Assembly: GCA_947184155.2 (NCBI GenBank)
Contig: CAMXCT020006744.1
Coordinates: 149,857-213,856, forward strand
DNA: 64,000 nt
Direction of reading: 5' to 3'
Source: Cladocopium goreaui
Lineage: Eukaryota; Sar; Dinophyceae; Suessiales; Symbiodiniaceae
Positions 1 to 64,000 of the stretch are shown piece by piece. Every line of letters starts with the position of its first letter. Within the stretch, counting starts at the first letter, position 1. The position numbers and the translations under genes are program-made. The notes beneath the pieces are model-generated. The model saw nothing but the letters and a program-made list of their open reading frames with translations, was not told the origin of the DNA and did not search any database.

Positions 1-837
1 TGCTGGTCATTTTGGAATGCGTTTGTGCCTGCAAGCTACCAGATACATCCGCACGGATTCAACTGAACTGCGCACACGGATCCTGCGCACACATGCGCAC
101 ACCGATGTGACTCAAACACGCCCACACATCACACTTGCTTCATCAATCTTGGGGTGGGGTGGGATGAAACAGTAACGTTCATGGTAGCGTTCACTTGCAT
201 GAACACATGTACTTAATGCGTCTTAATGCCACGCTACGTGTTCTTGGAAACATAACCATCACGTGCTCCAGGCTTTGGTTGAACATGGTTGAACATAATC
301 TCAAATCTCAATTCAGAGGTCTTGAAGGCTGACGAGCAATACTACTGTATAATCCAAGTTTTCATCAAACTCAAAACCAAACGTGGGTTCCCTCATTCCA
401 CCTTCTCCTTAACTTAAAACATGTGTTCTGATTTACTTTTTAATCAAATGCTTCTGAAAAGGGGAGACGTGCTCACGCTTGCCATCGCGCCTTAGACCGA
501 AGCCCAGCTTACAGTAATTACCAAGCTTTGACTGTGCAGAGTGCCGAGCTTACAGGTTCCAAGCCTTTAGAGCCAACAAAGCCTACGGCCTACTACAAGC
601 CCTTCGTTTCCTTTGGCAACTACGAACGCATATTTTATCATGTTTTATCGCCATTTTCGCCACCGCAAAGCCAGGTACTGCCTGGCTGACCGAACTTCCA
701 ACATACCAAAGCGCATGCGCAGTTCAGCGCGCTCATGATAGTTGGCAAAGCATCGTTGCAAAGCCCCAACATCCAAGATTGGGCCTTTGGGCCCCTATCT
801 ATTATATACATATTACTCATATATACTAAGACTCACA
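1..837. other. No gene seen
   Basis: Mostly unique sequence with no exon-like open frame on either strand. Short open frames here have no recognisable composition or motif. Confidence 0.4.
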
Positions 838-1019
838 TTTTATCTATATACACACTAAATAAATACATACATACATAGCATATATAATGTGAATATATAA
901 TGTGCATATGTATATATATATGGTGTGTATATATATATATAATGTATATATATTGTGTATATATATATGGTATATATATATATAATAACGTATATATGTG
1001 TATAATATATATATATATT
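838..1019. repeat. TA-rich microsatellite
   Basis: Long runs of alternating TA with TATATG and TGTATA interruptions. The Tyr/Ile-rich open frames that cross it are composition artefacts. Confidence 0.9.
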
Positions 1020-1084
1020 GGATTTTCCCCAGCATCATGATAGTTAGGGGATCCATTCACACCTCCAGATCCAAGCTCCCCAAC

Positions 1085-3400
1085 TGTACCAGTCCCTGGC
1101 ACGTTCTGATCGCCCGCTGGCGGCCCGCAGCACGGCCGTGAGGGTGATGGCCTCGCCCAAAGCCGCTAAGCCAACGGCATCTTTTCGAGATGAACGCCAT
1201 GACAAATTAAATTGCATGATGATTATCATTATTGTCATATTATTGTCATGATTATCATCATTATCACTATTATTATTATCATTATTATCATTATTATCAT
1301 TATTATCATTATTGTTATTATTATCATTATTATTATATATATCACTATTATCATTATTGCCACTATTGTCATTATTATCATGATTATCATGATTATCATT
1401 ATTATCATTATTATCATCATTATCACTATGTTCATTATTGTCATTATTGTCAATATTATCATTATTGCCATTATTATTGTTATTATTGTTATTATTATTA
1501 CTGTTATTATTATTATTATATATTATATATATATGTATATTATTTTGTTGATGATGATGATGATGATCTTAATCACAAGCTTGTCAATAATGATCTTAGT
1601 CGTGATCTTAAAAGGATGAGCCTAAGTGTGATCATATCATGATCAAATTCCATACCACCAAATAGATCCAAATAGAAGTGAGTAGGTGGGGTCCGGTCAT
1701 ACTGCTAGGAACCATCTTGTGCAGCCCTTGGCGCTTCCTTGGGCTCCGAACATCAGGTCGAATCCGAGCATCTTGGGCCTTTGCAAACCAGGCTTCCGCA
1801 GCCGAGAGATTGCCTGCACCACAAGCGGCGGAGGGGGGGGACAAAGGTTGGTACACGTGCTCTATGATGCTCTATGAACCCACGCCAAATGCTGAGGATT
1901 CATTAAGGATAGCAGTTCGACTTACCCGCTACTGACGGCAACACGGATTTGATAGGGACTGTAACTAGTTGTAACCCACCAATATCTGGTAGTTGCCCAT
2001 GGTTTTCTTCTCAAACATCATCTGAAAGGAAGGTTGCCCCTATTCAGTTAACACCGGAGGATCACCGACCTTGCTTGGCAGCAGCATGTACCAAGCTGTT
2101 GAACTCCACTTCGTCCAGCCTTCCGCTCAGAAGTGGCAGGCGGGAACCAACACGTGAGATATGTATGCACCAGTCAACCAACAAGAATGGAGGATTTAAC
2201 TGGCAAAACTGACAAAAAGTCATCACCATCATCATCATCATCATCGTCATCGTCATCGTCATCCAAGGGAAAAGACATAGAACAAATGAAGCCAGGAACC
2301 TGCTTTTGACAACAGCTTTGAAGGTCCACAAATACGTAGTGTCAACCCGGCTTTAATAAACCCCCGCTTCCTCCTGTATCTGAGGAGTCAACTTGTCAGC
2401 AAACAGTTGTGCCTCGGAGCTGGGGCCACAAGTCTACCAGGGAACCCCTCGGAATGCCACTGCCCGAGCTACTGTCACTGCTGAGGCAGCTGCCCGATCA
2501 AACCACTTTTCCGCACGTTGGAGATCGCCCTCCTGTGCAGCCTGAAGCTGGGAGTTCTGGAACTTACAGTAGTGATACCAAGATATACCAAGTGGACCAA
2601 GTGGCAGCCGGTTGCTGGGTCCAGAATTTGAAACAGCAAATCAAAGTGTAATATAGCGTAGATATTTTAAAAATCCTCCGCTTTAGTACTCCGACAAAGC
2701 TGATTCGTTTCAGACATGACACCATGGTTGTTGTTGGGGTAGGTGCCCTAGTTAGCAATGGCCACCCCAAACCTGGTCGATAAGTGGGGAGAAAGTCACC
2801 ACGCTGATGTCCAGCCATTGCCTCACGGCGCAACAACTTGCTGACCGAAGAACCCGCCCACGTTAAAGTCCAATTGGCACTTAGCAGCACCATGCAGCAC
2901 CTATATAGATGGAGGTTCCCAACATATAAGGTCATGTAAAGGTGTATGCACGGGCATATCCCCCAAAAATCATGCTTTTGATGGCTTCCCTATCACTCCT
3001 TCCCTTCTACTCGAAGCACATGATGTTGGGAGAATAGTATATAGTTGGCAAATCATCCACAATACTGCCTTGGACTTGGCTCAAGGATCCTAAACAATCA
3101 TGGAAACGAAGGTGACTGAACAGCAATAGCAAAGCCCCACCAGAAACCGTCAAACCTGGCCGCGCCTGAAAAAAAAAACTTTCAAAAGCCCAGAAAGATT
3201 CCCAAACCCTCAATACATCAGCATCACTCATACATCCCCCCAACTTTCCAAACACTCTCCTTTCCAAACATATCAGTAACATATCCTTCCCTATCCTTTC
3301 ACCCAACCCCTGCACCGAGGCGCAGCCTCAAGGCCTCTTCCAGGCACTCCTCCGCTCTCGCTTCGTCGCGACGACGGATGGCCTGGTCCAACTGCTGGGA
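1085..3400 (-). CDS. PPR-repeat protein gene, exon cluster (partial)
   Basis: I see a set of short minus-strand exons with the helix-turn-helix pattern of pentatricopeptide repeats. These proteins bind organellar RNA one base per repeat and are greatly expanded in dinoflagellates. Approximate exons in transcript order: 2550-2430 (AAQEGDLQRAEKWFDRAAA), 2140-2065 (VEFNSLVHAAAKQG), 1855-1740 (LSAAEAWFAKAQDARIRPD) and 1190-1085 (ITLTAVLRAASGRSERARDW). A further helical exon at about 3400-3310 (AIRRRDEARAEECLEE) may belong to it. The order W-F/A-x-A ... PD followed by a new helix is typical of PPR motifs. Exact splice sites were not settled, and the start and end of the gene are not seen. The family is fairly secure; that all exons belong to one gene is inferred from strand and spacing. 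Confidence 0.6.
1207..1531. repeat. ATT/ATC trinucleotide microsatellite
   Basis: About 320 bases of ATT, ATC and ATTATC units, giving Ile/Met- or Tyr/His-only translations in every frame. It has no coding value. Confidence 0.95.
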
Positions 3401-4889
3401 CCTGGGAGCATGTCAGGCATAGGCCACTGTATCCCAAAAAAAACGGAGTTTCAACATTCCAGTCTTAAAGTTGCCTCCAGTAAATTTTCACATAAACATA
3501 GACCCTGAAAATGGTCAGGTTTTAGTAGAAACTAATCTTCCAAACCCCTATTTGGCAGGGCCGAAGGGCCTAATGATGTTGTAATATGACCTTATATGAT
3601 GTCATATGAGTCATATGTATATATAGACTTTTGTGTCAAACCAGCTACGAACTAACGTAAGGAATCCTCTTAGCAAAGGAGGATGGTGTGGAGCAACCGG
3701 TAATAACCGGTATATATCAGGATATGGCTGAGATATATCAGGAATTCTCAGGAGAGGCCCAGAATACCCAGACTCAGTAACCCCCAAACATGGCTAGAAT
3801 ATGTCAGGATTTACGGTACCCCAAGTGTGGCCGCATGGCTTGACATGTTTGCTCCTGCTTTGACCCACTTGATCCCACAACTAGACGACCGAGGTTAAAC
3901 CGTTTGTTGATTTTCTTGCTGAAGGTGCTGACCGCGTGTTCCACACTATGCCAGGGGACCCCAAATGTTTCCAATTCAATTGCCTCCCCAATTATGTTGC
4001 CTGTGGAGATCTAGTTCTCAATTTGGCAGCAAAACCTCTCGAAACTGGATGGTTGCAACTACCTTCACCTCCTCCTCCTCTTGGCACTATGAGGGTTTTT
4101 GGTGCGGCTTTTCCCCCGATCTGCCCAACCGAGTTGCAGCTCCGATTTGGCCTTTAAGCGGTTTCCATCCACCTGCGAATTGGAGGTGGCAACCCAGGGT
4201 GCTAAACAAAAAAACGAAACGTTTTACAAAGGGTATGGTCCTGAAATACCATCAAGAAATTCTGTATCCTACGAAACAGGCTAATTGGAGAGCAGCTGAA
4301 AGCAGCCCCCTTGCAGGGGTGCTGAAACGCCCGCTTCATCTCCATCAATCCTCCAAGTGATTGGCACATTCGAAGGGAGGGCACAACAAGGAAACCTGTC
4401 GCTTGAAGGGTCCTACATGATCCATCCTCGGCCTCTTGGCCAATTGGCCCCCTTTGCCACCACCGTTTTCGCGCATGGATCCCACCTTCGCCTCCAACTG
4501 CTGCGTGAGTCTCTCAGGCTTGGCCCTCGGACCTGACCTTGCTGCAGCTCATAGCCACTTGGACCAGAGGATGGATACACCAAAATAGCAAGTCAAATGG
4601 ATGAAATATAACTGTTAAAAAAATGCTGATCGGATGGAAAAATCGGACAAATATTGGACACCACCTGAAAATGATTAGATCAATTGGATCTAGCAAATGC
4701 CAGGAAAATCTAGGACTCCTAATGACAAGGACCTGGCACAGCGCTTCCAGGCTTCCCCACACCACCGCCTTGGAGGGTTCTGCGTCGAAATGCTGGAAGG
4801 CACCCAAGAGCAGTAGAACAACACACCTCGGCACAGGCCTCAGCCGTGGATAGGGTCCCCAATGAGACGCGGTGCAAAAAGAAGGAATG
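3401..4889. other. Gene-free stretch
   Basis: No convincing exon. It contains AT-rich islands near 3580-3620 and ordinary unique sequence. Intron of a flanking gene or intergenic DNA cannot be told apart. Confidence 0.35.
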
Positions 4890-7136
4890 CGCACCTGCAG
4901 CCCTGCCAGCCCGAACCCATAGCGATGCATGGGCCGGGGAAGTTGGGGCCATAGAGGCCCGCGAAGCCGAGGTCATCTCCCAAGTAGGGATGGAAAAAGT
5001 AAAGTCAAAAACCGTTGAAACCATGAATGTTGACCAGCCAGTACTCCACCCATCAGAGGTTAAATATGATTTGCAAAAGTTTTTTTTACGTAGGGTCCAA
5101 TGTCCACTTGTCGAAGAGACGTTCTGACATGTTGAACAAACACAGGCATCCATCATTTTAGAGCTTAGATTTGAGCCACTGCGGTAGCTTGAAAGCTTGA
5201 AACTGGCTGCGCACATCTGAACATGTTTCCGTAATTTTATAATGTCATATAGTTAGAATACGAGTGCTGCAACACACCTCCACGGGTTTGTCTGAGCATA
5301 GAGTACCCCAAACTCCTGCGGTTTATCATCAATCTACCCCTCAAACAATATCAAAAAAAATACATTTTTGGCGCACTCCCTTTTTTGACTTTGTATGCCA
5401 TATGCCATATACCGCTTTTAACCTCACCATCTTGAGATCACATCCCTTGCCCTTGAAGGTGACATTAAATTTAAATAAATTTAAACGCCCATCAGTATCC
5501 CTAACTGGGAGCGTGACCGACCCTACCCTCAATGGTGGAATCGCTTCAAACATCTTCAAACAAATGGTTTCCAAACAACCAACATGAAACGCATGAAGCT
5601 ACTGGAGCTGAACAAATCGCCCAATCTTTGCCGTCGCAGCCATCAACAGCTACGACTTTTTCCAACGACTTGCCGTCATCTGAAGGCCTGGTGGCGTCGA
5701 AAGGCAACCTTCCCTGGAAAAGCACCCAGCTCTGGATCAACAGCACAAGAAATTACGGACCTGTTGTCCACCCCATTTGGTGCATCAAAAAATGATTGTC
5801 GAGTTCCCATCCCCATGTCCCATATCCATTCCGGCCTCAGAGAAGGAGCGTTTGACGCCACCTGCGTTCTGCTGCGCAGCTGTGAGGGCTACACGCAGTT
5901 CGTTTGTCCCATGGGCGTAGCTGCAGCTGGCGCCACGCGCGCACTGCCCTATCTCGAAGTAGCGACACATCCTCCATAACAAGGGCGTTGGAGTCATGAA
6001 ACCACAGTGTTGTCAAGGTTTTAATGATTATATGATATATTATGATATGATATATTATTCCTATTCCCCCATCACCCAAATGCTGCATACTCCCAATCAA
6101 GGGACACCAAAATGAATAGATCCAAAATTAAACGAATAATCCTGATGGTACCCAATGGTAGGGGAAGGGATTACTCTACAATCAATGTTTAGTTTAGTTT
6201 GACACTTCAAGCAACGCCAGTTAGTTGGCAAGTTATGACCCGTGGAAGTAAAGGGCAATTGTGTTGATCTACATTTGATGCAATTAGGCAACAAACCCAA
6301 GAATCAGCTACTCTGCTTTAAAGGCCAGCCACTCCACGTGAGTTGGTTCAGAAATGGTCTGAATCCAGCATTTCTAAACTTAAACAAAATCTGTTGTTAA
6401 GAACTGGAGGTTCAATCGTAGAATCAAAAGATAACCTCAGTTTTTGACAATATTGCCTAAAATTGCCAAGGGATACGCTTCCCGCAACCATTGCTGGACC
6501 ATCTGCATTCTGGTATTTTGATGTATTTTGTAACATTCACCACTGCCCACATCCTATCCATCCCCATTCACAACCAATCATCGAGCTCAGGGCATCCCAT
6601 CCGGTCCCCCACTGGGATGCCCGGACGTCGTTTTATACGCGGGCGCATTGGGACTCATCATGGGGGATGGACCCGACCTCCCCAACGCTGCAGCGATCAC
6701 CGTGGGGTCGTGAGAGAAGGGGCAAGCATCCTTGGTGCTCCCAGGGTTTGGATGATGCTGGGGCAAAAATCGGGAGGACCCGCGCGCGCACACACACACA
6801 CACACGCACACGCACATGTATATATTATCTATTGCTTTATTTCTTTATCTATGTATTTATTTATTTATTTATTTATTTATCTACTTATCTATTTATTTAC
6901 TTAATTTATTCGTATATTATTTATTCATTTAGTGTCTTATTTATGCGTTTATTTATTTATGTGTATTTTGTTTATTTATTCATATTGATATTTATGTTTG
7001 TATATTATATATATACTACGTACCATATATGGCACACCATGTATCCTATAATATCATATCCTATCTCATATCACATGCATATATACACTTATAATGTTAT
7101 AATCACTTAGTATCACTTATACATCTGTGTGTGCGC

Positions 7137-7167
<31 letters not shown>

Positions 7168-8755
7168 TTATATTATATATATATGTGTGACCTACATGGG
7201 GTGCACAACATGTTGAGTTTCTCAACGAGTTTCCCATCTGATTTCACTATGTGTGCAACATTTGGGACTGTCCATTTTTTCTAGCTGCTTCAAATAAATC
7301 AAGCAAGCCGTGGCTATTGGAACTTTGGACCCATTGGAACCCCAATTCGATATCAGCCACAGGCACTCCATTCTTGCAAAGCCCTGGAGTCTTCAAGTGG
7401 AACCTCCAAATGTCAAATGTCAGGTTCCCCCTGGCCCCTTGGTGTTCCACTCTTGTCCAGAAACTCCACTATGATCACACAATCATTACCATTGAAAGAA
7501 GGGTACTTCGCAATGACCACAAGTCATTCTGCAAGTCAGACTTACGCTGAAAGCAAGTTGTGTAAATACCAAATGGCCTAGGCCTAAACAGCAGTTATGC
7601 GCATTCATATCACCACACAGAATGTGAACGCGTGCGTCGATCTATCTGTCTGTCTGTCCGTCGGCCGGTCGGTCCGTCTCTCGGTCTGTCTGTCTCTCAG
7701 TCTGTCTGTCTCTCGGTCTGTCTCTCTCCCTGGGTCTATCTGTCTATCTGTCTGTCTGTCTATCTGTCTATCTATCTAATCTAATCTATCTAATCTAATC
7801 TATCTAATCTAATCTAATCTAAGCTAATCTAATCTAATCTAATCTAATCTAATCTATCTATCGTGTGTACATCATGTATTCAAAATAGGTTTCTGTGTGC
7901 GTGTGTGCGCAGTATGTATCATTATGTATCACTATATAGAAGTTACGATCAAAAAGGGAAGCATCCCATGCGCCTGCAGGGGATCACCTGCAACAGAACT
8001 GGATCGGAAGGGCCCAAGTCGAAATTGTGCACGATATGTCACGGCTACAGTCATTTTAATGAATCCCTACGATGCACAAATTGAAGACATGGTTTCGAAG
8101 TTTCAATTGTACCCCGCTATTTTCTTATTGTTGTGATCAGGAAGCCGTGCTTGGTATCGAAAATCAAATCTATTTGAACCGACCGGTCTCTCCCACGGTT
8201 TTCCCATCCGAACCCAGCTGGCCCAGCGCCTTGCCACCCTTGACCGGTCCCGGGACCGGTCCCGGTGCCTGACCTAAGGTTCAACCAAAATGGTCTAAAA
8301 ATGCCAGTTGGATCCACTCGGTCATCCTAACATCTCCCAGTTCTGGTGGATTCCAAGCCTAGGTGCTGTTGGCCGAAGGCTGACTGTCCGACTGAGGCTG
8401 AGTGGGCAAGTACCCGCCAAGGGTCGGTGGCCCTGGCCAGAAAAGTGTCTCCAAAGAGATGCCGCAATCGTTTAACAGCAGGCCCCCCAAACGCTCCACA
8501 TATATGGAACATTACTCTGACATCTCCCCCAAACAATGACCATCACAGCCTAAATTTCAGGGAAATCCACTGCATATGCCCCACCTTTGGGTGCCATTGG
8601 CATCCCCTTGCCACCCATCATGGGACCCATGTGTGCGCCCATCATGGGTGCACCCATCATGGGCGGCCGCATGGCCATCCTCGGCAGCTCGGGCTCGGGG
8701 CGACGCCGGCTCTCAGCCTCGCGCATCTTCCGTAGAAGGGCCTGGAGGGTGCTTG
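4890..8755 (-). CDS. CCCH zinc-finger protein gene, exon cluster (partial)
   Basis: Minus-strand exons appear to form one gene for a CCCH zinc-finger, probably RNA-binding, protein. The clearest is about 5971-5830, which starts after an ATGGAG acceptor. It carries a complete finger of spacing C-x7-C-x5-C-x3-H (CRYFEIGQCARGASCSYAHG) followed by TNELR, a common sequel to such fingers. The exon at about 6755-6590 holds the second half of another finger (KDACPFSHDPTV) and a Pro/Met/Ser-rich tail. The exon at about 8755-8560 is a charged helix (LLRKMREAESRRRPEPELPR) followed by Met/Gly/Pro repeats (MMGAPMMGAHMGPMMG). A Gly-rich stretch at about 4985-4890 (GLYGPNFPGPCIAMGSGW) may be a later exon. 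The fingers are seen directly. Joining the four pieces into one gene is inferred from strand, spacing and similar Met/Gly-rich composition. Confidence 0.55.
6788..7192. repeat. Compound microsatellite (CA, TTTA, TATA, TG)
   Basis: A CA run, then about 200 bases of TTTA/TTTATT units, TATATA, and finally a TG/GC-TG run. The long Tyr/Ile/Phe-rich frame that covers it is an artefact. Confidence 0.9.
7637..7862. repeat. TCTG and AATCT microsatellites
   Basis: TCTG/TCTC units pass into TCTA and then into at least ten AATCT pentamers with small interruptions. The Leu/Ser/Val-rich frames over it are artefacts. Confidence 0.9.
8243..8260. other. Perfect 18-bp palindrome
   Basis: ACCGGTCCCGGGACCGGT is fully self-complementary, and CCGGTC/CCGGTG repeats sit beside it. 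No protein site is recognised. Confidence 0.7.
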
Positions 8756-8893
8756 CGCATCTTGACAGATTTAATTTGAGACAACCTGATAATATCATGA
8801 TAAGATGATAACAATTGATAACATGTGGGCATACATATATTTGCAAATGTGTGTAGTGATATACCTGCAGACATTATTATGTATGTGTATGTA

Positions 8894-8898
8894 AAATT
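8894..8898. repeat. Target-site duplication of element 1 (left)
   Basis: AAATT lies directly outside the left LTR and matches the five bases directly outside the right LTR at 23123-23127. A 5-bp duplication is normal for copia-type integrases. Confidence 0.9.
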
Positions 8899-9026
8899 TG
8901 TAGAAATAGGCTAACAGTCACAACTAACCACAAATCCAGTACACCGCACTAGCGCTATTTCTTGAGCCAATGCAACACATGTTAGAGGTGAAACAGCTAT
9001 ATGTAGACTACTACTGTGCAACAACA
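8899..9026 (-). repeat. 3' LTR of element 1
   Basis: 128 bp, identical to 22995-23122, with TGTAG ... CAACA ends. On the sense strand it contains ATTGGCTCAAG, close to the 3' end of the dinoflagellate spliced leader. Confidence 0.95.
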
Positions 9027-9038
9027 CCCCCCGTGCAG
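9027..9038 (-). promoter_or_regulatory. Polypurine tract of element 1
   Basis: On the sense strand the bases directly before the 3' LTR are six G residues preceded by CTGCAC. This is the position where plus-strand DNA synthesis is primed in LTR retrotransposons. The run is short but placed exactly. Confidence 0.6.
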
Positions 9039-9873
9039 TGTAACACAGGAAGGTGAAGCTGCAAATTACGCCGTGCACAGTCTAGAGTATAGGGATGCCA
9101 TTACATATTGAAACAACAATTAACCTAAACCCCGGACAGATGGCCTTCCTTTTGTGTAGTCTTTTCGGTCTTCACCTCAGTGTTGCGTAAGTTGACAAAC
9201 AAGAGCAAAAAGTGACCATGCATATCCTTTGGCATAACATCAAGTATCAAGGCCAACGGATGCAGTGGACATCAATTCGGTCGAATGCATTCAGCTTTAT
9301 TTTAAGCTCGACTGGGCTTGCGGTCGAACATGCAAGGTGGAAAGAAAAGGTCTTGGCCCGATACTAGGCCAGCGTTTCCACGCGGCAACAAAGTTCTTGT
9401 GGTCGCCCAGGAGCTTGCCAAAGCAAAGCAATCCGAATTATGGCAAAAGCTGAATTCAATGTTGTGTGAACCCGCAGGGAAGCCTTTAGAAATGCTTCAA
9501 AGCTGCCTTAACTTCGCAAGGCAAGAGCTTCCGCTCTGCGGTACATGCAACTACCAGCCGTGTGCTATGCAAGAAGGAATCATGGCAAGAATAAGATGAG
9601 TGCCAAATGCCTGCTTCAAATTATATGCATGCAAAGCGTTAAAGAAACTTTTGTGAACTTGAATGAGTTGGCAAAAATTCCGACTTAGCACACTTGTGTT
9701 GGAAATGATGGTGGAATCGCTCACCCACCTGTGCAAAATGAAGCTAGTCGCCTAACCGAATTAGATTCGAAAAGCCAACAGCTTCCGCTGTGCGACACCT
9801 CACATTGAAAGAAAACTACCCCGCCTCAGATGAAGATAAATCCACCAGGCGAGAGGTTCCCCTCCGCGGTGCC
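9039..9873 (-). other. 3' untranslated part of element 1
   Basis: There are about 830 bases between the stop of the last ORF and the polypurine tract, with no sense-strand coding frame. One TTCC-loop hairpin lies at 9853-9864. An antisense frame of 93 codons (9318-9599, plus strand) is noted among the findings. Confidence 0.5.
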
Positions 9874-12800
9874 TCAGCGGTAGCCCGACCAACGTCGATC
9901 CCTGTATTGGTGGCCTTGGTTTCGACGGCGCCAATCTTCCCACCCCTGGTCAGTCCACTGATTGTAGTAGTCGTTCCATTCCTGCTGACTGTAGCCATGA
10001 GTGGGCCCCTGATGAGAACCATAGAGAGGACGCGAGGACCTGGTAACATCTGGGTTCTGCTGCTTCGTTGCAGGTAGGGGTCGGCTTCCGCCTTCCGTGT
10101 CCTTTGCCTCCGTGAGGGGGCGCAAGATGTCGTCGACATAGCTGAGAATGTCGGCATACACATCCTGCTTGGACAACGCAAGGGATTGGAACGTCGTGTT
10201 GGCGACGCTCAAGACCTCAAAACGATCGGCCACAGGGATCAGAGCATAGGCGGCCGCGAACTGGTTGGCTCTGTAAAAGCGGTTCTTGTACCAGATGAGT
10301 ACATGATCATCCACGATGATTGTCTTCATCTGTTCCTCTTCGTATGCGACCATGCACATACGCGCTTTGTACTGCCGAATCTTTCCAGTTCGGATCTCCT
10401 CGCGGGTGCGTTTGATGGAGGGAAGCACCACGTTGCCCAAAACGGTAATCCAATGCATACACCGAGGTGTAAGGTCTTGGACTGCGCAATTGAAGGCGTA
10501 GTGGGCGTCCGTTCCCAGACGCTGTAGCAAAGTCAGCCCTGCTTTTCTCGCTTGCTTCATGTATGAGCGGGCGTGATTTTTGAGGACTGCAGCAGCAGAT
10601 CTGATCTGCTTGGCACCTTGTGTGGTGCCTGCTACATCGTCATCGCCCAGAAGGTCCAACGTCAGCTCGAAGCCCAGCTTCTCGGCCAACTCTTCCAGGC
10701 GGAACACCTGACATGCACGACGCATGTCGGACATTGTCGCCAGCGACAAGCCGCATGCGAGGCACACCAACATCCCCTCAGGAAAGATCTTCCTGCACCG
10801 GGGGCATGTCAATTCCGGCATTGCCAGCATTGAAACATACCGCCAGCGCGTGAGGTTCCCCTCCGCGGATGGGTCAAATGCCTCCTGATCGAAGCGATCA
10901 GAACGGCGTTCCCGCGCGTTGTCAGGGGCGATGTCGAAGCCAGCAGCAGTTGCCGTCGGCTTGCGTGCCACACAGAGGAGATTGGTGAAGTTGAGCGGCC
11001 TTTGCTTGATCTTGGGCAGCAACTCATCGACGACAGGATATGGTGTCGGAACTTCCTTGTAAATGAGCGGACGTCGCAGAGTGATGACATCCTTCCACTG
11101 ATCGTACTCATTCACGAACATGTTCTTCAACACCTCCAGGTCCGAAATCTCGTACCTCTCAAGTTCGTCATAGTTGGGAGTGCCCTTCCGAGCCTCGTTC
11201 TCCTGCCAAGTGAGAGCGTTCTCGGAGGCCTTCTGCCGAAGGTACTTCTTCACCCCGTTGTAGCCATGGTTCGCCCAAAGGTATTGCGACTTCTCGCAAT
11301 CGAATGCGTAGATGAGGCAATGATTGGGCACCCAGTCCTCAGTGATGAGTGCACCGGCCAAGGTTTCCACCAGGCGAAGACCATAGTGCAAAGCACAATC
11401 GGTGTCGATCGCGATGCAGCGGTCGGTTCGTCCTGACACCAGGATCCTTGCCTTCGATTTCCCAAGGCGCATGGCGGGTCATATACACATGACCCTTGCA
11501 TGAAGTGGCCCCCGGAAAAATTCCCGTGCAAATGATCTGCTGGAGGGAGTCCCATGAAGTGTAATGGTAAATAACCTTAAACTCTTCTGAGACCTCGGCT
11601 TCCGCCAGGTGAAGATAAATGGGGACCCTTGGATAGAATCCCTTCTTCAAGTCCTCGACCGTGAACTGGTAGTCAAGCGAGATGATTTGCTTGACCAATG
11701 GAGCCGTTCCCACCTTGTCGATGAGGGACTGGTCATGACCTTGGCACGCCTTCACATGCGTGATGCGATACGGCATGTCCATGGTTGTCAGTTCCCCGAC
11801 AATTCCAGCCTGAATGCGGCACATGAACCTGTCCTGAGTTCGAAGGATCAGGTACAGGTCCTGTCGCGAAAGCTGAGCACGATGCCGCTTTCGGAGGTAC
11901 ATGTACATGGACTCAAAGTTCAAGTACAGCTCCTCATCAAATTCAGGAGGAATATGGCGATGGTGCGTCTCGAGGAACTTGTGGTCATAGCCACGCAGCA
12001 GCCCGGTCACCCTCTTCGAAAATTTGAAATCATCGTGACCGAGTCTTCCAAGGTCCCTCAGGCCTGGCAGGTCAGTACACCGGATGGTGAATTCCCTGCG
12101 CTCACCCGCTCCCGGGGAGAAAAAGTACCACTTGGGATATCCATGTGGTCGCAAGGGCGGTTCAGCCGGAGGCTGAGGTCCACCCGTTCCCGGGGGAGGA
12201 GCACTTGCCATAGGCGGCTCCTTCTTGGCCATCTTCGGGGCAGGCTCCGACGAAGACGTAGCTGCAGGCGCCGATGACTTCTGCGGAGGTGCCCTCGGTG
12301 AGGTTGTTGTCAACGTTGCAGGCGGTGCCTTAAAGGGCAAAACTTTGGGCATAGGATGGTCCGCAGCTTCCGCTGGGAGTGCAGGTGGCTCCGGCTTGGG
12401 GGATCCAGTTGCACTCTTCGGAGTCGGTGGCGGACTGGGCTTTGGGGACGCCATGGGAGACGTTCCCGTCGCCGTTGAGACCTTTGGGAGCCGCGGAGCA
12501 GGCTTTGGCTGAATCATGGTAGCCTGATCCCTCATCTTGGGTTTGATGAACTGGCTGACAGTGTCCCCGATCACCTGTGCGATGCCGGCCGAAGATGATG
12601 CCGCTTCGGATGAGGAAGCCGCCTTCGACTTGGCCTTCGACACGATCTGAACAGTGGCAGCAGGGTCACCCGCGCGAAGCTTCTCTTCGGCGGTCTTGGG
12701 CTCCTCAAAGATCTCCCTTTCCATCTGACGATGCTTCTCCTCATCCGTCAAGTCAAAGCGACGAATGATGACCGCACCATCTTCAGTCTGCTGCATGGAT

Positions 12801-15800
12801 TCCTGCCGAAGTTCGAGCTTGGCAGGGTCACGTGTGACGTCGGTGTCCAAGATGTTCACTACGCCAGAACCATCCAATCTGAAGTCCACAGCATGGATCT
12901 TGTTCATCAGATGGGAGCGCAGCTTCCGCTGGCTAAACATTGAAGCTGAGCCGCCGACAATGGGTTCTCTGAAGACAATCTCCTCGTCAGCGTCCGGCTC
13001 GTCAATGTCACGCTCGTCGGAAACACCAGGCAACCGATCCAAAAAGGGCTTGAGGATGGCGTCAATGAGCTCACCATCCATCTCCGGCTCTTTGATCTCA
13101 TGTGGTTCAAAGTGCTCGGGTTCCCCCGGCAGTGCAGCGTCCACGGACTCCAAAAGCTGCCAGTTCGATGAGGCCACAGTGGCATCATCCTGCACCGTAG
13201 GAGCCTGCGCGACTTGTGCACGTGCGGGGTCAACTTTGTTGGGAAGCCGTTGCCCTTTGGGTCGGGTCTCCTTCACATAGATCTCCCAACCGTCCACGTC
13301 CATGGAAACCAACACCTCTTCCATCTCTTCCCATTCAGGATTGTTTTCAGGTTGAGGGTTGGCCAGCGATTCCTCGCGGCGCTTCTTCATCTCAGCCATC
13401 TCAATCAATGGCTTGCACGACCGAAGTCGAAAGAGATGATAACCAAGAGCACCTGCTTCGGAATAGAACCTGATGCACTGGAATCGGTTATGCTCCGAAT
13501 TCTCCATATGCTGGCCGTCATATCGTGTGGTACATTTGATAAGCGACGTGGCATCGAGGACGCAGAGTCCACGTTTCCTCAAAGCCTCAGCTTCGCGAAT
13601 CATCTGACGGTCATAGTCGGGGTGCAACCCATACCCCCTGCCGTACCATGGCATGATAAGGACGATGTTCCCAACGTCGGCACGTGTCGTCAGCTTCACG
13701 AGGTCGTTGAGAGCGGAGAAATGGGTGTTGACCCTTTCCTCCATGAGATCGTTTGCTGCGTCACGGCGCTTCTGGGAGTCAAGCCAATCACAGTGGAGGA
13801 AGCCGTAGTTCCCAAAAATATCGTTGCCAGCATAAGAGATGACAATGACAGATGGGCGAGAGGTTCCCCTCCGCTGCAAACATTCAAGAGAGTGCTCGAC
13901 GCCCTTGATAATGTCTGGCAGCCCACGACCCCATTTGAGATCGTGCCAGATCGCTTTGCGACCTGGTGGGAGGAGGTCCGGCTTCTCCTTGATGTACTCG
14001 CCGATGTTCCTGCGCGTAGAAGCGTACCCGTCGACCATGTCCACAAGTGCCATCGAAGAATCTCCGGCAAAGATGAAGTTGGCCTCAGGTTCCCCTGGGC
14101 ATACCATGCCTCTGAGTGAGAAGCTGGAAACGCCGTCGAGGAGCTTCGCGTCTTCTGGGCTGACGTCGCGGAGGTAGCCTTTGGCCAACAGCGAATGGTC
14201 AGTGTTCCCCATGATGGATGTCAAATCCGAAATCACATCAGCTTCGTTTACCACACGACACTGCGTGACAGAGCCAAAAATGCTCCCAGTCAACGCATAC
14301 CACGCCTTTCCATTGGGCCCCAAAGTCACATCTTCTGCGGTGGACTCCGGTTCCCCGGGTCGAATGCCGGCAGCCTCCGCAGCAGCGGAATAGTCTGCCT
14401 CCTCGACCTCTGCTTGTGGAAAGCGACGGAAGTAAGCCATGGTAGATGATGTAGAAAGCGAAACAGCGCAGAGTGCAGTAGAAGTCGTCAGTTCGGGTTT
14501 TGAGCTGGTCGCTGCAATGAAAGCTCGATGGATCATGTCCGTCATCTGAAAAGAATACGATTCGGTTTCCTTCAAGTCATGACCTCTGCCCTGAACATGG
14601 TTATGACTACCATCACATGACAGTCCATCGAAAGCAGTGACAATTGAATCACAATCAGTTTGAATAGCCCAAGGTTTCTTTATAGATTCACCGTCTTTGT
14701 TGACAATACCAACCATGCATCCATCAAATGTGACTCTAATGAGTTGATGTTTTCCACAGAACTTTTCAACTCGGTCAAACTTCCAATAGATACAATGAGC
14801 TGGCCATTCAATAGCAATCTTGGGATTTAAATGACGAATAAGATTGAGAAAATCGACCATTGATGACCATATCTTCTCAAAAACATGTCGATGATATTCA
14901 ACTTTAAGTTTGGCTGATTCATGTTGCAAGTTCACATATGACCATGTTGTGCCACCAGTGCAAGGAATGCTGATCCAAATCAAAACTGGACAAGGTTGTG
15001 CCGTTGAACTCTCAATTGCTCGAACAACTTCATTCCGAATGTCCATCCTGTTCGATCTAGATGTAACGTCTCGTTCCTCTGTGCATCTGATGACATAACA
15101 ATCTTTTGAATGCTTCCTTGTACGATCACCAAGCTTTGAATCAGGTCCACAACAAAATTCAATGAGAACCCTGCTATGAGATGCCACTGAAGGGCAAGCA
15201 GGTTCCCCTGCGCGCTGCTGAGATCCCGACACTGTTGAAGGTGCAGGTTCCCCTGCGCGGGCTTTCATCTTCTGTGGCTCCTTCCGAGGAAGGGGCTGTG
15301 ATGAAATACCCATCAATCGCAGAGCTGATTCCCACTTCTCAGAATTGGTAAAGGGCTTGGTGAGGATGTCTGCCGCTTGAAGCGATGAACCAACATAGAC
15401 AAGTCTGAAATGTTTTCGTTTGAACTGTTCAGACAACCATGATAAGTTCAGTCTCTGTGTTTTGTCAGTGTGCCTAAATGACGGTGACCTACCACTCTCA
15501 AGGATTCGAATGGTTGCTTGGTTGTCCTCAAGGAAAATGACCTCAAGACTACCGGGTCCTGCCATGTACACACTTTCATCCCCCCGCTTTTCAGATCCAA
15601 TATAGTTGAAATCAGTTAATGCCGATCTAATTTCCCGTGACTCAACCCCATAATCCACTTCACTTGGTCCCGGGATTCTAAAAACAGTTTTCCCAGTCCA
15701 TTCGAAGTCATAGATCATGTCAGCGTCAGGAGTCGTCCAGTCCCATGTCAAATCAAATTCAACATCACCAGATTTAGTTTTCATAACGGTGTACCTTTGC

Positions 15801-18800
15801 CTTGCCAATCCCTGAAGGTTCACTGGACAATCCGAATCAATTGGGTTATGCAGTTTATTTCGGGGTTTGACATGAACTCTGGTAACTTGGTTGGTGAATG
15901 GACTGTGCTCCCAATAATCATCTTTGGGGTTTTTGGCACGAGTTTCCACTCTGCGGGACGGCTTTTGTTGAGTGCTATCTTGTTGAGTGCTATCTCCCCC
16001 CGCGTGACGTATGACTGACCACAGGCAGGAGGAAGGTAAACCAACAGCACGTAAAGCAAGGTTCGCCGCCGTGACTTCAGCCTCTGTCGATGACATAGCC
16101 GTTGAAGTCTGCTTTTTCGAAAAAGCTGTGAGTGGATAAAACGTGTTTGGTCCTACCAAAGCAAGGAGGCAACCACTTGTAGATCTGTTGTCATGTTCCC
16201 CAGCATGATCTGAATCTGCAAATAACCATGTTTTGCAGGCCTCAGGTGGATCCCCAACGAAACCAACCATTGTTCGATCAAGGGTTGTGTGTATGTAACA
16301 CATTAATCGATGAAGACTTTTGTCGCAATCAGGTGACCATTTCGTAACCCTACTTGCTAAACCCTGAGTAGCACGGAGAAGATCGAACCTAGCCATTCGT
16401 GCTGCGAACAACACTTTCATCAACACACGTGATGCTATGGGCTGGAGTTCCCCCCGAGCTTCTGCTTCGTCCATGATGGGACGTGCAATTTTGTCATCTG
16501 GGAAAGGAGTTGAAACTTTCTTGAACTTCACATTTGGTCCTGCTAGTTCAACGTAGCGGTCAAGACATTGTTGTAAAAATTGTCGCATGTCATACTCGAC
16601 CGTGTTGACATTCTTTGTCATGCACTTGGATTTATGTTGCTCAAGTTCATCAAGAAAAGTAAATCCTTGTGCCCTAGCCGCTTTCTTTGCTCCCGATTTG
16701 TCTCTTATCTTCTTAGCGGCTGCCAAAACTTTTGAGGGTTCTTGGATTGATTTGTCCACGAAGTAGGTTGATCCCGTCCACCAAAATGGAAGTCCAGTTG
16801 GGTTTTGAGATTCCATATCATGAACATATTCTTTGGGTTCATCTTGGGTTTGACAAGGTTCACACACGGTTAGCCGGTGCGTTCCCGCCCGGAAGGATGC
16901 ATCGTCCTTCGGCTTGTCCTGGAACTTCTTGCGAGGTTGCCGGTGATGATGAACACAAACTCCAAGCTCTGGCATGTGCTCCCAGTAGTCCTTTGTTCGG
17001 CGGGCCGGACTGGCTGGCTTACTAGAAGGATCTGGGATGCTAGCATCGAAGACATGAGCAAATTGATGAGCACTTACATCAAGCTTGACATTCTGTTTGA
17101 ATACATGTTCGCATCCAAGATATCTGCCGGCATCTTCAGGAGTATCCATGTCGATTTGAGAAGAAATCAACTTCCACCCTTCGTCAATGTTTTTGGAAGG
17201 TCCTGACATCTTGAAGTCATCAACATATACACCAAGCAATAACTTCAGCTTCGGATGCCAAAACATTGAAGGCCAACACTCAGGATAGAGTGGGTGAAAT
17301 CCGACTGCATAAAGTGCTTTCTCACAATGACGTTGCCATAGACCCCCCGAATCAGGGTGACCATACAATGCCAAAATAAGAAGAACAACCGGATCCTTGA
17401 ACACACCAATCCATTCCTTCGGCCAACGGTTTCTTGGTAATCTTATCCAAGTTAAGATCCCTTGCATCAACGCTTGGGTGTAAGCTTGCTTACCATCACC
17501 TTGTGATGTCCGGTTCCCCGGCATGGAGCCATAAGCATCTAATGCTTTCCCTGCCTCCATGTTGGCCGGTGAACTTCCGAGCTCCGCGAACAAAGCAACA
17601 TCAGCCGCTTCGTCCTTTACGTTGTTTCCTTGAAAAACGGTGCGACCCTTAAACTTGCGCATGGGGTCACCCTGCGGTAGCTCACTTCCCTTCTCAACAC
17701 AAATCTCGAAGATCTTGCCTACATGAACTTTGGTTTTGTTCTTGATGGCTTCCCTTGAAACATCATCCCATTCCCTAACAGTGGAGTAATCCCACGCACC
17801 CTTACTTGTAAGGTTATTCCATTCCTTATCGAGTGCAGCCTGGGCAGCTGGAGTATTGTTAATCTCCTTCCGTCCAACGGGTCTTGCCACAAGTGCATTG
17901 GAAAAATGAAAGCACATGAGCTCTGATTGATCCTTAAGCTTATCTCTGTGGCAATGGTTTCCACCATGCGAGCCCCCCGGACTGTAGGTGACTGGCATTG
18001 CGGGAATGAAATCATCTGATGGTTCGGCATTCTTGGATTCTTTAACAGCTGAAGTGGCAAAACGATCAATAACCCTGTTGTACTTACGTTCTTTGGCAAC
18101 TGCAGCATCATGCTTTTCAGCTGCCTCTTTCAACAAGGCTTCACGTTTAGCCCTTTCTCTAGCCGCTTTGGAGGCCCCCCGCCAAAGAAATGTTGGAATG
18201 TCCTTTGGTTTGGAGGAACCCTTATATCGTCTTCCCTTAAACCCACTAGCATCGTAGTATGAAGGGTCATCCTTTGAGATAAATTCTGATTTTCCAGTTT
18301 TGGGGTCAATCACTTCGATGTCATCAGACTCAAGTCCAGCTTCACGCATCAACTGCTCAAACTCCTCTTCGCCCTCCACCGGTCCTGGCTCAACAGCTTT
18401 CCTTGGGGCAACCAAGTCTTCAATTGTTTGAGCGTCCATCTTCTTTGGATCTGGTGGAGCATCAAGGCTAAGAGATTCGTATAAACCTTCCCTAATGGCC
18501 TTATATCTACCTTTCAAAGGATAGACAAACGGTCCATCAGGTACAGTGAGTTGGTTGACACGCACGACTTGAACTGATTCGTTGAATTCCTTCTCCATGA
18601 GGTCCTTCAATGATGCTACAAGAAATTCATTTCTCCAAACGAAACCCGGTTGCATGGCATACCCCAAAAAGATACCTGGATTTGATGTTGGGTCAAAACG
18701 CAGATCTTTCTTGGGTTTAAGTTTCGGACCAGTCCAAAAGTCAATGCGAGCCCCAAAAGGAATGTTGGGTCCTTTGAACTTCTCCCCAAAACGAAGCTCC

Positions 18801-21800
18801 CACGGAGATAAGATTTCAGGGTGGTCCTGGATGTTGTGTGCCATACACCAGTGTCGTGCAGCATAACTCCAATAAGAATGGTGAAGCCCTGCCTGTTCAA
18901 GGTTTACTCTAGTCCCTTCAAGTACGGACCTGAGATTCCTCTCGGCGACTGCGTTCGACTTAGAGACATAAGCAACACTAGTGTTCTGCCTCCACCCAAC
19001 TTCCCGACAAGCGAGCTTGATGGATGGCGCTGCATCGGAATAAAACACTCCGACTTCTTCACCAGGTGCAATGAAATGCCTAAAAGCTAAAACACAATCC
19101 TTGGCATGACTCCTAGCTGAAGGATAGATCCAACGAAAATTCGTAGCGACATCTTTCATGATCATAGCAACCCTGTCACCATCAATTGACTGTTCGTTGG
19201 CATCCCTAGTCACAAGATGATCCCCAGTGATGTGATCCCCAAACTTGTTGGATTCCACAGTCAGAGATTCCCCTTTGCTACGTTTAGTAGGTTTGTACAT
19301 CTTAGCACATTTGCATGTCTCACAAAAGGGATTCTTTGGGGTATGTGCCATCATGTGCCTAAGGGTCCTGGCCTCTTCTCGAAGTGCAGCTTCACCACGA
19401 TCAATCGCCTTTGGTTCAGGCAACTGAAGTCGACCGTCAACTGGTTCTTCAGGAGCTTCGGCTTCATCTTCCGAACCTTCGACAACGTCTGGTGTCATGG
19501 CTGCTGGCGGTCCGGGTGCAAGTTCACCAGGAAAGAATTCTTCGAGGTCGTCGATAGCTTGTCCGGGAATTTCATCGTCATCAGCGATGGAAGCCTCGTA
19601 AGGTACTTCGACCTCCTCGACTTCATCATCGGACTCGGCACCGACGGCTGACATGCGAGACCTTCGAACAGGTGAGATGATGGGCTTGCCGTTCCCGGCA
19701 GCGGAGTTCCATGAAAACGGAATCCCTACTGCAGCGGGTACCTGGCCATCTCTGGATGGTAGATAAGGAACAAAATCTTTGACTTCAAGTTTGATCTTAG
19801 TTCCATCTTTCTTCTTGAAATATGGGCGACTAAAGCTTTTCCAAACAAAATCCCATCCATCTTGAATACATCTCATCCCTACCGATATTACAGCCGGGGT
19901 ATCAGGAAGAACACAAGGATGAACTTCTTTGTCGATGCAATCAATGTGAACAGAAGCTTGTTGGTCAGCTGATTGGGAACCATTTGCAGTGATTAATTCA
20001 AGGGGTTCATGAGAGTGATACACGATGTCATCGGGAATCATCTTGCTGCAAACTAAGTCCTGTGCACTACCAGTGTCAGCAATCCATGCTATCTCAGCGG
20101 ATGCGTTACGCTGCTGGGACGGCATATGTCCTGGCAGGGCATTCAGGTCGGAACGGATGCAGTGGCGACAGCCGATATCACTGTCACACTCAAAGCTGCA
20201 TTTGCAAAGCTTACCATGCAACTCCCGAAAGACAGCTGATTGCAACATTTGTGCTGCAAGTATTGCATCACTTTCTCGTGTTTCGATCGTATCTTTGCGA
20301 GTACGATCGTCCTTGGTGATGCGAACTGGATTGACAGTTCGTTGCTTGGCTTGGCACGGATATAAATTACAGTTTTGCTCAATGGGAACTTCGAAGATTT
20401 CATCGTTGCCTCCAAATGAAACAGTGCGATTGGGTGTAACTGGCATGGCAAAATGCTGGTTGAAACAATGCGGAGAGGCGATGCCTTCCGGCACGCGATG
20501 AGTGCTGGTCGAAGGGTTGACGACTGCGACCATCATCAGAGCGCGCATCAGGCAAACTGCTGCTGAGCCAGAGGAAGATGGTTTTCCCCCTTTGTCCTTG
20601 AGACTCTGTGAGCCTCTCGAGGAGTTGGAACCTCGACTTGACGATCTGGAGCGATCGCCCTTCTTCTTCTTATTTCTCTTCTTCTTTTTCTGGCTCTTTC
20701 CACGCTTGTCATCTTTGGTAGATGCAGCTGCAGGCTTTGGTGGGTGTTGGAAAGCACAGTCATTACCTCGTTGACACTTACCTGCCTTCCAAAACTTACA
20801 CACTTGGTTCCTAGATCCAGGAGACAAAGATCGACCATCGCCCCTAGACTTGGACCTAGATTTGCCTTTCTTCCCTCCGCCTTTTCCTTTGTCTGCCTTT
20901 TCATGTCTGTATCGGCAATCCTTTCCCCTGGTACACTTGCCAGCCTGGAAGTCGTAGCAAATGCCAGTGGGCTTTCCCGCAGATGGCGGTCGCGTGGGTG
21001 CTGGCGTAGCATCTCTTTTGCCTGAAACGGACTTCTTGGTAGCCTGTCGCATCTTCTCCAGACGTCTCCTCTCAAGGTAGTCCCTCGCAGCTTTCATGAG
21101 AAAATCATAAGAGCAGTTGGGTTCCCCCTCCGGTGTGCGATCATACACAGCCAGATCATGAGAGAGAGGCTTGAAGTTCTTGATGGCGTTGTGAAAGTAG
21201 GCTTGCTTCCACATCATGTCAGGCTCGGAAGTCATTCCAGCGATCACAGCGTCCCATCGAGTGATGAAACCTCTGAGATCATCATTGACTAAGGTAACAG
21301 CCATGAGGTCCTCAATGTCGTACACTGCACCATGCTTCCTACTTGTACTGAAGTGTTTATGAATCATGAGCAATGCTTGACGTCCCCTAGCTGGTGTCCC
21401 TGACTTGGCTTGTTCTTCTTTAAAAATGTCAAGTTGCCGTGCAAAGTCCCCTTCGCAGATGTTGGTGAGCGAAGACATGAGCTTTGCGTCCAGGGTCACG
21501 AATTTACCTGAGTCCTTCAAGGCATCGACAGACTGATCTGTCCTGAACACTTCTTCTACCCATTGAAAAGCTAGGTCGGGTTTAGCAGAAGCAGCAATTA
21601 TGGCATCCCTTACTCGGATTCTCCAATTCCTATAATTTTCGGGTTGAGGGAACTTAGGAACTAGGATCCTATCAGACTCTTTGGCCTTAGTATCAGTAGT
21701 CCTAGAACGCTCTAAGGCCCTTTTGACCTTTCGTGCAAAGGAACTCTCAGAATCCGAACTTGACGTCGTAGGGGACGTTGATGATGAGGGTGAGGGTGAA

Positions 21801-22371
21801 GGATCTCTTCGACGTCGTCGTCGCGAACGGCCACGACTAGTCTTGCGGTCCTTCTTCTTTTCTTTCTTGTCCTTGCGACCTCTCTTGTCGTCATAGTCAT
21901 CATCACCATCGTCATCTCCTGGAGGTCCACCGCCGGGTAATCCCGGTGGCTTCGAAGGTTCTGCCAGAAAATGCTCATCGTCAGCATCTGATGAATGCTG
22001 AGGCTTCTTGCTTCCCGAAGCTAACTCCTCAATGGTTGGACCCTTGGGCTTCGAGGATTGTGGAATGGGTTTCCCGGAACCATAATGAATCATAAGTCCA
22101 GGAGTTCCCTCCAGAGGTTGAGACTTTAAATTCCGGATGAGCTCTCTCTGCTCCTTCCGAAGCTTCTCAATCTCCGCCTCGAAGTCCTTCCTATGAGATT
22201 CGGCCAGCTTATGCATGTTCAAAGCGTGTTGATTCATTGCATCAATCTGAGTGCGGTACTCGGCAAGTTCTGAACGTGCTGCCTGCAGATCAGCATTGGA
22301 CTTCTCCGCAGACGATGTCAAGACACCTGCATTGTTGACCACATGAGTCAGCTTGGCACTCAGTTCCCTGA
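9853..22371 (-). repeat. Dispersed TTCC-loop (sense GGAA) hairpin family inside element 1
   Basis: The octamer GGTTCCCC occurs at 9855, 10854, 13119, 13862, 14088, 14349, 15201, 15246, 17512 and 21120, always in the same orientation. In nine of the ten, the bases outside it are complementary, giving 4-5 bp stems: GAGG/CCTC, CAGG/CCTG, GCAGG/CCTGC, CCGG/CCGG, CGGG/CCCG. Variants keep the TTCC loop with other stems: CCCG/CGGG at 12183-12194, GACG/CGTC at 12459-12470, TGCCG/CGGCA at 19687-19700, GGAG/CTCC at 22101-22112 and TCAG/CTGA at 22360-22371. On the coding strand the loop is GGAA, a GNRA tetraloop. The function is unknown. Confidence 0.75.
9874..11472 (-). CDS. Element 1 second ORF: end of Tpt1-like domain, zinc ribbon, QN/R-rich tail
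   Basis: 532 codons in a frame different from the polyprotein, overlapping its end by 134 bases. Residues 9-55 (ARILVSGRTD ... LAGALITED) continue the Tpt1/KptA fold begun in the upstream ORF. They contain the SGR motif whose arginine is conserved in the 2'-phosphotransferase family. Residues about 220-245 form a zinc ribbon with two CxxC pairs (CPRC and CLAC). The last 80 residues are rich in Gln, Asn, Trp and Arg (EWNDYYNQWTDQGWEDWRRR) and look disordered and RNA-binding. The ATG at 11472 is probably not the natural start, because homology requires the frame to be entered from the upstream ORF. A +1 shift, a small indel or a spliced product would each do this. Confidence 0.75.
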   Translation of the reverse strand: MRLGKSKARILVSGRTDRCIAIDTDCALHYGLRLVETLAGALITEDWVPNHCLIYAFDCEKSQYLWANHGYNGVKKYLRQKASENALTWQENEARKGTPNYDELERYEISDLEVLKNMFVNEYDQWKDVITLRRPLIYKEVPTPYPVVDELLPKIKQRPLNFTNLLCVARKPTATAAGFDIAPDNARERRSDRFDQEAFDPSAEGNLTRWRYVSMLAMPELTCPRCRKIFPEGMLVCLACGLSLATMSDMRRACQVFRLEELAEKLGFELTLDLLGDDDVAGTTQGAKQIRSAAAVLKNHARSYMKQARKAGLTLLQRLGTDAHYAFNCAVQDLTPRCMHWITVLGNVVLPSIKRTREEIRTGKIRQYKARMCMVAYEEEQMKTIIVDDHVLIWYKNRFYRANQFAAAYALIPVADRFEVLSVANTTFQSLALSKQDVYADILSYVDDILRPLTEAKDTEGGSRPLPATKQQNPDVTRSSRPLYGSHQGPTHGYSQQEWNDYYNQWTDQGWEDWRRRNQGHQYRDRRWSGYR

Positions 22372-22912
22372 TGCGATGATCCTGCGCTGTGACCTGCAGT
22401 TGAGCAGATTTCTGCTCACTCATCGCCTGGGCGGCCTGCTCGTTCAACAAAAGGTTTCTCCTGGAAATTTCTTCGGCTGCTTGTTGTTCAACGCTTGCAA
22501 GTTGATCTCGAGCCTCACTCACAAGCTCCATTCGTTGACGTTCCATGACCTCAGAGTGACGTACATTCGCCTCACTCTGCAATGCCTGCTGTTGAGCAGC
22601 CATGAGCTGGTTCGCCAGGTTTGGATCAAGCCCTTGTTGTACCACTGCCACATGGGCGGTACGCTGATCGACACTGTTGAAATTGATTGTGTTGAGTTGA
22701 CTGATGTCGATGCTTGCATCCAAAACACCTGGCATGTTCCTGCGTGGATCTTGACGGCATGGGTCAAACTCTTCGTCCAGGTAACTCATGTCACCTTCAG
22801 TTGTTGCCGCGCCTGAATGGATTACCACTTCCTCCGGTTGTGAAGTCGTCGCCAGTGCTAAAGCAGCCGTGGCGCTCCCGCCCGGGGCAGGGAGCGCTGG
22901 GGGTGTTGACAT
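11339..22912 (-). CDS. Element 1 Gag-Pol polyprotein with methyltransferase-like, SGNH-like and Tpt1-like domains
   Basis: 3,857 codons from ATG 22912 (MSTPPALPAPGG); the frame is open further upstream only into the LTR. Approximate residues: 100-260 coiled coil; 280-420 acidic and Arg/Ser-rich; 470-640 Gag core; 650-720 two CCCH fingers (C-x7-C-x5-C-x3-H); about 940 aspartic protease (IADTGS); 1184-1204 integrase HHCC (HMMAHTPKNPFCETCKC) and a D, D, E core near 1230, 1289 and 1322; 1690-1960 reverse transcriptase with YVDD at about 1895; 2225-2520 RNase H (FADSDHAG, STEAE, EDNQA, ADILTKPF). Then 2580-2800 is methyltransferase-like (VLIEFCCGPDS, SIPCTGGTTWSYVN). 2940-3160 is SGNH-hydrolase-like (FAGDSSM, SYAGNDI). 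3180-3560 is a disordered Pro/Ala/Ser linker. 3600-3857 is the N-terminal two-thirds of a Tpt1-like domain (LLRG, KACQGHDQS, IYHYTSWDSL, HVYMTR). Catalytic motifs look intact. Proteolytic processing is expected for copia but its sites are not visible. Confidence 0.93.
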   Translation of the reverse strand: MSTPPALPAPGGSATAALALATTSQPEEVVIHSGAATTEGDMSYLDEEFDPCRQDPRRNMPGVLDASIDISQLNTINFNSVDQRTAHVAVVQQGLDPNLANQLMAAQQQALQSEANVRHSEVMERQRMELVSEARDQLASVEQQAAEEISRRNLLLNEQAAQAMSEQKSAQLQVTAQDHRIRELSAKLTHVVNNAGVLTSSAEKSNADLQAARSELAEYRTQIDAMNQHALNMHKLAESHRKDFEAEIEKLRKEQRELIRNLKSQPLEGTPGLMIHYGSGKPIPQSSKPKGPTIEELASGSKKPQHSSDADDEHFLAEPSKPPGLPGGGPPGDDDGDDDYDDKRGRKDKKEKKKDRKTSRGRSRRRRRRDPSPSPSSSTSPTTSSSDSESSFARKVKRALERSRTTDTKAKESDRILVPKFPQPENYRNWRIRVRDAIIAASAKPDLAFQWVEEVFRTDQSVDALKDSGKFVTLDAKLMSSLTNICEGDFARQLDIFKEEQAKSGTPARGRQALLMIHKHFSTSRKHGAVYDIEDLMAVTLVNDDLRGFITRWDAVIAGMTSEPDMMWKQAYFHNAIKNFKPLSHDLAVYDRTPEGEPNCSYDFLMKAARDYLERRRLEKMRQATKKSVSGKRDATPAPTRPPSAGKPTGICYDFQAGKCTRGKDCRYRHEKADKGKGGGKKGKSRSKSRGDGRSLSPGSRNQVCKFWKAGKCQRGNDCAFQHPPKPAAASTKDDKRGKSQKKKKRNKKKKGDRSRSSSRGSNSSRGSQSLKDKGGKPSSSGSAAVCLMRALMMVAVVNPSTSTHRVPEGIASPHCFNQHFAMPVTPNRTVSFGGNDEIFEVPIEQNCNLYPCQAKQRTVNPVRITKDDRTRKDTIETRESDAILAAQMLQSAVFRELHGKLCKCSFECDSDIGCRHCIRSDLNALPGHMPSQQRNASAEIAWIADTGSAQDLVCSKMIPDDIVYHSHEPLELITANGSQSADQQASVHIDCIDKEVHPCVLPDTPAVISVGMRCIQDGWDFVWKSFSRPYFKKKDGTKIKLEVKDFVPYLPSRDGQVPAAVGIPFSWNSAAGNGKPIISPVRRSRMSAVGAESDDEVEEVEVPYEASIADDDEIPGQAIDDLEEFFPGELAPGPPAAMTPDVVEGSEDEAEAPEEPVDGRLQLPEPKAIDRGEAALREEARTLRHMMAHTPKNPFCETCKCAKMYKPTKRSKGESLTVESNKFGDHITGDHLVTRDANEQSIDGDRVAMIMKDVATNFRWIYPSARSHAKDCVLAFRHFIAPGEEVGVFYSDAAPSIKLACREVGWRQNTSVAYVSKSNAVAERNLRSVLEGTRVNLEQAGLHHSYWSYAARHWCMAHNIQDHPEILSPWELRFGEKFKGPNIPFGARIDFWTGPKLKPKKDLRFDPTSNPGIFLGYAMQPGFVWRNEFLVASLKDLMEKEFNESVQVVRVNQLTVPDGPFVYPLKGRYKAIREGLYESLSLDAPPDPKKMDAQTIEDLVAPRKAVEPGPVEGEEEFEQLMREAGLESDDIEVIDPKTGKSEFISKDDPSYYDASGFKGRRYKGSSKPKDIPTFLWRGASKAARERAKREALLKEAAEKHDAAVAKERKYNRVIDRFATSAVKESKNAEPSDDFIPAMPVTYSPGGSHGGNHCHRDKLKDQSELMCFHFSNALVARPVGRKEINNTPAAQAALDKEWNNLTSKGAWDYSTVREWDDVSREAIKNKTKVHVGKIFEICVEKGSELPQGDPMRKFKGRTVFQGNNVKDEAADVALFAELGSSPANMEAGKALDAYGSMPGNRTSQGDGKQAYTQALMQGILTWIRLPRNRWPKEWIGVFKDPVVLLILALYGHPDSGGLWQRHCEKALYAVGFHPLYPECWPSMFWHPKLKLLLGVYVDDFKMSGPSKNIDEGWKLISSQIDMDTPEDAGRYLGCEHVFKQNVKLDVSAHQFAHVFDASIPDPSSKPASPARRTKDYWEHMPELGVCVHHHRQPRKKFQDKPKDDASFRAGTHRLTVCEPCQTQDEPKEYVHDMESQNPTGLPFWWTGSTYFVDKSIQEPSKVLAAAKKIRDKSGAKKAARAQGFTFLDELEQHKSKCMTKNVNTVEYDMRQFLQQCLDRYVELAGPNVKFKKVSTPFPDDKIARPIMDEAEARGELQPIASRVLMKVLFAARMARFDLLRATQGLASRVTKWSPDCDKSLHRLMCYIHTTLDRTMVGFVGDPPEACKTWLFADSDHAGEHDNRSTSGCLLALVGPNTFYPLTAFSKKQTSTAMSSTEAEVTAANLALRAVGLPSSCLWSVIRHAGGDSTQQDSTQQKPSRRVETRAKNPKDDYWEHSPFTNQVTRVHVKPRNKLHNPIDSDCPVNLQGLARQRYTVMKTKSGDVEFDLTWDWTTPDADMIYDFEWTGKTVFRIPGPSEVDYGVESREIRSALTDFNYIGSEKRGDESVYMAGPGSLEVIFLEDNQATIRILESGRSPSFRHTDKTQRLNLSWLSEQFKRKHFRLVYVGSSLQAADILTKPFTNSEKWESALRLMGISSQPLPRKEPQKMKARAGEPAPSTVSGSQQRAGEPACPSVASHSRVLIEFCCGPDSKLGDRTRKHSKDCYVIRCTEERDVTSRSNRMDIRNEVVRAIESSTAQPCPVLIWISIPCTGGTTWSYVNLQHESAKLKVEYHRHVFEKIWSSMVDFLNLIRHLNPKIAIEWPAHCIYWKFDRVEKFCGKHQLIRVTFDGCMVGIVNKDGESIKKPWAIQTDCDSIVTAFDGLSCDGSHNHVQGRGHDLKETESYSFQMTDMIHRAFIAATSSKPELTTSTALCAVSLSTSSTMAYFRRFPQAEVEEADYSAAAEAAGIRPGEPESTAEDVTLGPNGKAWYALTGSIFGSVTQCRVVNEADVISDLTSIMGNTDHSLLAKGYLRDVSPEDAKLLDGVSSFSLRGMVCPGEPEANFIFAGDSSMALVDMVDGYASTRRNIGEYIKEKPDLLPPGRKAIWHDLKWGRGLPDIIKGVEHSLECLQRRGTSRPSVIVISYAGNDIFGNYGFLHCDWLDSQKRRDAANDLMEERVNTHFSALNDLVKLTTRADVGNIVLIMPWYGRGYGLHPDYDRQMIREAEALRKRGLCVLDATSLIKCTTRYDGQHMENSEHNRFQCIRFYSEAGALGYHLFRLRSCKPLIEMAEMKKRREESLANPQPENNPEWEEMEEVLVSMDVDGWEIYVKETRPKGQRLPNKVDPARAQVAQAPTVQDDATVASSNWQLLESVDAALPGEPEHFEPHEIKEPEMDGELIDAILKPFLDRLPGVSDERDIDEPDADEEIVFREPIVGGSASMFSQRKLRSHLMNKIHAVDFRLDGSGVVNILDTDVTRDPAKLELRQESMQQTEDGAVIIRRFDLTDEEKHRQMEREIFEEPKTAEEKLRAGDPAATVQIVSKAKSKAASSSEAASSSAGIAQVIGDTVSQFIKPKMRDQATMIQPKPAPRLPKVSTATGTSPMASPKPSPPPTPKSATGSPKPEPPALPAEAADHPMPKVLPFKAPPATLTTTSPRAPPQKSSAPAATSSSEPAPKMAKKEPPMASAPPPGTGGPQPPAEPPLRPHGYPKWYFFSPGAGERREFTIRCTDLPGLRDLGRLGHDDFKFSKRVTGLLRGYDHKFLETHHRHIPPEFDEELYLNFESMYMYLRKRHRAQLSRQDLYLILRTQDRFMCRIQAGIVGELTTMDMPYRITHVKACQGHDQSLIDKVGTAPLVKQIISLDYQFTVEDLKKGFYPRVPIYLHLAEAEVSEEFKVIYHYTSWDSLQQIICTGIFPGATSCKGHVYMTRHAPWEIEGKDPGVRTNRPLHRDRHRLCFALWSSPGGNLGRCTHH

Positions 22913-22975
22913 GGCGAAACAAGGAGGTATGAACGAAAAGTGTGAGACAAAAAGGAAATCAACCAAATCACCTTT

Positions 22976-22994
22976 GGCGATACGGCTGATAACC
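22976..22994 (-). promoter_or_regulatory. Putative primer-binding site of element 1
   Basis: The sense sequence just inside the 5' LTR is GGTTATCAGCCGTATCGCC. Its complement ends CTGATAACC, which reads as a tRNA anticodon loop CU-GAU-AA closed by GG/CC, not as a 3' CCA end. Drosophila copia similarly starts GGTTAT and is primed by an internally cut initiator tRNA. Assignment to an isoleucine-type tRNA is inference. Confidence 0.5.
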
Positions 22995-23122
22995 TGTAGA
23001 AATAGGCTAACAGTCACAACTAACCACAAATCCAGTACACCGCACTAGCGCTATTTCTTGAGCCAATGCAACACATGTTAGAGGTGAAACAGCTATATGT
23101 AGACTACTACTGTGCAACAACA
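22995..23122 (-). repeat. 5' LTR of element 1
   Basis: 128 bp, identical to the left copy. An open frame enters it from the polyprotein, but the likely start codon is at 22912, inside the element. Confidence 0.95.
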
Positions 23123-23127
23123 AAATT
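23123..23127. repeat. Target-site duplication of element 1 (right)
   Basis: AAATT, matching 8894-8898. Confidence 0.9.
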
Positions 23128-23256
23128 ATATATATATACATATGTATATGTATACACAGTATTTATATTGCATTCTATATTGTATATTATTGTATATTAT
23201 TGTATATTATTGTATGTTATTGTATATTATTGTATATTATTGTATTGTATATTAGG
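23128..23256. repeat. TA run and TGTATATTAT decamer repeat
   Basis: A short TATA tract is followed by about six copies of the ten-base unit TGTATATTAT with one G substitution. Confidence 0.85.
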
Positions 23257-24629
23257 AAAGTTGACCGACAATAATTGCTCCGTAATTGGCATGTGACAAA
23301 CCAATGAAACCATGTTGATATTTCGATGTGTCCACTGTAGTCAACTAGCCGCTGAAACGTGAGGATATCAAAATACACCAGACACTGTCAAAGCAAGTGG
23401 TTCTCCAACTGAAAATATACCATCAAACGGTACACCATGGTAAGCCCTTGAAATCCAACACAGAACCCAAAATATTCGCACATTGTGATTTCAGCGGTAA
23501 AACACAGGTTCCAAGGTGGCGTTCAGGGTAGTGGCAACTCAATCATTCTGAATGACACTTTCCCAGCTTGTCCAATCAGCGCCCATTCCACACCTCTTCA
23601 CCTGGGCGAAGAGCTTGGGCTGCTTTCAAGGATTTCCCATTGCCAGTTGGAGTACCAGAGCTGGAAAATTCTACTATGTGAGCAAATTGTGGTCCCCAAC
23701 AGACAGGTTGGCATCATTTCACTGATGATATTCTGCAGTGGTTCTCCAGCAAGTAGTATAGCTATAAAGCAAAACGTCAGCGCAATGGGTGTGCGAAACC
23801 TTTAATATGGAATACTCAGGGGTGAACCCATCGCGGAAGTGTCGGAGCATACATGTATTCAATATATTTCAATATCAAATTATATTATATATATATCCCA
23901 TAACTTATCAATGTTGAGGGACCTCGCTGAACACAAGCCACACCAGCAACTCCAAACGCGCGTTTCTGCCACTTTCCCTGCATCCTGCCGTGAGACTCAG
24001 ATCGAATTGGTTCGGCACATTTAACCCAACAAGTTTTGGTCCTTGAAACAACTCCCGCCGCGCTCCGGTGGCTCAGGCGTCGAGCCCTGAAGTCCATAGC
24101 TGCGTGTTGTCTTGAAGTAACTGCAGAGTCAGATAGGCATCACCTCAGTGTGTTACATGGACTGCACCACAGCCTTGGATCCTGCCCTCCTGACATCGCA
24201 ATGGTTACAGTTTTCATTGCAGGTCCCTATTCAAAGTAGTTTTTGGCGATCAAAATTTGAGACCGGTTTTGACCCATACCGAACCTATTTAACCAGCAAG
24301 ACCCTCCAAAAGGCCAAGTTACTCCTGGTCTCTTCTGGCACTTCATCCAAATGCCGACTGGCGCTTTCCTCAATCGAAGAAATGTTGCAATGGGAGCTGT
24401 GTTGTTACTTGCCAATTTATATGATGATTTGTTCTTGTCCATCATCGCTCTACCATTCTGGCAAATACTTCAATCCCATCCACCGGTTTTTGCTTCATCA
24501 CTTGAAGCTGGAAATGTTGTTTCCAAGTGTAGATGTATAATACTATTGACAATTACCAACTAATTACTCCCGACATCTAAACTACAACCATGGGTATTTT
24601 AATGTTCGTTTGCCTCCGCATGCAATGTC
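23257..24629. other. Stretch without a recognised gene
   Basis: It lies between element 1 and the last recognised 14-3-3 exon. The missing C-terminal exon of that gene should lie here or beyond the element, but I could not find it. Confidence 0.35.
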
Positions 24630-27600
24630 CAAGCGTCCAGTGTGGATGTGGCAATCGCAATGGCCTGTGATGTGTTCCGCAACACCTCGTGCTGGAAGAC
24701 TGAGAAGTTCCTCAGTGGGACAACAGCTGGGAACCCAGGAGCTCCTGGATACCCTTTGCTAAACTAACAATGGAAATCCATGGTCGTTTTTCCCTTCCGA
24801 AAATGATCCATGATGATCTATATGTAGAAAAAAATATGCGTATAGATATATATATATATATATATATTATGTATATTATATATATACAGTACATAGAAAC
24901 ACGTGTGAATGTGAGTGTGAGTGTGTGAGTGTGAGTGTGTGTGTGGGTGTCATGTATGAATTTGGAGGAGTAATCTTAATTTCCTGTATAAAGACCAATG
25001 AAGCTATGGAAACACTTCTGGGCAATGCTGCCAGGTGTGACCCGATCAATCCGGGGCCCCAGCATGGCTAGAAGGTCTTCCCAATTAGGCCTATGCGCAT
25101 GATCTTTAATCAATGGGTTCTCGGTTATATGCATTATGATCACAAGTCGTTATCTGGGATGATTCTGGGTGTTGCTGCTTAAAGTTCCCTGGGAACCATG
25201 TTTGCAGCATCTATCTTAAGCTTTCAGGTTGAATCCCCATGTTTGACCAAATCATATTCAATCCTTTATTGCGTTATTAAAACTTAATTTTCTATCATGA
25301 AAATCCATGAAAATCCCTTGGTTTTACTTGAGTTCCCATTTTCTCGCCCCCGAAAATCCCTTCGCCCCAAAAAATCCCTTGTTTGGGGGGTCAAATCCCA
25401 GTCGTGTGAAATTCCAATGTTTCTCAACCTCGCCCCCTGCCGCAAGAGCAAATTCAAAAAGAAAAATCACGTGCCATGCTGCTTAAATCCCCCCATTAAA
25501 AACACATGTGCTTCCAGCTGCCTTTTTAAAACACGCAAAAAAAAAAACGGACAGTCACATTCCAAAAATGTTGTCCCTATTTGTCCCTTTTTCCTGTGCA
25601 ACTTCCGATTTTCATCCCAAATGTGTGCAAGAATCAACCGCCGACTCAGAAAAAAACACACATTAGATTCTCATTTCCTCACAATTTTCCTGTGAGCCGC
25701 CACAACTAGAAACACCATTCCAACAAAGCATCAAAAAATCCGGAAACGAATTACACACTAGTTCATGTTACAATGTTCCTCAAAAATCTCCTGTCAACAT
25801 CTGTCAACCCCCCAAAGAAACATAAAGAAACACTACCAATGTATAGCCAGTGTCAAAGCCAGGCCCAATCGCACCGGGTGCACCTGATGCAGCAGCTCTG
25901 CCTCCGCCATGCCGCTGGCGTAGGCGCTTTGCGCCTCGGCACTGTAGCGCTGGAAGGTCTCCGCGAAGGTGAACTCGGCCATGTAACGGCAGTAGTCCTG
26001 GACGAAACAGGAAAAATCGGGCCAAATGACACGGGAAACGTTGGTAGACCCAAGAAATTTCAAAAAAGAATTGAAATGATATCAAATGGACGGCATCTGG
26101 CCATTGAAATTATGGAATGATTGTTGGGATTATAAACCATAGAATCATAGAAAAATGGTTGGGCTTTAGGGAAAATATGGGAAAATCTACAGGAAACCCT
26201 GGTTTCGCCCTGCAAATAGGCCGGGCATACTGGTTGTTTTGGATGTTCTTGGGGCAGTAGGTTTCCCAATGATTTCCCTCGCTGGAGAATCCCATCGAAA
26301 ACCCTGCAGAAGCAATGTGAATCCTGCCATCTTTTTCCTCTCAGACAAGTACAGCCTAGCAAAATTCAACACACACCTAACATTATCCCACATGAACCTA
26401 ACAAAATCTTCAAACAAAAACTACATAAGACTATCTAAAAGAAATGGACCACCCCCAGTGGAATCCCAACCGATCCTAAATAGATCCCACAAAAACTTTT
26501 AGAAAAAGTTTAACAAAAAAATGGGAAAGCCCTCAGCAAGCATTCAACAGCAATTTCCATTAAAAGCCAATGCCTACACAGAACTCTGCCTAAACCCAAA
26601 CTTGAAATGGATCAGGATTTTTCTGGATTATGTTAGGTTCTTCTGATTTTTTCATGGGTTTCTTCAAGGTCTTATCCTGTTCAAAAAGACCTCTAACAGA
26701 AGTGGCCCTCATCCCACCCAAAGAGGCTTGCAGGGCAGGTGTTCTGTTCAACCAATTCTGGGACACATGAAAGTGTTCTAGAAATTCATGGGAAAAATGA
26801 TCGAAAAATGGAATCCAAGTGGATGATATAGAGTATACATATTGTTGGTGTATATGTATACAGTATGTATATATATATATACAGTACACATACGGAAATA
26901 GATGAGCATAGATGGACATCCTCGTTTGCTCCCCTTACTATCCCAGTAAGATTCATGTGCAAGAACCGATGGAAAAAAAAAACACAGAATTGATGATAAT
27001 GATGTTGCAACACTGGGGAGAAATATCTGGGAGATGGGGCAAGGTCACACTTTTTGACATGAATTGGGTGAAGATCTCGAAATCTAGAGGTGAAAAAGTT
27101 AGTATATAAGTTATATGCAAAGAACTATAGAATGGGGAAATGTGGCAAAGAGAGGCAAAAGAATGGTAAATCCAGGGGAAAGAGAAGCATCGGAAAAACT
27201 GACCCCTCAACTCAACCTCTGGATGGCTGGCCGAAGAAAATTCAATCGGATGGAAATGGGTCATGTATGGTACCCGTAGCTGTTCCTGCAAGTATGCTCC
27301 GGGGCGGAATTGCTTCAAATTCTATGGCATTTTCCCAAACGCCCACTGAAGGGCCAATAGCGGCTTCAATAGTGCTGGGAACTATATATATTTACTTACT
27401 ATATTTTTTCAATGCGGGGAAAGATCAAAACATGTGGAAATATGTGGAAATCGTTTGGGGCAGCATGCCCACAGAAAAGCGCTTGGAAATAGGCGAGATG
27501 GTGCAAAGAGAGCTCAAATAATTTATCTCAACAATTTGAGGATCTCCCATACCCGGAAAGATGCGCGGTCAGCTTCAAAAAAAAATGTACAGTAATTTGT

Positions 27601-30600
27601 CGAAATCTTGCATTAGAATCCTCCGCTTTCACCAGCAACTGTTGCCCAAAACACATCGAAACTCTCCAAGGGTCTCCCTGCATCTTCAAATAAAAGGTCT
27701 TTGCTTCCCCTGGCTCTGCATTTGGCAGCAACACGGTTTCCAGGAGTTGCAAGACCTTCTTGCAAATTGACTGCAATTCATTCCTGGGCTGCCAATGAAA
27801 TAACGGGCACAATTTACGATGGTTCATGAGGCGATCCAGAGTGTTTGGGTAAAGACCTCCAGTTTATACAGTTTATACCAAAACCACCCCATTACAATTT
27901 ATAGTTGATTTTCCTATCGTCCCATTAAAATTGTGGATTTCCATAAGTTTCCCCCGTTCCAGGTCTCTGTCCCGCGATGTTCTTGGCTAAAACCCAATTT
28001 CTGCGGGCAAAATCAATCAAGAATCCCTTCCCCCCATTATTACCCCCAAACGAAGCCTCGGTCTTGTATTTGATTCCTTCATTTTCGGGGACTTAGCCGT
28101 GAGGACTTTCCACATGCTCGGGGCATGGGATGAATGTGGTAAACCCGGATGTTTTTCACCATCCAGTCATGGTAATTTTAGTGTGGTTTATCATCCCAAT
28201 AATCATCCCTATGATCATGCCACAATTCCCTATTCTTGCTGGCTTTACCGTGGCTTATAATGGCTTATATGTTTATATCATATTACCATCTTATACCATC
28301 TTTGTATCCGAGAGTCTCCACCCGGGTCTTATAGCCATCCGCCAAATTGGCCTGTTCCACCCGTCCTTCCTCCAGCTCCTGTGCATGCACCTGCACGGCA
28401 ATGCGCACCGCCATGCGTCGCTCCGTCAGGGCGTTCTTAAAGGCGGCCGAGAGCCTCACGGAGCCATGGAGCCGCCGCAGTTTTTGGAAGGGTGGGCCCC
28501 TATAGATTTTTGTGGTCAAAACATGTTAAACCAACAGGGTAAAATATGGTAAGATTAATAAACATGGTTTTACATCATCTGGTTATTGATGCTGAATGAT
28601 GTTAATGAGCTGGTCGTTGTTGGTGAACAGTCGTAAATTCCTGTCCTCCCTCGGCTCCTATTTACCGAAGTGTTTTTGCACGTAAGATGCATTCCAACTT
28701 CACGATTCGATAAGACAGTTCTGAGCAAGTGCGTAAGTGTGTAGAAAGATGCCATGCCCCTGCAACTAAACACGGTAGTGGAACCACCAAAATGAACAAA
28801 GACACTACAAAATACAAAGGTCTTTTTGGTGTCTACTGTTTCATCTTCCTTCTGTCGCTGGTTACCTGTGATTCCCCAGGTCGCTCATCACAGTCAAAAT
28901 GATCTCAATTGAATCAGGAAATGTATAGAACATTGAAACCCCTACAATCCCAACCAACAGAGGTCTTGCACGTTGCTGAACTATTCATTCGTTTGCTGTT
29001 AATTTGGGTTCAGTGTTTGGGTTTCTGGGGTGTATACATTCTACATATATATATGTGTGTGTGTGCGTGTGTCCAGCTAGGAGATTAATGCTGTGTTGTG
29101 TAGCATTGCCATCGTTTCACAGAAGTTGTCATCGATCTCACAGAAGTTGTCACCGTTTCAAAAGCATCCTAGTAACGTTTGTGTTCAACTGCTGTGGAAT
29201 GGACTGCAACTGGAAAGACAAGAATTGGAACCTCGTAACGATACTATGTACACCGAATTCTGCCTATTTATACATGGAGTGTATGCATACACTGTACATG
29301 TTCGTCTCTCTAAAACATCCCTTCATCCTGCTTCTGGGAACCAGGCCAAGTCAAGGCAAGTGATTTCCTGCTTAAAATGCTACAGACCTCACATTCCCTA
29401 AAATTCGGGAATCTTCACATTCCGTGGTTGTTTTCGCATGTATCAAATTTTTAGAGACCCAGGAAAAGACAGATTTTGGATGATTCGGTCAGATAAGATC
29501 TTTCTATAATTTAGTGTTTACCCTCTCCTTTTGGGTCCAAGCTTGACCCATTGCCATATCATCCACTTATCACCGGGTCTCGCAGCTCAGGCTGTCAGGC
29601 AACATATCTCGCTCCTCGGTGTCGAGTGGGTGGCCTTCCGTGACACGCGCCTGCATGTAATCCGCCATATCATCATATCCTGGGGCGAGTCGGGTGTCGG
29701 GATGATCCCAAAGGTGAACATAAACATATCATATCTACATGAAATATTTCAGCAAGTTATACCTTCTATATAAAGCTATATTATCATAGTACACTTCATC
29801 GCACACATACGTTCAAAAGAAATCATAAGAAATCATAAGAAATCTATATCTTTCAAGTGTGTGTGTGTAGTTGATCGAACAAAAAATCACTGTCTACCCC
29901 GATGTTGGACTTATCCGGCCGTATATAAATGGATAGTAAGCGCGCTATTGTATCGATGCCAATTGTGTCCCAATAACAATGCCCAAACAACAATCCCGAT
30001 ACCAGCGACAATACCAATAAAGTCACTCATTATATTCCATACAACAACCATCCCAAAAATTGCAGATCATAGTTAGTTGACATCAACCAAAAATCAACTT
30101 AAGTTTAGGAGTGGCTGTATCAGATTATATCCCCAATAGACTATCATGTGTTTCGGAAACTCAGTTCGTAGCTCCTTGGCGACTATGGATACACGCATGG
30201 CTCCGAACCATTCCATTCACTGGACAGTATATCCCATTATATGGCTATATTGCTGGATATATTCCCAAAATATTTTGGTAAACCCATGGTTGGGTGGTTT
30301 AATCCCCAGCCATGGTAGGTTACCCCAATAATTGGTGATCCATGGTTTATTAATCCGGGCTTAACATGAATCGTTAATCATTTACACTGTATTAACCATT
30401 GCTAGCCATTATTGGCCATTATTAGCAATTATTGTCACGTATTATCCACCATTCATCCATCATGATTAATCATTAAATCTTATATTACATACATATATAT
30501 ATAATTATATGCATATACATATACATATACATATTCATATACATATACATATACATATATATATATATTGTATGTACAGTATAACATGATATAACCATAG

Positions 30601-30671
30601 ATCCAGCACCATCCCCACGGCCAGTCTCTTTCGGCCCTTTCGGCCACCCGCGCCAGCTCCAAGGACACCAT
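24630..30671 (-). CDS. 14-3-3 family protein gene, at least six exons
   Basis: Encodes a 14-3-3 phosphoserine/threonine-binding adaptor of the cytosol. Exons (minus strand): 30671-30629 (start [14 protein letters not shown]), 29679-29601 (YDDMADYM ... LDTEERDML), 28454-28317 ([13 protein letters not shown] ... YKTRVE), 27783-27675 ([15 protein letters not shown] ... FYLKMQG), 25997-25855 (DYCRYMAEF ... HPVRLGLA) and 24710 to about 24630 ([12 protein letters not shown]). With these borders the frame is continuous and reproduces family landmarks: LSAAFKN for LLSVAYKN, RVENELQ, KMQGDYCRY for KMKGDYYRY, and RLGLALNFSVF. The Lys of AFKN, the Arg of the following ERR and the Arg-Tyr of CRY occupy the phosphopeptide pocket. 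Introns start GA, GC, GA, GA and GA and all end AG. The C-terminal helix exon is not found, so the gene is incomplete or truncated. The start codon is the first plausible one and is less certain than the exons. Confidence 0.85.
24846..24952. repeat. TA and GTGA/TG microsatellites
   Basis: A TATA run followed by a GTGTGAGTGTGA tract. Confidence 0.85.
30482..30572. repeat. TACATA microsatellite
   Basis: TATACA/TACATA hexamers and TA pairs, in the intron after the first 14-3-3 exon. Confidence 0.85.
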
Positions 30672-31699
30672 CCAGCCGGTCACGGGGACTTCTCTCGGCT
30701 GTGGACGGTGGCGAGCTTGAGCCGTTTGGACGACCACTGGGAGTTGCCCAAGAGAAAAAATATGGAAAAACATGTATTTGATGGTGATTCAACGGGAATA
30801 TCATGGGGCTATGGAGATAAGCGAACATTCAATATCATTCAATAGGTGGATTCTGATGGATGAAAGGGAAATCTTCAGGAAACCAAATATAGAGGCCTCC
30901 TGTGCAATTTCCTTCAACCAACTCTTGGACAAGCAGCTCCCCGGCTTAACTAACTTCAAGGAAAATCGGTGAACATCTACAGTAAACCTCGGTTTTTACC
31001 TGCTTGCACCATGAAATATATGCATATATATATAATTCCTGCAATTTTCTCAGCTGTGGGAAGTGCAATCCCATCCCCCCAACTATATTTGATAAACCTC
31101 CCCGAATATCCCGAATGGGATCCCAAAATGTGCCCAAGTTCAGTCTGGGGGATGGTTCTTCTTAGGACAGGATTCGAGTGGCTCAAGTTCTTTACCAGAA
31201 TTGGATCGAGAGAAAATTTGCGGGGAAACCATTGGTTCCCAAGCATTCATAGTGGTGTCCCGTCAATTTTCCCCTGATTCAAGCAAATAACAGGTTGCCC
31301 AATTCGCCAAAGCAGTGCGCTTCCACGGCATGTCCGATCGAGCCCAAAACGCCTCATTTCTGCTTTCCACGCTTTGCGGATGGCAGCGTTCAGTGGTGAC
31401 ACTAACATGCAACGGCACTGGTTGTCTCTCAGTAGGACAAGGCCGGCGGCATGGGCCATAGGAGCTCAGAATGTAAAGCCAACTGGAATGGTGCCATGAA
31501 TACCTGGGAAGTCGCAACAAATAGCTCAAGTGCATCCTGGATGTAAAAGTTGTGACAGCAACAAAGAATTATGATGAATGATCAACCTCTCATTTATAGA
31601 TATGTGTTGAATTTTGTTGATTTTGTTGATATGTATTGAATGTGTTGCATCTTCTCCGGAGTATCCGCACTCTCACAGTTTCTTTTGACACATTTGCTG

Positions 31700-33475
31700 C
31701 CATGCCCTTGCCCTGACCTTCTCAAACTCCGGAAAGGTGAAGAAATACTCCGCGGAGGATCTGCTCACCAGCACCAGCACCTCGTCGACACTTGGAAGTT
31801 CATCTGCTGCCTGGGCGCTGAGTGCTTGGGCGCTGGTTGGGTCATATGCCAAAGTCAGGTGGGATCATCCTCCCATTTTTAGGCTGAACATGGCCCATGG
31901 CTGAACATGTTTTAAAAAAAAAAGATGTGAAACCACTAGCCAGCTTGGCAGTGACGCCACAGCAATGGAACATATGGAAACTTTGCAAAACTTCTTCTGT
32001 CAGAATGAACGTCTGCGGAATGCTGCTGAAACTGATTAGGAAGCACCAAAGCATCCCATTAGTGGTGGAACCACATCACAAGAGTATCATATGATATATA
32101 CGTAAATATCATCTGTTTATATCTGTTTATATGAGTTTTTGTGTGACTACTTTTCAACAACCTTGTGGCACTGTGAGTGAGTGTGCGTGATCTAATCTAA
32201 AACATTCAACAGAAACAGCTGTCTTCACTTGTCATTTGGACTTTCCCCAGCTGTGGTGAACCCTCGCGCCTTCTTGTAGGTCTTATTAAGGGATGAGTCT
32301 GGATCTGCCTCTCCATCCAAGAGTTTCTGGACCTTGCAGCTGTGGTTTGGTCTCTTCGATACCAGAAAGGAGATGGGATAACATGGGGGCAACTAGTCAT
32401 CCAAGATCATCCAAGTCCAAGTTTAAGGATATTTGAGGTTCTAGGCGCTGCGTCTTGCCATGTCTTGCCCATGTTTTGCAGGGCAAGGCACCTTGAGACA
32501 CAGACACAGGACCTTCTTGTAGCATGAGAAGACCAGCTCATGACAATTGGCCTCCTCTACTGGCATCTGATTGCCTGTGGGCCGTCCTGGATGCACCAGG
32601 GAACACCAAGATTTCACCACCGACACACCATGGAGCTCGGTGAAATGAAGCACCCGAAGCCCTGACAGCAGAGCTGGAAGTTCACCCTTCTCATTGGGCC
32701 GTGGGGTGGTACCTGGCTGTACCTCAGGCGCCTTTCTCACTTCGGCGCTGACGGAATGGAACAGTGCCAGGGCGTTGAAGAGCATCTCAGTGGGCCCCTC
32801 CAACAAATGCAAGGCCACAGACTGGGTGTAGATCAGGATGCCGTTCACCTTAAGCAGCTGCTAAATATTGAAAGACATGTCCCCGGTCACCAGTACAGTA
32901 ATATAAGTGGAGCCCCCCCAATGGTGCACCCACCAATCCGGAAAAAAACAAAAAACATCTTCAGTAAATCCAGGTCACGGCTTGAGCTCCAGCTGTGGTC
33001 TTCCTCCAGTCCGTGAACTCTTGGTCGATGGCCCGCTGTACTTTGCGATCATCCGACACGTTGAAGGCAAACAATAAACGCGTGGTGAAGGAGGGACCTT
33101 TCTTCAACTGACTTTCCAGGCGATCCAACAGCGCTGTCCTGCCAAGGCTACCCTGCACCAAAAAATGATGTTTTCTTGGCCGCGTATCGGCATTACAGGT
33201 CCATTTGTGGCAATGAATTGAAGCAGGAACCCACCCTCCATTAATTAATCTATATTCACCAAATTCTGGATGGCTAAGTCCCCGTATCTTTTTCTTAGTT
33301 CTTTCAATCCCAATTTTTTGTGGGTTTCACCCCATGTGAACCATTGTGAACCCAGCCCTTCACCTTTTTTTTCCGTCCTTTTGGTCTCCATGGCCAGGTC
33401 ATCCATGGTCTCTGCCGGCGGCTCCTTGGTCTTCACCTTGGCTTCAGGAGACGCTCCTTGGTCTTCGCCCGCCAT
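31700..33475 (-). CDS. TEX47/BLUF-like family gene, exon cluster
   Basis: Minus-strand exons resemble the TEX47 group, BLUF-like proteins of ciliated organisms with unknown reaction. Exon 33152 to about 32990 follows a TGCAG acceptor and reads LLDRLESQLKKGPSFTTRLL then FAFNVSDDRKVQRAI, matching the first strand and helix. Exon 32848 to about 32530 reads VNGILIYTQSVALHLLEGPT, where NGILIY followed by HLLEGP is the family core, and then LSGLRVLHFTELHGVSVVKS. Exon about 31835-31700 reads DELPSVDEVLVLVSRSSAEY then FFTFPEFEKVRARAW, like the family's C-terminal segment. A possible N-terminal exon starts at ATG 33475 (MAGEDQGAS) and is charged and disordered. A piece at 32342-32235 may be another exon. 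The family call rests on remembered family patterns and is moderate; flavin-binding residues were not checked. Confidence 0.45.
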
Positions 33476-33768
33476 GGCCACAGGTGGCCCTGGGTGCTCT
33501 TCCCGGGGTCCGGCTTGAGCCACGGCTGCAAAGCCCGGTGAAACATATTGTAAAACGGGTTGGAATGGGTTGTACAATACCCAACTTAGTTGCTTCATGG
33601 CCATTTTCGGAACGGAAATGATGAGAAATCATGGGATGTTGGGGTATGGATGTTTTCGGAACAAGCCCAGGTGGATTTGGAGAGGAATATCTTCTGTGTG
33701 CACACTTAGGGTCCAATAAAGAAGTCGCACTAACTTTCTCCCCTATGCGTCTCTGCATAGCTTCCATC

Positions 33769-33852
33769 TACCGGGCACCACCGAGGCACCTTCTCGAAGC
33801 CGATCTGGTGGGCCACGCACACAGGCCACCTGCCGCCCTGGAAGAGCCATAG
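33769..33852 (-). CDS. Unassigned exon
   Basis: A well-formed minus-strand segment (LFQGGRWPVCVAHQIGFEKV, then PRWCPV) ends at a GTAGAT donor. It may belong to the preceding gene or be a first exon of another. No family recognised. Confidence 0.25.
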
Positions 33853-33917
33853 GGTCCACCTCCATGGCCTTGACGATGGCAAGTCATGTATTAAATCTTC
33901 TATCTGGACGGTGTATA

Positions 33918-34114
33918 AATGTGTATGTATATGTGTATATATATATATATGTGTGTGTGTGTATGTATATATATATGTATATATGTGTATATATATATGT
34001 GTATATATATATAGTGTGTATATATCTATATTTATTTATTTATTTATTTATCTATTTATTTAATTATTTATTTATCTATTTATCTATTTATTTATATATA
34101 TATATATATTGTAA
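33918..34114. repeat. TA/TG and TTTA microsatellites
   Basis: TATATG/TGTG tracts followed by about 70 bases of TTTA units and a TA run. Confidence 0.9.
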
Positions 34115-35160
34115 TTATAAGTGTAAGAGAAAAAATAGTGTGGTATATAGATACCTTCGAAAAATCCGCAGTTGTAGCAAATATAGTAATACGTGTACAT
34201 ACGTATATGCATGTCTACTGGATGGCATATTTGGTGTGCAATATTTGGATGATATAAATACTTGGATGGTAATTGTATCAGGGCAAACGTGAACGTAAAT
34301 TATATATATTAATATATATATATGTTTGAATATATCAATATCCGAATTTATAATAGATATGGCAAATAGATGCTAAACATATGGTAGGTAGATATATCGT
34401 GAATATATATATATATATGGTTATAGTAGATACAGGTCAATATCTGGCATACATATCTGGAATATATCATTGCAAACGGGAAAATCATCGATAAATGGGT
34501 ATGTGATGGTATGTGTGTGAGGGTTTTCCAGCCATGTTTGATTCCCAGAGGATAGAATTCTGTATGGCGAAGCATGATCAACTGTGTGTGGGCCTCAATT
34601 TTGAATTATGGCAATGGACTATGGACCATATCCATATCCAAGATTCTGTGCCCGAACTAGATTCGGACGATGCCACTCTGCCGCCCGCTGTGCGCGAAAC
34701 TACCAATCCAAACCAATCTGTCAAGTTGTTTAGGTTTTCGGACGTATCTTTTTTGATTAGCTAATTTTATTCTCCAAAAATAACCAAAATAAAGTTCATC
34801 AAATCTGTGGCGCACATCTCGAGTCCATCAAATCTCCCTTCATCTGGCCTGGAGGAATTTGATCTTGCACCCAGTGGTGTCAAAGATATGTCGCAGATTT
34901 GCCCCACCGGGGCCAATGATATGACCCACGATGCTTGGGTCCTTGGAAGGGCGAAGCTTGGTCCTGCTATGTCCTGCTCACATCAAACTGGTGTGGATGT
35001 TCAATTCCCATATGTTGTAGGCTTTGGCCTGTCTCAGACTCACAATGATCTGCCGATAAATTGGATGGTCATGGTGGATGATTTCAGATGGTCTCATGCT
35101 AAGGGTTCCTCAAAATGACCGATGTTCACTTCTGTGATCCCCATTGATCCCCTAGATTGA
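34115..35160. other. Stretch without a recognised gene
   Basis: AT-rich to 34,500, then ordinary unique sequence with no exon I can support. A weak minus-strand frame at 35161-35290 ends in TAG and could be a terminal exon of the KH gene. Confidence 0.3.
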
Positions 35161-35966
35161 TGAACCTTGAGCCATATGTCCTGGTGAGGTACAAGCTGTG
35201 CCGGCGACCCTTTGGACATTCCACGTGCGACCCTTCGGGTTCACAGCACCTCTTCCAACAGCATCTTGGGCAAGGAAAAGGATGTGTCTGAAAATCTGAA
35301 ATAATGAAATAAGATATCCCAAAAATCATCTTTGATCATCATGTCCTCATGTTTTCTCTTTAAACATTGCCATTTTATGCCATTTTATGCCATGTTATGC
35401 CATTTTGGTGTATTACTGCGTACCCCATGTTTGTTTTTGAAGAAGCCAAATCTTCCCATCTTTGGAAACCCCTTGACTTACAGTACGTTGTGCTGGTAGC
35501 CCCCCACTTTGCTCCCAACCCAAGTTGCTCGCAATCCCTCCCATGGTAATATGGCATCCAAGAATTTCCCATGCTACAATCTTTCCCTCCAGCTAAGTTG
35601 CGACGTCAATAATTTTTTGAGCCCATTCATCCCTGACACCGAGTTTAAAGGTGGGAAAGTGAAAATATGTCCCAGCTATATACCATCTTTAGCAAAATCA
35701 AAAAATGAAGAATATGTTATTGCAACTGCTGCTTTGCTAAATGTTTATGCTTATCCAACCAGCATTTTCATGACAACCAATGGCACTGCCCAACCATATG
35801 CGACTCACAAAGTTCCTCAAAGCTGGAACACCAGCCACTCGGAATGTTCATGTTCTCCTTCCAAAGTGTTTTTCTTCCAACAATGATGTGTGGATAAGGG
35901 AAACCCCATTGTCATGGGCTGTCCAAAATTAGCAACGAAAAAATGTCTGCCCAAAGCCCAAGCTAC

Positions 35967-37985
35967 CTGGGATGAAATTGCTCCCTGAGGCGTTCATTGA
36001 TGAGCTGTTCTGCCATGTCCACGTTGCCGGAGATGGTGACTGTGGCCAAATAGTCGCCATCTTGATGTTCCTTGGGCTCATTTGCGCCCTCTCTGAAATG
36101 CAACATGCGATCCCCAAAATGGCTCACTTTTTGATTTCGATCTTCAATTGTTTCCGCCATTTTCTGCCGAACCCTGGTCTGAACAAGGAATGTTTGCGGA
36201 TAATATCATATAATATCGGTCCATCTCCCACGGACGACGCAAATGCCATAAATGAAATATCATGACATATCATGACATATCAGACATATCATGACATATC
36301 ATGACATTCATGACCTACAGCTGGTTGGCAAAGGTTCCCCAACATGTTCCAACTCTCTGCCCAGGTTCGATCTTGATGGCAGATCCTGTGGCTTGTCGTA
36401 TTCGAGCGATCGCTTCGCCCTTCTTCCCGATCAAGCCTCCCTTCCTCAGCTGTAAATGCAGTGTTTCCCTGTCTTTGACCGAAAATGGTGGGTACCCCAA
36501 GAATGTGTTGTTTACGAATTATACTGGGAAAGGATGATAAACCATGGAAAACTATTGGATTTTGGGCACCTTCATGTTCAGACAAACCATGACAAACCCA
36601 TATGCTTCCAAGATGTCGATGTCTTTCTGGCCCATGGGGCAAACATGTTTGACACTGGGAAAGCTCAAACAGCGGTGCCCCCACAAGCTGCCACTATACA
36701 CCCGGCCCACATACATCGTGACCATAAAGCTTCGTCCTCTCCATCAATAGAACTTTAGCCAAGATACTGCTTTGCAGGAATCTGGATCACCTACATGTAA
36801 TCCGAGGCGGGAGTCTAGGACAGCCGGGACAAAAACTGAACTAACTGAACATTGCGAATGGAAGCACTGACATTGACAACTTTCAACGAAGTGATGGTAG
36901 GAGTCATATGGAAATGTGAACCGGAAGCTTGGTACATGGTACAAGTATGGATGGAATTTCTTCGCTAACCATTAGTCTCACATGGACCCATCCCAAAATG
37001 AACCCAACTGCATCCAACTGCTTGTTTCTTATTGCTTAGACCAGTGTCAAATCATGGGATATCATGGGATATCATGGGATTGAACCAACCTAACCGGCCT
37101 AAGCGACAAAGAACAAACCGGCATCACTCGCCAGGGCTTCCAGCCTTGACTTCCGACATGAGATTGGACGCGGGCTGCGACGGCCTGGGATGTCTTGGAG
37201 GAATCCTACTGAAATCTGATGTGCCATGATGTGCCCAATCTATGTAAAGTGCAATGACATTTACATGCACCTATAGTCTATTATAGAGTCTTGCTCTATT
37301 CAGCAACCATGATGACAATGGACTGCTCCAGATAGCTCCAATCCACCCCTGGCCATGTACTCACCGTGCTATGCCAAGGTACTGCGATGCAAATCCACCA
37401 GCCATCTGTTCCCAGCCAAAGCCCTGGCAGCCCTGGCAGCCTTGGCCCTCGCCGAAGGCAACATTCCCAAAGTCGCCTGCGCCCTGCATTGCCTGCGAGG
37501 CGTCAAAGAACCCCACGCCCATGGCGCGCGCGTCGACGCTAGGGGCGGTCCTGGGATGCGAGTCAGATCGCTCGGGTCGCCGGGGTTGCAGCGAGAATTT
37601 TGGAGGAAGCCATCTCTCTATCCCACCATCAGTCAATATCTTTTCCAGTAAAGTTTCCCGAAAACCAAGTCTAGGATCAGGCCACATGGTATAGACTCTG
37701 TTGATGAGCTTGAACTGTTGGCCTGCCTAGATTGATTTCCAGCTGAATACTGCCAGGTCTGCGTGCCATCTTGGTATACAATATATACATATATACATAT
37801 ATATATATACATATATATATATATACGTATATATATACGTATATATACCAGTACATTGTAAGCCGTCCTAAGTCATAAATCCCAGCATCTGGCTTGGCAT
37901 TGCATCCCAGCCGGAAGTAGGCGGCTGCGGCTGGCTTGGAGGCATTGCATCCCAGCCAGAAGCAGGTGCGGGTGCATCCCACCTT
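35967..37985 (-). CDS. KH-domain RNA-binding protein gene, exon cluster
   Basis: Two exons together make one KH domain, a single-stranded RNA/DNA-binding fold. The first is 36449 to about 36366: after a TTACAG acceptor it reads LRKGGLIGKKGEAIARIRQA then TGSAIKI, where GKKG is the GxxG loop that holds nucleic acid. The second is 36092-35967: EGANEPKEHQDGDYLATVTI then SGNVDMAEQLINERL, the last strand and helix of the domain, ending at a standard CCAG/GTAG donor. Upstream on the same strand lie two low-complexity exons probably of the same gene. These are about 37620-37375 (Gly/Gln-rich, GAGDFGNVAFGEGQGCQGCQ) and about 37985-37875, which has three repeats of (G/A)WDAMP-type sequence spaced by Pro/Gln. 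The KH call is firm; joining the low-complexity exons is inference. Confidence 0.6.
36259..36313. repeat. ATATCATGAC tandem repeat
   Basis: About five copies of a ten-base unit ATATCATGAC, one of them shortened. Confidence 0.8.
37778..37852. repeat. TATACA/TATACG microsatellite
   Basis: TATACATATA and TATACGTATA units over about 75 bases. Confidence 0.85.
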
Positions 37986-38913
37986 CGTGTTGATTTTTGG
38001 AGTGAAAATGATGGAAAACGTACAGGATGAGACTAGAGTGACCAGTGATAGAGTTCAAATGGGTTCAAATGTTCAAGGGAAACATGCACACTACCCTCTG
38101 TTCTTTTTCTAACATGGCAATAGAAAATCCCCTGTTATTCAATGATTTGACTCGTTCCCACACTCCATTGCTCGCTGCGGCCAAGGGACTTGCTCTGCCT
38201 TGCCGGTGGGGCCTCCATTAGACCTCCGGCACCAAGTGCAACTGGTGAAGAACGGTGTATCCGTCAGTGTAACCCACTTGTAGAAATGGGATAACACTCA
38301 CCAGTGTGGATACTGTTGGTATTTGTGGGCTATCAACAATTTCCGGACTGGGACGCAGCAGATCCAAGGGTAAAACCATTCGCCATGAATTTTGAGAGTC
38401 CGAGTGGTTGTCATTACAACACCTCCACCTCCAAACTGCTGGACGCTCATGAAATCTCGTGAATGTCTATCCGAGTCTATCCCTATTCATGGTGAATGAC
38501 CAGCATCTGCCGGAGCCTTTGACTCTGCCAAGACCAGCACCCCATGTTCCACGCTGTTCGCTGAGCTAAAACATGGCCGCGGGTCAGAATGGCGGCAGGT
38601 GTGAAGCCATGGGATCAGGGATCCATGGGATCGTGTCATGTCATTGTCATGCCATTCCCCCAGGGAAGTGCTGCCAGCCTCGGTCTCCTCGGTGCCTTCC
38701 CATATTGATAATATATTGCGCGGATTTACGCGGAACTTTGCAATCAGGGGCATCTCTGTTAAACTTCCTCCATCAAATCAAAAAGCATTCTGGGCCTCAC
38801 CCGTCACACCCCGGAACTAAAGTCGGAACATGTCAGAACACTAAATGACCTGGTCAACTCACAGCGAAAGTACAGTTGCCTTAGATATCCTTAGATTGAG
38901 AAGTGGAACTCTT
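37986..38913. other. Stretch without a recognised gene
   Basis: Unique sequence with no exon I can support on either strand. Confidence 0.3.
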
Positions 38914-40160
38914 TCAACTGTCCTTCACTGCTTCTGCGCTCTCTTTGGAGCCAATGTCACAAACACTCAACAGCAAACGACCTGAAGCGTCTTCCGCTTC
39001 CACCCTCAAATGCTCCAGGACCTCACCAACCCGCAGCTTCAACCCCCGGCGCCGCGAATGTCTGGAGCCCAAATATCCGGTGCGGCTTTGGGAATCCTCC
39101 AGAGTGACTGAGAGAACCGTTCGATCCTGTCCCTTCCGCAGCACCACACCGCTGCAGACCTTCCCAGCCAGCTTGGAATCACTTCGGTTCACATGGCTCG
39201 AAGCTCCAGGAGTTTTCAGGTCCTGCAAGTCCCAGGCATTTTCCAAGGCCTGTTTGGGCGCGTCACCTTGACCAAACATCACCACTGAGGAGGTGGATCT
39301 CTGGGTCACAGCCAACATGTCTTGCAGCTCCTCCCTGCTGTAGCTTCCAATACTTCGACCTCGAGTGCCGAAGCAGCGCAGGTACACGAAGTCCGGCGCC
39401 GAATCCTCCCGAGCAAATGGTGTGGTGAGTACATGCCATGTTTGTTGGCTGTTCAGTGGAGCAGGGCGAAAATGATCAAAGAATGCAACGATAAGGGGGA
39501 CAACGGAGGAGGAGACAAAAAACATGCCCATGCCCAGCATCTGAAAAAATATTTCCCTTAGATCCAAGATGATCCAAGGTGATTTCAGAACCATCAAACC
39601 TCTCATCCCGATCTTGGCACCTCTGGCAGCCCATGCCAGCCGGACTCCAAATCACCAGCCCAGGAGGTGTCGTTCAGCAAGTGAAGACTCACCAGGCTCA
39701 ACTGCTGCTTCTTGAAGCCTTCCCGCCATCGAGGGCTGCGAAACCAGGAGGAGTGACGAAATTCAAAAGCATGTCCTGGGCGGGACCCAGCTGGGCGCAA
39801 CGGAAATGGATCCAAAAGGAATCTTTGAATCTGCCTATGCCACCAATGTGGCCACTGAACAATGTCAATATATATAGATGTTATCTACTCCATCACTCCA
39901 AACCTTATCCGAAGTTGCTACCATCACCATTCCATGACATTTGACATCCGTTGACTTCCCAGTTGTCCCCCCCTCCAAGAAGTTGATCCATAAGCCGAGC
40001 ATCTCAGCTCCAACCAGGGCTCCGTTTGAGATTTTGAACGCAGGAGCTCGCCCAAAGTCTCCAAACGCTGGCAGTTCTCATCAGTGCAGGTGAAAGATGG
40101 CGGAAGCTGCCACAAGAGACCCACCAAAACGCCTCCAAGGCAGGCCACTAAACATGCCAC
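38914..40160 (-). CDS. Single-helix membrane protein gene of unknown function, exon cluster
   Basis: Three minus-strand exons. The first, about 40160-39965, encodes a hydrophobic helix VVVACLVACLGGVLVGLLWQ followed by a Cys-containing segment (CTDENCQRLETLGELLRSK), like a signal anchor with an outward-facing head. The second, about 39812-39693, reads FEFRHSSWFRSPRWREGFKK then QQLSL and ends at a consensus GTGAGT donor. The third, about 39409-38914, follows a GAG acceptor and encodes about 165 residues with an Arg-rich turn (SRHSRRRGLKLRVGEVLEHL) and no family I recognise. Composition and splice sites support real exons. Membership in one gene is inferred from order, strand and spacing. Confidence 0.4.
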
Positions 40161-40384
40161 TACCACTAGCTATCCCCGGCTGTGTAAAGAATAGTAAGAC
40201 GGCAAAACAAATACAGCCGTCCAGTGCAAATCCAGCTGCAAGATCACTTCACAAACTGAAGAACAGAGTGTGTTAAACCATGCTCTGTTAGCTGTTTCAG
40301 AACAATATGGCATCTCAAAATATTATGGTTGATCGTTTTTCCCACATGAAACTTGCCAGATTAAATTCCCCTCATTTTTGAAGA

Positions 40385-40583
40385 CCCAAATCCAGTATCC
40401 CGCACTTCTGGTACTTCCCCGAGCGCTGACCGCCTTCGTTGACAAAGGGGGCGTACTTGGCGCGCAGCCAGGGCCACCACTCAGTGGGATCCTGCAACTG
40501 GACACGGTGGGTGGCGTAGCCCGAAACCTTCACCACCACGCGAAGGCCCAGCTGGGCATAGCTGGCCGCCTGCGCCTCATAAC
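40385..40583 (-). CDS. Unassigned exon
   Basis: After a GCCTCAG acceptor at 40584 it reads YEAQAASYAQLGLRVVVKVS, then GYATHRVQL and EWWPWLRAKYAPFVNEGG. The even, non-repetitive composition of over 60 residues suggests a true exon. It may be upstream of the membrane-protein gene. No family recognised. Confidence 0.35.
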
Positions 40584-40653
40584 CTGAGGCGACTGGCGGG
40601 TTGACATGTTGAGTACCGTATAAACTGGTGTGTGTATATATATATATATTTAC

Positions 40654-40860
40654 ATCTCAAAGTGACATATGAAGAACTCACCACGTCTTCCGCGCACAGC
40701 TCTTTTTCAACCACCTACCAAAGTTCAGTCTGTTTCACCTGCTCTCCTCAGGTTTGCTTTGGATGTGTCACAATGTGACTCGCACATAGCCCCAGACCGA
40801 ATCACCTCTGGTCAGCAACCTGTCACCGCAGGTTGGGACCTGCCTTTGCAGGTATCACCC
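40654..40860 (-). repeat. B2 terminal repeat
   Basis: About 207 bp, nearly identical to B1 at 41131-41338; the differences seen are near 40658, one base pair insertion near 40830 and a G/C change beside it. Confidence 0.85.
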
Positions 40861-41006
40861 GTCCCTTAACCTAAGGGAGGGAAGTTTCTTTTGGTCGCCC
40901 CAAAAGAGTATCCCCGAAAGAGGCTATGTACTCGCCTGCCATGCAGGCTCCCCTAACCTAGGCGGACATCTCCACGGGAGGTCGGCTCTTAGGGTTGGGA
41001 GGGTGG
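40861..41006. other. Sequence between B2 and A2
   Basis: 146 bp not repeated elsewhere in the window. It has short self-complementary pieces (CCTAACCTAGG, GCCTGCCATGCAGGC) and no coding frame. Confidence 0.5.
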
Positions 41007-41129
41007 GGAAAGAAACAGCAATGAATGCTATTTTGGCTCAGCTCCACTTGAGCCAAAATGAAAGCATTCATTGACTCACTTAAAGATGACACATGCACAC
41101 CCAAGCCTGCCAAACTCAATGCATGAATA
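41007..41129 (-). repeat. A2 repeat
   Basis: 123 bp, identical by eye to A1 at 49076-49198. It contains the spliced-leader-like hairpin at 41020-41072. Confidence 0.9.
41020..41072 (-). other. Large hairpin holding a spliced-leader-like sequence (A2 copy)
   Basis: Arms AATGAATGCT plus TTTTGGCTCA pair with TGAGCCAAAA plus AGCATTCATT around an 8-base loop, with a small bulge. On the minus strand one arm reads CATTTTGGCTCAAG, which matches 14 bases at the 3' end of the dinoflagellate spliced leader. Confidence 0.7.
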
Positions 41130-41130
41130 C

Positions 41131-41338
41131 ATCCCAAAGTGACATATGAAGAACTCACCACGTCTTCCGCGCACAGCTCTTTTTCAACCACCTACCAAAG
41201 TTCAGTCTGTTTCACCTGCTCTCCTCAGGTTTGCTTTGGATGTGTCACAATGTGACTCGCACATAGCCCCAGACCGAATCACCTCTGGTCAGCAACCTGG
41301 TCACCCCAGGTTGGGACCTGCCTTTGCAGGTATCACCC
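41131..41338 (-). repeat. B1 internal repeat
   Basis: Joins A2 after a single C at 41130. It ends in a small hairpin with stem AACCTGG/CCAGGTT and loop beginning TCAC (41294-41312). Confidence 0.85.
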
Positions 41339-41439
41339 AATGCACTCAAACACCCAAAGCACTAGAGGAATTCAAAGGTGAGAATGACTGCAACGAATGG
41401 CAACTGGAAAAAGATTGTGGGGAGGTACGACGAATGAAA

Positions 41440-41925
41440 GCTAGATCCATGGCAGCGCCACCAAGTCGTCGGCCCAGTTGCTCTTGCTCTGGACGTACTC
41501 CCAGTAGCCCTGGGCACGCAGTGCGAAGAGGGCCAAAGGAATCAGATGGCCTAGCTTTGCTAGGTCCGAATTGCTAGAACGTCCCCTCACTAAGGTCATG
41601 ACTGCAGCCACAGCGTCGAGGAACCATAGACCGTGTCGATGGCGGAGAAGGCCAGGGCTCTCACTCAAGGTGTAAATTACCATGGAGAGCTCCAACTGCG
41701 CAATGTGGGTCTCTGCAGGCTGCCACAGGAATTGTAGTTCTTCGCAATTGGTAGCAACAAAACTGTAAATTCACGTTTTGGCTCGAAACGCATCACTGCT
41801 TCGATCACCTCGAAGCATTCTTCAATCTCTGAAGTCAAGCTGGTGACACTCTCGTCCTGGCAAGCCTTCACTGCCATAAGGTCACCATAGCCAACTCGCC
41901 CATAGATGCCCTGCTCCTCAAGTTT
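41440..41925 (-). pseudogene. RNase H region, second (downstream) copy, broken
   Basis: In transcript order it reads GIYGRVGYGDLMAVKACQDE (about 41925-41860), an inserted or diverged stretch, then in another frame LLRHRHGLWFLDAVAAVMTL, VRGRSSNSDLAKLGHLIPLA and YWEYVQSKSNWADDL (about 41650-41455). FLD, AAVMTLVRGRS and N-W-A-D are the retroelement RNase H pattern I associate with dinoflagellate elements. It repeats the domain also present at 47776-48050, with about one-fifth of positions changed. The frame break and the array upstream make it non-functional. Confidence 0.55.
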
Positions 41926-44900
41926 CCCGAAGTAAGAGCACCCGTACTTGGAAGCTGAAATTCGCTTAAAAATTCGAGCCAGATTCATGGCAAGTGGAAG
42001 GCACCACCACGTAGGATCGCCCCCACGTGGGCCCCAAACCTGTCACAAAAGCAAGTAAGGCCACATCAAGTAGGATTGCCTCCGGCTTGAACCCAACCTG
42101 CTTACGACAGCAGAGGCCTACAGCCTTGTGGCCACTGCCTGGCAATGATCATGGGCAACCTGTGAACCTCAAGTAGCGTTCCCTCTACTTGGAACCTGGC
42201 TTGCTGGGGCAGGCAAAACTAACAGCCTCCAGCTCTGCTGAAAACGCAAACATGGGTGCCAGCAAGTAGGATGACCCCCACTTGGACTCCAAACCTGAAT
42301 CACTAAGGCAATAAGGCCACACCAAGCAGGATCATCTCCTCCTTGAAACCCAACCAGCTTAAGCCCACAGCCCTGTGGGCACTGCCTGGCAATGCCCATG
42401 GGCAACCTGTGAACCTCAAGTAGCGTTACCTCTACTTGGAAACCTGGCTTGCTGGGGCAGTCAAAACCAACAGCCTCCAGCTCTACTGAGAACGTTAAAA
42501 AAAAAGAAGAAAAAAAAAACGGGTGCCAACGAGTAGGACCCTCACTTGGACCCCAAACCTACGTCACTGAAGCCAAGCAGAATATTTCCTGCTTGAAACC
42601 CAAACGGCTTGAGACAGCAGAGGCCCATATCTGTGAGCGCACTGCCGACACCCAGCTTGCTTGGGGGAGTCAAAACCAACAGCAGCCCACGCTGCTGAGA
42701 TTGCAAAATCCAAGTTTCCAGAAGTAGGATCACCCCTACTTGGAAACTGAAATTCGCTGAAAATTCGAGCCATATTCATGGCAATTGCTAGGCACCCTCA
42801 GGTAGGATCACCCCCACTTGGATGCCGAACTTATGTCGCTAAAGCAAGTAGGGCTACACTAAGTAGGATTACCTCCTGCTTGAAACCCAACCAGCTTGAG
42901 ACAGCAGAGGCTTACAGCCCTGTGGTCACTGCCTGGCAGTGCCGGTGGGCAAGCTGTGACCCTCAAGTAGCGTTACCTCTACTTGGAAACCCAGCTTGCT
43001 CGGGAAAAGTCAAAAACCAACAGCCTCCAGTTTACTGAATGCTCAGAACCTCAGGTGTCCCGAAGTAGGAGCACCCGTATTTGGGAGCTGAAATTCGCTT
43101 AAAAAATTCGAGCCAGGCTCCTGGCGGGTGTTGGGTACCACCACGTAGGATTGACCCCACTCGGATCCCAAACCTATGTCACAAAAGCAAGTAAGGCTAC
43201 ATCAAGCAGGAGTGCCTCCTGCTTGTAACCCAACCTGCTTAAGACAGCAGAGGCCCACAGCCCTGTAGTCACTGCCTGGCAATGCCCATGGGCCACCTGT
43301 GATCCTCAAGTAGCGCTACCTCTACTTAGAAACCTAGCTTGCTGGGGGCAGTCAGAACCAATAGCCTCCAGCTCTGCTGAAACCGCAAAAATCCAAGTTT
43401 CCAGAAGTAGGAACACCCCTACTTGGAAACCGAAATTCGCTTAAAAACTGGCGCTACATTCATGGCGAGCAGGATCACCCCCACTAGGGCCCAAAACATA
43501 TGTCACTAAAGCAATAAGGTCACGCCAAGCAGGATTACCTCCTGCTTGAAACCCAACCTGCTTAAGACAGCAGAGGCCCACATCTCTGTGCTCACTGCCG
43601 CCACCCAGCTTGCTTGGGGAAGTCAAAACCAACAGCCCCCAGCTCTGCTGAAATTGCAAAAATCCAGTTTCCAGAAGTAGGATCACACCTATTTGGAAAC
43701 TGAAATTCGCTTAAACAATTCAAGCCATATTCATGGCAACAGCTGGGCACCCTCAGGTAGGATCACCCCTACTTGGACGCCGAACCTATGTCGCTAAAGG
43801 AATTAGGGCCACACCAAGTAGGATTGCCTCCTGCTTGGAACCCAACCTGCTCAAGACAGCCCTGTGGTCACTGCCTGGCAGGGTCGATGGGCAACCTGGG
43901 CTTCTCAAGTAGCGTTGCCTCTACTTGGGAACCCAGCCTGCTTGGGGCAGTCAAAACCAACAGCCTCCAGCTCTGTTGAAATTGCAAAAACAAACCATGT
44001 TTCCAGAAGTAGGATCACCCCTACTTGGAAACTCAAATTCGGTTGAACTTCAAGCCATATTCATGGCAAGTGTTGGGTACCCACCAGTAGGATCACCCCC
44101 AATTGGAAGGACCCTATGTCGCTAAAGCAATTAAGGCCACACCAAGTAGGATTGCCTCCTGCTTGGAACCCAACCTGCTTAAGACAGCAAAGGCCCACAC
44201 CCCTGTAGTCACTGCCTGGCAGTGTCGATGGGGAACCTGTGAGCCTCAAGTAGCGGTGCCTCGACTTGGAGACCTAGCTGGCTTGGGGCAGCCAAAATCA
44301 ACAGCCTTTAGCTCTGCGGAAATTGCAAGAATCCAGTTGCCAGAAGTAGGATTTCATAGCAGGTGTTGGGCACCCTCAAGTAGGACTACCCCCACTTGGA
44401 CCCAAAACCTATGCCACTAAAGCAATAAGGCCACACCAAGTAGGGTTACCTCCTGCGTGGAACCCAACCTGCTTAAGACAGCAGAGGCCCACAACCCTCT
44501 GGTCACTGCCTGGCAGTGTCGATGGGCAACCTGTGGCCTTCAAGTAGCGTCACCTCTACTTGGAAACCCAGCCTCCTGGAGGGAAGTCAGACCCAACAAC
44601 CTCCAATTCTGCTGAATTTGCAAAAAAAAACAAGTGCCCAGAAGTAGGATCACCCCTACTTGGTAGCTGAAATTCGCTTAAAAATCCGAGCCAGATTCAT
44701 GGCAAGTGCTGGGCACCAAAACGTAGGATCGCCCCCACTTGGACCCCAAAACTATGTCACGAAAGCAAGTGCGGCCACACCAAGTAGGATGACCTCCTGC
44801 TTGAAACCCAACCTGCTTAAGACAGCGGAGGCCCACAGCCCTGTGGTCACTCCCTGGCAGTGCCAGTGGGCAACCTGTAATCCCCAAGTAGCGTTACCTC

Positions 44901-47777
44901 TACTTGGAAGCCCAGCTTGCTTGGGGCAGTTAAAACCAACAGCCTCCAGCTCTGCTGAAATGCCAAAAAAAAAAGAAAGCAAGTTGCCCAGAAGTAGGAT
45001 CACCCCTACTTGGAAGCTGAAATTTCCTTAAAATTTCAAGCCATGTTCATGGCAGGTGTTGGGCACTCTCAAGTAGGACCACCCCCAACTTGGATCCAAA
45101 ACCTATGCCACTAAAGCAATAAGGCCACACCAAGTAGGGTTACCTCCTGCGTGGAACCCAACCTGCTTAAGACAGCAGAGGCCCACAACCCTCTGGTCAC
45201 TGCCTGGCAGTGTCGATGGGCAACCTGTGGCCTTCAAGTAGCGTCACCTCTACTTGGAAACCCAGCCTCCTGGAGGGAAGTCAGACCCAACAACCTCCAA
45301 TTCTGCTGAATTTGCAAAAAAAACAAGTGCCCAGAAGTAGGATCACCCCTACTTGGTAGCTGAAATTCGCTTAAAAATTCGAGCCAGATTCATGGCAAGT
45401 GCTGGGCACCAAAACGTAGGATCGCCCCCGCTTGGACCCCAAAACTATGTCACGAAAGCAAGTGCGGCCACACCAAGTAGGATTACCTCCTGCTTGAAAC
45501 CCAACCTGCTTAAGACAGCGGAGGCCCACAGCCCTGTGGTCACTCCCTGGCAGTGCCAGTGGGCAACCTGTGATCCCCAAGTAGCGTTACCTCTACTTGG
45601 AAGCCCAGCTTGCTTGGGGCAGTTAAAACCAACAGCCTCCAGCTCTGCTGAAAATGCCAAAAAAAACAAGTTGCCCAGAAGTAGGATCACCCCTACTTGG
45701 AAGCTGAAATTTCCTTAAAATTTCAAGCCATGTTCATGGCAGGTGTTGGGCACTCTCAAGTAGGACCACCCCCAACTTGGACCCAAAACCTATGCCATTA
45801 CAGCAATAAGGCCACACCAAGTAGGGCTACCTCCTGCTTGAAACCCAACCTGCTTAAGACAGCAAACGCCCACATTTCTGTGCGCACTGCCGACACTCAG
45901 CTTGCTTGGGGCAGTCAAAACCAACAGCCTCCAGCTCTGCTGAAAACGAAAACCTCCAAGTCTCCACAAGTAGGGTCACCCCTACTTGGAAACCAAAATT
46001 CACTTAAAAACTGACGCCACGTTCATGGCAAGTGTTGGGCACCAACGAGTAGGATCACCCCGACTTGGACCCAAAACAATTGTCACTAAAGCAAGTACGG
46101 CCACACCAAGCAGGATCACCACCTGCTGGAAACCCAACCTGCTTAAAACAGCAAGCGCCCACATTTTTGTGCGCACTGCCGACGCCCAGCTTGCTTAGGG
46201 CAGTCAAAACCAACAGCCTCCAGCTCTGCTGAAAACGAAAACCTCCAAGTTTCCACCAGTAGGGTCACCCCTACTTGAAAACCAAAATTCGCTTAAAAAC
46301 TGACGCCACGTTCATGGCAGGTGTTGGGCACCAACGAGTAGGATCACCCCCACTTGGGCCCAAAACATATGTCACTAAAGCAATAAGGTCACGCCAAGCA
46401 GGATTACCTCCTGCTTGAAACCCAACCTGCTTAAGACAGCAGAGGCCCACATCTCTGTGCTCACTGCCGCCACCCAGCTTGCTTGGGGAAGTCAAAACCA
46501 ACAGCCCCCAGCTCTGCTGAAATTGCAAAAATCCAGTTTCCAGAAGTAGGATCACCCCTATTTGGAAACTGAAATTTGCTTAAATTTCAAGCCATACTCA
46601 TGGCAACTGCTGGGCACCCTCAAGTGGGATAATCCCCACTTGGACGTCGGACCTATGTTGCTAGAGCAAGTAAGGCCACACCAAGTAGGATTACCTCCTG
46701 CTTGGAACCCAACCTGCTTAAGACAGCAGAGGCCCACAACCCTCTGGTCACTGCCTTGCAGTGTCGATGGGCAACCTGTGGCCTGCAAGTAGCGTCACCT
46801 CTACTTGGAAACCCAGCCTCCTGGAGGGAAGTCAGACCCAACAACCTCCAGTTCTGCTGAATTTGCAAAAAAAAACAAGTGCTCAGAAGTAGGATCACCC
46901 CTACTTGGTAGCTGAAATTCGCTTAAAAATTCGAGCCAGATTCATGGCAAGTGCTGGGCACCAAAACGTAGGATCGCCCCCACTTGGACCTCAAAACTAT
47001 GTCACGAAAGCAAGTGCGGCCACACCAAATAGGATTACCTCCTGCTTGAAACCCAACCTGCTTAAGACAGCGGAGGCCCACAGCCCTGTGTTCACTCCCT
47101 GGCAGTGCCAGTGGGCAACCTGTGATCCTCAAGTAGCGTTACCTCTACTTGGAAACCCAGCTTGCTTGGGGCAGTCAAAGTAACCAACAGCCTCCAGCTG
47201 CTGAAATGGCCAGAAACCAAGTTGCCCAGAAGCAGGATCACCCCTACTTGGAACTGAAATTGTTCTTAAAACTTCAAGCCATATTCATGGCAGGTGTTGG
47301 GCACCCTCAAGTAGGACCACCCCCACTTGGACCCAAACCCTATGCCCCTAAAGCAATACGGCCATACCAAGTAGGGTTACCTCCTGCTTGAAACCCAACC
47401 TACTTGAGAACGCAGAGGCCCACAGCCGTGTGGTCACTCCCCCTGTGGTCCAAGCAATACTCATGGCAAGTGTTGGGCGCCATCAAGGAGGATCACCCCC
47501 GCTTGGACCCCAATATATGTCACGAAAGCAAGTACGGCCACACCAAGCAGGATCACCTCCTGCTGGAAACCCAACCTGCTTAAAACAGCAAACGCCCACA
47601 TTTCTGTGCCCACTGCCGACACCCAGCTTGCTTGGGGAAGTCAAAACCAGCAGCAGCCAGCGCTGCTGAAATCGCAAATATCCAGGTTTCCAGAAGTAGG
47701 ATCACCCCTACTTGGAAACTGAAACTCGCTTAAAAAGTCAATTCATATGCATGGCAAGTGTTGGGAACCCTCAAGTG
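41918..47777. repeat. Tandem array of about 18-20 units (340 or 290 bp), rich in small hairpins
   Basis: The anchor TTCATGGCA or a close variant recurs at about 41985, 42774, 43449, 43728, 44056, 44352, 44696, 45051, 45388, 45732, 46020, 46310, 46591, 46938, 47283, 47460 and 47750. Spacing is about 340-355 in long units and 280-290 in short ones, which lack one hairpin block of about 55 bp. A long unit has four imperfect hairpins with stems such as AAGTAGG/CCTACTT and a loop ATCACC or ATTACC. The units are diverged, so the array is not very young. The repeated 70-120-residue open frames follow from the period and lack selection-like features. Confidence 0.9.
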
Positions 47778-49010
47778 CTGGGCACGCAGTGCAAACAGAG
47801 CCAAATGGATCAAATGGCCGAGCTTTGCTAACCCCGAATTGCTAGAGCGCCCTCTCACCAAGGTCATGACTGCGGCAACGTTGTCGAGGAACCAGAGACC
47901 ATGTCGATGTCGAAAAAGGTCGGGGCGCTCGATCAAGGCGCACAACACCATAGAGAGCTCCAGTTGCGTGCCTTGATGGCCATGAGACCGCCATACCCGA
48001 CTCGCCCAGAAATACCTTGCTCCAAGAAGATTGCAAGTCTATAAAGTTTGGAAGCTGTGCCTCGAGTAAAGTGGCCTGCTTGACGTGCTGTGGCAAGACA
48101 TCACGAACTTTGCCATGGAGTCTGGTGCGGGCCCAAAAACGAAGATGACCTGTCTTATTGATGCAACTCAGGTCATGGGTAAGTCCCAAAGAAGCGCCAG
48201 TGCTCTGCATGGTCTGCGTTTTGTCTTCCGCAAATAAAGATCCGATCATCAGGCATAGTTGTTTCATCGCCCATTGCCCGGAGCCCTTGGCAGAGCGGAC
48301 ATCAGTGATCGCGGCATTAAAGTACAGGGATGTCAAAACTTGGCAATACCAGCGAGTCAGCGCTTCCAACAGTCTGGGAAAATCAGTTGAACGAAGTGAT
48401 TGCCAGGGGGAGCCTAAACAAGAGGCCTGCATAGACCTGGGATACCGGAGTTTGCCACTCATCAGTGAAACCAGACGACAACGCAGCCTAAGCTCTCCTG
48501 CTGACATGGGGCAGTACCTGTAGGCAGACGGCAGGTCCTCTTAGCCTGTCTCCCAGGCATCATGGTGACAAAACTCGGCGACCTCGTCCTCAGACCAACG
48601 ACGCATAACCAGGCTTATGGGCGACTACATAGTGTAAGCATGTTGGCATCGGAAGAAAGGTCTGATTGCCCTCCGGTGTCACCGTTGTCGATGACTCGTT
48701 GTTTCCCCGAACTTTGGGTGGTCACACAGCGCAGGATAAGACGATGTGCCCGGCCGCCAATGTCCCTGAGGAACTCTGCTCGCCGCAGAGGAGGTGTACA
48801 AAAACCGTTTCTGGCGTCTTCCAAGAACTGCTGCAGCAAGAATGCATCGCTTCGCCACGTGCTGCTTGAACTCCAGGAACGCAGCAGCATGGAGGAGCGA
48901 CGCCTCGGTGGCCGCCGGGATATCGCTCCCACGAAGCTTACGCTGCATGCACGGTCTCCCCTTGCAACTACCAGGTCACCCCTTACGATGCTTGTAACCA
49001 ACCAGGTCAC
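47776..49010 (-). pseudogene. Reverse transcriptase and RNase H (upstream copy), inactivated
   Basis: In transcript order: about 49010-48615 includes SSGKQRVIDNGDTGGQSDLS, the fingers/palm start of a reverse transcriptase. About 48540-48480 has DLPSAYRYCPMSAGELR, motif A with its aspartate. About 48330 has TSLYFNAAITD where a YxDD box is expected, so both catalytic acids appear lost. About 48200-48080 has GASLGLTHDLS and FWARTRLHGKVRDVL, the thumb/connection. Then RHRHGLWFLDNVAAVMTLVR and LALFALRAQ of RNase H, which stops abruptly at the array border at 47777. Several frame changes separate the parts. The family resembles dinoflagellate RT/RNase H retroelements; closer class is unclear. Confidence 0.6.
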
Positions 49011-49075
49011 CCCTGGTTATTGATGTGGTGAGCCGCTCAATCAAGGTCTAGGAAGGTCACCCCTTACCAGGGCCA

Positions 49076-49198
49076 GGAAAGAAACAGCAATGAATGCTAT
49101 TTTGGCTCAGCTCCACTTGAGCCAAAATGAAAGCATTCATTGACTCACTTAAAGATGACACATGCACACCCAAGCCTGCCAAACTCAATGCATGAATA
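49076..49198 (-). repeat. A1 terminal repeat
   Basis: 123 bp copy of A2 at the presumed 5' end of the element. It includes the hairpin at 49089-49141 with the spliced-leader-like arm at 49116-49129. Confidence 0.9.
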
Positions 49199-49325
49199 TA
49201 TTTACTTATTTATTTATTATAATCATGATGATAATCATAATAATAATTAATAATAAATAAACAAAAACAAATAAACAAATAATAATAACAATGAGAAGAA
49301 GAAGAAGAAGAAATATAAATTGTAG
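49199..49325. repeat. AT-rich simple repeat
   Basis: TTTA, ATAATA, AAACAAAT and GAAGAA units border the element. Confidence 0.8.
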
Positions 49326-49439
49326 TATATGTATACTTCTGTATAAATGCACGCATATGCGTGCGCGATCGTGCGCGTGTGTATGTCGTCAGTCACTATC
49401 CGTCACTGGGTCGAGATCCAACAATCAAAGCCCCAATGC

Positions 49440-49660
49440 CAAATCTTCCAAGCAGCTGGCATCCCCTTGGTCATGAAATGTAGCGTTCAACTCCACCGCC
49501 TTCAGTCTGGCAGCATACTTTCCCGCCGCCACGCCCATGAAGCCACAGGTGCCCACCAAACCTTCGCCACTTCCCACAGAACCCATGTTCCGTGCCGGCG
49601 CTTGAGCTGCCAGCATATCATCCACATCCCAACCCGCAGCTTCACCAAAGGTCAAAAGGT
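49440..49660 (-). CDS. Possible exon, unassigned
   Basis: The minus-strand frame FGEAAGWDVDDMLAAQAPAR followed by Gly/Ala-rich sequence has protein-like composition. Another short frame ends in a stop at about 49763 (DEYFLSAMAVRQD). Neither has a known family. Confidence 0.25.
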
Positions 49661-50079
49661 TGTTCTCATCTGCATGGGTCTGGGCATCCTGGGGTCACTT
49701 CTTAGCCCAGGAGTGGCTGCTTCTGAGTGAAGCTGAAAAGTTGGGCAACCCTTAACCCCTCAGTCCTGACGCACGGCCATTGCAGACAAGAAGTACTCGT
49801 CAGCAGAGAGTGGGTGTCCAACCTCGCTTGGATGAGGTTTGATGAAGTGGCATTGGCAAATTGGCTTCAAATTCTCGGCCCTGAAAGCCATCCATAATAT
49901 TGATAGGGAAGCGAATCCAGTGGCTGGCACCTCCCCTCCCACATGTGGGTATGTGCGATTCATGGTGGATGTGACTCTGGTGCAATCAACATGGCACCAC
50001 AGGGCGCCAGTTTTTCCAAGAGCCACCTATATTACATATAGATACATATAGTGATGTACTGACATAAATGTATGATTAT

Positions 50080-50197
50080 AGAATTATAGAATTATAGAAT
50101 CACTTAATTATATATATAGTTCTAATTATATATATATAGTTCTGTAGTTACATATAGAGAGAGAGAGAGAGCGAGAGAGACATTTATATATATATAT
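50080..50197. repeat. ATAGAAT, TATATAGTTCT and GA microsatellites
   Basis: Three adjacent simple repeats, the last a GAGAGA run at 50155-50180. Confidence 0.85.
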
Positions 50198-50629
50198 GCC
50201 CCGCTCTTTTCTACAAGCAAAACAAGACAATGCCCTACGAGCAGCCACATCTATACTATGTCAGATCCACGTTGTTTCTGCTGAAAGTTCCACTCTAATC
50301 ATCTTTCCAAAACCCAGTAGCCAGCCACATGATTCCATCATCCTAATCAAAATATTGACCCGCGAACATCCCACAATAGTTTCCATCTATTGCTGATGTT
50401 CCTTTCGACGGCGATTCTACAGTCATAGTCATAATTGATTACCAAATGGTTCTGCATTGGCCTCTGAAATCACCTGTATTGCTTCATTGTCCAATCATTC
50501 TCATTAAATCCCAATTGATCCCGATTACATCTCAAGATTCTTATTCCTCCCGTATCTTCTTCATCAAAGCCATTCAAATCCAACCTGCCCAAGTCATCCC
50601 AAGTCACCAAGCGCGGAATGGAGCTGGGC

Positions 50630-50815
50630 TGCATCCCTTGCAGGTGCCTTAAGAGCGATGCGCCACGGGGCATCCAGCCCTTGCTCGGGCGGCCCTTGCC
50701 CTGGCGGCCCTTGCCCTGGCGGCCCTTGCCCTGGCCCTCCTTGCCCTGGCCCTTGCCGGGCGCAGGGTGCGACATGGCAATGCGGAGTGTTTCTTGGGTC
50801 TGCTGGGGCTGACAT
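50630..50815 (-). CDS. Exon with Gln-Gly-Lys-Gly repeats
   Basis: The minus strand reads PAPGKGQGKEGQGKGRQGKG and continues with (R)QGKG units, then WMPRGASLLRHLQG. The GGCCCTTGCC DNA repeat creates the peptide repeat. Basic Gly-rich tails of this kind often bind RNA. The gene is unknown and could follow the PPR gene upstream. Confidence 0.35.
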
Positions 50816-51745
50816 CTGATCATCTGATGATCATCTGGTTGAGTGGGTTCAACTAAGACTAAAACAGGACATTATCTCTCAAAAACATATGTAAACAGTA
50901 AACACGTCCAAAACCTATTCGTTCAGTCTGTCAAATGCGATCATCATTCCATACTAATCCAGGTAGAACGGAACACCAAAGGAGGATTGGAAACCTTGAA
51001 ATTAGACTGACACTTAGTAATTTGCCACCTGATGAGCATGTGAGCGTGGCAAGATGCTCCCATCCGATTTCCCTGTCCCAAAAGGAAATGTTTCAAGACA
51101 TATCGATCCAGAGTGGAAGTGTCTGCAATTTCACTTGAGAAGCTGCAAGGTACGCATCAAGGTCCGCAAACATAAAATATGAAAGCTAGAGAGCATCAGT
51201 CCCTACCACGCCCATTACCCCATCATCCTTGCCCCATCATTGCACCTTAAGTTCAATAAAATCTGAGTTTTTATCAACTTACGTCAGAAAGCTCACGAAG
51301 CATCACTCATTCGTCATCATTGTTCGTTGTCAAGGCAGGGGGCGTGCTCCCTGGGCTCCCTAAGTGTGCTGTGTCAAAGCCCGGGTTAATGTGCGATGAC
51401 GTGATATGACATGTAATTGTTGATAGTTCGTAGAAGTGCTTACATCGTAAGTTATATGTAATTGTCAGTAATTGCTTCCAATGCCACTGCTTTCATCTGC
51501 TTTACACTTTATCTCGACATGCTCCGTACATCTCAGTATCACTGAATCCACATCTGAGAATCTGAGCCCATGTTCTTCCTTTTTCAGTTCTCGCACCCAG
51601 CCACTCCCCGTCCCAAACTGCGTCGCCATTTTTGTCCCCACGGCGCTCTGGATTCAGTCCCCCCACGTGAATCATAGGGCCAATCTTCAACCCTCATGAT
51701 GACCCAATGATTCTAAGAAATTCTAAGTGTCCCAAGCGTTCAACC
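50816..51745. other. Stretch without a recognised gene
   Basis: Unique sequence with no exon I can support. Confidence 0.3.
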
Positions 51746-51749
51746 ATCA

Positions 51750-53830
51750 ATTCTGTCCGGCTACGTGCTCCTCCAGGGCGTGCGCATCGGTTGGGCCCCA
51801 GGTTCACCATTGCTTCGATGTTGGTCCAGTCTTTTGCCAGCGACAACGCTTGAAGGCCTCCATGCAAAAAAGTGGAGATGCATATATATGTCTGCAGACT
51901 ATATGTATCTATTTATTCATTTATTATCATTTATAATCATTTATTCAGTTTTATAATCATCAAAGTCGTTGGAGATGAATTGTGTTGAATATGTTGAATT
52001 GTACTCAACACCTCGCCTGGACGCAGCCACCAACATCTCTCCCTTCTCACATGCGCTGATGGCAGCATTGAAGGTGATCTCATTCGGTTGGACCTGGTCT
52101 GTCTTCCCTTGGGTCCAAAGGAATAAAAAAAATAAAATGGTCATTGCATGTCATTGCTATTCTTACTATTTGAAATTTCTGGAAAGTTGCAAAGTCTTGA
52201 TGAAGAATCAGAGAATCTGTGGAAATGGATGGAAATGGGAGAATGGCACGCTCCCACGTTGACTCGCCCAAGGAAACCGACTCATGCTGGTAAGTGATGA
52301 TCAATGATAAAGGTTGGATTTAATCCCATTGTGCCGGTTCCAATTTTTGTCGCATAAATCCCTATGTTTTACCAATGAGATTGTTAAATCAAATCTGTTT
52401 TTTGGCGTAAAATTCACCAAATTTGGTTGCATATATATATATATATTGTGTGTGTGTGTATAGATATAGATAAAATCTCATGGTGCAAAAACCTGCATAC
52501 CCCATTTAATGTGGGCCTTCTGGAACTTCAACTGCCCCAAGATCTCCTTGGCTCGTCGCCATCGGCCCATCTTTTCGCAGGCGCTCACCACTGCGCTGGC
52601 ACCGATGACGTCCAGCGGCTCGGTCGCCAGGCTAAGAGCCGAGACCCAGAGGTGGGCCTTCTCCAGGGAGCTCAACACTGCATTGCCTCAAGGAGTGGCG
52701 GAAAATCACGGTTTGTTCTGGGGAAAAACGTCCTGAAAAACATCCATTTTTTGCCAGCGCTGAAGCCATGTACCACATTTCTGGGCGGCTTTGCAACGTG
52801 GGCTACCAGAATTTACGGAAATGCTTGTGGGAAACTAATTGGTGGGTTTCCAGCTATGGACATGTTTCGCTATCAAAACTAACTCCATCTATGGATTGGA
52901 AAATCAGATAAACCAGGTTTGCTCATAGAAAAACATCCATTTTGATGGAGATTTGTGTGTGGGAAACCATGTTGACCGAAAAAACATCTAGGACTCTAGG
53001 AAAGAATATGTTTCATGGATTCGTATATGTATTCTGAAATAAGCCCCCCGAACTAAACAACGTATGGCAAGAGAAGGATTCAGAAGGCATCTTCCAGAAA
53101 TGGAATCATTTTTTGGAGCATGTGCAGGAAAACATCCATTTCCATAATCAATCAAATCAATTGAATATGTCCATCCAACTTGGAACCGTTCCCCGCAAGA
53201 TGGATATGCACCAAGACTTGTGGAATGGGCATTGCCAAAGCTATCCCAAATCATCCATTATGGATCATAATGGCATATCCCCGGCTATTGGGTTGAAAAT
53301 TGGAGATGGAGCATGCCAAGTTGCAGGAATAGGTCGCATCACCACCTGGCATAGGACATCTGACCAGCTGCCGTTGCAGGGCCATGGTTTCCTCCCAGCG
53401 GCCACACTTCTCGCAGGCACTGCAGGCAGCACTCAGTGCCCAAATGCCAGCGACAGTGGCCATGAAGAAATCAGCCAGGACTTGCAATCCACGCCTGGGT
53501 AGCTGGTGGATGCTGGTGGCATAGGATGGCATACGATGGCATCGACATTCTTCACTCGCCCGGACGTTCCAAATTACAAGAAGACTTTTGGTCTGAGTTC
53601 TGAGGTAATTTCAATGCTTGCTGAGATCGTTTACAAGCATGCCAAGTATGCCCGTTCACAAGCGAGATTCTGCCATTGCCAAGCCCTTTCCATGGCGCTT
53701 GTAATGGCGCTCATAGTCACCAGGTCCAGTTGATGTCCAGATGCCAGCAGTAGAGCTTCTGACCTGAAGCAAGACAGTCGCACCACAACAAAGTCTTGGA
53801 GTCCGCCCATAGACGTGCTGCAGATCTTCA
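51750..53830 (-). CDS. PPR-repeat protein gene, downstream exons
   Basis: Continuation, beyond element 2, of the PPR exons at 61770-63978. In transcript order: about 53745-53630 ([20 protein letters not shown]), 53500-53330 ([20 protein letters not shown]), 52690-52520 ([20 protein letters not shown]) and 52105-51990 ([19 protein letters not shown]). A weaker piece is at about 51850-51760 ([19 protein letters not shown]). The recurring [17 protein letters not shown] core is the typical dinoflagellate PPR repeat, about 35 residues each. Such proteins bind chloroplast or mitochondrial RNA; no targeting peptide can be seen because the first exon is outside the recognised set. Introns are a few hundred bases and partly AT-rich. 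Confidence 0.65.
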
Positions 53831-53899
53831 AACGCACTGTGGGAATTGCTCCATACACATGCGATAAATGGGAGGCGAAGGTGTCCAACAAACTTTTTG

Positions 53900-53904
53900 C
53901 AAAC
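53900..53904. repeat. Target-site duplication of element 2 (left)
   Basis: CAAAC, matching 61506-61510. Confidence 0.92.
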
Positions 53905-54058
53905 TGCGGACCACTGGTTAAAACTGATCCTACAGTTCCTGTGGCTCCCAACCAAACGCAAGAGACCCCTTTTTCTCTCACATGCTATTGGTTGGAGTTC
54001 CTGAGCCTAGAAGGTTCGGCGACCGTCAAATGGTCAAGGCAGTACGTTCAATTCTGCA
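53905..54058 (-). repeat. 3' LTR of element 2
   Basis: 154 bp, TGCGGACC ... ATTCTGCA, same as 61352-61505. On the sense strand the 20 bases before it are purine-rich (AGAGAGAAAATAGA) and contain the stop codon of the last ORF, so polypurine tract and coding end overlap. Confidence 0.95.
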
Positions 54059-54063
54059 CTGAT

Positions 54064-56067
54064 CTATTTTCTCTCTGCCTTGACTTCACTCTTCGGCTTG
54101 TATCCACATGACTTGGCCTTTGCTCCAATCATCTTAGAGCTTCTCTCTGTCACTTCTGACCAGCTTGTTTCACTCTCGGCTGGCGTGCTCATGAGCTCGC
54201 GAATCATGTCGGTATCAGCATCGCACTCCTGGAGGAGAAATTCAAGGATCTGGTTCTTCCATGCTGGGTAGTTGTAAAGCTTCCTTGATGTCTCATGTGC
54301 CAACTCGGCAATCGCTGCTTTGAACTCTTCCTCATCAGGTGTGAACTTCGATTTGGCGTCTGGGAACATGTCGGCATAGGTCTTTTTCATCGGATCTTCA
54401 TCGTCATCCACCTCTGTCTTGATCATATAGTTGGACTTGATTCCATAGTTCCGAAGATAGCCAAGCGCTTCACTCCATGTCTCTGACCCTTCTGGAAGGG
54501 GAAGCACTTGTCGGTGGTCTATGAAATGCCGGTAAACTCCCAAGACATCCTTGAGCTGCTGCTCAGCCTGGTCCAGATATGCTGCACCGGTGGTGACAGC
54601 AACCATCTGGGTCGACTTGGTGTAGCTCAAGTTGACCTTCATCTCGACACCTTTGAACATTTTGCCATTCATCTTGTTCAGTGGCATCTTGATCTTGCAT
54701 GCCGTCTGATTCTGAATGACACATTCTAAGTACTCTTCGGGGTCCTTCACCCACGTGTTGGTGACGGCCTCGAAAAGAGCTCGGACTTCTCCTTCAGCAA
54801 GTCCTGCTGTGCTGACTTTCACCATGTTCTCACGGCACTCGGGCACGACGAAATTGACAAACGTCTCCTGGGGTTTCCTGAGAGCCTCAAAAGCCTTTCG
54901 GGCTGCTTCCTTTTGTTTTGGTGTTCTCTCCTGACGTTTACTGCGTTGCTCTGCCGCAGCATTCATCATAAGACTTTCTTCACTCAATTGATATTGAGAC
55001 ACATGCATTGCAGCTCTCAAAATATCCATCGCATCAGGGTTTTCTTTAGTCAGGGCGTCCGCAAGTTGAAGCCAAGTGGGGGCCCATCTAATTTTTCCAC
55101 TGATTCGATTTAAGGTTTCCCTGATGATCACTAAGTCAATGGCCACTCGTTTGTCAGATACTGACCCTGGGGAGGAAAAACTTTGCAGGTGGTCAAAAAT
55201 GGACTTACAATCCACAATAGCCTGCGCCTGAAATTTTGCAACATCCTGATGCCTATTCGCCAAATTGAAGTTGTTGTTTCCCATCTCAGCCAAATGGCAT
55301 GCTATCCATTCCAAATGTCCAAGTCCGTCCAAAAGCACTTGCGATTCCCCCGCAAATGTTGATCCAACAACCCGCTTCAAACGATAGGATTTCCATGTCG
55401 CTGCTCCCCATGGTGCCACCTCACCTCTTCTCAAGTTTTCGTTGGACACACCAACAATATAACCAGCTTGGGTCCCGTTTTTGCTAGCGTTACCAAAGGC
55501 AGCATCACTGTGCAAACACAAACGCAGCTCTTCAAAAGGGATAGGCAAAATCTTCCATTCGAGGTTTTGATATTGTCTTGCACGTCTGGTCACATTTCCG
55601 ACTGTTCTTGCCTGCTTCAGAGTTGGTTCTGGAAGCAATTGCTGAGATTGACTTACTTGGACCGCTAGATCAGGTCTTGTTTCTTTTGCTAACCAAAGGG
55701 CTGATCCTAGCACAGACTTCAGAGACTTTCCTTCTTCCTTTGTAATAGGACCTTCACCTCTACCTCTCAACTTCGGTTTTGGCAGCTTGCTGGCGAACTC
55801 TGCTTGTGACACATGGATGACTCCTGTCTCGGCATCTTGTCGAAGATGGGACCCGCAAAAATCTCCTTGACTCACTTTCCATTTCCGAAAAGGAAAAGTA
55901 TTCCTCAACAAAGCCAGTTTTTCTTCAAACAAACCACCTTTTCCACCAATTAGGACATCGTCAACATGAACACCCATATGGATCCAGTCTCGACTGACGC
56001 CAACCCTGCTGCTTGACCGTGTCTCGATAGGTAAGAAACCAACCTTGAGGGGAGTCGTTGAGACCAT
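54064..56067 (-). CDS. Element 2 downstream ORF: end of reverse transcriptase, RNase H, 310-residue extension
   Basis: 667 codons counted from ATG 56067, but this is an internal entry point. Residues 30-42 hold HMGVHVDDVLIGG with the catalytic Asp pair of the reverse transcriptase. RNase H runs from about 180 (CLHSDAAFGN) through STFAGESQ (about 235), IVDCKSIFDHL and LADALTKENP (about 330). Residues about 360-667 lie beyond the normal copia end and match no family I know: a basic helix (RSKRQERTPKQKEAARKAFE), an acidic middle (TEVDDDEDPMKK) and a basic end. The stop falls six bases before the 3' LTR. Confidence 0.85.
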   Translation of the reverse strand: MVSTTPLKVGFLPIETRSSSRVGVSRDWIHMGVHVDDVLIGGKGGLFEEKLALLRNTFPFRKWKVSQGDFCGSHLRQDAETGVIHVSQAEFASKLPKPKLRGRGEGPITKEEGKSLKSVLGSALWLAKETRPDLAVQVSQSQQLLPEPTLKQARTVGNVTRRARQYQNLEWKILPIPFEELRLCLHSDAAFGNASKNGTQAGYIVGVSNENLRRGEVAPWGAATWKSYRLKRVVGSTFAGESQVLLDGLGHLEWIACHLAEMGNNNFNLANRHQDVAKFQAQAIVDCKSIFDHLQSFSSPGSVSDKRVAIDLVIIRETLNRISGKIRWAPTWLQLADALTKENPDAMDILRAAMHVSQYQLSEESLMMNAAAEQRSKRQERTPKQKEAARKAFEALRKPQETFVNFVVPECRENMVKVSTAGLAEGEVRALFEAVTNTWVKDPEEYLECVIQNQTACKIKMPLNKMNGKMFKGVEMKVNLSYTKSTQMVAVTTGAAYLDQAEQQLKDVLGVYRHFIDHRQVLPLPEGSETWSEALGYLRNYGIKSNYMIKTEVDDDEDPMKKTYADMFPDAKSKFTPDEEEFKAAIAELAHETSRKLYNYPAWKNQILEFLLQECDADTDMIRELMSTPAESETSWSEVTERSSKMIGAKAKSCGYKPKSEVKAERK

Positions 56068-59000
56068 ACAAAGGCTTGATCACCTCAAACAGTTCATACT
56101 CTTCGTATCCTGGCATTGGAACATTTTTGGGGGCTCTCAAAAAGAGTCGTTGTTTCCTGTTGAAATTGTTGGCCTCAAGAAAAGCTCCTGTCACGTCTCC
56201 CAGTTGGAGTGTGAATCTCTTGCTGGCTATTGTCTGGAGAACTGTATATCGACCATTGGTAGATATGGTAGGAGCCTGAGTTCGTCCTTCCCTAATCAAA
56301 GTGAAAAGATCAGGGTCTTTGTCTCCACGTGCTGTCCACCTCGCTTTGACAATACAATTTCCTGAGTCCTCAACTTTCTCGGTCAAAACTACACGGCTCT
56401 CCAGAATACGGTCCGGGCAGCATCGCTTGATCTCAGCCGTCTCGGCTAAACTCAAAGGTTTGAGGGCCTGCTTGTCCTGAATCACTGTTGTCAGTTCTTT
56501 CATCATTCCTTTAGCTATCTTTTCTTGTCCTTGTTCTGTCTTCCACTCAAAATTTCGTACATTGATTTCCTTCCTACCACCAGCTAGTAAAACTTCTCCA
56601 TCAGCAACGGCCAAAACAAACCCGCCCTCATCGGAATCTAGCTCGGATAGAGCCACGCATTGATCAGCTGAATCTTGCACATGCCAAACATTGTGTGTTC
56701 GGCTAGGAGGGGCTGGCAATGACGGCGGTAGCTGTCGTCCACCAAACTGCTGAGACTCTGTTTTACTCCTTTTGGGTTCTGGAAGTCTTTGAGATGGTTG
56801 AGGATGTCCATCTAGTCTGCTTGCTCTTTCTTCAGAAACACGAACCAATTCTCGTTCTTGGGGTGACAGCTGTGCAATCTGCTCTTCTCGAGACTGTGAA
56901 CTCGAAATTGACTGCGGTCCAGAACTTTTGATGGACTGCGGTCCGGAACTCGGCACTTGCTGAGGTTCACCGCCGGCTGGCTTGGAATCTGTATCCGGGG
57001 CGTTCTTTGTCTTTTCCTGGGGTTTCGAAGGAGTAGACCCTGATGAAGATGAGGATGAGGAGGAACTTGAACTTGATGATGATGATTGTTCTCCTTCTTG
57101 AACTTCGGGAATAACCGGTGGGGTTTCCGTCAACAACTTTGTAGGGGGAATATCCTCTGTAGTAATATCCAGAAAATGTTTTTGTCGTCTGTTTTCTCCG
57201 CCCACATCTGGATACAGATTCACTGCCGCTGCTCGCAAATCACGCACCAGGAACTTGTCTGCCTCACCTTCTTCAATGGTTCTAAAACGTAGTTGTTCCA
57301 CTGAACATTTTATCATGGCCCCTGGCATTGACACCCAGTAATGATTCCCATTTACACCAGCAACAATTCCGGGTCCCCGCCATCTGGCATGACTCCTCTT
57401 TCCTGGTATTCCACGACCTCGACGCCAAACTGCTACTTCATCACCTGGCTTGAAACTCCGGTGAGGTCTCGGTCGTGAATTTAGTGCTGTCCGTGCTGCC
57501 TGCTGGTCCAACTCTTGCAACAGAGCCTTTCTTGCCTCAAGCCTTGCCTGTTGTGAAAACTTTGCAAGCTCATCCACAATGATGGTGCTATTTGAAATAA
57601 CATTTGGCTCAGACATTGGACACAACATATCATCACCCGGAAACTCCGGGTCTTGGCCAAGCACCAGCTGATAGGGGCTATGTCCGCCACGGCGCAACAG
57701 GCTATTCTTAGCCTCTGTGGTGCAGTCCACACATTCAAGCCACTCGTCATAGTTCTGTGGCTGCATGTGATCAATCACCTTGGACAACATGATTTCAAAA
57801 TGTTTCCCATGTACTTCCACATCTGCAATTTGTTCATGTGCTTCTCCCGGTACATCCAAAACAGTGGTTCCATCTCTCTCCAAAGCATCTAAGAAATGTT
57901 GTCCCAAATTGCACCTGGACGCATCGAATTTCAGCCATTTTGGTCGGCCATACGGTCTGGTCCATGATTGCCGGTACAGTTTCCGAATGACTTCGGAAGA
58001 TTCAGTTTCCCTAAAAGGAGTCATTTGTTGAAGTCCTGAAGCTCTACAAACAACATTCAAAGCTTTGATGCGTTCTCCGGTTTTGAACCCTGGCAACCAT
58101 TTGACATCCAAACCAACATATCTCAACGGGGCCACATCTTTTGGCACAGTTGAATTTCGGGTGATCTTTGGCTCTGCCCTAGCGTCACATGTTGGACACG
58201 AAAACTGCTTAACCATGTCCAAAACTTTGTCCTGTGCACCAGCATGTCGGAGGATTCTGACAAGATCACTGTTTGATGCATGTCCCAGATTGTTGTGCAT
58301 CTTCTGAATGGCTTGATGTATCTTTCTCTTTGATTCCTTCAAATTTGTGTCATCACTCTTCTGTTGTTCTTCAATAACTGCAAAACATAAATTACAACCT
58401 TCCTCACGATGAAACCCAGCTAGAATTTTTCGAATCAAAGTCTTGGGATAAACCTGAGTCTGAACTGATCGCAGCTGTCCTCCTGATGATCCTTCAACCG
58501 GCTGATGTTCATGTCCTCCTTGACAATGGAGAGGTGCCAGTTGAGTCGCAATTCCCAGAGAGGAAGTCATAAATCGCCACTCCTTGCCGTATAGCCTGCG
58601 AGACTCAGGGCATCGCAAATGCAGAGAGCAAAGGGAGACTTCAAGGATGGCCGGGTTGGTCTCCTTGACAAAATTCTCCATAGCCGGGATACTCCATGTG
58701 CCAGCTCTCTTTGAGCTTTCAAAGAGATAGTGTTTCCCAGCCGCCAACTGCTTCCGCGCCATCTTGACGCACCAACGAATCATAGACTTGGCTTGCAGCA
58801 CTTCTTGTTCATGTCCTTGTGGATCTCTTCGTCGATGATCAGGAGTCAAATTCTGCAATGGACTCAGAGGTCCGCAAGGGGGGCACATCAGCAGAAGGTC
58901 TGGTTGGGCTTGGTCAATCAGAAGCTCCGCAGCACGTCGGTGGTCATCCCGACTCCAATCCCATCCATTTGAGAGATCCAGAGTGCCAACGCTCTGGTAC

Positions 59001-61315
59001 CCCATGGCCTGAGCTTGTTCTGCAAAACGTCCAGGGCAAAAGATTTCCATGATCTTGGGTTGTCGGTCTTCTCCATGTACTCGTAGAGCTTCCTGAATGT
59101 CGCGCATCAGCATCTTGCGCTGTTGAGCCTTCATGACTCCCCAATTCCCTTCAAACATGTCCTCATTGGTGTCCATGACTACCTCTGCGTCGTTCTTGTG
59201 GGTGTCGTCGGTGGTCACCATGTTCACGAAGGTAATGTCCGTAAGGTCGATCTCCTCAGACTTGAAGGGTGCAGCTCGTTGGGGATCAAAATCACAAAGA
59301 TTAATCTGGTACGAGCCGTTCTTTGGCTCATGGAGTGGTGCTTGGAGTCCAGCCTTGGTGAGGTGCATCGTGGATGTCACCAAATCAATGTGAGCTCCCA
59401 ATGCCTTGAGACATCGCTTGGAAATCAACAGTGGCACTTGTCCTGGCACCACGCTCACTCTCATCCGGAGCTGTCTGCCCTGGATGAAAATTGGTATCTC
59501 CACTCTTCCAATCGCCTCATCCACGCTGCCGTTTCCATAGCGGAAAACCTGCTTCTGGTTTGCCAGGTCAATGATCTTGATGTTCTTGGTCGCCAAAAGG
59601 TCTCGATGTCTTTGAAGTGTGTCAGCTCCAATGAGTCCACGTCCACATCCCGTGTCAACCACTCCAAAGCCAGGAGGATGAGTGAGACATGGTTGTTGCC
59701 CAGAGAATTGCATGTCATGCTCCTCACCTGATGAAGAGTCATCTCCGTCAGCTCGATGATCTCGTGGTCCTTCGGGGTCGTTCATGTTTGCATTTGGTTC
59801 CTGGGCCTTGAGCTGAACTTCTCTGAAAGCATCGGCGTAAGCCGCAATCGTCTCCTCGGTGGACGTGTCTTCTTGTAGGTCTACCCAATCTCCTGGGTCT
59901 GATCTCACTTGAAAAGCTTGTCCTCCATGATATTGTCGCATCAAATCCATCAACACCGCCGCCACACCGTCAATCTCCTCTTCCGTCTCCTCCTGCTCTG
60001 GTGACTCATAGATCACTGCCTTGTCCTTGTAGAAGATTGTCTCTCCGGTCCATTCATATCCGAGATCTCGGTGAGATTCTCCAGAATGTTTCCAATTGGC
60101 GGTGAAGACCTCGGTTGCTGATCTCCCGTCCTGACTGGGCTTCACCTTCGTCAATCTCGCGGTGCTCAGCTCCTCCACTGAGACAGGACATTGTGTCCTC
60201 ATGGGTGTGAAAAGGTTCCGTCGTGGGAGCACATGCACTCTGATCACCTGCTCATTCTCAGTCTTCCAGAAATCCTTGCGTCGATCAGCCCACTCGTTCA
60301 CCATGACGTCAATCTCGTGCTCGGTGACCTGGTCCGTCTCGTCATGCTCGATCATGTCGTACTCGTCGACGATGGACTGTGTCTTTGAATCGCTGGAAGA
60401 AGAAACCATATTCACAAAATTCACCTTCACGCCACTCTTTCCAGGGGAACTTGTAGAGCTGGAGCTGCCTCTCTTAGGACAATTTTTGCTGAAATGTCCC
60501 ACTGCTTTGCACTTGAAACATCGCACACGAGCTTCCAGCTTCTTCACATCCTGGCGAGTTGGAAAACCTCGACTCAGCTTCTCCTTGCTGATCTTGGCTC
60601 TTGTCTCCTTCCATGACAAGAGTACCTCGATGGCGTCCTGTTCATCTAAGGGCTCATTCTCCTCATCAGCCTCTTCCGTCGCCAATGCACCGTGCTCTTC
60701 GCCACTCTGGCTCTCCTCCACTTTGGTCACTGCATTCACCGACGACCTGGACTGATGGAGTCCCTCTGGGTACGTTGTTCTCAGGGCAGCCATGATGTCC
60801 TGTTCCTCGTATGATCTTCGGGCAGCAGCCAAAACTACTGCCTTCCGTTCTGGCGTCAGCTTCGCAAACCTCAGCACCATGTAGCCCTTGGCCACGGAAG
60901 GAAATCTGATCCCTTCTGCTTCCGCTGCTGAGAAAGCTGATCTCACTTTGCCTGTAAATGCTGCCGTGCTCTCATTTCTGTCCACCTTCAAATCAAAAAT
61001 TTGATCTAGAACTTCTCCCAAACGGTCATGTGATGCCTCCTCCGGGTACCTCTCGTCCAGCACCTGAAAGATCACATCTTGGCCTCCGGCAGTTTCGATG
61101 ATGTCCATGTCGGTGGCATCAAAAGCTCGGAGTGCCGGGCCGTCCAGTAGTGTGTACAGAACAGATCCAAAAGCATCTGCAGACATCCCTTTTGAGCCTT
61201 GGACCTTAAGATAGGCCCGAGCCCATCGCTTCCACTGCTTGTACTGCTTCGGGGGATTGTCACCATCACCAGCAAAGCGTCTCACCTGAGACTCACCTTT
61301 GGTGCCAGATTCCAT
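55961..61315 (-). CDS. Element 2 Gag-protease-methyltransferase-like-integrase-RT polyprotein (interrupted)
   Basis: 1,784 codons from ATG 61315, 36 bases inside the 5' LTR. Approximate residues: 1-200 Gag of the copia type; 263-279 one CCHC knuckle (CFKCKAVGHFSKNC); 545-640 aspartic protease (VVDTGCGRGLIG); 750-925 methyltransferase-like (KIMEIFCPGRFAEQAQ, TLDLSNGWDW, LLMCPPCGPLSPLQ); 998-1050 integrase zinc region (HNNLGHAS ... CPTC); 1060-1160 integrase core with D in GLDVKW, D in KFDAS and E in GEAHEQ; 1200-1330 integrase C-terminus; 1390-1560 Ser/Gln/Pro-rich; 1600-1784 reverse transcriptase to KPLYGLNDSPQGWF. The frame then closes at DPYGCSC just before the VDD box, which is in the next ORF. 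Compared with the usual copia spacing about a dozen residues are missing there, so deletion plus frameshift is likelier than programmed recoding. Confidence 0.9.
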   Translation of the reverse strand: MESGTKGESQVRRFAGDGDNPPKQYKQWKRWARAYLKVQGSKGMSADAFGSVLYTLLDGPALRAFDATDMDIIETAGGQDVIFQVLDERYPEEASHDRLGEVLDQIFDLKVDRNESTAAFTGKVRSAFSAAEAEGIRFPSVAKGYMVLRFAKLTPERKAVVLAAARRSYEEQDIMAALRTTYPEGLHQSRSSVNAVTKVEESQSGEEHGALATEEADEENEPLDEQDAIEVLLSWKETRAKISKEKLSRGFPTRQDVKKLEARVRCFKCKAVGHFSKNCPKRGSSSSTSSPGKSGVKVNFVNMVSSSSDSKTQSIVDEYDMIEHDETDQVTEHEIDVMVNEWADRRKDFWKTENEQVIRVHVLPRRNLFTPMRTQCPVSVEELSTARLTKVKPSQDGRSATEVFTANWKHSGESHRDLGYEWTGETIFYKDKAVIYESPEQEETEEEIDGVAAVLMDLMRQYHGGQAFQVRSDPGDWVDLQEDTSTEETIAAYADAFREVQLKAQEPNANMNDPEGPRDHRADGDDSSSGEEHDMQFSGQQPCLTHPPGFGVVDTGCGRGLIGADTLQRHRDLLATKNIKIIDLANQKQVFRYGNGSVDEAIGRVEIPIFIQGRQLRMRVSVVPGQVPLLISKRCLKALGAHIDLVTSTMHLTKAGLQAPLHEPKNGSYQINLCDFDPQRAAPFKSEEIDLTDITFVNMVTTDDTHKNDAEVVMDTNEDMFEGNWGVMKAQQRKMLMRDIQEALRVHGEDRQPKIMEIFCPGRFAEQAQAMGYQSVGTLDLSNGWDWSRDDHRRAAELLIDQAQPDLLLMCPPCGPLSPLQNLTPDHRRRDPQGHEQEVLQAKSMIRWCVKMARKQLAAGKHYLFESSKRAGTWSIPAMENFVKETNPAILEVSLCSLHLRCPESRRLYGKEWRFMTSSLGIATQLAPLHCQGGHEHQPVEGSSGGQLRSVQTQVYPKTLIRKILAGFHREEGCNLCFAVIEEQQKSDDTNLKESKRKIHQAIQKMHNNLGHASNSDLVRILRHAGAQDKVLDMVKQFSCPTCDARAEPKITRNSTVPKDVAPLRYVGLDVKWLPGFKTGERIKALNVVCRASGLQQMTPFRETESSEVIRKLYRQSWTRPYGRPKWLKFDASRCNLGQHFLDALERDGTTVLDVPGEAHEQIADVEVHGKHFEIMLSKVIDHMQPQNYDEWLECVDCTTEAKNSLLRRGGHSPYQLVLGQDPEFPGDDMLCPMSEPNVISNSTIIVDELAKFSQQARLEARKALLQELDQQAARTALNSRPRPHRSFKPGDEVAVWRRGRGIPGKRSHARWRGPGIVAGVNGNHYWVSMPGAMIKCSVEQLRFRTIEEGEADKFLVRDLRAAAVNLYPDVGGENRRQKHFLDITTEDIPPTKLLTETPPVIPEVQEGEQSSSSSSSSSSSSSSSGSTPSKPQEKTKNAPDTDSKPAGGEPQQVPSSGPQSIKSSGPQSISSSQSREEQIAQLSPQERELVRVSEERASRLDGHPQPSQRLPEPKRSKTESQQFGGRQLPPSLPAPPSRTHNVWHVQDSADQCVALSELDSDEGGFVLAVADGEVLLAGGRKEINVRNFEWKTEQGQEKIAKGMMKELTTVIQDKQALKPLSLAETAEIKRCCPDRILESRVVLTEKVEDSGNCIVKARWTARGDKDPDLFTLIREGRTQAPTISTNGRYTVLQTIASKRFTLQLGDVTGAFLEANNFNRKQRLFLRAPKNVPMPGYEEYELFEVIKPLYGLNDSPQGWFLTYRDTVKQQGWRQSRLDPYGCSC

Positions 61316-61335
61316 GGCAAAACCCTGCCCGTCCT

Positions 61336-61350
61336 AGGGCTCCGCTACCA
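61336..61350 (-). promoter_or_regulatory. Primer-binding site of element 2
   Basis: One base inside the 5' LTR the sense strand reads TGGTAGCGGAGCCCT, complementary to a tRNA 3' end finishing in CCA. It closely resembles the TGGTATCAGAGC site used with initiator methionine tRNA by many copia elements. Confidence 0.8.
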
Positions 61351-61351
61351 G

Positions 61352-61505
61352 TGCGGACCACTGGTTAAAACTGATCCTACAGTTCCTGTGGCTCCCAACC
61401 AAACGCAAGAGACCCCTTTTTCTCTCACATGCTATTGGTTGGAGTTCCTGAGCCTAGAAGGTTCGGCGACCGTCAAATGGTCAAGGCAGTACGTTCAATT
61501 CTGCA
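61352..61505 (-). repeat. 5' LTR of element 2
   Basis: 154 bp, identical by eye to the left LTR. Confidence 0.95.
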
Positions 61506-61510
61506 CAAAC
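61506..61510. repeat. Target-site duplication of element 2 (right)
   Basis: CAAAC, matching 53900-53904. Confidence 0.92.
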
Positions 61511-61769
61511 TGGATGATCCGCTCACCAAATGCACAGAGCACAAAAACAGAGAAAGTGGGATGGGAGGTACAGAAACACATCTTTGCCCTGAGCACGCAT
61601 ACATTGATGTGGCATAATATGTCAAACACAGACTACATCACAAAGCTCATTGTTGTGAAGAGACCGTTCTGCTGTTTCACATTGCTTCACCATTCCCGTT
61701 TCAAGAACAATCCTTTGTTGACCCCATTCGCATCCGCACCAAATTTTCCACAACCAAACACAAAATCAT

Positions 61770-63978
61770 GAAATGATGGAATTTGAAGCACCTTGAAAGC
61801 CTGCAAATAACTCTCCCAGTTTTGTGGACGCATCGATAATCCCAGGCACCATCTGCCAGCTTTCTGGAAGATCGTCACCTGGTCCTCCGCCAGTTCCAGG
61901 GCCCTCTGCCACAACAGCGTCTCCCCACAGCTGCCAGCCACTCCCTGGCGCGCAGCGATATCGGCCCGCAGCCCGGGCAGTCGTGCCAGGGCCTCCGCAG
62001 CACGTGCCCAGGGCACCGCGAGGCACAGAGAGCCCCAGGTGGCAGGGTCCAGACGGAGCCAACGGCGCTGCATCTCATCCTTGCGGGAAAATTGCTGGGA
62101 AGGGCTCAAAAGAAATTAGCAAGAAACCATATGAAACCCAAGAATGGTTCCGTTGTCAACAGGAAATTCTTCTCCCAAACCCAAAGTTGTGGGTGGTTCT
62201 AATGTGATACTACTGCAATAGTTGTATCATACCATTTCCTCTTCAAAAAGGTTCGATCACCGCAGCTTCCACCGAGAAACCAGGACATGAACTGCCCGCC
62301 ACCATGGAAGCTGGCCACAGCCTTGGATCGGAACCATTATATCAGCTGGTCACGATAAGGAGATATATACTGTACATGTATTCCTATTATTTTGATATTG
62401 CTATCACCCAATACCTATACCGCCTATGCCATCCAACTCATCCATAGTATATTTACTCGCTACATTGGCTCATTGTGGTGAAATCTGAAATGTAATGAAA
62501 TGTATAGGTATGTAAATATGATATGAATGGGCTGGAATCTAACATGGCCGAATACATGCAAAATGTCAACGAAGGCTAGGGATTTGAAAAAAAAATGTTT
62601 GGCGGATCGTTTTCCGACGGGAAAAAAATGTTGTGGATACAGTATACAGTTCCAAAAAATTGGGGCGCTGAAGGACGGGAAGGATTTTAAAAACGACTCA
62701 AGACATGAATCCATCAATCATGCCTCTAACTTGCAAGCGGACAACAGAAAGCAATCATGGGATATGAAGGGAATCAAAGGTGCTGGGGACAGTGTTGCGG
62801 AAATATTGTTGCAGCATGTTGCAGCTCTGTTCCCCCCACAGATCCATGCAACCCATGGCATTGTAGCTCACCCTGCTCAGCTGCAGCCCATTGGGCTCAT
62901 GGTTTTCTAGCCCCTGCAAGGCCCACGTCCAGACTTCACCACGAGCACAGGCCGTAACGACCTCCAGGTTTTGGGTCGGTTTGAGTCTAATGATGTCCAA
63001 TGATCTTGAAGCAAAGCAAATCTTAGTTGGGTAAATGCTCATGGTGCTTTAAACCCATTCTCCTCAAAAAACAATATATGATTGATATGTATTACATGGC
63101 CATTGCCAACCAAGTTCATCGAGGCTGTGAAGCAAAACAGGCTTGAAACCACCAGGACCAGGTGGCCAGAACACTCAAAAAGTCAAAACGAATAACGCAC
63201 GCTGAATCAAGTGCGGGTGACCGCATTCACGGAGATGATCTCTGGCTTGAATGCAGTTTCGGCATGAAGCTGGCAGAACCTGAGCAATGGCGGTCGCTGC
63301 GTTGAAAACGTCCGGACCTCGCTGACCTTTAGCCTCTGGCAATTTAACCTCGCATTGGAAACTCAACTAGTTATATCCACGAATGGATTATTTTCACATC
63401 AAAAGATTGGGGTGTTACATTGCCAATTTCATTACCGGACAACTTCTGCGCATCTCTCCCTGCTGAATGCAGAGTTTTGCGACTGTATCATACTGTATCT
63501 GCGCATAGTGGCCTGTAAGACCTGTAAGGCATATATCGTTCATCCAATCGACAGTGTATAGTGACTGGCACCGACCTGTACCCAAGCAACGTGTGAAGGG
63601 CTTCTGACCAATTGGGTCCAAAGGTTGAAAGAAGTGCGTTGTAGGTGGCCCTTGGCAGGTGGGAGTGCGGCTGCCAAATGGCAGAAAATGTCCTTTTCTG
63701 GGGCTTGCGCAGCTGAAACCAACAGATTTTTTTGAATGACTCTGCCCCATCCTTCTTTTAAATTGAAGACTAGAGCGCCTTCTAAAAGCCAACAGCCCCA
63801 TCTTCGGCCACGGCTTCATCATGTCACAGCTAAGAGTCATGGAGATTCTCATCCGCGCCACACTGAAGTCCTGCACCATGGCCAGAGCTGTCTGCCACGC
63901 GGCCGCTTCAGCGCAGGCACTGACAGCTGCAGTGGCAGTGACCACTGTCGCTTGCAGCTGCAACCTCCCGTCAGCCAT
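61770..63978 (-). CDS. PPR-repeat protein gene, upstream exons
   Basis: Minus-strand exons in transcript order: about 63978-63810 ([20 protein letters not shown] then ALAMVQDF), 63350-63200 ([20 protein letters not shown]), 62975-62840 ([20 protein letters not shown], then LSRVSYNAM) and 62090-61800 ([20 protein letters not shown] then [20 protein letters not shown] and [12 protein letters not shown]). The alternation of A-x-S/A-AC and W-x-x-AL helices is the PPR pattern. The gene probably begins outside the window on the right and continues past element 2 to about 51750. That element 2 lies in its intron is inferred from PPR exons of the same strand on both sides. Confidence 0.6.
62110..62839. 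other. Probable PPR intron
   Basis: No exon seen between the two PPR exons; ordinary sequence with AT-rich patches. Confidence 0.35.
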
Positions 63979-64000
63979 GCACTGTGTGAGTGGAGAACAT

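Follow-up and report, generated by a model that had tools for sequence, protein, structure and literature searches.

Tandem satellite arrays carried within transposable elements are a known kind of repeat, in which tandem units lie inside an element and are amplified along with it. The array described here lies in the window, the 64,000-nucleotide stretch of Cladocopium goreaui DNA that was analyzed, and is probably of this kind. It differs in that one hairpin recurs several times in each unit, with arms that are on average better conserved than the spacers.

The host of the array most resembles the SymbioDIRS/DIRS elements of Symbiodinium, which in the account given by PMC5890265 have A-coding-B-A-B repeats and a reverse transcriptase (RT) that aligns poorly with Pfam. 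The A-coding-B-A-B order, an RT divergent from RVT_1 and a dinoflagellate host are common to both. Unlike the elements of that account, the window copy has a dead RT gene that contains a hairpin array of 5.9 kb, and neither a recombinase nor a methyltransferase was found in its scanned ORFs. The words 'hairpin', 'tandem repeat' and 'satellite' are absent from the main text of PMC5890265. Split-direct-repeat elements, such as PAT and Ngaro, have the order A1-B1-A2-B2 according to the relevant part of PMC4157794. The window element has the same repeat order, but no recombinase was found in its six scanned ORFs, and it has its own X segment between A2 and B2. Repeated short palindromes or hairpins also occur in algal organelle genomes, including those of Volvox and Lobosphaera, as outlined in the opening text of PMC2670323 and PMC4524435. 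Compared with what is outlined there, the hairpins of the window belong to one retroelement and a tandem array, and the surrounding DNA also contains copia-like elements. Among the titles and abstract beginnings listed by the literature searches, none describes a hairpin satellite inside a DIRS-like element.

The array is best explained as a higher-order passenger satellite that arose in the dead RT gene of a non-autonomous DIRS-like retroelement and has been copied along with it. This reading is given a probability of roughly 0.55.

The host element and its dead gene

Read on the minus strand, the host element has the order P-body-R-P-X-R, with two interleaved pairs of direct repeats (Table 1). 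A conventional LTR retrotransposon, which has a single pair of terminal repeats, was rejected on account of these two interleaved pairs. The A-body-B-A-B order of direct repeats that characterizes DIRS elements is present. The R1 and R2 copies differ at three positions in about 211 bp; one difference is close to the outer end, at a distance of a few bases, and the other two are coupled inside the hairpin at 40816-40835. The order R1-X-P is kept, by eye, in the relatives P0083 and P0087. The latter matches 61% of the query at 57% identity and retains, by eye, the order R-X-P-R-body, indicating that the layout is older than the window copy and is not a chance dimer. In each P repeat, 14 bases match the end of the dinoflagellate spliced leader. 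Both the layout and this match point to a dinoflagellate, the match weakly, as it is not kept in P0087.

Table 1. Positions of the host element, its repeats and gene parts, and representative hairpins in the window
Feature	Positions	Strand	Remarks
Host element, A-body-B-A-X-B, DIRS-like layout	40651..49201	-	self-comparison; ends approximate to a few bases
Terminal repeat B2 ('R1')	40651..40860	-	hairpin 40816-40835, loop TCACCG; self-comparison
X segment, A2-B2 interval	40861..41006	-	hairpins 40862-40878, 40887-40907 (loop TCGCC)
Internal repeat A2 ('P')	41007..41132	-	hairpin 41030-41059; self-comparison
Internal repeat B1 ('R2'), 211 bp	41128..41338	-	abuts A2; hairpin AACCTGG-TCACC-CCAGGTT 41294-41312; 98.6% identity to 40651-40860
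Dead RT/RNase H gene, downstream part	41441..41940	-	resembles P0045, P0046 by eye
Hairpin tandem array (limits about)	41918..47777	+	unit length about 343 bp, in some about 289 bp; order A-D-B-C
Type D, CCACGT...ACGTGG	42007..42030	+	sole two-sided Watson-Crick replacement counted (A-T to C-G)
Type B perfect variant, CAAGCAGG-ATTACCT-CCTGCTTG	43526..43548	+	
Type A example, AAGTAGG-ATCACC-CCTACTT	44641..44662	+	
Typical unit, 343 bp	44991..45333	+	A 44991-45012, D 45070-45092, B 45131-45153, C 45235-45256
Type D fully paired variant, CAAGTGGG-ATAATC-CCCACTTG	46621..46642	+	
Dead reverse-transcriptase gene, upstream part	47776..49016	-	221-aa open stretch 47842-48507 common to many contigs
Element hairpin beyond array, AACCAGG-TCACC-CCTGGTT	49000..49018	+	
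Terminal repeat A1 ('P'), 126 bp	49076..49201	-	hairpin 49099-49128; 99.2% identity to 41007-41132

The three junctions of the element read ATT-TA-CATCTC, CATGAA-TA-CATCCC and CATGAA-TA-TATTTAC. A TA is common to all three, between CATGAA and CATCYC ends, and the junctions fit the insertion of a putative circle with a two-base core. A 10-bp match, ATATATTTAC, is present at both ends of the element and is the longest between the flanks. DIRS integration is not known to make target-site duplications. Two observations speak against the DIRS-like part of the main reading: this match could be a target-site duplication, and Pfam finds no tyrosine recombinase in the six element ORFs scanned. Both are accommodated if the host is instead a LINE-like or other retroelement that forms a partial tandem dimer with ATATATTTAC as its 10-bp target-site duplication. 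This alternative is considered unlikely. The divergent relative P0087 has the same R-X-P-R order (by eye), and circle integration predicts three junctions with a common TA. Moreover, the flanks are low-complexity TA/TTTA DNA, in which such matches may come easily. Given that the six scanned ORFs contain no recombinase, the element is called DIRS-like and non-autonomous, and is not filed as a member of DIRS.

The gene of the element is present as two pieces that overlap, with 80.6% identity between 41510-41700 and 47778-47968, and the array lies between them. No Pfam match was obtained in the scanned ORFs of the window copy, including the downstream RT/RNase H part. At E values up to 0.1, RVT_1 matches were found in five of the eight protein relatives scanned, the best being P0041 (E=2.7e-5); all are below the Pfam cut-off. 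Little could be learned from an AlphaFold model of the RT relative (mean pLDDT 40.8). When the 221-aa stretch of the upstream part was used as a query, 56 proteins were listed, three of them marked as the window's own; counting these three, 25 are full-length and at least 96% identical. The window's own 221-aa sequence occurs on 78 contigs, among which separate copies are indistinguishable from re-assemblies of one locus.

The junction between gene and array is shared by relatives. P0034 and P0036 have the same terminal residues across it as the window, and P0079 spans it on the opposite strand; these three sit on contigs of 91,662, 586,047 and 634,729 bases. For the ORF of the array there are 24 relatives, and the contigs that carry them have 21 different lengths. 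Since this junction is preserved in relatives from other contigs, the array appears to travel with the element. Judged from these sequences, the array was probably inside the element before the element spread or duplicated.

Architecture of the hairpin array and its relatives in the element

The array is a degenerate stretch of about 5.9 kb within the dead, repeat-flanked retroelement. Its units are about 343 bp, and some are about 289 bp. Tandem Repeats Finder splits the region into three rows (periods 343, 289 and 176). A scan with hairpin consensuses places the hairpins of a full unit in the fixed order A-D-B-C, with at most four per unit, and spacings of about 79, 60, 104 and 100 bp recur along the array. 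A full unit holds eight similar arms, and the units of about 289 bp lack hairpin C. The array contains 34 perfect inverted repeats with a stem of at least 7 and a loop of 3-8, whereas 30 first-order Markov sequences average 2.3 and contain at most 6; these 34 represent copies of about four hairpins, each tallied repeatedly. A recent local duplication joins 44353-45187 and 45046-45874 at 96.9% identity. With this duplication and head-to-tail units built of sub-repeats, the array has the properties of a higher-order satellite.

The first-pass annotation had described a hairpin-dense tandem array, which these counts confirm, and all six hairpins that it quoted lie where it placed them.

The typical unit (44991-45333) folds better as DNA than 100 dinucleotide shuffles (z -4.4), and better as plus-strand RNA than all of 100 (z -3.1). 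As minus-strand RNA the result is less clear (z -2.1), with four of 100 shuffles equally good. The numerous short hairpins in tandem could indicate that the array is a source of small RNAs, with the hairpins serving as Dicer substrates. Known Dicer substrates have stems far longer than 7-8 bp. The stems of the array are 7-8 bp, and an Rfam search gave no match at E up to 1, leaving no described RNA family that fits, which makes this role highly improbable. Four patterns found no homologous DNA in viral contigs, and two protein scans of collections returned no relative. A degenerate 22-mer pattern gave seven single matches in bacterial genomes, about chance level (approximately 7.5 expected), and two matches from a search of solved structures were insignificant.

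The downstream flanks of B and C are clearly homologous, their score being reached in none of 400 shuffles and in none of 2000 in a second test. The upstream flanks of D and C reach their score in 4 of 400 shuffles and, with shorter flanks, in 478 of 2000, and the downstream flanks of A and B in 49 of 2000. Shuffle tests of the remaining flank pairs among A, D, B and C revealed no homology. A single monomer of about 86 bp behind all four hairpins was rejected, since only the B/C downstream flanks are clearly homologous. An origin of the array unit elsewhere in the window was likewise rejected, the longest outside match being 13 bp.

Hairpins with TCACC in the loop (including two flanking bases) and at least two G/C per arm were counted in the rest of the element and of the window. 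With stems of at least 7, 4 of the 8 hairpins found in the element beyond the array have TCACC, compared with none of the 31 in the window outside the element (Fisher p 0.0009; 0.004 after merging the duplicate R copies). The corresponding counts are 4/14 and 2/109 for stems of at least 6, and 8/31 and 9/369 for stems of at least 5. One of the four hairpins with the longest stem threshold (41797) lies within old coding sequence and may be due to chance. Occurrence of the same core with other stems in the host element, as previously noted, was thus verified (e.g., 41294-41312 and 49000-49018). The earlier suggestion of a family of spreading modules was examined within the window, where TCACC hairpins also occupy other parts of the same element; those with stems of at least 7 are confined to that element, with none among the 31 elsewhere, and some with shorter stems occur outside it.

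It is conceivable that a hairpin module, about 22-27 nt long and built on a GG-TCACC-CC core, has been multiplying in one DIRS-like element as a putative recognition site for the element's reverse transcription or integration, the array being a cluster of such sites. The hairpin does occupy four places per unit, although clear homology of the flanks is limited to B and C, and it occurs with other stems elsewhere in the element. This interpretation is regarded as very doubtful.

The terminal-repeat hairpins behave unlike those of the array. In P0087, the codons force a change from C-G to T-A at 49106/49121 and from A-T to G-C at 41295/41311. These are two compensatory pairs, from one relative, and too few for a test. 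Position 49123 is also altered in P0087, where the partner base is not readable. The change A41294 to T, with the partner unchanged, is found in P0085, P0086 and R1 of P0087. By eye, the loop of the terminal hairpin is different in P0088 and its stem is weaker in P0089.

Conservation and paired changes in the array stems

Twelve of the 15 A-to-A spans were aligned as units, and spans of 792, 635 and 464 bp were omitted. Mean pairwise identity is 0.921 in the stem arms (60 columns), 0.831 in the loops (27 columns) and 0.818 in the spacers (253 columns). When the stem mask was slid around the unit, the observed excess was reached in 0 of 342 positions; a mask of whole hairpins gave 1 of 342. Identity by hairpin is 0.923 for A, 0.889 for B, 0.946 for C and 0.816 for D, and hairpin D is kept no better than the spacers. 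Conservation of the arms would fit either a constraint on their sequence or conversion events among the eight similar arms of a full unit. Contrary to the fixed loop claimed earlier, the loop varies like the spacers. An exact ATCACC is present in 10 of the 16 loops of A and in 7 of the 16 of D, and the B and C loops are 7 and 8 nt.

Pairs were counted in 62 modules (16 A, 16 D, 18 B and 12 C). Excluded were D 45070 and D 45757 (insertion), D 42527 (deletion), B 42574 and a truncated A near 44344; D 43466 was additionally dropped from the spacer tree. In A, D and C together (44 modules, 30 distinct), two-sided changes occur at 2 pairs versus 0.8 +/- 0.8 after shuffling, a count reached in 82 of 500 shuffles, and the covariation score was equalled or exceeded in 499 of 500. 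Paired cells are slightly up, at 82.1% versus 81.0% shuffled (30 of 500 reach this value). Hairpin B (18 modules, 14 distinct) has no two-sided change. In D alone (16 modules, 15 distinct) there are two-sided changes at 2 pairs versus 1.5 shuffled, reached in 226 of 500. Both the combined count and the D count identify the same pairs: pair 3, which is C-G in 42008, and pair 6, which is G-C in 46621. The common state of pair 6 in D is an A.C mismatch (13 of 16 copies), so that G-C at 46621 takes one change only. Pair 5 of B is T.G in 12 of 18 copies. In all three counts, more cells are paired in the true register than in slid registers, which indicates that the hairpins exist and nothing more.

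Least-change reconstruction on a tree built from the spacers alone yields 31 stem changes. Watson-Crick pairing is lost in 22 of these, including 8 to G.T, which still pairs in plus-strand RNA. Six changes restore a Watson-Crick pair, and the other three are between unpaired or wobble states. Six of the nine changes that start from an unpaired or wobble state therefore restore a pair, versus about 2/6 for a random one-base change by arithmetic. With so few events, this hints only weakly at repair or selection. Strand-informative wobble state types are evenly divided (5 G.T versus 5 A.C) and as tree events number 8 versus 4, giving no clear strand bias. A KEDHPYL variant in 5 of the 24 array relatives resembles an uncompensated stem change. 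These copies were not counted because the window has a stop codon in that frame, and gene callers see precisely such copies.

The first-pass annotation had taken the stems to change in step and had read the paired changes as evidence of a structure kept while its sequence drifted; it proposed in advance a covariation test on aligned units. Neither the shuffles nor the spacer tree reveals an excess. No excess over shuffles is seen in A, D and C together, in B or in D, and one-sided changes dominate. The array stems that it quoted exist, yet they are the best-paired variants rather than the typical ones. Stems changing in step thus provide no ground for a selected structure, and since paired changes are not above chance, such a structure is not shown. 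In the array stems, compensatory changes do not go beyond what phylogeny and composition would give, as they should in a conserved structured RNA.

The hairpins could be cis-acting signals, in RNA or single-stranded cDNA, that are bound by a protein of the element or of the host, with the array multiplying the signal and selection keeping the arms. The better conservation of arms than spacers, the folding of one unit as DNA and plus-strand RNA (less clearly as minus-strand RNA), the enrichment of TCACC hairpins in the element beyond the array, the compensatory pairs of P0087 and the 6/9 restorations all favor such a role. It is nevertheless unlikely, as the array stems lack covariation and 22 of 31 changes abandon Watson-Crick pairing. 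In addition, the commonest state at one D pair is A.C and at one B pair T.G, so neither strand is consistently favored, while the loops are not conserved and hairpin D equals the spacers at best.

Alternatively, the hairpins may be made and renewed by template switching during replication (quasi-palindrome correction), in which case paired changes would be mutational and unselected. The mechanism is documented for RNA genes (PMC8794818), and two of the three R1/R2 differences are coupled inside one hairpin. Such correction should often yield perfect arms and two-sided changes, whereas the array stems carry mostly uncorrected, one-sided changes. As the general explanation of the array, it seems quite unlikely.

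Origin and upkeep of the array

The passenger reading is supported by the lack of covariation above controls and of a clear wobble strand bias. The slight rise in paired cells (30 of 500) and the two compensatory pairs in P0087 count against it. Furthermore, passive drift alone does not predict arms that are better kept than the remainder of the unit (none of the 342 slides reached the observed excess).

If the array is a passenger satellite, a non-autonomous DIRS-like element would have lost its gene, and a short palindrome-bearing stretch inside the element would have been tandemly amplified. The hairpins would have started as short palindromes of the element's TCACC-loop kind, possibly via template switching. 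Minus-strand transcription of the element would run from A1 to B2, a partner element would presumably supply reverse transcription, and circular cDNA would insert at the TA core. Copies of the element may bring the array to new sites, and unequal crossing-over may add or remove units. Most of the present variation in the hairpins would be unselected as structure. The arms may stay alike because the shared sequence of the eight arms favors gene conversion, or because something binds them.

These two possibilities differ in what the array means. If the arms are kept through binding, the array would mark the site that is bound by a retroelement machinery of which little is understood. If they are not bound, the array would be a clean case of amplified hairpins that look covarying until tested.

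Hairpin differences between the terminal and internal repeats

The terminal repeat (R1) and internal repeat (R2) of the DIRS-like host element differ at three positions in all, two of them within the hairpin at 40816-40835 and 41293-41313, respectively. These two differences, the insertion of a G and a G-to-C change, jointly gain one pair. From the sequence, the inserted G and the G-to-C change look like a single template-switch event.

Edges and composition of the hairpin array

The sequences at the junctions of the hairpin tandem array with the dead reverse-transcriptase gene (41918-41930 and 47765-47790) are short and are also found within array units; CAAGTGCTGGGCAC is the unit-borne sequence at the right edge (47765-47790). 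As read from these junctions, the array edges resemble those of microhomology joining. A and C are abundant on the plus strand of the array (42001-48000). Across this interval AT skew, in 2-kb steps, is the maximum of the window (0.185-0.197), and GC skew is -0.14 to -0.16, elsewhere in the window equalled only by 60001-62000 (-0.166).

Repeats and flank of the host element

Both P repeats (the A copies) contain the inverted pair ATTTTGGCTCA...TGAGCCAAAAT, at 41030-41059 and 49099-49128; its minus strand gives CATTTTGGCTCAAG, the 14 bases with which the dinoflagellate spliced leader ends. TA-rich repeats (40610-40650) directly adjoin the B2 end, and the ORF of P0083, a relative on another contig, implies that the B2 end there likewise lies beside TA-rich repeats. 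The host element may possibly prefer TA microsatellites.

LTR elements elsewhere in the window

LTR elements identified in the window by self-comparison
Element	Span	LTRs	LTR length	LTR pair identity
LTR element 1	8899-23122	8899-9026, 22995-23122	128 bp	100%
LTR element 2	53905-61506	53905-54059, 61352-61506	155 bp	100%

Element 1 contains a 3896-aa minus-strand ORF, whose match to RVT_2 (copia-type RT) in a Pfam profile search was weak and under the cut-off; element 2 carries a 1784-aa ORF that encodes a zinc knuckle. Both look like recent insertions.
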